Shown piece by piece: positions 1 through 64,000 of a stretch of DNA of 64,000 nt. The stretch is from Phytoseiulus persimilis (lineage: Eukaryota; Arthropoda; Arachnida; Mesostigmata; Phytoseiidae). Within the stretch, counting starts at the first letter, position 1. Every line of letters starts with the position of its first letter. Below the pieces are notes generated by a model. That model did not search any database, had not been told where the DNA came from, and saw only the letters and a program-made list of their open reading frames with translations. The stretch is from NCBI GenBank assembly GCA_037576195.1, contig CM075104.1, positions 26,676,211-26,740,210 on the forward strand, given 5' to 3'. Position numbers and translations under genes: made by a program.

Positions 1-3000
1 TCACGCGTTCGTCGCACGCAAGCACGGCGAGATAAATCGAGGAGATCTCCCAGACCGAGGGTTCGGAGATGATTTTGTCCAAAGCCCCCTTCTCCTTGTG
101 CCTCCTACAATGCACACCCAGATCAAGCTGGATGTTCAGGTCGAATGGATCTCGACGCCGCAGTTCCCAATTGCTCCAGGGTTGGAAGTATCTTGAATGG
201 GATTACAGGTTCGATCCAGTACCCGAATCGCCCGCACGAGAGTCCGAATTTCGGAATTATTCGAGCTCTGGCGCATTCGAGTTCGACGAAAGCTATCTGG
301 GGTAGCTGTCCGACAGTTTCTCCCCAAGCTTCTTGTTCCTCTTACAACAGTCCGCAGCTGAGCTACCCGAGTTGCAGTCCGACAAAGTAGCCACTGATAA
401 ATGTGGGTTGAACGAGCGATCTTTCGAGGCAGTGATCGGCAACGAAGCGCTCGGTGAGCCGTCGGTCGGAAAGAAGGTCCAAGCACAATAAGCTTAGTTT
501 TGCCACCGCACGACGAGCAAAGCCTTACTTCCATCGCTGTCGTTGTTTCCTTCTAAGCAGGCCGACATTCACGCTCCTACCGATAGAGTGGTCTCTCCTA
601 CGCGAGCGATTCACCCGTTTCAGTTGCATTAATCAAGTAGACATAAACGAAGCTCGGCGGTCTCCGAGCAGAGTGTCACCTCCTGGAAAAGAGGGGGAAT
701 CGGCGCGGGAAATTCTGCAGGTTTTCCGTTTGTAGTCCCATGATACGAATGATAGAACATCGAGGCATATGTTGTTGTTCGGAAGATTATTCGGAAGACA
801 AACGTGAACGTGAATTTCTCCCAGGACGGCTCATCAGTGCGCTCTGGAAAGCTGCGTTCAGGCTCGGCCATTGGGACAAGCTCTCTTCGACCGCTTCAAA
901 CGCGCGGATTGTGCGGCCCACAGAGCGAGGGTAATCCATCATGGTACATGACGTGTTCATGTCGCACATGACAGCTCGTCACAGTAGAACACACAGAGAT
1001 GCTTTCTCTCAGCGCCCTTTCTCTTCTGTTCCACTACAAGCGAGTTTGCTGCCGCTTCGAATCATCCGAATCCACGCAGCCAGCCAGCCCGCAAGTCAGC
1101 CAGCCGAGCGAGCGACCAACCAACCAATAGGGCTATCCAGCAGCATTCTCTCGTTTCCAGACCGAGTTCCTCAGCGATCTCCCGACATAATTGTCGTTCT
1201 TTGGTTCGTCTTCCCGCCCAACCGAGCCGATCGGACGGCCGACGAACCGGCTGCCAGGGGACCGAGTGCGCACTATGAAATGTCGAGATATTTTTGGTCA
1301 TTCGTCGATTTCGCCTCCGGCTCAACCTGTGGAAGCCCGATCTCAACTTCGCTCCGACTGTTCTTGATTGACGAAAATCTCCATCGGATGCATAGCGTTC
1401 CAACGCGCTGTTTGCGGATCGATCTCTTTCAGCATTTTGTAGTCGTCATTTTTTGATTCCCGACGCTGTCATCACGCTGCTAGAACAAGTTATGCGGAGC
1501 GAGACTCAACAGTTAATGTTTAGCATAAGTGACGACAAACGATTGACTTAATCGAGAGGCTCACTCGTGGTGACGTTTCTCGAAACAGCACGTATCGCCG
1601 TCAAGTTTGAGTCGAGACGTGAATTCGCATATTTTCGATCCTGTCCCCACATTCTCCGTCTTCCATCGAAAATTACCGTGTGCTTCTGTTTGGATAGTAT
1701 TCCGACTCGACGCTCGTTCCATATTTCTGACATTCGATCAGAATTTCTGTGATTTAAGCCCGCGAGCTGATTTCCAGATCATCCACGACCGGAGAGCTTC
1801 TGAAAAGCTCGGATGATTCAATGCTCTGAGGCTTTTGGACTTGAGGCCGCGGTGTGTTTTCCACGTATCGGCGGATAGGAACATGTGGGGTGGAGAGATT
1901 TCGTAAGCAGACATTCGATTTCGAACGCAGATGTTGAGCGATTTGTGTCTGATAAACTGTGTGCCGCGTAGTCCTGAATCGGCTCATGACGACGGTGTCG
2001 CCTTTCAAAACAAATTGTCTCCATCCTCGAGCGGCCCTCCTGAGTTGGGTAAATAGCTCCGAACTCGTTCTGTGAGCCTCTGGGAAGTCCTGAACGGTCC
2101 TGAAGTCCCGGCGGCACGATTCGAAATCTGCTGTTCGATCTAGTTCAGTGGTGTAAGTCAGTGAGCGTAATGTTTTGGTCACCGACTCGAATTGAACAAT
2201 CGCGCGATCCTCGGAGATCGGTGATCTGTCGCGCAGAACCTGAGAGGATCAAATCTCGGATTCTGTACTTTTGCGCTACGCGCGCTTCCATCTCGCGACG
2301 ATCCAAATGGCAAGGCGGAGTGGAGTGATGACTTTTGAGCCTGCGGCTATGAGCTGCAAAAAATTGAGAGAGAAATTTTCGAGCGAGCGCCGGCCGGCCG
2401 GACAAACGCAGCGACGATCTGGGCAACGAGAGATGCTATGAACTCCCATCATCATCATCATCGTGGCTTTTGAGGAACGACATTCGACTGAATCGGGACG
2501 CACGTGACCGAGAGCATTTCAACAAAACGCAGGTGGATCACCCATCGTTATTTCACATGTCAAACTATGTATGTGTACACGATCGCCTCGGCTGTAGCGA
2601 CAATGTCGCGGTGGACCGCCTACGGTTAGCGAGGTTCTCGGAAGAGTTTGAACCCTTCCGCCGGTAAATATGAGCAGTCCGATGTCGGGTTCTCGTAACA
2701 GGAGCGTTCCGCTCCAATGGGATTAGCAGCGAAATGATGAGAAACGCTCTGTTGTTGTGAAATATCATTTGATCCTCGATGATGTACGATCCCGGCATGC
2801 GTGTCAAATGGGCGCCGCGACTTTCCTGCAACACGGATCGACTCCCTTGGCCAGTCAGTCGTTCGTCCGGGTGAATATCATCCGACGGGCGACATGAAAA
2901 AACTGGCGACGACATCGGACACCGTTGAGGGGAAGAACGAATGGACTCCGTTCGTTCCAAAGCGCACGAGGGAAGTTTCTAGAAAGTTTATCAACGCTCC

Positions 3001-4595
3001 AGCGAAGCTTCTGAAAGCCGTCGAGCGGCTCATTCACTGAAAATGAAGAGAGCGTTTCCAACTGTATTCGTCTCGGATCTGCGACTGAACCCCCCGCGGG
3101 ACCGCAGGAGTTTCTCTTGCCTAAGCTCAAAGCTGACTTATTGGTTCGTATATTTTGAGATCGCATGTTTTCGTTTGGTTTGTTGTCGACATAGTTGCTG
3201 TTATTGTGGCAGTCGCTCGTGATGTTGCGTGCAAGCCATTTGCATTGTTGATGGACTTCGGCGGCGACAGACCGTTCGAATGGGGAAGACGGGCAGGCCA
3301 GGCGACAGACGGACGGACGGACGAGCCAAACAGGCAAAGTCGATGTTATGTCAGATCAGCTAATCCTGATTGGTGATCAGAGAATCAAAGAATCCGTTCT
3401 CATCTCTCTCTGAGAACCGCCTTCGTCCGTCTCAACTAGTCGGAGAGCTCGGGAGCCAAACTTTTTATTTTGGCTAGCTTGCTGAAGGATACCAGCGAGC
3501 AGGAACATAATCCAGGTGATTTACAAGCGTAAGCAGGACACGACCTCAGGAGTTCAACAGGCGAACCAAATCGCTTGCTGCTCGTTTGAGCTTAAGCGGT
3601 CTCATTGTTGAGCTATAATCATTTATATTCCCGTTCTTTGTCCACTACAGAGTAAAATGACGGAACCGTTCGGTTTCAAACGGATCCCGCTCATGAATCG
3701 ACGGACAGGTCGCAACTCCTCTCGAAAAACGGGACCCGATCGTGGCACAGCCCCCTCGACGAGCAACGGGAAGAACTTTAGCTTCGGACTCATCGCACCA
3801 ATGTCGACAAGTCCGGTGTTCTAGGGGGAACTTTTCATCCCTGTATTCCGAAGTCAGGTTGAAAGTAGGTTGATCTTCTCGAAAGCTCAGAAATCTGGTG
3901 ATTGAGCGCTCGTCGAACGCCCTGTAATTTATTGTTAACTTGGGCGGACATTCGAAACGGAACTGAAACGGCATCGTCTGATTGAATCGATGTTGACTCC
4001 GTCCGAGGGCCGTCCCATGCGGATCCAGCTCATACCTATCCAACTCCCCCATACCGACCTCTGACCCACCGTTTAGCGAACTCGTAACCCACAATTACGG
4101 CATACGACCGAACCGACTCTCCATCGAGGCTGGCTGGGCTGCCAGCAGGCTGTTCTTCTTGGAGAAAAGTCGGGGAATCAACATTTTCCGCACATCAGCA
4201 CCTGGACCATCGAGAATGGCGAAATATTCTCGGATGGAGCCATCTCTAGGTGTGAATATCCAAAAGTTACCAATAGGAAACTCGTTCGATTGCTGACTGT
4301 GAGCGTTTCCTTGCCAATTGGAACGGACGCGATGTAAAGACCAGCCCAGTCTGGAGCAACTTTCCTCCATCTCGTGCCCATTCTCCCTGAACATGAAAGA
4401 TGGGCCTCAGTGCGACTGTCACTGGAGCTCTCCCTCGAAACCGGAAATTCAGCCAGGAAACGACTCCCGTGTGATTCTGAAAGGAGCTCCGCGGCGATAT
4501 TCCTCGTATGGCGGCGAGCTTCGTGGATCAACTCCATCCATCTCGGGTAAATTTCTTAGGTAGCCAAACTAAATCAATCGTGTGAGTATGCGAAT

Positions 4596-4621
4596 TAGTG
4601 AGTAAGTGAGTGAGTGAGTGT
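4596..4621. repeat. (GTGA)n microsatellite
   Basis: Imperfect tetranucleotide run of GTGA/GTAA units in noncoding DNA upstream of dac. No function is suggested. Confidence 0.8.
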
Positions 4622-7108
4622 ATTCTCCAGTTCGTTTATGCCAATTTCTCCGAGTGTGTGTTAACCGGCAATTAATTCGAACGAAGTTTAACCCGCTGTT
4701 TCTGTACCCGGAGTTGGTGAGATTCAATTTAGCCACGAGCCATTACAGGAATGCTAATTGTAGTTCTTGAAGCGGCCACTCGGACACATGAACAGCTAGG
4801 TGGGCAAACAGCTAGGCCGGCCGGCAGGCACCGAAACCTGCACCTACCCAGCCAGCACCTACCAAGCAGCTTCGACGAACTCGATGTCGTCAACGTTCGA
4901 GCAACAACGACGGCAGTCGTTGCGGCAGAATCCGCCACAACTCGTTCATTTTCTTCGTCTTCGTCTCTCAATTTGAACTGACTGCCAGCACATTCCGTAA
5001 ACTTGAAGCCAGACGAATGAGGGGGCGTAGAATTCTCCGCTCTGAAAGTTTATACGTTTTTAGAAACAGACCTCTCGGCAAAGAAGAGCAAGCAAGCCCC
5101 AGAGCAACAGTTTTTCAGGGAAACAGTTTGTGCCCAGAATATGATGATATCAGGAGGCTGACGATTGCACTTAGAAATCAGGTTCCTTCCTCCAAGTCGA
5201 AATCCATCGCTTCAGAACAAGTTTTCCAAGGCATACCTTCCGTCGCGTCAAAAGGATCCCTCTCGGTTACGGCTTCATTCGCTGCTCTGACCCCGAAGGA
5301 TCGTGTCGTATGGGAGATCTTCTCCGGCCACTGTTTGACCCACCGACTGATTGACTGACTGGCTTGCTGGCTTGCTCACTGTCTCAAGTTTGAAGCAAGG
5401 TGCCCACAGAAAGGCGCCCAGGTGGTCTGATGGCCTGAGGCATCCTGCCTCGCCGATCAATCGGCCGTCCGGCGGGCCGGCTGTTGAACAGACTGCTGGT
5501 TCGGGAGCGCGCACCCACGATTGTCATTTGGACTCTCACAGAGCTTCTGCCCATCATCGTCGTCGTCGTCATAGTCTTCAGATCGCCGTGATGAAAGAAT
5601 CAAATCAAACGACTTCATTCAAGCATGCGTGATGCTCGAAAACGGAACCACTGTGTGGTCCGTCGGCTCTTTGCCTCTTGTTCGGCTGCTTTGTGATTTC
5701 TCCCACTGTCAGCCAGAGTACCAGAAGCAGTGACAAACTCTCAGCGGAGGGCTTCACCCCGACGCGATCTAGACAAACCCACTGACGCACTGGCGAACGG
5801 ACTGACTGCCTCAGCGGTCGGAGAACTCAGAGAGCGGCGGAACAAGCCGAGAGATATTAGAAAAGGCTGACATACAAACGAAACGCCATCGACCGACACG
5901 AGGGTAGGCGCACCGAAAAGAAGATGGACACAAACTCAGCTACGGTGCGTGCGTGCGCGCATGCAAGCGAGCCTGCAGGCGGGCGAACTCGTCCGAGCAA
6001 ACAAGAAAGCGAACCGGGAAGTTCCATTCTTTTCGACGTAGACAACACGGCTTTCCGCCTCCTTCGATCTTCCGATTCGACAACCAGTGGTGAAGTATGA
6101 CGGGAGCTTTCCGAAGACGACTCATCTGAGCTCGCGGGCAGAGCATACACATAATCAACACCGCGGAATCGCGATGACCGCGGCGGGACCAATCCCTATA
6201 TTTTTTCAAGACTGTCCAGATCTATTGACCGGCGAATACGTTCGGCCTCGTCGGCCGATAACCTTTAAACATAGTAGATATTGTTGGGGGCTACCTTTTG
6301 CTGATTGTTTGTCATTCGACGCGGCCATCGGCCCAGTGATTATATCCAAACGAAGTCAGGAGAGAGCTTCGCGCGTTAAACGCCCGATTTGAGCCTGTCC
6401 GTGGAGCTATTGGCGCCATCTGACGGAACGCGCTGAAAACGTTGCCGTCTGGCCCGTCGGGATCACTTCGATGAAGTGGTCACCCGAGATCTCGAAACTG
6501 GATCGATCTTAATATTGATACCGGGCTCGGATCCCGTGTGATCTCCCGAGTTGACCGGAAGAGACAATCGAAACTTCTTCGACATGCCGTCTGGAATGTG
6601 ACATTCTCTTTCTCGCTGAATAAATGCTTCTGACAGAGGGAGCTCGGTTAGGGCTCTGATTCCATTTCGGTGTTTCGTTGTGGTCCAGGAGTGAATCTCG
6701 GAACGAATCGCGATCGCTGTCCTCGGAAATGGCCGCGCGGCATGACGTGAGCCAGGCGCCTCTCCTCGACCGAAGTCGGGCGACAACTGAGCTATAAGAG
6801 GCCCGGCGGATTCCCTCCTCCTCAGATGTGTTCCCTCGCCGAGAAATCTGCATCGAAAAACGAACCACATTATAAACGTAAAGGAAAGCAGCATTAACAA
6901 CCACAACCGAAACACACACACATCCTCACTGAGCGGCCGCCGACTTGGGCACCAATCGCACTGAAGGCTCCGCCTTGCGAACGCCAACTCCGCCCAGGTG
7001 AGGGCGCTGCATTCGATCAGCAGCGACATCGAGATTCACAATGCAGACGAATACGAAGTGAGCACAGAAGAAAAAAAAGTAATTTCTCTCTTTCTCTCGT
7101 TGCTGAGC

Positions 7109-7165
7109 GGTAGCAGCAGCAGCAGCGGCAGCGGCGGTACCAGCGGCAGCAGCGGTGGTGGTAAC
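7109..7165. repeat. AGC/GGC trinucleotide-rich tract
   Basis: Interrupted AGC and GGC/GGT triplets. The tract is open in one plus frame (Ser/Gly-rich) but lies in no recognisable gene. It may be part of the dac 5' region. Confidence 0.75.
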
Positions 7166-8305
7166 GACGGCAGCGGCCGCCAGAGTCCTCGCTCACAATT
7201 GCATTCAGTTGGCAGGCAGGCAGAGTGCTCGTCGAGCTCGACGAGTGGAGTCGGTTTGCTCTCTGTCGTTGTCTGTTGTGCCTATTCGTTTGTTCATTCG
7301 TTCGCCCGCCCGCTCGTGTGCCCACTCGCTCACCCAGGGCGACTGGTGCAGCTTCCATCGACTACTTCGGCCACTACTGTGTTGCGTCGAGTGTGCTTGT
7401 GCGTGCGCTCACCATACACATCGCGTTCTTCTCGTTGAGTTCTTCTCCATCGTCGTCGCGCTCAAGCGGCGGACGACCTGTGCTTGCTCTCGAAGCTTTC
7501 TTTCCGAGAACTCACCTAGTCACTCAATCCATCGACCGACCGTTCTCGGCCCGACCCTTCCATCGGCCTCGAAGTGAGTCGAGGTGAAAACTCCTCAACA
7601 CAACTGTGTCAGATCATGTGAGTGAAAGTGACTGATTTCAAGAGCGACCCGCCGATTGATTGAACAATCACCCACTGCCAGACGGAGTGATGAACTGAGT
7701 GCTAGTGTGAGTGTCGGCCACCATCCAACTCGCAGTGGAGACCAGCCGAGAGCTCGAGTGAGATCGCTGCGGTAGGAGAAACCCTCTTCCAGAAAGCAAC
7801 TCGGAACCATCCCAGACTGTCGCACCGAGCCCCCCAGCTCGCGCAGTGGACATGGGAGCCTTCTGACATAGGAAGCTGAGTTAAGCCTGTTGCATCGGTA
7901 GATTTGATGGCCAGACGCGTTACGCGCACCAGTTTGTGTTATTTTTACACTACGTCAATGTCATCTCCTCCGTCGTAGGCTCTTGAGGACGACGAACTCG
8001 ATCGTTCGGAACCTCGGCCAGCCTCCTCACGCTCTGAAAGCGACTGATATTCATGTTGAGTGGCCCAGGCGTGCTAGAAAGAACGCCTGGTCGAACTTGC
8101 GACCAAGCACTCCATCGACCACGAGATCGATAGATCAACAAAAGCCCACTCGCAGAACTTTCATCGCCCCACATTTCCGCTCGTGCCCTCAACACTTGTT
8201 GCCGTCAGGAGGGCCGTCTACCGCGTCGGAACCAGAAAACTCATCTCTGTGACTGTTGTGCTCCGAATCTTCAATTTCGCTATCCGCCTGCCTGCATCCT
8301 TGCAG

Positions 8306-8323
8306 GTCTGTCTGTCTGTCTGT
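8306..8323. repeat. (GTCT)n microsatellite
   Basis: Short run of GTCT units about 200 bp upstream of the dac start codon, followed by a TCAG-rich tract. Probably 5' UTR or proximal intron. Confidence 0.7.
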
Positions 8324-8515
8324 CCGCCCGTCAGTCAGTCACTCAGCCATCAAACTGCTGTGGAGGACACCGAGCTTCGCTGCGGTGACGGTGTGTAGTG
8401 TTTCTTGGTGCAGGTAAAAGAGTTTCCGTGGACCATACTGTCGCTTGCTGGTCCAGGAGGCAAGCCCAACTTCACGACCCCACCGACAACGTCCCGAGAG
8501 GAACTACATCACACA

Positions 8516-10708
8516 ATGTCTACCGACGTGCAGCTGCCCGAAAACCTCTCCAGTTATTCGTCGGCGCAGAGACAGCGTCACCACTCGGCCAACTCGGACG
8601 AATCGAGATCGGGATCGCCGTCATCCCCGAAACCGGCGTCTCTGAACGCCAACAGCTTGGCCGCTTCTGCACTGATGCTGCAGCAAATGTACCCCCATTT
8701 CCAAGATCGAAGATTACTCGACGAACATCAATCTCCACCGAACTTCAACGCGGCTGCCCTTTGCGATCAGTTCTGCAATGTCATCAATGGCTTTCGGGGA
8801 GGGCCGAACTTCCAGGACCCTCGGAAATCACCGGGAGTCCCATGCAGTCGGCCTTCCGTAGACGCTACTGAGTGCAGACTTATCGACTATCGCGGTGAGA
8901 AAGTTGCGGCGTTCGCCTACCAGGGCGACTACCTGCTTTGCCTACCACAGGCGTTTGAGCTCTTCCTCAAGCACCTCGTAGGTGGCCTGCACACCGTCTA
9001 TGCCAAGCTCAAGCGACTTGGCATCAGTCCGATCGTTTGCAACGTTGAGCAAGTGCGAGTCTTGCGCGGTCTCGGAGCTATCCAGCCCGGTGTGAACCGC
9101 TGCAAACTGCTCGCCTGCAAGGACTTCGACGTGCTCTACAAGGACTGCACCACGGCGAGGTATGTAGCATGCAGATCTAGTTTCCTTCCATTTTGTTCTC
9201 CATATCATCAGCAACGAGCCTATGTGGCGGAAAATTATCTACGGCGTCGGCTTGGCAGCCGTTACCAATTCTTCCACCGAATCGGTTCGGCTCTGGTTTT
9301 GTTGTGCGTTCTGGCCAGAGGTGGTTATCATCCGATTCCATTCCGTGTGTTGATTGAACTCTGACCCTAGACACTCGTAAGGAAAGAGAATAGAAAACAG
9401 AGACGAGCGCCCCCTAATTTGTTGGATCGTATTTCGTTTGTTGTTCACATCTTCTGTTCGTGCCTCCAAAATTAGAGCGGATCATCTACGTCATCCCAAG
9501 CGAAGCTTTCGAGATACAGAAGCAGTTTTCTGCGCCAGTCGCAGCCAGAATCCAAGCAAAAAAGAGCGCTCGCACACGCACGCCGAGAGAGCTTCTGTAT
9601 TACGATACAAGAGAACGAAAGAAAAAAACACAACTCTCCGGTCGGAAACGGAATCCGAAGAAAAACTGAAACATCGGCCACGAATCGAGAGGGCCTCAGT
9701 GGAGTCACCACCGCAACGACTCGCTCAACGGAGCACGTTCTCGAAAGTCGCGGTGGATCCCTTCCGAGGAAAAGGACTCGAATACAATGGAGTTGCTGTT
9801 CGCCGCTAAACCTGGCACGGCCTAGTCTTTCCTCTCTCGTGGCCCCGTCGGATTTCGAGTGAGATCTAGGCGGAGCAACTCAGGGATTTCAGCCGAATGA
9901 TTCTCGCATCGGGCTCGATAAGTGAAATCTTGGGATCACCTCGCGCTCATTTACGAACTGCTGAATCGTACACTGTTGTTTGACAGATGAGGACCAAAGA
10001 GAGTAACAGCTGCCGAGTCTCTTTACTTCCCCTCTCCTTACCTGGCTCCCAGTTCGTTGTTTCTTTCGTCGAGTATTCTCGCCAATCACGACTTCGACAA
10101 AAAGGGATTTGCTTACCCCTCGTCGAAGAAACTGAAGCAGCTCCACGCGTTCCTATGCCAAGGAATCCTCGCTATCGCCAGCAGTTAGATCGAAGGAGCA
10201 TTGGATATTCCATCCCCGCCGGAGTTCTCCGACGACGATACTCTCGGGGTCCGATCGGAAAAAAATCATTCCGTTCGAGCCTGGATTTCCTACAGAATCT
10301 CATTGCCGTCGATTAAAACGCAACTCTACTCGGGATCGGGCTGTTGTGTCGTCTGGTGTTTTCAAGTTTCCATTGTTGTCATTGTTCAGAGGAGATAAAT
10401 GGCCCTGCACAGATCAGCATTTATCGTGTTGCTATTGCCGCGTTTACAGCGGTAACGATGATGAGGATGGCAGCGAGTGTCCACCGAAAGGAGGAGGCCG
10501 TTGTCCTTCTTTCTCGTTTGTCTGACGGTCTGTCCTTCTGCTGCCGCCGCTGGCTGCACTTCGTCGTCGAGGGATGATGACGTTGCGAGACGTCTGCCGG
10601 GGAGCTGGCCAGCAAGCAGCAGAGCCGGTGAAGAATCACAGCCGGAGAAAAACGCTCATTTGAAATGACGCTTTCCGTTCGGCATCTTCTCGGGGATACT
10701 CGTTTGTT

Positions 10709-10741
<33 letters not shown>

Positions 10742-13700
10742 ACGACGGCAGAAGAAGCCTCTCGGCGACGACGCTAGTTGTAAAAATTATTCCTGTTGTT
10801 GGCTTCCTCCATCTCCGCTTGGCTTGGCTCCACTCGTTCGGTTGCCCTGCCTCGGTACGACTTGTCTTGCCTTGCTTCGCGAGCGATGCCTCGCCCATCG
10901 CACTTCGTTTGCCTCATATTTCGCCCTCGTTGGTGCGCCGCTTTTTTCCTCCATGTCAGACTTGTAATGGCTGCGCGCTTGCTCCCGCAACACTCCACCA
11001 GAAACAAACCAGCGCCGAGTGATATATGAACCTGGATATGCAGCGAGACGAACGCCCAGAGCCCTTCCACAGTCTAGAAGCGGGTTCTCTTCGCTTCTCC
11101 ATCCCTGATTCGCTGTCTGCTCAGCGTCGAACTAGTCCAATGCCGCGTGCGAGCGACGATACTCATCACGGAACGTTCATTATTACACTTCATCGGAATG
11201 AAGAGCTCCGATAGAGTTGAAGTAATTGCGGTCCGATTCCGCCGGCTGGATCGCACGCTCGGGAGGAGAATCATACTTTATAATACGAATCGATAGCGAA
11301 AACATCCTAGCATTCACACAGATCGATAGACGAACTAAGCGACAGATAAACAGATTGGGAAGAGACGGTCGACGCTTCTGCCGTCGTTGCTGCAGCTGAT
11401 GGCGGCGATCGCACCGATGTCTATGCTGTCGGCGGCTGAAACTGCAGATATGAAAGCGCTGTGTTCGATTAGGCGCGAAAAATCGAACTCATGGATTTTT
11501 CTCGTCTCTTTCTCCGAGATGGAGCGTTTGTTTCAACTGGCTTTTTATAGAAAAATATTTTTATCTTCCTCCTCAAGCGAGCGACGCCCATGCTGGTCGT
11601 TCTGTTCGTCGTCGGCTGATCGCCGCCGAATTGAACAACAGCGTCGGCCGAAAACATAATCGACAAACGTTCGGTCTCGCGTTCCCGTGGCGGACGTGTT
11701 TCCCGAAAATTTGAGACGCGTCACATCGGCCCCGATGGGCTCGCTACACTTTCAATCGACGATATTGCTTGCGGCTGTTACGGACCGCACGAAGATTAGT
11801 GATTTGCTGGCGGAGATCGTGTTTGAATTTGGGCCCGAAAAAAATCGAAGACCGTTGAAAAGCGCTACCGTTCCCCGTGAAATTCATTCAGACCTCTCAC
11901 AACACGATCATCGCGAGAGCCGTTCATGGCGCCCCCTGGCGTCTATGGGAACAGAGTTTGGCATATGGCGTTGAACCAATAACATATGTTGATGATAATT
12001 TAACTGACCCCACTGTACGATGTGGGAGCGATTATGTGAAACCAGCTCTTTTCGGAACTCACTCCGCTCTCTCAAACTTTGGATGTGGATCACAAAGGGG
12101 AAGCCACCAAGTTTCTACCATAACGGTCGCTTGCGCAAGGGCCAAACATTGATCTGGTTGGACCACGTATTCGCGATGGTTGATAGGTCGGGGTTTACCT
12201 TCGCCTCTACCGTCGTCGCTCCGATTGGCAAGAATCGCAGGAATTCGAGCTCGCTGCCCAATGTGAAAATTTATTAGTGGATGCGGAGAAGTGACGATTT
12301 TCACAGACAATAAATCCACTAACTGTGCTCTCGTAGTCTGCGCGAACTTTGGAAACGCTCGCCTGGGTGGCTCGCTCGTTCCTTCACTCTCTCAATGAGC
12401 TGCTTGCACACTCGTTGGCTGCGCGCTTGCATCCCTGGCCCCGTAGGAGTTTCCTTTCAAATTGCCGATATTTACGACAGTGCTTCGTAGCTTTTTTCTT
12501 CATTGTCGCCACGGCGGCCTCAATTTCTCAGCTCATTGAGCAGCCATCAGAAATGGTGACGCTGGTGGTGGTGGTGGTCGTCGCCGCCGCTGCCGCCGCA
12601 TCAGATGGAGAGAAATAGAAGAATCTGCGGCCGCAACAGCAGGAGGAGGATTGTATATCTTCCTCTCTGTGGCAAGCTTGGACTTTATGTTTTTCTTTCG
12701 CTATTGCACTCTTCCGATCCGTAGCCTCACCAAGCCCAGAGCGTCGAACGCTCTCAAATCGAATTTTCTGCCTGGGGTGGTCTCAAGGCTGAAATGTGAT
12801 TTGATGTCCATTGCATGCGAGTTCGCGTCCGAGCGGGAATCGTATCCGTGGCCCTCGATCTTGTCTACCGGGAGGCGGCAGCGCCTAAGTGAGAGAGCAA
12901 GCAAGCGCGCGAACAACCGGAGTGAAACTGGAGTGCAGCAAGCTAGCTTCCCGATCACACGTCGTCCATCATCCGTGCGGTCCATCAACAACGGACTCGT
13001 AGTTTGCAGTCGCGAGACCGTCACGTATATCCCACTCACCCGAGCTTGGATATGCTCCTCGGAATGTTCTTATACCATTTGGTCAACCACCTGCCCGTCC
13101 ACGGCGTTCCCCCTCTCAAAGATACAAAGCCGGTTACAGGCCGGGAGCTCGAAAACCAGGGAGCTCGGAAAAAAATGCCGGGAACTCGAAATCCCGGGAG
13201 CTCGAAAGCCTTCTCCCTCAAATTAGGTTCCGTTCGATCCCAATGAGCCTTCTATGCAGAGACTTCGAGTTCCCGAATAGGACAGCGAACATACTAGAAG
13301 GGACATCCAAGCGGATTTGGATACCGATTGTATCTTGATATCCCTGGGTGGCACTGGGAGATATGTGTGGTACCAATCGCGAAAACCTCGTGATACTCTT
13401 TTCTCGTATCAGCTTCTCCAGTCTCTACCCAGAAGGTTCGTTGTGTTCAAATCGGACCCGATTTGGGGGAAAGAGTTTTCGAGATGCCGGGTTTTCGAGC
13501 TTCCTGGATTCTTTTCCAAGCTGCCGGGTTTTCGAGCTCCCGGTTGCACACCACAAAGCCTGGGATCGAAAAGCGACCTCTCGGTGACCGGTCGGTTCCG
13601 ACCACAGCGATCAATCGTTTCCAAATGATGGCCGTTTGCACCGGCATAAAACAGGCATCATCTCTGCCCAATCGAATAATTCCACCACAGGCAAATAGAA

Positions 13701-16700
13701 TCACTTGTTTCCGACGGAAGATACAATCGTGGTCACGATCCACCGCAACACCCATCAACGAAGGAAACCACGAAATTATATTCCGATCGAGACGCGGTGG
13801 CTTACGGAGATCGGTCCGCTCACTGCTGTTGCGAGCCTTGGGCAAGCTCGTGAAGCCTGATTTCCTCCGAAGACGAGTTCTCCAATCACGGAAACTGATC
13901 TCTCACTCGTTGCGCTCATCATCAGGTCCGCTGGGCCAGGTTGTGGCGTCTCAATAAATTGACAAGATTGCGCCTCATCATCTGCAATCCCAAATACGCT
14001 CTTGTTGAACAGTTGGACGAGTCGCATCGGCGGCGAAATGAAACAGCGGACGAGAAGAAAACTCGAAGCTGATTCATCGGTGCTCGCTTATCTCAGATGA
14101 TTTAGATGTCGTCCCGACTCGGTCGGATGACATTTCGATTCGTGGCTCACTAGCTTCGTCGTCTGGTCTTCCTTCTCGAATTTTATCGTTTCTATCTCGA
14201 TAAATGGATTCTGCTGATATTCAACTCCGCTCTCAGCGGAGCGACCGAGTCGCACCAGTCCGACCAGACGCCTCACCGCCACCGCCAACAACACAGCCTC
14301 CTACAAAGCGGGTTACCATCAGCACGTTAATACTTAGCGACATTTGAGCTGCTTCTGGGCGTGTGTGTGTTTATCTCAAAGAGCCCATCTGGATGAATTC
14401 AGATCAAGTCAGTCATCGTGGCCGTGATCGTCGTCTTCTTCGTCGTCGTCATCGTCGTCGTCGTCGTCATCATCGTCGTCGTCTTGGAGTTGCGGCTGTT
14501 CCTGCGGCTCCTGTTGGTGGTGGTCCTCGTGGAGCTTATGGCCGTGAAGAACTTGGAACGGACCTCCACATGAGGACACTTTTTCTGATCTCATTCGTTT
14601 TTGAATGCTCGGAGGGGATCTGCCTCCATCCATCCGTCCGTCAGTCCATCCGTCCGTCCAACGCCTCTCTCTGCAGCTCACCAACGCCGATTGTCTTTGG
14701 CTGCTTGCTCGTTCGCTCACTGGGCAGGCAGGGAAGCTGCAGATGTCGCGGACGACGAAGTATAATATTTGACTTTTTCAAAGTCCGCTCATCCTCATCG
14801 GCGGCTGAGCGGGCTACAACAAATGATGAGATGGAGCCGTACTTGTTTGGACAGCAACGAAACTCAAACACACATGTCCCCAAAACTATTGAGGAAGGCA
14901 CGGTGGACGAGGTCGACCTCAACGGAGCAAACACCAACCTCCAAGGTTGAATAATCTTCTATAACGACAAAACACTCCAATTTCATGCGGAACTTTGAGC
15001 CGCGCAGCTGAAACGAGCGATCTCGATATTTTCCCCTCCTCCCATGCCATGTCACCTCTTCGACTTCGGTTCGCTCCGAAGAGTTTGATTCCACGCGATC
15101 CGAAATGGCGAATAATGATGCGCGCTCTGTAATGCCGTTTCGTTTGTTGCCTCGACGGTTGCTACGCGACTCGACCGACCGACAAACGTTTGTAAGGACC
15201 GCCTTTTTACGATTTGTCCGTCCCGTTCAAAGCATCACCGCGCTAGCTGGGGCCTCGCGCTTCACGGCTGACGACTCGCTGAGCGGATGGTGCTCATTTG
15301 GGTTTGGACTACCTCTGCTGAAAGAGCAGCCTGTCCGTCATTCCGTCGGTCCGTTGAGCGCGCTACTCTCGTCCACATGCATCTGTATGAATGCCCGAAA
15401 AAACAGTTATCAGACGGCCGACGTTGGGAGCTCAACTCCGCTGGCGTTTTCTGTGACCATCGAAGTTTGTTCTTCCAAATTGGAACATTCACCAATGGGA
15501 TGATAAGAGCCCGATGGACGACGTGGAACGACCGCTGTTTCTCCATTCCTCTTGATTTATTCCTTTTCGACAGAGCGCTGTAACGGGGATCCGAAACTCG
15601 AGAGGGCTAACGATAACGTGGTGAAATCTCGGCTCGATGCAGCTGCGGATTGAGAGCGACTTGCCGCAGTCGTAGGAGCCCACGGGAACGACGACGTTTG
15701 TTGCGTTCATTTGGTCAGGAATCTTTTCCTCTCCCCGGCATTCATTCATAATCGAAGTCGGCGGCCGCGGCAACAGAACGGCAGAGAAGCTGCCTGAAGG
15801 AGGCAGCTCGTCGGACTTGAAGGGCTTGCCGAGCGAGGAACCGCACCCGAAGTCGTTTGGGATGAAATCAACATCAGGATGCTGCAGCAGCATTCGACCA
15901 GGCGAGCAGCAACGGATCGAGCAAGCAAGCAATGGCGTACAAGAGAGAAAGAAAAAAATCAACAAGAATCCATCCAGCAAATGATGATAATCATCATGGC
16001 TCTGTACAAGTGCCCGCCTCGTTCTTCGTTCGAGCATTCGGCTCGCCAGCTCAATCGGATCGGAAATTCTGAGCGGTCTGGCCGACCAACACACTGAAAA
16101 ACGCCTTCGATTTCTTCCGTTCCTCGCTACCGCCCCAGAACGTCTGTCCGAAGCTGTTCGAGTCCGAACGTCTCGGATAAGCCTTCTCTCTAACCGCTTC
16201 TGGGTCACGGAGCACGCTTTCCAAGGTCGCATGTCGAGCTCTGGCTTCATGATGAGTTTATTCATCACTCGTATTCATACTCGGGAATGTTCGAGCCGTC
16301 TGTGCCGCTCTGGCGTTCGGTGAGCGAGCGATCAGGTAGCCGGGCAAGCCAAGCTCGAGTCGATGGTCACTAGCCTCTCATGGATGCTCACGAATGATAA
16401 TCATGCATGTCGTTGCTGTAACGCTGTATCTATCCGTATGACGGGCTGGCCGAATAATGCCGGTCCGTGTCCACCCATTCGGACTGACTGGAGAGCGGGC
16501 GGCAAGCGAGCGGGCTGGGAATAAAGCAAGCAGCAAAACTCATTCTGCGACGTGCCTCGACTACAAATCGAATGTACGTAGTCCGCCCGAGTCCGAGCAC
16601 CGATGACCCCCTCACGTTCACGTTGTTGTGGCAACCAACGGATGTCACCGCTGCTGTCGTATTCGTTGCCGCTGGATGATTACGTTCATCCTCGAATAAG

Positions 16701-19700
16701 GCTCGTTGACTGGTTGGCCAGTTCGTTTTGTTGCGAACTGTTGTTTGTCCGCTCGCCGAAGGACCGAACGGTCATTCAGTGGAGCCGGCCGGTTGGTCGA
16801 CCGGCAGGCAGGCAAGTCAACGAGTAATCGCAATGGGGCCCACCGACAACCACAACTGATAAAAGCAAGGAATTCTCTCATACTAATTTTGAGATTCCTT
16901 GTGCCGGCGACACCGGGAGTCGCGGCGGCAACAGAACATCTTCGTTAACTGCCTCGACGGTTTTGTATGGGTCTACCCAAACATCGGTCTCGGTTCTAAA
17001 CACGGCTCGTCTTGTACCTCGTCGACGAATAACTCCGCGGAGTTATTTCGCGAAAAGCGAAACAAACCACCGTTGCGATGATCGAGTTCTCTCGTCCGCC
17101 GCTTTGAGGAAATTCTATTCCATCGACTCGTCACGGCTCTTTGTTGTTGATGCCGGTTTTCCCGTCTCTGGTGGTGCGAGTTGGTTACTAGACCACGCTA
17201 GCAAGCTTCGGAAAAACCGCGAATGAGACTCGATCGCAGCGACGAGACGCCCGAGAGTTCAGTTTGACGATCAGAGTCAAATTCAGAAGTTTTCTCTCGC
17301 TGACTTGCTCTAGACCGGAGTCGGGCTGTTCGGATTGAGGATTGGTTCGTCCGGGAAGCGATCGAATCCAATTGGGGATTTTTCTCAGCTGTAATGATCG
17401 GAGCCTGGCCCGGGAAACCCAGTCCGAGTAACCATGGGCTCAGAAGGCTGCTATCCCAGCTATTCGGAGGGTATACGAGAAGTTGCGCCTGCTCCATTCA
17501 GCGCGCGTCAAACGGTTAATCGCAGAGTGATCGTTTCTCAGAAGTTTCGGAGGAAATTTCTGAAATTGTTTTTCACAATCTTCTCTAGCCTCATGCTATC
17601 GGCTCCGTTCACGAGTAGTATCCACGGGTGTGGACGGAGCTCCGCTCGTGGCGTGCCGTCTGAATGGAAATACTGCCGTCATTGTCACCGAGCCGCCACG
17701 GCTCAGCTTCTAGCATCGAATCGAAAGGAGCCGATCGAGACAGTTCTCGAGAGTTTACCGCAGCACACAACATCTGCGCACTTTGAATCAGACGCTGAGT
17801 TCCCGGTGCGCTGTCCGACTGTGCTGATTTCGAGTGTCCATCAAAGCGCGCTGTCCGGTTCGTGCTCAATCGAGTTCTGTCCATCAAAAGGGAGCTAGCC
17901 GGATAGCTAGCAGTAGCTCTGAAGCAGGCAGTCAATTCACTGGTGGTGATCGCACATAGACATTTGTTGGTGGTTCTCATCATCTGAACGATGATGACGG
18001 TGAAGTCTCATCAGGGAGGAAGAGAGAATATGAACCGCAAGACCATGGAGTGAAAATGTTGCGCGCCGAATTTCCTTCGAGAGGAATCTTAATCGAAAAC
18101 CGCCAATCACGTATCAGCCGCAGAACAGTTGTCGGTCAGCCGCTCGTCCGTTCCTTCAGTGGGTGATGTGAGACACGACGAGGACGGTGGCGACTGAGCA
18201 GAACGGGGATAGTCAGAAGAACGAGAGCCGCAACAACAATCGAGCGGAGCAGACATAATTCAATCAGTTTGCTGGAGAAATGTATTCGAAAACAGTGTTG
18301 ACTTCGCATTCGAGCAGGGAGTTGCCGTGAAGGCAAGCATCATGCCGCTGCAGCCCCCGCCGCTGCGGCCGTACCAAAACCAGATCAAGTGCCTCGAAGA
18401 CGGCGGCGCTAAACGCGAAGGATCCACCCATCGCGATATCGAGTAAAATCAAGTCGATCTGAGCGAGCAGGGAACCAACGATCCGACCGGGTGGGTGTTT
18501 GAGGAATCATTGCTGCAGATACTTTTTGCTGCTCTTGAGAAATCGTCGTTGTCGTCAAAGTAGTCGTAACAGCCACAGGCGACATGCAGCGTGCAAACAA
18601 CACTCACGCACGATACCGGCGAGCCGACTGCTTGACACATGAATGGACGACTTCATTTGAATAATGAATAAGTGAATCAGTGAACAGATGCATTCTTAAA
18701 TAACAGAGAGCATTAATGTTCGCGGGATCGCTGATTCAATTAAAGCGGACTAAATCTTCCCAGTCGTTTTCCCGAGCGCGAGTTCCGGACGCGCGTCGCC
18801 ACGGAGAGCTCCGAATAATTCGCCGATTCCAGCTTGTGGAACCGAGGAACCGATAAACTCTCGGATCCCCGATCTGCTGTTTCACTCCTCAAAATGTTGC
18901 CGTGATCGATCGATACCAGGCTAGAACATGGTCCAGAGACCACGCACAGACAACACTGGAAATGCCTATGTTCGGCGTTTGTTGCTGCGATGATTATCAC
19001 TGCAAAGAGAGGTCGTATCCAAATGCGACTCCCCCTCCCAGTTCTCGTCGGTATTGAATTCGGACTCACCGTTGGCCCTCTGCCAAAGGTTTGGCTAGCT
19101 GTTCGCTTGGACGGATGGATGCTTAGTCGGTTTTCAACTGAAAACCATCTCAGCATTTGTGGAGGAGATTTTTACGACTTCAGTTGTAAATCGCTTTGTG
19201 TTTTCGGTCCGTCTTTTTGGCTGGCTGCGTTCGCCCTTTCGTTTCTCTTGTTTGTTTTGTATTTACGATTTTTGTTTCACGGGGTCGTTCTATGCGTCGA
19301 TGGCCTCAAGGATCCAATCGTTCTTGGCTCGTAACCTACTCTCCGGTTTCCTTCGCGCTTTCCCGCAAAATCATCGTCGTAATCGTCACTCGCGGAACGC
19401 AGATTTCCGTTGCCTCGTCGATGCCGTTGCCTCCGCCGTCAATGAATCCTACGTTTCTAAAAGGACTTCCTTTCTGCTATTTCAGGCCGGGGAGACCTCC
19501 AGGAAGAGCTTCACTGGTGGGGCTCAGCGGAGTTGGCGCGACAAGCCCCGCCGGCCACGGAGGATATCCACCATTGATGTCAGTGGGAAAATCCGGGACG
19601 ACTCATTCGAATCTCCCGCACTCGGGCAACCCGTTCGGGTCAGAGCATCATGCAGCTCTCGAACAGAACGCAGCTGGATTCGAGTTCCGCCGAGAAGCTC

Positions 19701-22700
19701 GAGACGGCGATGACAGTAGACAGCCTTCTGAACGGCAGAGTCCACAAGAGCACGGAAGCCGCAACGAACATCCGAACCATCTGAAGCAAGGTGAGCCAGC
19801 ATCCCGATGGAATGTGTACTGCATGGGTGTATCATTTTTTCCACGAAGTCCCTCATACTTTCCTGAAAATTGGCGACGCTTCCCGAACGAAGTTTCCTAA
19901 CAGAGTGGAGATCAATCCTCTGGAGGAACGTATATTGACGCAACTCCTCGAACAGAAGGGGCGGAAACTTGGCGGGAGGGTTATGTTTGGCGCCGCAGAA
20001 ATATAGCTTCAATAGTTCAAGAGAACTCGCGAATATGCAGGGAATGGATGTTGGCTATCCGGAGGACTCAGAAACTGTTCAGCTATCTGAGTGTGAGAAA
20101 CACTCCGGTGGAGCATGCGCAGTTAACGTGACCGATTGTGAAGGCACGAAGGAACCTTCAGAATGGCAACTCTGAAATGACAATCATTTGAATTCTTCTG
20201 AAGCGAGGATTTCATCATAAATGGGGCTCTGTTCTTTAACCTGGCTGAACTTTGAGCAAAAACGAGAAAGGTTCAGTTTGTCTGGAATCTGAGCTTCTTA
20301 TCTTCTCATCAAAGTCTTCACTTCTCCGCAGCAGAGATTCTGAGAGTTGATTCCTAGCTGAGTATTCTGAAGTTTCCTCTTCAATGTGACACTGGAGCTT
20401 TTGGGAATGGCCGAAAACGTTAAGAAATGAGCTAGAACTTTTTTCCTGAAGCAAACAGAGACTAATTCGAAGCCAACTGGCCAGAGAAATGTAATGTCGG
20501 CGGGAGAATCTTCGTCGACATAATGAGCAGCATAGTTCACCGAGACAACGAGAGGCCGTTCTCGCAATAATAGACGCCTGAAGCGTCAAGACGAAGAGAA
20601 GCATCCTTCTCGTTAGAGAGAAACCGAGGAGAAGAAGAGAAAGAGAAAAGACACAGAGGGAAGGCGATTCAAACGATTACGTGAAATTGCTGCAATCCAA
20701 ATGTGCCATCTGGCCGCGGCTCCTTCGCAGCTCGCCGCTCGCGCTTGGCTCGGTGTGATGACCACAACGATTCCCAACTTCGGAACATTTTTGCTTGAAT
20801 CACACACTAAATTCGCTTTGCGTTTTCCTCCTTACAGAACTCCGGAGCGACGAAGAAACGCCAACCTCGGGCGTCATCGGCAACAACCACGACGGAGACG
20901 GAATGAACATACAGGCGATGCTCTTCAAAGCCATGTGGAACCAGCAGCAGGGTCCCGGTACGCAGGACGGCAAGGGACAAGGGTTTCCCCCGGGACTCGC
21001 CCTAGCCAACCTACCCAGACTAACGAACGGTCCCGCGGGACAACAGCTCGCTGCCATGGAAATCATGATGGGCTTGCAGCACAACCCACAAATCGCCGCC
21101 GCGGCCGCCGCAGCGTATCAGCAACAGCTTTTCCAAGCGGCTTCGATGGCCCAACACATGAAGGGTAAAGAAAATGGGGCTGAAAGAAACAGATCAAGAT
21201 CCCCCGATGCGAAAACGAAAGAGTTCCGATCACGCGAAAGCGAAAGTCCCGCCACGGGCGGCCACCATCAACGGAGCGATCATCACCAGTCGAGGAAGAG
21301 CTCGTTCGAGAGTTCGAAGAAAATTCAGAACAATAATAACAACAATAGCATCAATTCGACCCAAGTATCGCCCAGTGTTCTGGCCGACGGCAACGCACTG
21401 AATCTGTCCTCGGCGAAGGACAAGAAAAGATCACGTTCAGTTAGCAGTGACGAAGGAAGCCTTTCCGATGGAGCCCTAAGTGAGCTCAGCGGAAATTTAG
21501 ACGACGATACCTCAAACTACGGAGACGACGACGGTAAGCGTTCCGCAGATGTTTCTCGGTGCGGGTTGAGGGTCTGTCAATGATTTCCGAATCTCTCATC
21601 ACTCAGTTTGCTAGTGACTGAACATCCGCTTGTCCTTTTCCAGAGCTCGATAAGGCGACACACTCTCCGAAGCGCGATCGTGAAGACGCGTTGTCAACCT
21701 CCAGCCGAGACTCCGCTGCCGGTGTTCGCGTACTGCAACATGCCAACGGACTCGAACGCAATGCTAGGGACAGCAATCACAGCGTCCCCACACCAATTAC
21801 TCTCATGCAGCAGCACCTTTCCATCGAAAGGACACCTCCACCCAGTTCACCCACTCATTTAGGCGGCAATGGCGGCGGCGGCGGCAGCAGCAGCAGCACG
21901 GCCACCGCCGGCCTCCCTAACGCTAGGCTGCATCACCACGGAAACAATGTGCATAATTCTGGTGAGTTAGCAGCAGACGACTCGGTTGATGGGGATGGTC
22001 AGGGTTTTTTAGCTCCTTGAACGTCCCTGAGAATACAAGAGGCTGTTCATCGAACGCTTTCTCCGTGTCGTCGGAACAGAGATTCGTTGGCGTTCTCTCA
22101 CGTGATTATCGCTTTCCGAGACTCTTGCCGGCGTGGGCCGGGAACCGGCAACAAACGTGGAACGAGAACGCAGCGTTCGCTAAGATCATTCCTCTTTTCG
22201 GAAGTTCCGCGAGTTTGTTCCCCTCCATGTTCCGATAGAGAAGGTTTCCTCTTGCTCGATTCAGGATCGGAACGATAAGATCGACTGTTGTCTTCGACGA
22301 GTCTGCGTTTTCTAACAGGTTGCGCTCTAATTCTTACAGTTGGCAGTCCAGTCGGCTCGATCGAAGCTCTCTTACAAAATATCCTCGGTCTACTCAAAGT
22401 AGCGGAAGAGAATGCGAGAGCTCAGGAACAACAGAGGCACATGGAGAAGGCTGAACTCAAGGTGGAGATACTTCGTGAAAGGGGCATTCGAGAGCAATTG
22501 GAGAAGCAATTGCTGGAGGAGCAGAACCGACGAATCTTCTACCAGAAAAGATTGCGACGCGAAAAGAGATGCCGCCGACAGATGCAAGAACAAATCGACA
22601 CCAAACGCGTTAAACTCGCTTCAGACTCAGTCGAGGAAGAGAAGGGCGAAGATTTGGAAAGGGTTTCCAAGGCGACTGCTGCTGCTTCCGTCGAGCCTCC

Positions 22701-22800
22701 GTCATCTGTGAATCTCAATGGAACTCTACCATCGTCGTTAGAGCCGGTACTTTCCGCGCTGGACGCCTCCGCGTCAGTACCGGAAAGCCACGCCCGATGA
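8516..22800 (+). CDS. dac: Dachshund transcriptional regulator, five coding exons
   Basis: Nuclear SKI/SNO/DAC-family corepressor of the retinal-determination and limb-patterning network. Exons: 8516-9159, 19486-19790, 20838-21533, 21644-21961, 22340-22800. They sum to 2424 nt, exactly 807 codons plus stop, with compatible phases at every GT-AG junction. Residues about 119-214 form the N-terminal Dachbox (SKI/DAC domain); LCLPQAFELFLKHLVGGLHT and CNVEQVRVLRGLGAIQPGVN match fly and vertebrate DACH almost exactly. Exon 2 opens with the AT-hook-like RPGRPPGR. Exon 3 is low-complexity (poly-Ala, Gln, Asn, Ser/Arg). Exon 5 encodes the C-terminal Dachbox coiled coil (LLQNILGLLKVAEENARAQE onward). 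ATG 8516 is the first in-frame ATG after a stop; a likely 5' UTR splice acceptor lies at 8413. The 10.3 kb first intron contrasts with the short later introns. Confidence 0.97.
10709..10748. repeat. (GGC)n(GAC)n trinucleotide repeat
   Basis: Run of GGC triplets passing into GAC triplets inside dac intron 1. Noncoding in this context. Confidence 0.85.
13141..13548. repeat. Inverted repeat with about 95-bp arms in dac intron 1
   Basis: The left arm (about 13141-13235) has several copies of CCGGGAGCTCGAAA-like units followed by CTCCCTCAAATTAGG. The right arm (about 13455-13548) carries the same succession in reverse complement: CCGGGTTTTCGAGCTCCCGG with a CCAAATCGGG-type outer end. About 220 bp lie between the arms. 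This could be a fold-back element or MITE, or a hairpin-forming satellite. Arm similarity was judged by eye and is imperfect. No clear target-site duplication was found. Confidence 0.6.
14427..14484. repeat. (GTC)n trinucleotide tract
   Basis: Mostly GTC/ATC triplets within dac intron 1. The reverse strand would read as poly-Asp, but nothing supports translation. Confidence 0.85.
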
Positions 22801-23870
22801 AAGCTGTCGGCGACGTCATCACCGATAAGCAGCGACGATTCTGACAAGATGTGCGATTGAATGAGTCCAGTCGGAAAGATGTGAAACACGAGAATTCATC
22901 AGCATGTCGCGAACAATCACTGTACGGCTTGACTGATGGAAAACTTGCAAATGCTTGCTTGAACGGTTTATCGATCCGTCGTTTGCGTCGGTCGGTCGGT
23001 CGCTCCATCGATCGATCTCATGATCGACCTGACCGTCGGTCGTCCGATCGGGCAAGGGGTCAGCCCCGAATCTCAGACCTCAGAAAGAGACGGAGAGAAG
23101 AAATCACCCTTTCTTTCACTCACTCATCCATCCATACGTTGGGCCATCGATTTCATCCATTGATTATGTCATTGCGCAGCCACCTATTCAGTCGATGAGC
23201 CATTCAGTCACTCAATGATTTGATCGATCAACCATTCTTTATCTCAGTCAGTCGGTCAGAGACTTCCCGGACACACAGACGTCCAGACAGACAGTGGACA
23301 CGAGTCTTCAATCGATATCCATGACGACACGAGAATCCAACGACAAACCAACAACGCAGCGCTTTCGCATCTTAGGCACATATCTGTGAAAATAGTCTTG
23401 ATCATTGCGGCAACAGGGAAGCTTGATTGAAAAGGCAAAATAAGAAAACATCATGAATACCCGGTCGATTAGGTTGAATATTACATATATTAATATTATT
23501 GATACTATTACCGAGGCCAAGCTTACGTCTTAGGAACGAGGATGAACCACCAGTAACGTGGGCCGTTCATGGGATCGGAAGTTCTCCAGGCGAGCAAAAG
23601 GCGGTCCACGCTTTACCAGTGCAGTGAATGCTAGAGATATTATAGCTGAGATGATGGAAAATCACGAGAATGTACTGTAATTATCTTCGACGGATTCATC
23701 AACAACAAAAATTTATGATGCGAAAGATGATGGTAATAATAATAACTATTAATAAACTTGGAGATATTAAAAATTATAATAATAATATTCTTAGAGTATC
23801 TGTAGAAACTACACCCATCGCGGACAGTTCGACCCAAAGCAGACTTCGAATGACGTAGAGAATAAAGAGG
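22801..23870 (+). other. dac: dac 3' UTR and downstream DNA
   Basis: No coding signal. A (TCGG)-rich stretch lies near 22.98-23.05 kb, followed by an AT-rich segment. Candidate polyadenylation signals AATAAA occur at 23751-23756 and 23861-23866. The drop in GC relative to the coding exons fits a 3' UTR about 1 kb long. Confidence 0.55.
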
Positions 23871-24212
23871 AGCAATCAAGTATGATTAACATGAACGACA
23901 TCAGAAGTGGTGGTGGTAATGATGTTTTACCAGCTCTCCAACTACTTTCCGTTGTCCGATCAACTGATTGCCACAAGCCTCATGCAAGCAACTACTCACA
24001 TACGGAGGGAAACAACCACGCAACTATCCACGAACTCACGTAACCACATAGTGCAGGGTACGAGCCTTCCTGCGGATCGAAATACGGTTTCCGTGTCGTC
24101 GATGCTGAGAACGAGAATCGGGATGTAGAGCAGCGATAAACATACTCGTGAATGATGACATTGAAGGAAAAGAAACAAAAAAAATAAACGAAGCGAATTT
24201 TATTCCGTCTCT

Positions 24213-25079
24213 TCAATCACCCTCTCGTTCATCGTTGACTATAATACTCTGTCGCATGGTTTCCTCGATGGTACCCCTCTCCTTGCGCACTTCACGCTTT
24301 GCTCCGTTCTGAAGATGTTCATCGGAAATGCTATCGCTTGACAGTTCTTCTTCTGATGGCCGGCTGAAAAGGCAGTGAGGGGCGATCTTGGAATGAAAAA
24401 AATCGTGAGGTGTTACAAAAACTTCCTCCAAGTCTTCACCTTATCCACTGGCAGATTCTTGAGTTGTCACCAAATGGAAGCTCAAAAGTCCGCCGAGCTG
24501 TTCAGAGGCCCTATCTTCTTTCGATCCCCACACAATCGGCACATCTCCCGAAAGATTCGAGCGAGCAGCCATTCCGTTGGAATTATGTATGATGTGCGAG
24601 TTGAAACCCTTCGCCATGCCTTGACTGTGAACCCCTGCTTCACCCAGAGATCTAAGTCGTATAAACTCTCCTCGACGTAGTGAAATTTTCGGTGGAACTC
24701 CGACTCCTCGACATCCAAGTCAAGGAGGGATGATCCGAGTTCCATTCCTGAGAGCGGTTGGGCTCCACTATCTCAAACAGGTTCACCTTGGCTAACTCTT
24801 GATAGAGGTAGGCAACCTTTTACCGAGTTTCCGTCACCGCTTGGTCCCCAAACAGCTCACTTCCCTTCGCGCGTCCCGATCCGGAACCGATCAAGGTCCA
24901 GAGCGAGTCCCAAACATGCTTCGTGCAAACATGAAATCTTCCACCATCCCCCCAACGGAATCTACTAGGGCTTTAAAAGCTTTCGGTTTGATCTCTTGGT
25001 AAGCCTCTTGAAGGAGGAGCGCAGTGTTGCTGAAGGCTCCAAGCCGTATTCTAGTATGCTTGAATTCCGCCGAGCTCAA
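24213..25079 (-). CDS. Unidentified minus-strand coding candidate
   Basis: Unrecognised. Reading leftward there is an exon-like stretch at 24891-25079 (ALLLQEAYQEIKPKAFKALV) and another at about 24482-24745. The best end is a short exon with RRTFELPFGDN, then donor AAG|GTGAAG and acceptor CTGCCTTTTCAG, then a charged tail beginning PSEEELSSDSISDE that ends at 24213. An AATAAA on the minus strand lies only about 10 nt past the stop. I could not join all pieces in one frame, so it may be a decayed element or a gene with misjudged splice sites. Only the acidic C-terminal exon looks convincingly coding. Confidence 0.35.
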
Positions 25080-26015
25080 GATTTAACTTCACTCAGGAGG
25101 GAATCCTGGCTCGGAGTCCATGGTCCTGGAGCGCCAGTTTACTTCACGAATCTTTCATCTAGGTGCCGGGGCTGGTCATTCGCTCGTTCGGAGCAGTTTC
25201 ATGAACATTTTTGAGACGACGAAGGCCTCCGAATGCGAGAGGTGAAACAGAGTGATCAAGTTGGGCTTCTTTCGGAAAGCACCCTGAGAAGCACAAGAAA
25301 TACACGCGACACTAGGAACCTAGCGAATCAGCTTCACTCAGGACCTCCGAATGGTCCCGAAAGTCCACAGGGTGTCGGGATTCGAGCTCAGATAAACTTT
25401 CCTTTCTTCCCGAAGATAATGAATCAGTCGGATCTGGATCGACTTGATGATCTTCGGTTGTCAGAGGGCTGGGAACGATGAGATAGAGATCTCACGTCTT
25501 CGTTGGTTTGATTCTTAGCGCATCCGAAGAAGCTCCTGCTGATGGAACTTGAACTTCCGTTTTTCGTTCGGCTTCCTGCTGTTTAACGGTAAGTTAGCGA
25601 CCTCCAGATTGTATCCTTGGGAACATCGACGGTGGGAAGAGGTGCTGGTTGCGAGCCATCTCAACCGGAAGTGGAATTGTCGAACACCGTGACGTTTCGA
25701 ATCGACACGAACACCATGAGAACATGGATTTTTCCCGCCCTGGAGAGCGGACAGCGTAGTCATTCGCTTAAAGACCAACCGGTGCCGCAGCGTTGCTGGG
25801 CGCCACTGTCGTATTTCAAAACTCTGCATCTGCGCTAACAAGAGACTCACTTTGCGCGGTTACCACCAGAGTGAAGTGTTCGCTGCACGGAATTTTCACA
25901 CCTTACGTGCCGCTTGTGACTGTGAGGGAAACACGATGGAGATCTCAAAACGACGTGAGTACCGGGAGTATGCTTTACGCCTCCATGGATCAGCTTGGAA
26001 TGATGCATCGAATGA

Positions 26016-28320
26016 TTCATTGATCATGCGAATGAGGACTCGAGAGTTTATGGAATTCCAGATCTGTCGAGCCGCGGGAAATTCATTCTGTCGAGGGCCT
26101 TGGATAGACTGATTGCCGATCCACCGGAGGTCCAACAACTGCCGACCAGTGAGATGTGTGATACCGCGGTTTACCGCCAAACGATAGGCGAAATGGTGGT
26201 GGAGGGGATGCGTAAGAGGGGATATAAGGTAACCGTTCCCCACCGCGCTTTAAGATCATGAGTCCTCGGATGATCGGAGGTGTGGGTCCCCAGTTAACGT
26301 CAAATGTGTCCTGTCAGGTCATTGCTCCTCCCCAATGGGTTTCTGATTTCCAAGCTCACGAGGCTCTGGTAGACAGGCTCAAGCAAATAGATATTGAGCA
26401 CTCCGGATTCATCAAGTCCATCAAGGAAGCCAGAAAACGACTCGACGAGATAAAAATCGATGCCCACAACAAAACACCCGAATCGGAGGAGGAATGGGAG
26501 GACGTAGACACTTCATACGCATCAAATAAATCAATCTCTTCGAAAGGAGCTTCCAGAAAGTCCAGTATTCTCAGCGCAAAGAAGGTATGTCGAGTGTCGA
26601 ATCATGCAGGCTTGCTTTTGCAGCAGGATCTCGGACCTGGTCTAGACACGTTTCTGGGAAGATGGTAACGACTTGTCCCTTCGAGCAGAGCCTGAAGCAA
26701 ATGATGCAAGACAGCGCCAAGAAAAGCTCGAATCCAACCCCGAGATTGGAGCAAGGCAGATCGACGAGGCTGAAAAACAATACGTCGACGAGCGATCCGC
26801 AAACGACCAAGAGTACGTTCGTCAATGGCTTCCTCTATTTCTAGGAGCGCGATATCCTACCCTTCTATAGGTCTTCACCGATGAGAGGATGCGATAAAGC
26901 AATTCCTTCTTAATAGGTACGCGTCAACCCAGAGCTTTGAAGCGCCAAGCAAGCTCAGTAGTTGCATCCGATGCGAAGAAAGACAAGAAGAGCAGCACGC
27001 TTGAAACCGATAAAACCGAATTCGCAAGGTAAGAGGTTCACGTGTGTTGTTTCTGTGATATTGTTGTAGGCATGTTATCGAGACCTTCTCTAACCGATGG
27101 GAGTATCCGCTCCGCAGGTCTCAGAACTCTCGCGTTCAACTGGTGAAAGAACGCAAGGAGATCAAAGACAAGGAACGAAACGAACTGATCAAAGCCAAGC
27201 TCCAGCAGAAACAAATGTCATTCAAAGAAAAAGAAAAGAAACTGCCCAAGCAATCTCAGATGGTGCAGAAGCCCTCGACTTCGAGTGCCAAAACCACCAG
27301 AACTGTAGCCGTCGCAGGAACTACACCGACAGCGTCCGGCTCGAGTGCGAAAAAGCCATCGACTGACAAGCACGCACCTGGGACGTTCGTGAAGCCGGCC
27401 TTGCCAACTGCGTCAGCCCCGTTGTCCGCTGGGAAGAACTTTATTCCCGAGAACTTGCACAATGCGAACAAAGAACGTTTCAACTCGATGCATTCTAAAG
27501 CCTTGGAGGATCGTAGACAAGGAGGACTCGTGAAACAAGCGATGTACCAGAGTATCCTAGCTGCTGGGGAAGAGAATCGCGGCGCAGTCAACTCTACCTT
27601 CCTTGTGAGCTCTTCAACAGGGATTTTTGAATCAAATTCCATTTTTTTTATACGCATGAGGAACTCCTCCCATGGCTAAAATAGCTGAGACCCTGCTAAC
27701 ATGGGTTCATCGATCTTCCAGCCTGGACTAGAGAGCAAACCAGATTTCGACGCTTCTATGGCTCTGAAAGGAATGAAAGACACGTTCGTGGTAGAGTCGG
27801 CATCAAACGCCACTTTTGTCTCGAAACCAGGGCTCTCGCCTTCGAAGAAAAAACAATCAAAAGAGACGACCAACCTTAGCGCATTCCCCGATAGCTTCAA
27901 CGAGTCATACAGAGACTACGGAATCGACGATCTTTGTTCAGATTCTGATAACACCGATGACGAAAATGCACCCACGAAACCCGTAAGATCATCCGGACCC
28001 TCTACCGATAGACTCGAGCCTGTTTCATAGTGACTGGAGGAAACTCGTCCTCTCTCTTTGGAAACGATTCGCGTCAAGTCTAATGATCAACTCTCTTGTT
28101 ACAGGTTCCCAAGTGGGCCGACCTGAAATCGGCTCGTTTCAAGAACAATGTGAAAAAACAACGCACGCTGGGCAAAACAATCACAAAGTACGCCATGGAG
28201 AACATATATGTGCCACCGTCAGTCGACCTTGAAATGATTTTCGAGGAGAAAAGCAAACGATTTGATCGGCATAACGCATCTTCCGGCTTGTGGAACGAAA
28301 CACAGGACTTTATTGTGTAA
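26016..28320 (+). CDS. INCENP-like protein, copy 1 (5' end unresolved)
   Basis: Inner centromere protein scaffolds the chromosomal passenger complex and activates Aurora B through its C-terminal IN-box. Visible exons: about 26016-26228, 26318-26584, 26689-26812, 26917-27028, 27118-27604, 27722-27982, 28105-28320; all phases agree. The acidic lead-in YGIDDLCSDSDNTDDE and the IN-box starting VPKWADLKSARF, then IYVPPSVDLEMIF and RFDRHNASSGLWN, are family hallmarks. A Lys/Glu-rich helix (VQLVKERKEIKDKERN) lies upstream. The residue before the two serines is Ala, where the usual Aurora-target motif is T-S-S. The N-terminal Survivin/Borealin-binding exon and the start codon were not found; 26016 only marks where the frame opens after a stop. 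Copy 2 lies 4 kb downstream. Confidence 0.88.
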
Positions 28321-29565
28321 CGATATTCCGTCATCGTTAAATCCATCCATTCCATCTTCATTCATCAAGCATTGAAGTACCAGACGACCCCCGTCCACTT
28401 GTGGAGGTCTCACATCCGAAGAATCCTTATTTGGTCCTGTGGGGAGCTTTCTCATAGGAGGTTCGCACTTGATGGGAGCTTCACAGTACTCCTACCATAA
28501 CTCAAGTCGCTCATTACTACAGATTCTTGTGCCCAATCACCGCTGGAAGAGGAGCGTGTTTGTAACACCAAACTCGCTAATGGAAGCTTGGCGGAGGGGG
28601 TACTTAGGTCCTCTCAAATATCTGACTAGTAGTGATATCGAAGATAGACAGTCGCATCCCATGCGCGAAAATAAGCTCGGGAGTTTTTTACATCGATCGA
28701 TGTCAAGTGGCAACGTACACATCATGACTCGGAATTTCCTCGGCGTTTGTGGGCGCCGACTTTCTAATAAACTCCTTGCTGCCAATAACATTATACTTCC
28801 TCGAAGCGTGTTCGCCGGAACAGTACGGCGCTTCGGTACTGGGACTTCCACGGCGGTTATTGCGGGAGAATCGTCGAAAGTCTACCTGAGGCTGACCTCA
28901 AGACAAACATGGATGATGGGCTAGATTCGACGCAATCATTCAACTACAACGAGGTTCAGATCTTCTGTACGATGCTGCCGTACTCTCTTCTAGCTCCGAC
29001 TGCATCACAACTAGGCCTTGAAGCGGATCCAGATCCGCAGGATCCGAAATGCGGATCAGCATCCTCAAGACCCGCGCACATTCTATCGTAAAACTTCACC
29101 GGGAAATGGTCGTACGGCGAACACGAGATCCCTGTACTTTGTTCTGGCTATCGCCCGCGTCTCTGTAGCCCGTTGTTGGCAGCCATTCAGCTCGCTCCCT
29201 CAAGTTATGGATGCTTTTTGATGAGAACTGGTTGGCAGCGATCGTGGAATCGTGGCGAACGAATCTGAACTCTCTCTCTTTCAGACCGCTACCTCTCTCC
29301 TTTCACAGTTCTCCAATAAGTTCTCCGGTGTGTGTAATTCACTACCAAGTATCGAACCGCAGTAGCTCAGAAGCAGCTGTCCGAGCTTCAACAGCTGGCT
29401 TTGCTCGGGAGAGGGCTCGTTCGAGATGATATCCCATCAGTATCGCTAAAGGCATATTATACTGGCGTCAGAATATGACCAGTTATATGTTCATTGCAGC
29501 TTTCTTCGGCGCCGGTCAGGGCTGTCGTTCGGCAGTGAACGCACCCGTACCGGAACCAATGTACA

Positions 29566-29649
29566 TTCTATACCAGAGGTCGCCAAGCTTTTTCGCATTG
29601 GCACCCCAGGGGTGCCTCGGTACACAGTTTCTCGGCCCCTGTTCTATAC
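29566..29649. mobile_element. 68-bp hAT-like insertion with 8-bp target duplication
   Basis: Positions 29574-29641 start CAGAGGTCGCC and end CTCGGCCCCTG, giving imperfect terminal inverted repeats of the CAGGGG type. The sequence TTCTATAC flanks it exactly on both sides (29566-29573 and 29642-29649). An 8-bp duplication plus CAG...CTG ends is the hAT superfamily signature. The element is too small to encode anything and must have been mobilised in trans, or be an internally deleted remnant. Confidence 0.75.
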
Positions 29650-29987
29650 AATAAATCGACCTGAAGTTACGGATAGGAGAAAAAAACTTTCGTTTTCTGT
29701 CGGTCACATCTTAGTCTGTACAGGGAAGAAGCCTGTGTCCTGTCATTTTTGACCGCAAAACCTCGCGGATCCGTTCCGAAAAGATCTTGAGTTTCGCAGA
29801 TCTTTGGAACACCTGATCACAACCGATTATTCAATGAGTGCTCTCAAAGTGCGCTAGCATTCTGCCTCTGAGACCGCCTCTTATGGACCTCATCAGGCGT
29901 CTTATCAGCTGCAACTCTGAATCACCTCTTTTGGATGGTTCAAATCAATGCTTCTCCTCGTAGAGCAGATCACCGAACTCTGCACCT

Positions 29988-30230
29988 TTGTTTTCCGGCT
30001 GAACCTCTCAGCCAGCCCTCAGAAGTGTCCCGGAATCCCCTTTCGGTATTGCTTTAGTAACACTCCCTATCGCCTCGCAAATCCCATTGCGGGCGGTGGG
30101 CTTGGGTCTTAAGATGGTTCAGATTTAATTCTGATATAAATTAAATCCTCTTTTTACCACATAAGAAATTTTTGTTGTCGGCCGGGGATCGAACCCGCGA
30201 TTGCTAGCTTAGCGTAGCACCCAAGGAAGG
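29988..30230 (-). mobile_element. tRNA-derived SINE, full-length copy
   Basis: A 243-bp element flanked by a perfect 17-bp duplication, CACCGAACTCTGCACCT, at 29971-29987 and 30231-30247. On the minus strand it begins with a tRNA-like head containing a B box (GGTTCGATCCC, at about 30186-30196) and a GCTA...TAGC anticodon-stem-like hairpin. A tRNA-unrelated body of about 180 bp follows, ending in CAGCCGGAAAACAA. The head, body, and a target duplication typical of LINE-type insertion identify a SINE. The 5' head is shorter than a full tRNA and its A box is degenerate. A second copy lacking the head lies at 58705-58885. Confidence 0.85.
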
Positions 30231-30958
30231 CACCGAACTCTGCACCTGTCGTGGACGAAGAAGCTTGACTCCGCGGGCATTTCCACCGATTGCTGAGGAA
30301 TCCTCGATCAGTTTTTCTACTCCCAGAGATTCACATACGCTTACCGAATCGGTCCTTGAGTATGTGTGTGGTGGAACGGTGCACAAACTGGTTCTCAATT
30401 CAATCAGAGACATCGGAAGTTCCAAACTGCTAGGAACTATGGGATGAGATGATTCTCTTCATCATCGCCATACATGTTTCGCATGCATGCTCGTGTTAGG
30501 ATTCCTTCGGGAATGTCACTTCTTCCACACCTGGTCAGTATCTTCAGGACAGCCGACACAGAGTGATGTAACGAGGAGTTCCTCTGATTGGCTAGCTGGG
30601 AATCATGTAAGAGAGGAGCGGTTAGAATGAATGCACTAACCAGCGTAAGCCGACGCTGGATCTCTCATTCATTGCGTTGAAGAGGCGAGGAGACATCGTC
30701 TAGCCTGTTAGTGGATGGGACACATCAATGCTCACGCCAGCTGGGCTGGGAGGAGGATTGATGGCGGAAAAAATGGTTGCCCTCTCTAATGACTCGAAAA
30801 TATATGGATAACTGAAACCCAGCAGTCCCTCCGCGCTCAGCCGAAGAGCCTCTTGTAATTCAGTGGAACTTTGCGATCGCCTGGCAACGGCGTTCGGGTG
30901 GCTTCCGAACTTCCGACCCGGCATCTGGAGGCTGGCTCAGCGACGCAACTTCCGACGG

Positions 30959-31743
30959 TCAGTGCATCGCGGGAAGAAGGAACTCGGCGGCTTGCGCGGG
31001 TTCGGGACTCTCTAGGTGGGTCGACCGCTTCCAGTCCGCCCTGTTGCGGCGCCGAACGATCTGGCGGTCATGTTCATCCGGCTTCAGCATTGCACGGCCG
31101 ATGGAGTCTGTTACCTGCGCGGACACTCGATCCCCGTTCGAGAGTTGCACGGAAACAACCTCAGCCCCCCCCCCCCCCCCCGTTCTGATGATAATCGAAG
31201 TGTCGTTCCAAGCGTACAGGTGACTCGACTGACTCGCAGCTCGTGAGCGTCGAGAGGGGTTCTCCGAGGAAGACCAAAGAAAACCTCGTTGGGCGATTTG
31301 CCGCTCCGTCTTAGCGTCTATCGAATCCTTGATCGTACGCACCACTCCCTCCGCTTACCCGTTGCTTCGGCGCATCAAAAGAGCGCAAAGTAGACGAGCG
31401 ATGTTCACTTGAGAACAGGATTATGCGTAAAGCTCCGTTGTAGCTCACAAGCGTTTCCGGGGCACCCACTATCCGGAACAACCCTCGAAGGTGACTGATA
31501 AGCGAGGCTGAATTCAGAGGAAACAACTAGTCTGCACCTGTGAATTACGAAACGCTGTCAACGACAATCACAAACGTTTTGCCCCGGCGCGCTTCAGCGG
31601 AATCTATTTGGACTCGAGCCCAATGTTTGTCCGCCAGCGAGCATGGACTCTCACGGGCAAGGTACCTGGATTTCGGCGCCCGACCCGCGGAGATAGGAGA
31701 AGGACTAGAGAACGCGAACCGATTAAACTTCTCTTCGATTTAA
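30959..31743 (-). pseudogene. Ty3/Gypsy-type retrotransposon integrase relic
   Basis: Read leftward on the minus strand, pieces in different frames match the integrase core: HWARVQIDSAEARRGKTF (31743-31540), GAPETLVSYNG (31526-31311) and MVRTIKDSIDAKTE (from 31345), then a C-terminal region with a RVSAQVTDSIGR chromodomain-proximal-like segment. The frames are broken by stops and frameshifts. The second catalytic aspartate, normally in VSDNG, is Tyr here. It is therefore dead. No long terminal repeats or primer-binding site were recognised. Matching reverse transcriptase was not found. Confidence 0.8.
31165..31181. repeat. 17-nt C homopolymer
   Basis: Uninterrupted run of 17 C residues inside the Gypsy integrase relic (poly-Gly in the minus frame). 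It is one of three long G/C homopolymers in the window. Confidence 0.95.
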
Positions 31744-32178
31744 GAAAACAGAACTCAATTCTTGCGATCGTGAATCGATACTGATTCCGTCAGGTAACCC
31801 AGCAAGTTGCGCTGCTTGCCCCAGGGCGAACACCAAGAAGTTTCAAGTGAGCGTTCAGAATCCTGCACCTTCTGCAGGGCGCTCGATGGGATTGACGACA
31901 AACTCACTACCTTTTACGCGGAATCTGATTGACGTCGGTAAAGACCTTCCAGTGAGACTTGATAACAGTGCACCATCGACGAATCTCGGAAGTGCTCTCA
32001 AATATGTGATCGCACTGCTCTTGAAACGACGAGATTTGCTTCGGCCTTTGCTGTGTCAAAGCCTTTTTGTCGTTCCATAGCAAACTGGCTGTCCTTTCTC
32101 ATACTCGAGTGAGGATGATTGAATCATCGAGACAAAGTGAGTTCTGAGATAGCCCAAAACTCGATTGGCATATCGCAG

Positions 32179-34828
32179 TTCGACGCGGATTATTTGGCCA
32201 CCGGGGTTATTTGAGCACGAAGGATATTGAACTTCCAGATCTATCTGCCCGCGGCAAAGCTATCCTGGGTCTAGCTCTGGCGAAGCTAGAATCTGATCCT
32301 CCGGAGATTCCGAAACCGCCACCCAGCGAAAGGTGTAATACCGCGGTTTATCACAAACTGGTTGGCGATACTGTTGTCGAGGGAATGCGTGAAAGAGGGT
32401 ATAAGGTAATCAGCCCTTCTCGGTCGCCCATATGGAAGTGTTCAGGTTACAACATTACCGGGATTCTCAACAAGTCCGACGTCCCGTGTCAGGTCGAACA
32501 TCCGCAACAATGGAGGGCGGATTTCGAAGTCCTCGAAGCAGTGCTTCTCAGGCTCGAACGAAAAGATATCCAGCCGTCGGAATTCCAGCGGTCAATACAG
32601 CGAGCCAGGAAACGCCTCGGAGAGATGAGAATCGACGCGGTTGACAACTCAGAAAAATCAGACGGAGAATGGGAAGACGTCGACACGTCCTGTGCATCCA
32701 GTAAATCTTTTTCTTCGAAAGGCTCCTCTAGGAACTCAAATATGCTCAACGCAAAAAAAGTGAGCTGATTTTTCAATCTACCAACTTTGTGCTCACGCTC
32801 CCCGTGTAAAAATTGAGATTCTTCAATGGAGTCCTCCTCACTCTGAGCAGAGTCTCAAGCAGACGATGCAGGACGGTGCAAAGAAGGGCCCTAATCTATC
32901 ATCACGCTTGGAGTCGAACAAATCGATCAGGCTAAAGAAGAACACATCTACGAGCGACTTTCAAGCTGGCAAAAGTATGGATTTCTCCCACCGAGTGCCA
33001 ATCTTGTTGACGAGCGCGTTGTGCTCCCCCGTCCATCGACTCAATCCGTTTCGTTGACCAGCGAAAAACACTCAGTAAGAATCTCTCATCCAGGTGAAAA
33101 CCAGCCGAGTGCTCTGAAGCGCCAAGCGAGTACGGTGGTTTCCTCTGACGCGAAGAAGGAGAAGAAAACTTCGTCTCACGAAACTGATAAAACGGAATTC
33201 GCGAGGTATAGGGATGGATGTTCATCTGGTTCGGGATGTTTTAATAGCAGGATCTACAGCGCTTTCCTAAACCGCACTCCTCAGTGACCCTTTCCTCGTC
33301 CCAGCTTTTGTGTGAGAGCCGGCCGGTGGTCATGGAACATTTTTCAGTGTTCTTACCCCAGGGAGGAATTGCTGCAGAGGACGTTCCGTTGACACAATGA
33401 GCAACCTCCAATTTGAGAAAAATCCGGGTGAACTCTCGAAGCCAGGGGCGGGCAAAGCGCGGCCCCCTGCTCTAGGCAGTATAAGATTCGATAACATGAA
33501 GCAGGCCTGAATTCGCCGTGGCAATGAGCGGGCGCGATTCTGATTCCGACAAGCGAATGTTCTTGACTTTCCACGATCAGCTCCCATACTAACATCAAGT
33601 TTCGCCGCGCAGGGCTCAGAACTGTCGTGTTCAACTTGTCAAGGAGCGCAAGGAGATCAAGGAGAAGGAGCGGAGCGATTCAATAAAAGCGAAGCTCCAG
33701 CAGAAGCAGATCGCGATGAAGGAGAACGAGAAGGTTCCCAAACGATCGAAACCTGTTCAGAAAACTTCCAGTTCCGCTGCGAAGAGCGTCAGAGCCGCTG
33801 CCGCCGTGGCGGCCGACGCGGCACACGCCAATAAGTCGACGAACCACAAGCAGGCTCCTGGAACACTCGTGAAATCAGCGTTGCTGGCCGCGTCGACTAC
33901 TTCGGCCTCCGGGAAGTTTCTACCGCTCGAAAGCTCCCCATTCGCCAACCAGGGGCGTTTCCATTCGATGCAAGCCAAAGCCTCCGAGGATCGGAGACAT
34001 GGAGGGCTGGCGAAGCAAGCGATGTACCAAAGTATTCTTGCTGCCGGCGAAGAGCTCGGCGGTGCGATCAATTCGACGTTCCTCGTGAGTGTTCCGAAGG
34101 ATGACAACTTCAGGCACCCAACTTTTCTGCTGGACTGCAAAAAAGAAATCATTTCGGATTACGATAAACATGCTCCCAATGAGACTGTGCCGAATTTTCA
34201 GCCTGGAGTCGAAAGCCAGCCAGATTTTGACGCCTCTCTAGCTCTGAAAGGATTAAGAGACACGTTCGTGGTCGGAAAGGCATCAAACGCCACCTTCGTC
34301 TCGAAACCGGGACTCCTTCTCACCCCCTCAAGGAAAAATCCCATCAAAGAAACCGCAGCCTCGTTTCTGGATAGCTTCAATGAAACATTCAGAGATTACG
34401 GCCTCGACGATCTCTGCTCAGACTCTGACAATACTGACGACGAAAGTAAACCCAGTAAACCCGTAAGTTGTCCCATCCCACTCCTTAGTCGAACGCTGAG
34501 CTTCGGGATCAAAATGGGGCTTGCATCTGACGCTTGTAGCATGCTCGCGTGGTTTCCGTAGACTGGGGAGGACAGCGGAGGTCCTGAATTCCTGCGTTTC
34601 CCACCGCAGGTTCCCAAATGGGCACATCTGAAATCAGCTCGGTTCAAGGAAAAGGTGAGCAAGCAACGCCAGTTGAGCAACTCCATCACCAAGTACGGCC
34701 TGCTCAACATTTACATGCCGCCATCAGTCGATCTCGCGATGATCTTTGGAGAGGAGAACGACCGATTCGAGCGTCATAACACGTCGTCGGGCATTTGGAA
34801 CGACACGAAGGACTTCATCAAAAACTGA
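32179..34828 (+). CDS. INCENP-like protein, copy 2 (5' end unresolved)
   Basis: Tandem paralogue of copy 1 with the same role expected: Aurora B activation and centromere/midzone targeting. Exons: about 32179-32405, 32493-32759, 32851-32974, 33094-33205, 33613-34084, 34202-34462, 34610-34828. Four internal exons (267, 124, 112 and 261 nt) have exactly the same length as in copy 1 and all intron phases match. The IN-box begins VPKWAHLKSARF after YGLDDLCSDSDNTDDE and ends RFERHNTSSGIWN, so the T-S-S phosphorylation motif is intact. The protein is rich in Lys, Ser and Ala between 33613 and 34084. The first listed exon starts at a plausible acceptor (TATCGCAG) and lacks an ATG, so 5' exons are missing. 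AATAAA lies at 34905-34910. Confidence 0.9.
33443..33469. mobile_element. 27-bp CAGGGG...CCCCTG relic in INCENP copy 2 intron
   Basis: CAGGGGCGGGCAAAG at the left end and GCGGCCCCCTG at the right end form inverted termini like those of hAT elements. The flanks CTCGAAGC (33435-33442) and CTCTAGGC (33470-33477) agree at six of eight positions, as expected of an aged 8-bp duplication. At this size chance is a real alternative. Confidence 0.4.
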
Positions 34829-35716
34829 TCTATTCGCATTCCACAACATCCGCCTGTGATATGCGTGCACACAGGGCATCTTGGTATTTAACGCGGCGCT
34901 GTTGAATAAAAGCGCAGAGAACGTGCTCATTAGACTCCTGGTGGGGAAAAAATGGCTTGGTGACTCCCTTCGTTAACATTCTTTCAAGTGATGACTCTCC
35001 GTGGCCACGCAAGAGTACGGTATCCTCCGCCTGGGATGTATTGCACACCTGGACCCTAGTCTCGACCCTTTTCCATCTGGGTTTCCGCCGAACCGAGTGG
35101 ATAGAGGATATGTCGTGAATGGTTCACACGAGCGCGTCTAGTGCGCCGAATAGTTTGAATATTGTTTTTGTAGGGAACTCGATCTGTTCCGTTCCAGGGC
35201 GTATTCCACCTTTCCAGCCTCGACAGTCCATATCCGCAGCCTTCCTCTTAACGAACAAACCACCAAACCTACCTCTTCCGGGTTCCGTCGAAAACTCCTC
35301 TATCTCGTTCTCCTGAGGATGCCGCCGTCGCCATGAGCTACGGAAAGCGGTAATGCTATGCTCCCCATTCGTGAAATTGAGACCTGATGCGATTCTCGAC
35401 AAATCATCAGTCCAGCTAATGGGAAAGTGAGAATCCCTCAAAGACGCTCCCCCATGTATCCCTTTGAGTCGTTATTGGGTCGGTCAGAATGGGGCCTTTC
35501 GTCGAGAGGAATCCACTACTAAAGACTGTAAAGAGATGTATGGGCTCTGAGAAACGCGCTTCTCAGGCAACTCTTCCTCGGAAGGCTCCACTCCGATCTC
35601 GACGTTCAACAAAATGAGCTGAAAGCGACTTGAGGACGAATTGTACAAGCCAACGATAAATAATCGCTATGGCTCATGTTCGAATCATCGCGCCGAATGA
35701 GACTCCGAATACAAAG
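34829..35716. other. Intergenic stretch between INCENP copy 2 and MRPS31
   Basis: Contains the copy 2 3' UTR with AATAAA at 34905-34910. Beyond that I see no coding or repeat signal. The upstream region of MRPS31, including its promoter, must lie in the right-hand part. Confidence 0.5.
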
Positions 35717-37546
35717 ATGGCGACCATCCTCGCGTGTATCCGCGCGTCCGCCTTCGCCTCACGGTAATTCCGTAATTTTCTCTCAGAATACTTGCTTTTT
35801 GTGAACTTCGTTGCGCTCATGGGAGCTCGGAACACTGAAGTCTAGATATTTACGTTCGACTTATGACTGTTGCAGGCCTTTGAGACCGTTAGGCAGTATT
35901 CGTTTCTACTGCGATAAGAATGACGACGATGAAGCCGACACTCCTCCAAAAGGGAATAAATTATCCCTGGATGAATTGTTACTACGTGCAAAGGTACTCA
36001 TGCTTAGTGAACCCCCGTAGTTTGTACCACACCGGTTCTAGATGTGCTTGCTGGGTTCCAGTCGGTTCCATTTTTTTTTCTGAAACAGTACATAGAAATC
36101 CTCAATGAGAAACATGGGTTAGAACGAATCGCTCATATCAATCTCATGAGTGGAACTTGTTTGAAGCTCTCACCCACATTAAATCTGGACTCCCCTAGAG
36201 AGGAGTCTAGCAGTGCCCGTTTATCTCAAAATTTCCTCGGACAACCATGGCTAACCTAGACTCGGATTTGACTTGTTTTCTGACTTCAACGTTCCACTGC
36301 TCTTGGTTCAGACGTGGGGTTGGAACTGTAGACTAATGGAGTCAGCGCTAGAGGCATGAGCAGCCCTGAACGGGATACCGGAGCCGCAATAAGAGACAGG
36401 AAGTACTGAATGCTGGATTCCAACGTTCTTTCCTCTCGTTCCAGATAGAGAAGCCGGCAAGCCCCATACAACTGAAATCCGTGAAACCTCCGAGAACCGC
36501 GCCTCCGAGGGTATTGTTTGTGGGTCGCATATTGAAACATGGTTCTACGTCTTGAATACATCGACTTACGAGGATTCGAAATTTTCAGAAGGAACCCGAT
36601 CTTGATCAGAGGACAGCGCGTGTGGCGGAAAAAGCTGCCGAAGAACTACCGGGTGATGCACAGCAGAATCTTGATGAGTTGCTGGGTCAACTCAGGGAGG
36701 TTTCGAGAGAATCACGGGAGAATCTTGAGTAAGCAGGGAAGGAGTCTCCAGATTATTGACATTCATCATCTCTTGATGGTAACTCCCATCTCATGTCAGC
36801 TCTACGTTTCAGAGACATCCTTGTTGGTATGAAGATCGATCGCTCGACGGGGGCGTCAACTTCGCCGTATCCACCTCGAAGTGCGTTGGATGTCGATGGA
36901 GCTGCGCAGAAGGCTCTCTACCTCGAAGTCGCTGACAGAAGGCAGAGACCCGCACCGAGACTGGATCGGCGAAGAGAACAGCGTTCGCACGATTTATTCT
37001 CGGAATCGCGACTGGGGTTATTTCAGAAGAGTTCGCCGGACTCCGGCACTGAGGTGGGATCTCGTCTCCCAGTTTGGGATCAGTTACACGAACGAGAGCT
37101 GAAACTGTTGGTGACAACGTCTCCCAGAAACGGGTTTGAAGAGATGATCAGATGGACAGAGGAGGGTAAACTGTGGCCGTTCCCGATTAACAACGAGCTT
37201 GGTGAGATAAGCAGCTGCCAGTCCAAATTTAAACCATGATAGATCGTGCGTCGAAGCGCATGCAGAGACTGACACACATACATCTACTCATTTCACTCGT
37301 GTTATACATTCAGGTATGATTGAAGAAGCAAATGTCGGGTTTGAAGATCATGTATTCCTGGACCATCTCATTGAAGATGACAACGCTTTCCCTGCCGGAC
37401 CCGTGAAACAATTCATGGAGTTGGTCTGCGTCGGACTTTCGAAGAACCCATACATAAGCGTGGAGCGCAAGCACAAGTGTATAGAATGGTACAGAGATTA
37501 CTTCACGTCGAAGAAAAAACTTATCGAGGCTTCTATAGAGATGTGA
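35717..37546 (+). CDS. MRPS31: Mitochondrial ribosomal protein mS31
   Basis: Component of the mitochondrial small ribosomal subunit. Exons 35717-35763, 35876-35993, 36589-36728, 36813-37201 and 37314-37546 sum to 927 nt (308 aa) with matching phases. The N-terminus (MATILACIRASAFASRPLRP) is basic and Ser/Ala-rich, fitting a mitochondrial targeting peptide. The C-terminal half carries the family signature: RNGFEEMIRWTEEGKLWPFP, INNELG, then GPVKQFMELVCVGLSKNPYI and IEWYRDYF. Human MRPS31 is longer (about 395 aa), the difference being in the poorly conserved N-terminal half. AATAAA is at 37598-37603. The gene lies tail to tail with ILF2, their stops about 315 bp apart. Confidence 0.93.
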
Positions 37547-37861
37547 GATGCTGGGCCTCAACTGGTGACGTCTGAGTGCGAAAACGTCTAGAGCAGGAAT
37601 AAAGAAAGCTCTTCCATAGTGTTTACAGTGGTCTTCTTTGCCCAGAATTACAAAATGAAAAATCTCGAAATTTTACAGCTTGCTCTCGATTGTTATTCAC
37701 ACAGAGCACTATACTTCAATAAATACAGAACCCCTCGAGGTTTGGAACTTGGTTGAGTTGATGATGCTCGCACTTGCACTCAGACTCTCGATCGAACTTC
37801 AGTTCGCAAATCCATTCGTCATTTGTCCCCAGTTCCATACGCTGACTCGAACGCTCCGTGC

Positions 37862-39681
<1,820 letters not shown>

Positions 39682-40199
39682 TCCTCTTGTCTGCAATAAA
39701 GGCGAGTTTCTTTGAACAACCGTTGAGTGAGCCCTAAACATCACCTGAAATTCAACTTCCAAGACTGGATCCGAGAGGGTTCGCTCATTCCATTGAAATT
39801 CGGGCACCCTGATTGAGCGAACAAGCGCCCCATGAGCCGCAAATGCCGGTAGTGCTTGTTCAATGTTCTTATTTTCCACAAAGTCCCATCCCGGGAGGTA
39901 GTGCAGCCTCAGCCATAGCTTCAGGAGGAAGTGAATCTCCAGGTTCTCGACTCTGAGAGCTTGCTCGGTGACACAATCATCTGCAGAACGTTCGCACTTC
40001 GAGTCGATTAGTCGCATCTTCCATAAGTCACAGCTCATACCTTCGATGCACTTCTCTGGCTTGCAACTGTTATGTAAGCCTCTGTTACGGCGAGAGGAGC
40101 TTCTAGTGAAGAGCACGAGTCGCGCGGTTAAGGATCTTCAGCTTCGAATACGAGGAGTGTGTCCAATAAGTTGAAAAGCAGCTGCTTGGACAGTGGTGG

Positions 40200-40850
40200 T
40201 TCTCATAGACGCCGAAACACAACACCAGCTATCTCTCCCCCCTTTAACTTCAACCTCATCATCATTGTCCCATAATAACAAAAACATTCAGGGCTGATGA
40301 CGATGATCTTTCGCTAGGCAAGCAGCAGAGGACTCATATCGAGCCAATTGAGCGCAGCTACCCTGGGCGCAAACAAGTACAGTGCCAGATGAAATAATCC
40401 TAATCGACCGAATCCCATGCAACCACTGGATCAGGATAATTCTCCTTCGACGAACCTTGAGATCAACTTGAACAGATAAATTCGTCCCGCGAGCTGTACA
40501 GACGACAGCGAATCGTGCCAAAGTGCCAACACATCGTTTGTTTATCATCAAGTACTGAGAAGTCTTGGACGTAGCCGACGACATCGAGGAGCAAATACTG
40601 GGGACGGTCTGATTTGGCCAGATTGTTCTTCATTTCAGTCTCCTGGTCAACGACAGTATTTTGCTTATTGGGGAAATCCAGAGTTCAGCGGCGATTCGGC
40701 ACTGCTGGGTGAAATTCTCAACCAAGTGCCGTGGAAGGTAAAGTACCGTTTGTGAATTCTCAGGAAATGGCGCCTTCTCTCCAAACTGGTTCGCTGACAT
40801 TTGGAATCGGCGTGATAATTTACTTTTCGACGCTCGTGATCCTGAAAAAA
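40200..40850 (-). CDS. Possible small unidentified gene or ILF2 5' exons
   Basis: On the minus strand a frame opens near 40685 and reads MKNNLAKSDRPQYLLLDVV then GYVQDFSVLDDKQTMCWHFG, with an acceptor (CGTTGACCAG) just upstream. A second block with a good start context (ATGTCAGCGAACCAGTTTGG) lies near 40800. The composition looks protein-like and faintly recalls OB-fold proteins, but I do not recognise it. The opposite strand of the same interval is also open (YFAYWGNPEFSGDSALLGE with donor GTAAAG), so one strand is probably a shadow. It sits between the divergent ILF2 and MBT genes. Confidence 0.3.
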
Positions 40851-41026
40851 CCTCCTAAAGCCTGCCCATAGCCAGCTGTCATCTTGGCGGAGATCCGAGC
40901 GGAGTGGGGTCGTGAGCATGTTCGATGTGTATGCACGGATAATCACAAAAAGGAGTACTCATTGACTGTTCCGAGAAATTCGAATTCCTCACTCATGTCG
41001 CTAAGTTGCGTTCTTTCAAGCTACAG

Positions 41027-43659
<2,633 letters not shown>

Positions 43660-44850
43660 AAATGAGACGTTCAGTCGGCCAGACTGACCGCCCCGATCGG
43701 TTGAAACAGACGGCGGAGAGCAACTGGAAACTTCTGAGAGGTGGAAATTTTGTGTTGAGTCGATTTGTTCCCAAAAGCCTCATGTCCATAGCTTCGCCCC
43801 AGCTCCGGGAGTGAGAGATTACTGTATTTCTGGTAGCGGTTCTCTCAATATGCGGAGTCGTTGGGGACGACTCGATGCTGGTAATCACCCTCAAGCTCAT
43901 CGAATGAGAGGCCATAGCTGTATTTTTTTGATCATCCAGAAGTTATCCCAAGCATATCATCGAGTCATTTATTCCACTGGAGCGAGAGAAACCACGGAGC
44001 CTCGGCTTAGCAGAGATACAACTGTAATTATGTAAAACGCATGGTAGACAGCATCCGCGACGTAGCAATTCAAAAATTCTATGAAATGTTGATTGAAGAG
44101 ACTCTGTTGAACTCGTGACTCCCGTGGTCACTAGATGATCACCATTCTTCGAATCATTCTGAACACTCATCATCTTATCCCGCCCCTGTGGCAACGAAAA
44201 ACAATGTGGCAATTACGCGATGTCATAGGAATACGCACGCTTTCAAACGCTACCCCGGCCATCTTGTACTTATACTCATACACTAAACCGATCAACCACA
44301 GCAAGCTAATGACATCTTTATTCCCATGCATCAAACGAAGCGAATGGAAACTCATATCGACTCTCGCGTCATCGCAATCATCTCAATATGTATTTTTTGG
44401 GTTACTTTTTCTTTGTAGATTCATTGGGCATTGAGTGAATCCAAACAAGTGTGACTGCGAGCGTAGGAGTGTGTGTATGAAAAAGGTGAGAAATCCCAAA
44501 ACTTCATAGGCAATGTAGCCTGTAAAGGAGTATTAAATAAATAACGAATTTACAACTATCGGACTCCTTTATTGACTTTGCCTGGAAAAGTATTCGATCT
44601 GTGGTCAAACCGTCGAATGAGCGTCCTCTCTCCGCACGTGGAAATTTCAATGAGCGAACTCGAAGTCTAAATACGAACCTGACTTCAGTGCGGAGCGCAG
44701 ATGTCGATACAATATCCGGTCAGTCAACTGAACGTTTGTTTACATTCCAAGAGCAGCTTCTTCAGTTTAGGTTTATCTCCTTTGCTCTGCTGATTTATGA
44801 AGCCATTTATCTGGAAGTCGAAAGCTATCAGGCTCCTCGAATGCTTCATC
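43660..44850 (+). other. 3' UTR and intergenic DNA after the MBT gene
   Basis: No coding signal. Candidate polyadenylation signal AATAAA at 44536-44541, about 880 nt after the stop codon. The rest is featureless by eye. Confidence 0.5.
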
Positions 44851-44877
44851 GGAAAGCTACTGCTCGTAGCATTGTTT

Positions 44878-45330
44878 CTGAGCGAATACTTCCGAAGAGT
44901 CCTTGAGATCACTTGCTATTGCCACTCCTGTTGTGGGAGCGTTTGCGCACAGTTTCAGGATTGCTTCCTCTGGCGTGCGTCCTTTGAAAAGCTCCTTCGT
45001 CTTCTCCCATTTTTGCTTGGTCTGCGTGAAGAACAAATGTTAGTTCCATGAAGTCGAGCGAAGATCGGACTCCTCGGCTCACGGCGTGCGGCAGATGGGT
45101 GCAAGCTCTCTGCACGTTCCCTGTGCTCCAGACAGGGAAATTACGCAGGGCTGAGTGAATTCGGAATCTTCACATGGCGATAGATGCACGACTCCTTGAT
45201 CCAGTAGCTGACCAGGATTTTTCCTGTGGAGGGAGGAAGGGGGCTTCTCCGCCGCCCACCGTGCACGCGTTCTATAACATCCTGAAGAAGCCTTTCCTTC
45301 ACTTCCTCCCAAACCGTTCATAGTGAATCT
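44878..45330 (-). CDS. Unidentified minus-strand candidate gene
   Basis: The clearest exon reads TKQKWEKTKELFKGRTPEEA then ILKLCANAPTTGVAIASDLK and ends CYEQ-stop, preceded by a strong acceptor (TGTTCTTCACGCAG). A short exon upstream (AACGTGCAGAGAG region, donor GTGAGC) joins it in frame as NVQRACTHLPHA. Further right, VWEEVKERLLQDVIER looks helical and coding, but its junction could not be settled because the best donor-acceptor pair would make a very short intron (36-45 nt). I do not recognise the protein. Confidence 0.45.
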
Positions 45331-45371
45331 ATAGAATCTATCCGTTCATGGAGTCCTAGGAGAACGGTAGG

Positions 45372-46181
45372 ATGGCCCAGTCAAGAACAACAACGGAAGG
45401 ACTTGCGTTCGACTCTAAAATTCAGAAGCTAGCATTAGGATCGATGGTTTCCATTGACGCCGCTCCTACTCCAAGTCCGGTACGCCCTGCAGCGGGCTCC
45501 GGCGCTCGCGGAAGCAGATTTCTTTCCCGAAACAAACATAGGGATCGCGTTTCCCAGCCTGAGAGGACAACAAACATCCGATGTTCCAAGTTCCGAACCG
45601 AGTTCGGCAGAAAACGCCATGAACGTGGGTATTTTTCCTTCAGGCTCCCACCAAGACTAAGTCTCCGGAATTGACTTATAAGCGATCGCCAGAAATGAGC
45701 GGAGTGGGAGAGGAGTTCCGGAGAGCGCCCCGGAGAACGAAAAAACTAGCCGGCAACGGCCCGTCGTTAACGCGACGTCGCTCTCTGCGCCGGCGGGTTC
45801 TCTGAGCTTGCCTCGACGCGGTGGGAGCGACGTGGAATATCTTCAGCAAGCACGTGTCGAACAAGAACAAGCCTGGAGAGATTTGGAGACACTGGTGAAA
45901 GTGATCGAGTGGGGTTTGGACAGTTGCTTACGGTTCGCATAGGTCCGCCGCCGTCATCTACCTTTCTCATACCCGCCATCGACGACAAAGTCATCTACCG
46001 CTCATCCGGAGGCAGCACGGATTCAGATGGAGCCATAATCGACGCTTGGAGGTCAGAAGCAGGAGCAGCAGGCGGAACCTTGGTTTTTCCTGCCGAGTCA
46101 CATCAAGGATGCTCTTCTGTTAGCTCGTCCGAAACTCCTACTATCCGAATCTCGTTGCTCATTCCTGAGAGCGGCCTTTAA
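45372..46181 (+). CDS. Unidentified plus-strand multi-exon candidate
   Basis: Possible start at 45372 (MAQSRTTTEGLAFDSKIQKL), donor GTACGC after SIDAAPTPSP. Next comes a stretch reading ALAEADFFPETNIGIAF and SSEPSSAENAMN with donor GTGGGT, then APTKTKSPELTYKRSPE after acceptor TTCAG. A later frame reads DVEYLQQARVEQEQAWRDLE, which looks like a coiled coil. Further right IPAIDDKVIYRSSGGSTDSD is open to 46181. The pieces are Ser/Pro-rich and weakly conserved-looking, and one junction near 45.7 kb appears to need a frame change. No family is recognised. Confidence 0.35.
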
Positions 46182-46209
46182 TTCATTCCCGATTCTCATG
46201 TCGCATTGC

Positions 46210-46669
46210 CTAGAGCTCGGAACGGGGCATCGCCCAGAGTTGATAGCGGAGTAGTTCGTCGAATGCATGTGTATTCGAATAGCCAGTCTTCAAATGCTTG
46301 ACTTCGAGGCAAATCCGGTAACTTTTGGTTTCTCGTGGGCAGAGAGCGTTATGCGGCTGTGCGGACACCGGCTCGGTCAAACTCACCGAATCAGGAGCCG
46401 AATCGATGGCGCAACTCAAGAAGCCCGTCAACTCGGATGGACCAAACGCTGATGTTCGATGCATGGAAGAGAATTAGCTTTCAGGCAGAACTCCGGCGAT
46501 CATTCACTCACTTAGCTTCTTTGTATTGCGCTCTTCCCCGAGAGATTATCTGTGAATGAAGGAACTTACCGCATATGTCTATCCGAACCTGCTGCTGCAA
46601 CGTTGGAAAGGCGAACGAAATCATCAATAACAGCCACAGAAGCATTTTCACATTCGAACCGTCCTCCAT
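46210..46669 (-). CDS. Putative small secreted protein, 112 aa
   Basis: Two exons on the minus strand, 46669-46570 and 46448-46210, joined by donor GTAAGT and acceptor CATCAG. They sum to 339 nt, exactly 112 codons plus stop. The N-terminus MEDGSNVKMLLWLLLMISFA then FPTLQQQ looks like a signal peptide with a hydrophobic core at about residues 9-20. The mature part, starting VRIDICAFGPS, has four cysteines (in DIC, LSC, ALC and RIC contexts), suggesting two disulfides. The second Met (residue 9) is an alternative start. I do not recognise a family. An acceptor just upstream (CCACCTCAG) means further 5' exons are possible. Confidence 0.5.
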
Positions 46670-46743
46670 CTCAGGCCATGGCTCTTCATTGGTAGACGAT
46701 GCTATTCCTTGTCTGAGGTGGCGGAAGCGATTGAGGTAAGATA

Positions 46744-47166
46744 TCACGCATATGATTCGAACCAATAGAAATTCTCGTTTGAGCTCACTCGTGAGCTCAG
46801 CACGACACATTTATGTAAATTCCAAGAAACTTGTGCATCGTTCTCGATTGCCAACCCAACGATACGTCTCTCCGCGACCCTAATGACCCGGAATTGACAG
46901 CAGCTGTCAACGCGGGACAGCTCAATCGCACACTCAACCGTGGTTTCGGAACGAGGCTCAATGAAGATTAATTGGAACGTGTAATCCCAAGCTCGGAAGT
47001 CGACTTCACGCTCAATCGACTCGAATGGAGTCGTATTTCCCTCTCTGAACACAACAAGTTGTTGGGAACGCAGCAAGAGGAGATCCGCTGAGCGTGCACG
47101 AGCCAGACTTGAAGATTGATTTATGAATACACGAATCAGATCCAGTAAACCATGAACCTTCCTCAC
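46744..47166 (-). CDS. Unidentified open stretch upstream of the secreted-protein candidate
   Basis: A long minus-strand frame with alternating hydrophobic character (REVDFRAWDYTFQLIFIE, CAIELSRVDSCCQFRVIRVA). A possible donor CACGA|GTGAGC lies near its 3' end, but joining it to the next exon gives an early stop. It could be an exon of an unrecognised gene or a chance frame. Other frames are also partly open. Confidence 0.3.
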   Translation of the reverse strand: MRKVHGLLDLIRVFINQSSSLARARSADLLLLRSQQLVVFREGNTTPFESIEREVDFRAWDYTFQLIFIEPRSETTVECAIELSRVDSCCQFRVIRVAERRIVGLAIENDAQVSWNLHKCVVLSSRVSSNENFYWFESYA

Positions 47167-47480
47167 AGGGACCGAGGAACTTCACCGCTGTTGAGGCCCA
47201 CTCTCGCCCTCTGTGGTCCCCTTCTCGAGTTCCATTCCTCTTCCAATAAAACAGGTACGACTTCTCCACGATCTCGAAGTGACAGGAAAGCCCCCGTGAC
47301 TCGACGACCAGAAGTCGCTGGGATCGAGAACGTCACAGCCATTTCTTCGGAAGAAACTGCTCGCCTGCCCTACTCAAAACTCGTGAATACATCAGAACAA
47401 GAGTATTTTTATTCGCGGATCGGTTTGTACAATAGGAACGCCATCTACACATTATTCTCAGGACCAGGGATTAAGAGAGC

Positions 47481-48804
47481 TCAATTATCATCCCCCGTCG
47501 GCAGCCAAAACGCCATGTTGGTGCAGGAGGAGGCTAGCATCATGTACTTGGGATTGAACTGTACACAGCTCACAGGCCCGGTGTGCTCGGCTTTCAGCAC
47601 CGCGAGTTTGTTGCCGGTATCAGCATTCCAAGCGTGAACGCACCCGTCGCTTGAGCCAGAAAAAACGAATTGGGAGTCTGGGCTGAAGGACGCCTCGAGG
47701 GGTACCCGACGAGCGTTCGCATAACCTGCAGTCGAACGAGATCATTGTTATTGATACGAATTTCCTCTCTTCATAAGTGTTTCGAATATGTTCATCGAGT
47801 TTGCTTGAGCTAGACCCCGCTCACCTGAAAACTCGTGGAGGAGGTTTCCGTTAAACGCATCGATAAGATGGATATTTGTTCCGTTTGTGGAGATCAGCAT
47901 AGTCTTTCCATCCGGAGAGAACTTCAACCCTGTCCAATCGCAATCCTTGTCCTGGGTCAGTTTGAAAGTGTTGAATGGACCTTTATCGAACGTTCTGAGG
48001 TCGTACAACTTGATGGACTCCGAGTTGAGGCCGACAGCAAAAATCAAACCTTCCGGATCGAAGTTTCCGACGGGTCGACCTAGAATGCGGATCTTGTTTT
48101 GGAAATCGATTCCGTGGGACCATTCGTGGGAGAATGGATCATAAGAGAATTCACCTGCCAAAAGCTTACCGTTCAATTGCATGAACCCCTGACAGTTTGG
48201 TGAGCGCAAATCCCAAAGACGCAGGGTTTTGTCCAACGATCCAGAAAGAAACATATCATCCACTGGAGACGTGCAGAGAGTTACAACTTTCTTGTTGTGC
48301 GCGGGGAAGTATCGGATGTATTTGTTATCGTGGAGCGAGAGATATCTGTCGAGGGCAGAACATATCGAATCAGATCACTCAGATTTTCGATCGACGGAAC
48401 ATCTTCCCCCTGTGAGGGTCTCAAATGCAAGTCGGGTCGGAGTCCCATACCTTATTGTATCGTCAATCTTGGTTGAACTGTGTATAGCTGTATTAGGAGC
48501 GTGAGTGAAGTGAATGAGATCGACTCCATATTTTTTCGAATTCAGAGTCCTCTTCTGAATGCCTGAAAGCGAAGCATTTGGCGATTACCTCAACAATTTC
48601 GGAGGACCAGTGTTCAAGATCGTTGCCCAAAAAGCCACATTAGTCACCCTTGGAGCAGTCGTATATGATGATTGAGTCGTCGTCGCTCGACGAAATGAGT
48701 GTCATTCCATCGGATGAGAAATCGATGCAGTTTATCCTATCGGTATTTTCGCGGAAAACCTTCGCGACGCGGAATGACTTCACAACGGGCTCTATGAGCT
48801 TCAT
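47481..48804 (-). CDS. WDR82: WD repeat-containing protein 82
   Basis: WD40 propeller that links SET1/COMPASS H3K4 methyltransferase to RNA polymerase II and also joins the PNUTS-PP1 complex. Exons 48804-48648, 48562-48451, 48345-48170, 48079-47825, 47725-47481 total 945 nt, giving 314 aa (human 313). Start [20 protein letters not shown] and blocks [72 protein letters not shown] and the end [12 protein letters not shown] match human WDR82 throughout. The 90-bp intron 3 is open in frame, but comparison with human ([13 protein letters not shown] against LQG-KPVCSFDPEG) shows it is removed. Two further in-frame Met codons lie just upstream of 48804; the start chosen matches the human N-terminus. 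Confidence 0.96.
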
Positions 48805-51000
48805 CTTTTGTTCCAGCATGATCAAATCTGTGGAGGAGACTCGTTAATGTTTCCTGTAGTTCTCAGCTCGAACAAGTTTGGCGATTCGAAGAGCTGGAGA
48901 GCACTCCTGGAGGAGTCGAGACAGAATCCTTAGCCGGTGACACTCGGGATAGGACACTGCCGTATGAGGACACTGACTCGGTGTATCAAATTTGTAGCTC
49001 AGGGATTGGGGCAACGACAGAGATTCTGGATTAGCTTTTGCGCCCTGCCCGCCGAAAGTCACAGAGCTCCTCTGTGTTTAGCCCCGTGTAGTCCCCGTTT
49101 TCACGAGAGGAGTGACTCTTCCGAGGTGCTTGCGGAACACACTAGCTGATAACCCCCTCACCAAAGAGCGTTCTTCCTATTTCATTCGGTGCGAACGCCT
49201 AGTGCCGGTGGGATCGGCGGTTCACCGTAAGTTTGTATCAGGTCTCTTCCCTCGCAAACCGGTGTTCTCAGCCGATTGTTATGAAAACAGAGTCTGAGCG
49301 CTACGGCCATTTTGGTTTCCAAAGCGAGAGCAGCACGATGGTAGCGCCAACCCTTCGGAGCGCGGTATTTTCAGCAGGTCGGGACATAGATTTTTTCGGT
49401 ACGCGAGTAGTCCTGAGTATGCGTTTCTTTAGAGCGCACTGAGGACAATGACCGGAAATCAATTCACATGCCAAGCAGGGGGATATTTGAGACCAGATAA
49501 CTCGACCCGTTACAGGGATGACGATGATCTCTAATGGAAAGACTCACAACATGCGAGATGCGAAATTTTTCTTCTTCACTCGTTGGACCTGTTTGCATTG
49601 GCATAGCCGGTATTTTTCCTTGGGAGGGGGGGGGGGGGGGGCTTGAATGTTGGTTTGATAGTAATCGGTAGCCAGACGGCACTAAGAGGAGGCCATATGT
49701 GTGTCAAGTGCGAGCGGCTGAGGTTCGGTTTGATCCCATAGCCCCGCTGCCTGTCACACGAACGCATTGGAGCAAGCTGAGGCAACGATGTAACGACAAT
49801 GACACTCGCGGATCCACTCGCCTTCCGAAAACTGCTGCTCCGTCGGCTGATTTTCTTTCCGTTCCCGTCTCCGGGGGTCTTCTATCGAAAAGGCTGAGCC
49901 CGTCGCGGGGGTGAGAGAGATTGAGTCCCCGTCGAATCCAAGAACAGCCGAGTTGGGTAAATCGCATCACCCAATAGACCTAAAATCGGACAATGGGTCA
50001 TCGTGATGTTTTCTGATTTTCAACCCGGATTTCATCTAGCTCCGATCATTTTCCCATTTATGACTGAACAGCGCATCAGGCATCAATTCATCAACAGAGT
50101 TTCTAATGACAACTGCAGCGTTACGGTCCTGGAGAAGCAGCTCGCTTCGCAGGAAAAACGAGATTTAAGCATAAATATTCACGTCCCTCTGTAGTGAAAA
50201 AGACGGCCTACTACAGGAAATGTCTCATGGCTGCGCTGGTCGCGGTGCTCCTCATTTCGTTCTAGGCCATTTCGCACCCTCTGGTCAGATCTGAGCGGCC
50301 AAGCTTTGGACTGTGAACGCCAGTATCGCTTGTCAGATGACAGCTGCGTGGTTCGTGAGAGTGCGGGGCCTTCTGAAGAGCGAATCGAATGGGAGCCGTA
50401 TCTATGATTGTGGTCGATGAGTGGAGTCGGCGGCAGAAGGTTTCGTGGTGGTCATACTCTATCCATGGCAATCTCGTGCCTGGGCAAAAGTTCCCTCGAG
50501 CGAGGCACAGCCGAGAACCTCCTCCTTGCTATACGAGACATTTCCGGCTTGACGACAGTTCTGCTCCCGCAATGGTGAACATGTGTGAGCCTGATGCCGG
50601 AAAAAGAGGAGCAAAAGCGGTCTACCGTCGAAAGAGTTATTCCCCTGGCATACAGTTGGCGGCCTTGGAGACGCTGAGCGGAGGAGAGCAGGATTAGAAG
50701 GGAAAGCATTCTCGAGCTCGGCCCTCGGGCTTTAGTCGTTTCGAAATCCACGCGGGCGATCTCACAAGAGATTACCAGAAAGAAGAGGGGATTTTCGGAG
50801 ATAGTTCCCCGAGTTCTGTCAAGCATGAGATTGAAAGAGCAGATGAGATCTGTGTCCCGGGAGTCGCGTCAAAGCGGCTCGGAGACTGATCAGTTCGAAC
50901 TCATGTGTCGAGAAACAATGTGAGTTTTCGCACAGAAGATTATCTCCGCGTGCGACAGGGCTTCGAGATCACGACTTGATCGGGGCAGGTCGAGAGCAGA
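48805..51000. other. Gene-poor DNA upstream of WDR82
   Basis: No recognisable exon on either strand. It contains the G homopolymer listed separately and otherwise only short overlapping frames. The WDR82 promoter should lie at the left edge. Confidence 0.5.
49626..49641. repeat. 16-nt G homopolymer
   Basis: Uninterrupted run of 16 G residues in noncoding DNA. Confidence 0.95.
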
Positions 51001-51184
51001 CATCATTCTCCTGAGTCCCGAATATGGAAATTGAATTTCCGGACAAGTTTCGTCAGGGAAGTGAATTTTCGCACGAGGGTGGCACGGAGATTCGTTGTTC
51101 GGATTCGGAGGTAATCCCGAATCGATAGGACTGTACTTTTGCGGATATACGCTGGTGATTCCGGGATCAAAACGGCCCTACAAC

Positions 51185-51700
51185 TGAGGTCGATGGAGGT
51201 TAATACGGGATAAATCTGACCAAACTCTTCGGGGCCCACGGAGGGAATCACGGAGTTGACCTTGATTCCGTGCTCCCTGTCTTCTGGTCTACGGAGTTCA
51301 TTCCGGGCTCGATCTCACCATACTCCTTAGGTTCCACGGTGGTCGTTCCGCGGTCGATTTGCTCATACTCTTCTGGGTCTATGGAAGTGATTCTTGGGTC
51401 GATCTGACCATTATTTTGGGGTCCGATAAGGTGTTCCGACGGCATGTCCTCGGGGAGAATTAGTTTTCCGAAGTCCGGTGAGTCCGTCCGGTAGTACTGT
51501 CAGACAGTATTATCAGATATTTGGTATAACAGTGCTCTCGAACACCCTTCGTGGACTCCGAAAAGTATGGTCGGGCCGACGCGGGGATAACTCCCGTAGA
51601 CTCCGAAAAGTGTGATCAGATCGAACCAGGAATCACCTCCGTAGAAGCCAGAGCGTATGGTCAGCTTGACAGCAGAATCACCTCCGTAAATTCTAACATG
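51185..51700. repeat. 45-bp minisatellite present in both orientations
   Basis: Plus-orientation units run from 51549 to about 51690 and translate as 15-residue units (VDSEKYGRADAGITP, VDSEKCDQIEPGITS, VEARAYGQLDSRITS). Between about 51185 and 51430 the same unit occurs reversed, reading on the minus strand as IDPEEYEQIDRGTTT and VEPKEYGEIEPGMNS. Roughly 100 bp separate the two arrays, and a perfect 7-bp palindrome TACTGTC-A-GACAGTA lies near the midpoint at 51495-51509. Units are diverged, and the two blocks together make a large imperfect inverted repeat. A coding origin of the repeat is possible because 45 is divisible by three, but no complete gene is seen. Confidence 0.7.
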
Positions 51701-51708
51701 AACAAATG

Positions 51709-51727
51709 CCCCCCCCCCCCCCCCCCC
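51709..51727. repeat. 19-nt C homopolymer
   Basis: Uninterrupted run of 19 C residues directly after the plus-orientation 45-bp minisatellite units. Confidence 0.95.
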
Positions 51728-52450
51728 TTTTCTGTAGTTTGGAGGAGGGCCGAGCCATTATGTCTGCTGCAGCGCAGAACAGCAAGATCCCCGCAGTTTT
51801 TTCGATTGCCCAGGCTAACCGGGAGATCTGCCGTGGTAGATTCGATGACGAATATCGCTCGGAATTTCGAGCGCTGCAGAATTAACCTCACCTTCTCCCT
51901 CTTGACGCTCCTAATCTTGCAATATCCCTCGTAACAAGGATGAAAAATGTCTCAGTCCGCATTTCTTGCGTGCTCTCAGCAAAGATCATCGTCATGAGTC
52001 GAATCTGCTAAACATCGCGGCACCGTTGCCGTTTCCCCTCCGCTCGCCATTTGAATTGATTTCCAGTCACTATTCGTGGTGCGTTCCTTGGGATAGCATG
52101 CTCGATATATTGTTCCGAGAAATCAGATGTCTCAGTAGGTCTCATTCGTTTCCATTGGAAGAGTTCCGTCAATGTCTGAATCGAACACTTGCTTCTGAGA
52201 GTCGGAGGCAGTCCTAACGTCCCTTCCTTCCTGCTGCAAGGGATCGAGACTTTTCGTCTGCAGTGGGCCGAGACATATAAACATCATCGTTCGATTCCGA
52301 ATGTACGTTCTGTGCGCGAATTAGATCTCCCTACCGTCGTTCCTTAGCGAGTTCGGCAATGCTCCCGGAGTAGTTCCACGGGTACCTTTGATCAGGCAGC
52401 TTAAGACGGGCGACGCTCACTGGTTGATGTAGAACTGCAGGATCTCTGCA

Positions 52451-52986
52451 ATGAACGCCGACGATGCACTCCGGAATGTGAGTCTTTTCTATTTCTGGTT
52501 CCAGTAGTCTTGAACTGATCTGATGAAGATGGAGAGAGAGACACTGAGCGCGCTCATATTTGTTTCCCTGCTCTGATTCCTGACCGTCAGCTAACATGGA
52601 CAATTACAGCTCCGCGAGATCATGGCGATCTACAACAGGATGTCAGAACAGTGTTTTGCGCATTGCATCAATGACTTGGGTCAGCGGCAACTGTCAGGAA
52701 GCGAGGAGGCTTGTGTGGAAAAATGCGTGAATAAGAACATGAAAGTCAGTAGTCTTCGATTTGTGAAGAGCAACCTTTCCAATCCTAAGAAGTGATGTAT
52801 AAGGCTGTGAGATTCCAGAAGACATCTAATCACCACAGCATGGTTTTGGTGGAGCCTTTCAAATATTGATTCCTCATTCAGGTCAAGATGTACATGAAAT
52901 TTCAACAAGAGTTCATTCAGAAGAGACTCCAGGAACGGGAGGCTTCACACCAAGGAGTCATGCAAGTCAACGACAACGCCCAATGA
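52451..52986 (+). CDS. TIMM10B: Small TIM chaperone of the Tim10B/Tim9b type
   Basis: Small intermembrane-space chaperone that docks carrier-type precursors to the TIM22 translocase. Exons 52451-52477, 52610-52744 and 52882-52986 total 267 nt, giving 88 aa (human TIMM10B 103 aa). The first exon is only nine codons, MNADDALRN, with donor GTGAGT. It joins LREIMAIYNRMSEQCF, matching human LRNLRDFLLVYNRM. The twin CX3C signature is complete: CFAHC, 15 residues, CVEKC. A helical tail follows (VKMYMKFQQEFIQKRLQERE). AATAAA at 53015-53020 gives a very short 3' UTR. Other small TIMs (Tim9, Tim10) are less likely because of the LRN...YNRM start and the missing Tim9/10-specific residues. Confidence 0.9.
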
Positions 52987-55900
52987 GCAATATCATTCTG
53001 TGTAGGCTATATTCAATAAAAATGTCGGCAGCGTTTATGCAGAAGATTTTTGTTCGCTCCCAGTGTCGATGCTGAAATGCCTCATCTATTTCTATCGAAT
53101 ATACGACTCCAAGATCGTTGTAGACGTTCCTGAATCCCCCAAGCGTTGGACTTCACTAGATCGAACTCTTGTGGTGATTTGCGCGAGCCTGTCATGATCA
53201 GTCAATCAGGAGGCGGAAGCTCTACGAAACGGTAGCGTGGCGACCATCGGTAATGCCTGGGTCGCAACCTCACTCTGATGCCCCTCATGGCGGAGATTTT
53301 TTTGAAGTGCGGAAGAGAGATAGACACCATGCTGAACCAATTTGCCGAGTGGCAAGATGAAAACTTATCGCATGAGTGCAGTACCCATACGTGAGCAGTG
53401 CCGTAGACGAACAGAAGCCTCCGGTACTGAACATCATTAATCGAAAGGATCACGACGGAGACCGGTTCCCCGACAATGGTCACTGATGTTCTGTGATGAG
53501 GATTTCTCACTTCGGACTTCGATAACTTTCCGATTCGACCAAATCAACAACGCATCCTAAGACAGAACCGAGAAACTCATAGCGGTATGGCTGCTGGACC
53601 GCGCGCGCAGAGTCGTTAGAGTAATAAATCATGGAGGGTGAGCGAATTGCATGAGCAGTCGAAAAGATGTTGTGCTGATAATCTGCACCAGTGTTTTCGA
53701 ATATTGGCTCACGCCCCAGCAGTTGGCCTTTAGTTGGGCACGGCACAATCAGCGGAGTTTATTGAATTATGTGTACGTTTCGTGAATTGTCTCTGATTCC
53801 CTGGTAATTCCTTTGCCCATTTGATCATTCTGAGTTCCGAAGGCTTGGGGCTCATCTGTGCCATCTGCGAGTCACTTCGACTCAGAAGGATCCGATACCA
53901 AGTCCGCTAGGGGGGATTCCGCTTCCTCAGGGCCTATGGAAGTCTCGGAATGTGAGGTGGCGAATGCCGTCGCCAGAGTCCAGAAGGTCGTTGCGGTGCC
54001 CAAGCCGGGCTGAACGCTGCCCGGGGCGAATCGCCCCTCCACCTCCCTTCGCTACGCTAGTGCTCCGAAATACAACGTTGATGGAAATCAGTCTCGATAT
54101 TCGGCCGCACCGGGCCTAGGGGTCTCGAATAGCACGGGTCCAGGCTCGAGAATCCGGGTCCTAGGCCCGGTCTAAGCATTGCAGCAGATTTCAAACGTGG
54201 TTCGAAAACCGCAAAGAATCGCGCTGGATTGTCTGCGAAGAATCGCAAGATTTGCGGTTGTTCAGGTCCGCAGACCCCCGATTTTTCCAAGGAATTTCGA
54301 GTGAATCCGCCTCGTCGTCCCTTCTCCTCGCTGTCATGAGCTCCGACGAAGCGTGGGACCGTCCGACGCCGCTTGATTCGAACTCGAAATGCCCTCAATC
54401 GGAGGCAAGCCTCCAGCTCAGCGAATCTGAGGCGAGTGTTCGCTCTTTTCATCTAGTCCAGGACCTCTCCTAGAGCGGTGTTGAAAAATTCTACGATCGA
54501 TTCCGCCGACATCGATTCCAGCGTAGCGACACTTCAGATAGCTTCAACTTCCGCCGTGAAACTTCCAAGCGTTCCAAACTGAGCCACCTCTAATCTCATC
54601 TTATCACGCTTTGTGTCGTTCAAATTTTAGTTTGAAATCATCGAGATCCGGCGAGACTACGTTTTTGGCGCTCCCGAAGTCTGTTCAGAAGCTTGACGAT
54701 TATCGTGCGCTGGTTCAGCAGCATCGGGTTGCTCTTCGGAAGAGCTAGAATGATGGAGGCGGCGCTCCAATCTGACCCAGCTCCCTCGAGGAATGAAGTC
54801 AAGAGGAAGGCGGAATTGACCTGTTGGACTCGAAGGTTCGCCCGGATTGGTTGCCCTCCGAACGAGCTGAGATGTTCAATGATTCACGAAAGTGTCCCAC
54901 CGCTTCGTGTCCTTTACCAGTCCAAGCATGGAACGGAGATCTGGATAGCTTCCCGTTGATGGGCCCAGAAGGCTGTCATGACACTCGCATATTGCGTACC
55001 GAATCGATCCTGATCGAAGTTAGCGTAGTTGCGTCCCGAATCAGAGCTATCCGCGGAGTCCGGGTGTAGTGTCACGAAATCCGTAAGCTCGGGATGCCTC
55101 CTGACTAAGGGTCGCGGAAATCCACGGGTCCGTATTCCTTGGACTCGTTGGAGTCGTCGGACTCGCGAGTCTGAGTTCACGAGTCAAGGTGAGGGCGCGA
55201 AATTTCGGATACGGGTTCGAATCCCAAAATCTCTGGCTCTGAGCTAGTGATGACTAGAATCGAACACTGGCCGTGTTTGGGGTCGATCGATTCCCATGCT
55301 CCTCCAGAAGCAGGGCATTCTGTCTCGCTTCGGAATAGACTTTCCCGGCTTCATCCTATCCTGACCTATTCTGGCCCACAAAGCTCTGAGAATCCGGAAT
55401 ACTGTTTGGTATTTCGACCAGATTGTGACCCTGCCTCCTCGAATCGCTTTCGAGCCTGATCCTCCTTTGACGAACGTAATGTAACGGCGCCTCACGAACC
55501 TGCAGGCAGACGGATGGACACTCGAACTCTTGCAGATTGGACGGTGCCTCAAGGATGTATGGCTTATGAGGGTCGCGAAAATCTCAAAGAACCTCAAGAA
55601 TATCTGCACAACGACATGTTTCACGGAAATACCGAGACATGAATCTGGCTTCGCCCTCATCTTGACTCGCGAGTCCGAGTCTGCGACCGATACTCCTGAC
55701 CCCTGGTCTTGATAGCCGCTGCTGAATCCATTGGTTTTCAGTGGATTCACTTTCAACACTTCCAGAAAATGATCAAGATGTAGCGGTTGCGGTAGAGAGG
55801 CATAGAATCGGAAGATCGGGACCCGCCATCTGATGTGGACTCGATGCTTACTTCAGAATGACACCCAATTAGGGGCTCAAAGTCAAAGGAACACAATTCC

Positions 55901-56395
55901 TCGCAACAATGTTCAGACATCTGTCTCTCCCTTGGCGCTTGAGCCTACTCAAGGAATTCCCAAGATGGACCTAAGCATGTCTCGCTCCCCGGGCGGAACG
56001 TTTTGGATGATGTCGTTGCACTCGTTGTGCAGCTGTATCCCAGAAATGCCAAAAAATTCTCCATACAGTCTTCCTCAGTAAAGCACCGGTGTATTCATCG
56101 TTTCTGTCGCATAGTTTTATTGTAAAAAGTTTGCGAGCAAGCCTGTGTACAAATTCTTATAGAATGCTGGACAGGGAGGAGGAGCTCCCCCGGAAGAAGT
56201 CAAGAATGCCCCTTCTCGTTTTTCACGGAGAAAGTCCTGTCAAGATAGTTATTGCCGTATTGGAGACAGCAGAGGTCATGCCCCGAGAGATGCAGCTCTG
56301 AAGTCGATTTGTAACGGAACGTATTGGGGGCTAGTGGAGTAGACTTTTATCTGAGCTGGATCCTGGTTGTCGATTCCTGAAGGAACGGAACTTTG
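52987..56395. other. Gene-poor DNA with possible decayed exons
   Basis: After the TIM10B polyadenylation signal no intact gene is recognised. A minus-strand frame at 53507-53746 ends ARAVQQPYRYEF, which resembles the lead-in of an RR-type cuticle protein, but no chitin-binding core follows. Near 54.10-54.18 kb CCTAGG/GGGTC motifs recur. The rest contains only short overlapping frames. Confidence 0.4.
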
Positions 56396-56396
56396 G

Positions 56397-57160
56397 TTAG
56401 ACGCCATCGCGTCTGTATTCCACATGGTCCCACTCGAGAATCACGGATTTGATACCTTGTTCATTAGTCAATACTTGAGCGCGGAAGCCATTCTCATCAA
56501 CAATATATTTCACGAGTCGCCTGCGCCCATCAGGATCTTCAATGGTGTAAAATCCAGTAACTCGACCAGATCCATCGAACTCTTCATGTCGTGCGAAACG
56601 GCCACCGTCATGGCGGTCGTCGAAGCCGAATTTGTACGGCAACAGAATCGAATGTGGCGTGCTCGATGGGTGCTCCACAAACCCGGTCCATTTGTGATTA
56701 GGTACAAGGTGCGGGAAACTGAAAGCGAAATACGCCACAAAATTACAGCTCATCTTGGCTCAAGAACGTGATTTTTGCGGCGACTTCCGACAGTCCCCAC
56801 GTTTTCACGAATAAACTGAAGGAAACGAACCTTAACTGCTTGGCTTCCCTCGGCGAATGAGACTCCAGTTTCTCCGGCGGACGATCCTCTCTTCTTTCAC
56901 GGAAAAGTTTGCTTTCGTTATCAGCATCATGGCTACCCTCTTGGCTTCGATATCTACTCGACGTTTTCTGCGTTTGAAAAACGGGTGGCGGCTGATCAAT
57001 CAAAGATACAAGTGATACGTTCGGGGAGTCAGGTGGAGGTGGAGGCAGACCTGGCAAGTGCGCTTTGGAAGTCGAAAAATCTGGTGGCGGTGGATCAGAC
57101 GATTTTTGCGTCGTCGACTGCTTCAGATCGAGGGTCGGATCGTCTGACAGCTGCCGTGAA
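56397..57160 (-). CDS. Cuticle protein with RR (chitin-binding) domain, 3' exons
   Basis: Structural exoskeleton protein. The last exon runs from about 56727 to 56397 and holds the Rebers-Riddiford (chitin_bind_4) domain: LPYKFGFDDRHDGGRFARHE, GRVTGFYTIEDPDGRRRLVK, YIVDENGFRAQVLTNEQG, then a short tail ending RRDGV. Its acceptor (TTCGCTTTCAG) joins in phase to a preceding Pro-rich exon, about 57155 to 56833, containing LPGLPPPPPDSPNVS and HSPREAKQL, through a weaker donor AG|GTTCGT. Further 5' exons with the signal peptide were not settled; low-complexity frames at 57.2-58.4 kb are candidates. The domain assignment is firm; the exon boundary at the 5' side is not. Confidence 0.75.
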
Positions 57161-57199
57161 TGTAGACATTAGATGATGCCGTCGAGGTTGTTGTTAGTA

Positions 57200-58330
57200 G
57201 GGCTTGCGAAAGCCCGCATTTATCAGTTTTACGGGTCACCGCAATAGAAAGCCTGCAAATGAGAATGTCTTTGCTTCGGCCTCTATGGAGCTCGCCCCAG
57301 GAGTATTGAGTATCAATAATAGTTTGCGGAGTTCGATGATAATTATCTGAATAGTTATAGTAATGATAGTTAATCCGCCTGCTGTTGCGGTCAAAGCCCG
57401 CGGGATTGAGTCCGCGGTCCTGACGCAGCAATTGCGGCCGCCCGCGGGCTTGCGGTCCTGAAAATGCGGGCTTTTGCAAACCCTAGTTGTTAGTGGTCGC
57501 GCTCCCTTCGTATTGTTAGCTTCCCAGGATCAGCAGTCGTCGTGGGTGGAGGTGTCGCAGCTATAGTGGACGACAATTTTTTTTGCCCCGGTGGGTAAAT
57601 GAGGCGACCGATCATGAGGATCGGAAACTCTCGGCACTCCTTGGTGGGATTCGAAGTAAGCCGGCGCCGGCCCTCGCGGAATAATCGGACAAGCAGCTTC
57701 ATGGCGGAGCTCTCTGAGTCAGGGCTCGTGGTAGTTATTGTCGTAAACCTCGGTGAGTTGATCATTATGTCTCGAGGTCGAGGCAAAGAATTCTGCTGTG
57801 GTCTCAGACGAGCTCCGAACGGTATCCCATCGTTGTAACGAGAACCAGGTTGCTTAGTATTGCTAGCGAGAGGCGAGTTTATCCGTTGATGAGGCAAACG
57901 AAGGCGGGGAGACGGGACGGGGCTAGACCTGGGAGAATGCAGGGTTAGGGTCAGGAATTCCCAAGCGGAGGTTTATTTTGGAATGACAAGCTGGCTTCGA
58001 TGTAAAGAGCGTCCACCTAGAGATGAGTTCGGGCTCGGGGGTTTCGGTGGTAGTCGACTCGATAGCTGATTCCGACGGTCTCTGCTTCCTACGTCTCCTG
58101 CGAGAAGCATTCTCGCTCCAAAAGACATCAGATTAGCGCCATCAGCAGGACTGAAACCCGAAGGAGTGCTTGTAGTGGGGGCTTGTCCTACTTTTGGGAC
58201 TTCTACTTGATGAGTGACTGTTTCGTGTATCAGACGAGCGTTGCGATTCGGCTCTTGTTTCGGCGAAATTGCTGTAGAGATTGATTCGGTCCCCGCTGTT
58301 GTAGAAAACAGGGCCGAAGTTCCGACGGGG
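57200..58330 (-). other. Low-complexity open DNA, possible 5' exons of the cuticle gene
   Basis: Several minus-strand frames rich in Ser, Pro, His, Arg and Thr (for example NPTKECREFPILMIGRLIYP and SSRSPKSRTSPHYKHSFGF). Such composition suits the variable part of a cuticle protein, but all three frames look similar and no signal peptide was identified. Several AT-rich segments (57.31-57.37 kb) look intronic. Confidence 0.3.
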
Positions 58331-58339
58331 CGTAGCCAC

Positions 58340-59240
58340 TGTGTTGTCCCGTGGAGCAGATTCGGTCACACTGAGCAATAAGACAAAACCCTTCCTTGGC
58401 CTGGAAATCGATCACACCAGGGCCAGCCTTCTTCTTCGTGATTCTCACTCGTGATGCCAGCCAGGCGCAAGAGCTCTGAACCGAGTTCATCGTCCTCGAG
58501 TTCAGGATCCTCGATTGTAACATCGCTCTTGGAAGTGTCTATAACTGTCAGATGCAGGGCATGTGCGAAGCACGTTTGGTGGCCAAGCGGTTTTGGGGCG
58601 GCACCCTTAACGAGCAGGCGGCCCACCTTGCGAATTACAGATGCACCGTCTGATTTCGGGGCCCCTGATGTCTTCCTGCGCCAAACCGAAGCTGTAGAGA
58701 GACTTTGTTCTCCGGCTGAACCTCTCAGCCAGCCCTCAGAAGTGTCCCGGAATCACCTTTCGGTATTGCTTCAGTAACACTCCCTATCGCCTCGCAAATA
58801 CCATTGCGGGTGGTGGGCTTGGGTCTTAAGATGGTTCAGATTCAATTCTGATATAAATTGAATCCTCTTTTTACCACATAAGAAAGAAGCTGTAGAGAGA
58901 CTGGAGGAGAACCTCGTGCACATCTTGTCGTCTTCTGCGATAATCAGGGTCAAGCCTACGTAGAGGAACTCAGAGTCGCTGAGGTTGCGCGCCATGTCCT
59001 CGTTTAAGGGCAACAGTCTCGCATAGGCGAAGAGGGCCATCAATACGGGTGATCCGAATGCTCTGCAGGGAACATTCAGAACCGTCATCAGGGAGGCCAC
59101 GATCCGAGCCCTGGTTTCTTCCTTCTTTTTTAGATCACCGTGCCTCTCTCGCCAGGTGACGTGCGAAGTGATCTCTTCCTTTGTTCTGTTGAAGGTCATT
59201 ATGCATTTGCAGTCGTACAATTCGTTCAAAATAATGGGAT
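58340..59240 (-). pseudogene. hAT-type transposase relic interrupted by a SINE
   Basis: On the minus strand, a frame at 58771-59229 (SDSEFLYVGLTLIIAEDDKM) and one at 58366-58690 are parts of one coding region split by the SINE at 58705-58885. The second carries SDGASVIRKVGRLL, then HQTCFAHALHLTVIDT and an acidic stretch DPELEDDELGSELL. This is the pattern of a hAT transposase region around the second catalytic Asp (TDGA...HQLCYAH...L in relatives). The C-terminal dimerisation domain was not found and the frame stops at about 58366, so the copy is a fragment. BED finger and terminal inverted repeats were not located. Confidence 0.65.
58705..58885 (-). mobile_element. tRNA-derived SINE, 5'-truncated copy
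   Basis: 181 bp matching the body of the SINE at 29988-30230 with only seven or eight mismatches by eye, in the same orientation. It is flanked by a perfect 17-bp duplication GAAGCTGTAGAGAGACT at 58688-58704 and 58886-58902. The tRNA-like head is absent; the copy begins (minus strand) at TTTCTTATGTGG, as expected of incomplete reverse transcription. It interrupts the hAT transposase frame. Confidence 0.9.
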
Positions 59241-59299
59241 TGAACTGCTCGTAGACCAGATCTGCAGAACAATCTCATTTGACTGCGAGAAGGGTACAA

Positions 59300-60770
59300 T
59301 GGGCGAGCATTCCTCGAGCACTGCGTGAGCTACAGCTGGCGGCTCAGTCAGGAATCAGGAAAAGCGTCAAAACCTTCTCGTTTGGTCGGGCGACCTGTGC
59401 CGGCGGTTGGCGCCTCAAAAGACATCGGGAACGACTGGGTGTCCTTACTTCTGGTACTCGTTTAGATCACGAACACGCAATCCAAGGGAAAGCAAATAAT
59501 TTAGAGGTCCGTTCGCAGCGATATTTTCAAACTGATTCGTATAGCAGTCTCATCGCGCGACTCACCCTCCATGGCAGGAACGTCGTCTCTCCACAGATCG
59601 TACTTTTTTTCGAAATCTTTCCCGACGGCGCCGAATTTCTGCGACAACTTCTCCGAGCCGATCGTGCTCGAAGAAACCGTTCCGATCGAATTTCGAACTC
59701 AGATTCGGGAACAGTTTGTGTATTGATTTGCTGCAGCCAGTGAGTATGACGCCTCTCTCGAAGTGAGAACGGAATCTGGCAAGATATCTGTTTACAATTC
59801 TGTCCTGCAGACTATTCCAGACCGCTGCTGACTTGAGGTAGAGCCCGGAGGCCCAGGCATCATTCGGTTTGCTCTACATATAGAGATCTTTCGAATGGCA
59901 GTCCGACCCGATCCGATCGGCAGTACGGTGCTAGATGTCTCAGTGGAGGATGTCCAGATCAGCAGAATCAGGGCTAAATCGAAGTGAAATTCCTCAGCAG
60001 GGTCTCTCCTAACAGAAAATCACTCACCAACCAATCGGAACAGGGTAAATGATTTATCGGACTAGCCAGTCCGGAAAATCATTTATCGGACTGGCTGGTC
60101 CGAAAATTCAGATTACGGATCCCTCGGTCCGCGGCGGATTCTGAACTCCAGAAAATGATGTCTACCCTTTAGGGCTTCTGAAGCAGGAGTTTTGAGATTT
60201 GGAGAAGCCGGGCGTCCGGGGGACCTCGGTGACGGAGGCACGATTCTTCCTCGTGGTGGATCCCTTCTAAACAAGACCTCCAGGAGTTTGCTTCAAAGTG
60301 TTGATGGGTACGAAAGTTTACTCGGGCCGAGAAGCCGGATGCACCCACTGCCGAAATTCTCGGGCCTTTGCTTGAGAGCCGTGAACGTTTCAATTGGCAT
60401 CGCCGCTTTTGCGTGCGGTTCGAATTTCCCAGGGTGGTCAAACCGGACATCGCCTCCAGGCGTTGATGCAGGAAGGGATGTTCGCTGCGGCTGACGCGCA
60501 GCTCCCTGATACGCGAACCTACCATTACATGCGATCATATTACGTGTATAAGTATTTGGCAGCATTGTGGAGCTGATGTATTCCAGCAGGACGCCCATAT
60601 TCACTGTTTATGAGCAGAACCTGTCCCAAGTAGATGGAAGGTCTAAGTGGTCGTTCCAAGGGTCGTTCCGGCTTGAAAACGTTCTCCGGTGCTTGGGGAT
60701 CGGCAAGAGTATGGAACTGAGGCAGCTTACCCGTCCGAGTAATCGTTGCGTTGTTCGGCTTGTGACTTAT
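59300..60770. other. Gene-poor DNA between hAT relic and second cuticle-like exon
   Basis: A minus-strand stretch near 59.69-59.57 kb (KLSQKFGAVGKDFEKKYDLW, then donor GAGG|GTGAGT) looks like a coding exon, but no partner exon or family was found. The remainder shows no recognisable feature apart from the duplicated hairpin at 60.05 kb. Confidence 0.4.
60045..60108. repeat. Tandem duplication of a 29-31 bp hairpin unit
   Basis: Two adjacent copies of AAATSATTTATCGGACT-type sequence, each containing a short palindrome (GGACTAGCCAGTCC in the first copy, GGACTGGCTGGTCC in the second). Positions differing between copies fall mainly in the loops. Noncoding. Confidence 0.6.
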
Positions 60771-60773
60771 GAT

Positions 60774-61019
60774 TCAAAGCTCACTGGTGTCCACGCGAGC
60801 CCTGAAGCCGTGTTTGTCTGCTCCGTAGACGACTTTGCGTAACTGTCCATCGTGGCCTCGGAGGTGATATTCACCTTCGACCTGCACGTGATATCCATGG
60901 ATTGCAGTGAAAGTCTCACACGAGCAGGAACTGTCGTCTTCCCATGCGGACAGGTGAAAATGGACACCGAAATGTAACCAGTGGGTCACGAGGAAGTATT
61001 TCACAAGCGCAAACAACAT
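60774..61019 (-). CDS. Cuticle-protein-like exon (RR domain C-terminal half)
   Basis: The minus strand reads VQVEGEYHLRGHDGQLRKVV and then YGADKHGFRARVDTSE, the second half of a chitin_bind_4 (RR) domain (G-x-Y-x-x-x-x-x-D-G-x-x-R-x-V-x-Y-x-A-D-x-x-G-F-R-A). A donor (ACCA|GTGAGC) lies at about 60785, so the TGA just beyond it is probably intronic and the gene continues left. The upstream part (HFGVHFHLSAWEDDSS) is less conserved and its acceptor is uncertain. It may be a second cuticle gene or a decayed copy, 4 kb from the first. Confidence 0.5.
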   Translation of the reverse strand: MLFALVKYFLVTHWLHFGVHFHLSAWEDDSSCSCETFTAIHGYHVQVEGEYHLRGHDGQLRKVVYGADKHGFRARVDTSEL

Positions 61020-61847
61020 CAGTTTCGAATCATTCTAATCCAAAGCTGTGAAACAAAAGCAACCGACCTTTCCAGTGCTATCTCCCCTCTGCTTATGACC
61101 GTGGAGACCGCTGCTGAACTTGAACTCATAGGGATGATCCACGTCTACGGTGTCGGGGAGAAGCTAGCGACTCTGGTTAAAATATGAATCATAGGCCAGG
61201 TTAACAGGGGGGGATTTTGTCCCAAGTTTTAGGGAAACGAGAACACCTCAAGCAAGCGAGAAACACGGGATTGTGTTCGAGAACGAGATTAGTTTTCAGG
61301 AACGTTGTTTTGGAAATATAAGTTTTCGTTGATTCTCCATTCCGTGAGATTGGGAGAAAACTCGACTGACACTCACATCGCCCAGCCTCTTGCTGACCGG
61401 TTGAAAATCAGCGGAGAGGAGCACGATTGGGTGCTGTACAGGATTGTTCTTAGGATGATGGGTCTGGATTTGAGGAACGGATGGTTGGAAAGGCCTTCCT
61501 TGTTGAACAATCATCAAATCGCTTCCACGCGGCTTTTGAGTTTCCGGCTTGGCTTGTGGAAAGGGATGAATATCGCATCAAACTCGGGGATTCGCCCGGA
61601 CGTAGAACCATCCCCCACGCAGAATCGGTGAACGAGTGGCTTGGAAGTGGTTTGTGCAGCCCCTGGCTCAATGAGCTGCGGCGGCAGCAGCCCCGATACA
61701 GAACCTAGTAGCGGTTCTGTTGCGGAAGCCTTGCGACTTCCGCATCAAAGGCCTCCTGCAGGCCTTGCATGCGCAACTCGGCCTATTCTCGCTCGGCTCT
61801 GTCCAGCCGAGCGAGAATCCCGTCGAGTTTCATGGCGCCCGAGCGTT

Positions 61848-62150
61848 TCCTTCCCGGAGCTCCGTCGTACGTTCCCGGAGCTCCGTCGTACGTTCCCGGA
61901 GCTCCGTCGTACGTTCCCGGAGCTCCGTCGTACGTTCCCGGAGCTCCGTCGTACGTCCCCGGAGCTCCGTCGTACGTCCCCGGAGCTCCGTCATACGTTC
62001 CCGGAGCTCCGTCATACGTTCCCGGAGCTCCGTCATACGTTCCCGGAGCTCCGTCGTACGTTCCCGGAGCTCCGTCGTACGTTCCCGGAGCTTTGTCGTA
62101 CGTTCCCGAAGCTCCGTCATACGTTCCCGGAGCTCCGCCTGCCGCGGAGC
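61848..62150. repeat. 21-bp tandem repeat, about 14 units
   Basis: Consensus unit GTTCCCGGAGCTCCGTCGTAC. Each unit contains the perfect 10-bp palindrome CGGAGCTCCG. Because 21 is a multiple of three and the unit lacks stops in several frames, at least four frames stay open (heptads PELRRTF, VPGAPSY and RSSVVRS on plus, TELRERT on minus). Variant units (GTCCCC, GTCAT) cluster, which indicates local expansion. The minus-strand TELRERT heptads are followed, in another frame, by KLDGILARLDRAERE, so a decayed coiled-coil gene is possible. I would not call a gene here. Confidence 0.85.
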
Positions 62151-62319
62151 GCGGGTTTCTCGGAGCTCGGCCCCGAGCTCCGTGTTCCCGAGCTCTTCTG
62201 CGGCCAGAGCTCCCTCAGGATCGGCGACCGTCCCCTGTAACAGAGGAATGGGTTCACTCTCCGCAGGAACTTTGGTGGCCAGCTGCTGAACATTCCATTA
62301 TTCAGCATGTCTCATGAGT

Positions 62320-64000
62320 CGCGCCCGAATCTTCGAATCTGTATAACTCCACATGCTTCGGAAGCACGGCGCTCTATCTTCACGCGAATCGTCAGAAGGC
62401 CCAGCACTACCAAATGCAGTACGCAGGCGCTGAACGAGATCCTCTCCGAGTTCCAACAGAATGGCTGAAAAGGTCTGCGTAGTGCATTCCGTTATGTTGG
62501 ACTGTGTGACAATCCTCCCTGAGAAAGGGGTCCGTGCTCCGAATAGACCCCGGAATGAACACATTGACGGATCAGGGCGGGGCTGATGAGACATACTGCG
62601 GATATGGAGTCATTACTTTGCGCCTCACGGGGGACGATACACCAGATGAGCTGTTCCAGATTAGGTAGACTGGCACCTCAGCCTTGACGAGGGACTACGA
62701 AGAGAGAGAGACGAAGATAGAGTTCACGTCAAACAGGAAAAATGTCACGTGCCTTCCGGAAACAAACATTAACACGCAAGTTTTGTTCGTACCCGTCGCC
62801 TCGGCGCCGGTTGGCGCTGGCCCTCGTTGTTGGGCGGTTGGGGCCGGACCTCGTTAATGGGAGGCTGAGCCGGTCCAACATAGTTCAGCCAGAGAGTTTC
62901 CTAGAAGACACAGGCCATGTTACAATCGACGTCTTCATGCCAGCGGGAGTCATACTCGAGGTGGTACACTGTGGAAACTTTCTTAGTTAGGGGCAGATGG
63001 TGGAGAGGAACAGCTCATAGTGAGAGATCGTCCCAGGCCTGCAACCATGAAACCGGATTTTTTTTTTTTAATTGCCGCTGTCGCGCCTGATACGCGCAAA
63101 ACTGAGCTCCGCATGTGGCTCGGAATGTTCGGCGGTGGAAAAGTGATGAGTCTCCAGAGTTTACTTCAAGACCCTTGTCATTTCGATGGTGACAGGAGAC
63201 GTGAGGGAAGATTCAAAAAATGAGTCCCAGTTTCCCTCAGCTATTTCTGCGATGAAGACGAAAAACCCGTTTTGGATAGGGTTCCAAACAAAACAGGATA
63301 GTATAATTCAAAGAAACGCGACGCGCGTGTCGTACATGGCTATGCTCGCTCGATTCCAGGGTTGAGTTGGAAGGGCTCCCAGAGGTTGCAGTGAAAGCTC
63401 CTAAAGCTACGGGCAACAGAATGAGAATATGAGAATGAGAAAATTGCTGTTCACCGACTGATCTCGGGCCGAGCAGACAACCGTGAACCGCGAAAATTGA
63501 GGAACAGAAGGTTCTCGAGCTGGGGATCTATCGCTTCGGATCAGTGGTCCCTTATCGCTGGGGCTCGTTTCCACTCCCGTGTCCGCGAGGTCGCACAAAT
63601 CTCGGATACGGAATCGGATCTCAAAGTCTTGGCTTCTGAAATGGTAGCGGCCGGAATCGCATCCTACGCAAATACCGAGACATCATTTTGGCTTCGCAAA
63701 GATTTTGGCTGCAGTTACTTGGACGAGAAGAAGGAGCAGCTTTCCGGCGTGAACCCTGGACCAAGATCTGTCAGCGCTTGGGCACAGACTTAAGGGACCT
63801 CCGCCGCAGCTGATGAAGTCTCCAGACAGCAAGAACAGCCGACAAAGTGAAGCCGAGAGAGTGTTTTCATTCGGCGAAGACAGGGATGAGCACCATGGAG
63901 GGTCTGCAGAACGAGCTGTTCCATCTCAGCCGCGACAACGACTCGGTCGCCAAGCAGAAGAATACCGCTCGTGACGCAGAGAGAACCGGCCAGCCGTGCG
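62320..64000. other. Right end of window, no recognised gene
   Basis: Short frames only. A plus-strand frame at 63497-63793 and a short one from 63889 onward (MSTMEGLQNELFHLSRDND, still open at the window edge) look protein-like but match nothing I know. A T9-10 tract is present near 63.06 kb. Confidence 0.4.

Follow-up and report, generated by a model that had tools for sequence, protein, structure and literature searches.

The genome of Phytoseiulus persimilis carries two INCENP-like genes, A and B, which lie head to tail on the forward strand at positions 25936-34828 of the window, i.e., of the whole 64-kb stretch of DNA that was analysed (C4:26676211-26740210, within a 181-Mb genome of 127 contigs). 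There is little doubt that both are protein-coding, constrained INCENP paralogues, and the best explanation, which we regard as probable, is that an old duplication gave rise to two working INCENP scaffolds with divided roles. A tandem duplication with retention of both copies, first proposed in a sequence-only reading of this region, is borne out by the gene models and by profile matches of the C-terminus.

Organization of the two genes

Copy A (25936-28320) and copy B (32115-34828), both modelled from reading frames and splice signals, encode proteins of 550 and 547 amino acids, respectively; both models comprise eight coding exons, the first of which carries a separate ATG. In A, the ATG exon (exon 1, phase 1; 25936-25954) is followed by exons 2 (26062-26228), 3 (26318-26584), 4 (26689-26812), and 5 (26917-27028), exon 6 (27118-27604), which encodes a charged region, coil-like by eye, and a linker, exon 7 (27722-27982), which encodes the acidic motif preceding the IN-box (YGIDDLCSDSDNTDDE), and exon 8 (28105-28320), which contains the IN-box and the stop codon. 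The exons of B, also on the forward strand, are located at 32115-32136 (exon 1, ATG, phase 1), 32239-32405, 32493-32759, 32851-32974, 33094-33205, 33613-34084, 34202-34462, and 34610-34828 (exon 8, IN-box and stop codon). Exons 7 and 8 of both copies are also covered by Pfam and PDB profile matches. Exons 2, 3, 4, 5, and 7 are of equal length in A and B (167, 267, 124, 112, and 261 nt, respectively), whereas exon 6 comprises 487 nt in A and 472 nt in B. All 14 introns have GT-AG borders and the intron phases agree in seven of seven cases; the exons of 267, 124, 112, and 261 nt that had been pointed out previously are thus present in both copies with matching phases. Moreover, five direct-repeat families connect A with B, and the overall resemblance far exceeds what chance would give. 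A possible poly(A) signal of B (AATAAA, 34905-34910) is found 77 nt past the stop codon, and the first AATAAA within 700 nt of A is located at 28766.

The exon 1 models are transcript-free predictions based on the ATG frame, the GTGAGT donor, the phase, and homology between the two copies. A search of the window for such exons (an open stretch of 10-40 nt between an ATG and a GTGAGT donor, in phase 1) gave four matches per strand, and the predicted first exons of A and B are two of the four on the forward strand. Since such a predicted exon lies upstream of both units, A and B are complete by these models; of the former description of two 3' gene halves lying head to tail, the arrangement stands and the halves do not.

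In the surroundings of the two genes, no tandem repeats were detected at positions 20000-40000 (nor at two contig ends) and no tRNA genes at 24000-36000 (bacterial settings). Within the window, a 22-nt stretch taken from the spacer matched only itself, and a pattern search of GTDB contigs gave 33 matches but no relatives. Among 20 of the 174 listed open reading frames that were compared with Pfam, 13 had no match at E <= 0.01.

The IN-box and the identity of the proteins

The identity of A and B as INCENP, judged from their predicted proteins, rests on the C-terminal IN-box. A profile of the A and B C-termini gave six PDB matches at E <= 10, five of which are INCENPs: C. elegans ICP-1 (E 1.4e-5), two human INCENP sequences (E 0.0038 and 0.004), and two further INCENPs (E 0.54 and 0.61); the sixth is a flagellar protein (E 0.48). 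These best matches support the original INCENP assignment. The full A protein alone had a single, unrelated PDB match (E 7.7). PF03941 (INCENP_ARK-bind) was the sole Pfam family at E <= 1 for the first-model proteins of A (21.4 bits, E 2.3e-4) and B (19.1 bits, E 1.2e-3), both scores being below the curated cut-off of 22. The exon 8 peptides taken alone did not match PF03941, separate peptides of A and B matched unrelated Pfam families, all below cut-off (the best being Tantalus, E 0.0094, for A exon 8), and a whole-genome search with PF03941 gave no match in this genome or in any of 14 controls.

As in the animal INCENPs of human and C. elegans (ICP-1), the IN-box ends in SS..WN and is preceded by an acidic DYG..L.SD..TDDE..P.KPVP.WA motif. 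Within the IN-box, human DLEDIF reads DLEMIF in A and DLAMIF in B, and human TSS is replaced by ASS in A and kept in B. A proline-directed serine or threonine with a basic residue after it, a CDK-type motif by its consensus, is retained as SPSK in A and TPSR in B. The activation site near the end of the INCENP IN-box is described as RTSS (PMC12946202). The counterpart of this vertebrate site is NASS in A and NTSS in B; thus, the serine pair is present in both copies, the arginine is missing from both, and the threonine remains in B only. In contrast, Plasmodium is reported to have no RTSS-equivalent site (PMC12946202). That the two IN-boxes depart from the human one at different points was counted in favour of two working scaffolds with divided roles.

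Unlike other animal INCENPs, the A and B proteins are short by our models, are encoded by two tandem genes, and have no recognised N-terminal CEN box. The CEN box of INCENP binds Survivin and Borealin. No INCENP family was found among the Pfam matches of the separate peptides at E <= 10, hhalign gave no match to human INCENP residues 1-58, and no INCENP was recovered in the PDB profile search for this box. That exon 3, which by eye resembles human residues 10-45, encodes the CEN box is a guess unsupported by Pfam, hhalign, and the PDB profile; a single-sequence model of exon 3 of B, of low confidence (mean pLDDT 67), shows two helices.

Age of the duplication and constraint on both copies

The exons of A and B are 58-76% identical, and 345 of 543 aligned residues of the proteins are the same (36% divergence). 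The introns differ, as had been noted: six of seven are above the shuffled mean, but none is above the best of 20 shuffles. The flanks of A have no blastn match to those of B. The proportion of synonymous differences (pS) is 0.70 overall and 0.59-0.84 per exon; because it is high in every exon, no exon shows recent gene conversion. Four methods gave dN/dS values of 0.235/1.95 (NG86), 0.237/1.25 (LWL85), 0.256/1.36 (YN00), and 0.239/1.50 (ML), i.e., dN of 0.24-0.26, dS of 1.25-1.95, and a pairwise omega of 0.12-0.19, which is rough since dS is near saturation; if dS is underestimated, the true omega would be lower. In NG86 bootstrapping, omega was 0.064-0.177 in 477 of 500 replicates, and the other 23 were saturated. 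By our own reasoning, a pairwise omega of approx. 0.5 or more would be reached had either branch evolved neutrally ever since the duplication. The dN/dS comparison proposed at the outset thus yields values far from the pseudogene-like value of approx. 1, and values so low imply that neither A nor B was free of constraint during the greater part of its existence. Moreover, neither model contains an internal stop codon or a frameshift, whereas in simulations with 0.3 to 1 substitutions per site neutral copies of this length acquired a mean of 15-23 stops. Taken from these comparisons, the duplication appears old and both copies look constrained.

The differences between the proteins show no significant clustering. 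The lowest identity in a 40-residue window is 0.40 (within residues 272-335), with a permutation p of 0.13, and the idea that divergence is concentrated in one module was rejected on this basis. The highest omega in a scan, a nominal 0.385, belongs to the 60-codon stretch from residue 61.

Why two copies were kept

According to the explanation that we favour, the whole INCENP gene was duplicated in tandem long ago, leaving two intact genes. Via the C-terminal IN-box, both proteins would dock onto one and the same Aurora-B-like kinase and switch it on, and both would serve the chromosomal passenger complex as scaffolds; Aurora-activating scaffolds are the most likely function of A and B as far as their predicted proteins indicate. 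Because both copies have long been retained, divided expression or targeting is suggested, and subfunctionalisation is plausible. The roles may have been split most simply by the place or time of expression, for example between somatic divisions and germline or early-embryo divisions; alternatively, the diverged N-termini of A and B might target the proteins differently. Taken by itself, a division of labour, as opposed to plain redundancy or dosage, is in our judgement an evenly balanced proposition.

It is rather unlikely that A and B have the same function and expression and were kept for dosage or as redundant copies. Such a history would fit the preservation of all exons, phases, and the IN-box in both genes, and also the lack of significant clustering of their differences. 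However, synonymous sites are near saturation and the proteins have diverged by 36%, and pure redundancy is rarely retained over such long spans.

Aurora kinase and other partners of INCENP

Only one gene with the hallmarks of Aurora was recognised (C2:24537585-24538824, minus strand) when human Aurora A and B, the genome's own Aurora, and two motif patterns served as queries. A DFGWS-type DNA pattern matched 14 times (two matches for the reversed control), with a kinase context only in the C2 Aurora gene, and a CGTLDYLPPE pattern allowing at most one mismatch matched once in the genome. The best PDB chain for the spliced parts of the C2 gene was Aurora B (4af3, 311.6 bits), followed by Aurora C (303 bits) and Aurora A (about 297-281 bits). 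Other matches of the genome's own Aurora at E <= 1e-25 were 41% identical or less; in each of the three protein searches, 144-146 of 345-359 candidates were scored, which leaves room for a second Aurora that is strongly diverged or in fragments. Insects are reported to have two or three Aurora genes (PMC2826372), and a basal member with one Aurora is described in every major eukaryotic group (PMC3718339).

Among the other passenger proteins, a 140-amino-acid single-BIR protein, spliced by hand, is encoded on C26 and may, by its size and layout, be survivin. In PDB, its BIR matched NAIP (2.6e-13), DIAP1 (about 3e-12), and XIAP (1e-11) better than survivin chains (about 2e-9). Genome searches for Borealin gave no match at E <= 10 with PF10512 and four matches with PF10444 (best E 0.127), none of them above the cut-off; none of the 14 controls matched either family.

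One kinase and two INCENPs could mean that the specialisation seen among insect kinases has here moved to the scaffold. In that case, A and B would compete for the kinase and direct it to separate tasks. One such task would be divisions in the germline or the early embryo, among them those that discard the paternal chromosomes, should this mite do so. We regard this arrangement as a long shot.

Chromosome behaviour

In some phytoseiids, including N. cucumeris, males are reported to shed the paternal set, which leaves them with three chromosomes (PMC6902594), whereas four large contigs (54.7, 52.0, 38.9, and 28.1 Mb) are present here. A second INCENP might have diverged through conflict, in step with rapidly changing centromeres or with the machinery of paternal chromosome elimination. 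This would agree with the elimination described in males of some phytoseiid mites (PMC6902594) and with the analogous split of the centromeric histones Cid1 and Cid5 in Drosophila (PMC8200288); the average omega, however, is low, though a pairwise value is compatible with selection at single sites. Divergence driven by conflict is improbable in our estimation, and any link of the A/B pair to paternal chromosome elimination is speculation.

The earlier suggestion of holocentric chromosomes gained no support. A divergent histone H3, 49% identical to human H3, is encoded at C91:6000-6260 and, from its sequence, could be CENP-A; because of this, there is no support for a holocentric lineage without CenH3.

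Further INCENP traces in the genome

Whole-genome searches with A and B revealed two further traces. On C4, near 25.952-25.953 Mb on the minus strand, there is a hybrid B/A pseudogene with stops. Its exon 6 pieces are 82-83% identical to B (157 and 78 nt) and 72-74% identical to A (53 and 46 nt), and its exon 8 piece, 86% identical to A and 71% to B, runs on into the 3' flank of A at 70%. Such a hybrid would fit an unequal exchange between the tandem copies, the product of which then decayed and was moved. On C1, a 157-nt fragment of A exon 6 is found at 42.8475 Mb; because it is 97.5% identical to A, copying out of the A/B locus probably went on recently. Weak matches (E 0.07-0.67) were also recorded at C2:4503493, C1:5240939, and C4:25952678, the last of which lies inside the C4 pseudogene trace.

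The locus thus sheds dead copies, and A lacks a near AATAAA, as might be expected if A or B were itself a recent or dying pseudogene. However, both models are free of internal stops and frameshifts, their splice sites are canonical, and omega is 0.12-0.19, so this account is very improbable. Just as little credence is given to a single gene in which common 5' exons serve two alternative 3' cassettes: the first reading saw the 3' parts only and the first exons are models, but a homologous, in-phase ATG exon precedes each copy. That the pair is an artefact of assembly, or that A and B are haplotypes of a single gene, has in its favour only their adjacency and can practically be dismissed, because protein divergence reaches 36% and introns are at the shuffled level, with a pS of 0.70 and flanks that do not match. 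A dead copy and haplotypes are, taken together, very unlikely, and with the shared-exon gene they were rejected on divergence, omega, open frames, and separate ATG exons.

Comparison with other duplications and significance

INCENP had been assumed to be normally single-copy. This holds as the usual state but is not universal, because recurrent INCENP duplications have been reported in apicomplexans (PMC12946202). Plasmodium INCENP-A and INCENP-B and Toxoplasma INCENP-1 and INCENP-2 resemble A and B in being lineage-specific duplicates; unlike this mite, in which the single-BIR gene may be survivin, apicomplexans are reported to have lost Survivin and Borealin (PMC12946202). Cid1 and Cid5 of Drosophila are likewise retained duplicates of a usually single chromosome-segregation gene, but they are histones whose gametic specialisation has been demonstrated (PMC8200288), whereas A and B are known from sequence. 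The available parts of a paper on the monotreme passenger complex do not mention an INCENP duplication (PMC8470780), and no report of a duplicated arthropod INCENP was found among the titles and abstract beginnings surveyed.

INCENP serves as the scaffold of the passenger complex. A retained animal INCENP pair beside a single recognisable Aurora would be a natural test of whether duplication of the scaffold can replace duplication of the kinase, and its interest rises if the arrangement of one kinase and two scaffolds is true. The pair would also be a concrete candidate for studying the wiring of chromosome behaviour that is specific to one sex or to the germline.

INCENP-derived sequences outside the gene pair

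Sequence related to the two head-to-tail INCENP genes (A and B) is also found at two sites outside the window. On the same contig, at C4:25952200-25953000 on the minus strand (stretch L009), lies an INCENP pseudogene that contains stops and is a hybrid: its exon 6 resembles that of B, while its exon 8 and 3' flank resemble those of A. The adjoining gene (L009 about 5320-6700, minus strand) may be NIF3-like, as judged by eye. In addition, a 157-nt piece of A exon 6 is present on contig C1 (C1:42847480-42847636; L010) with 97.5% identity. Close to it is a 58-nt repeat with a 91% match at window 29983-30040, in the spacer that separates A from B.

Other genes in the window

The INCENP pair is neighboured by genes encoding MRP-S31 (36760-37236, +), DZF_C (37865-38470, -), MBT repeats (42177-43656, +), and a WD40 protein (47751-48374, -); a Ski/Sno/Dac homology domain is encoded at 8399-9361 (+, E 2.8e-34). 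At 61632-62317, all three plus-strand frames are open at the same spot (201-204 aa); one of them gives a Pfam match below threshold and nothing else, and this is perhaps low-complexity sequence.

Candidate partners in chromosome segregation

The genome was searched with human Aurora A and B, the mite's own Aurora, and motif patterns, with 144-146 of 345-359 candidates scored per protein search. A sole gene with Aurora-kinase hallmarks, which is Aurora-B-like, was found (C2:24537585-24538824; L029), and no distinct Aurora A was seen. A gene with one BIR (C26:8000-8720; L036; approx. 140 aa, three exons modelled by hand), located on a 100-kb contig, possibly encodes survivin, judging from its size and layout. 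Finally, a divergent histone H3 (C91:6000-6260), 49% identical to human H3, is a candidate CENP-A.
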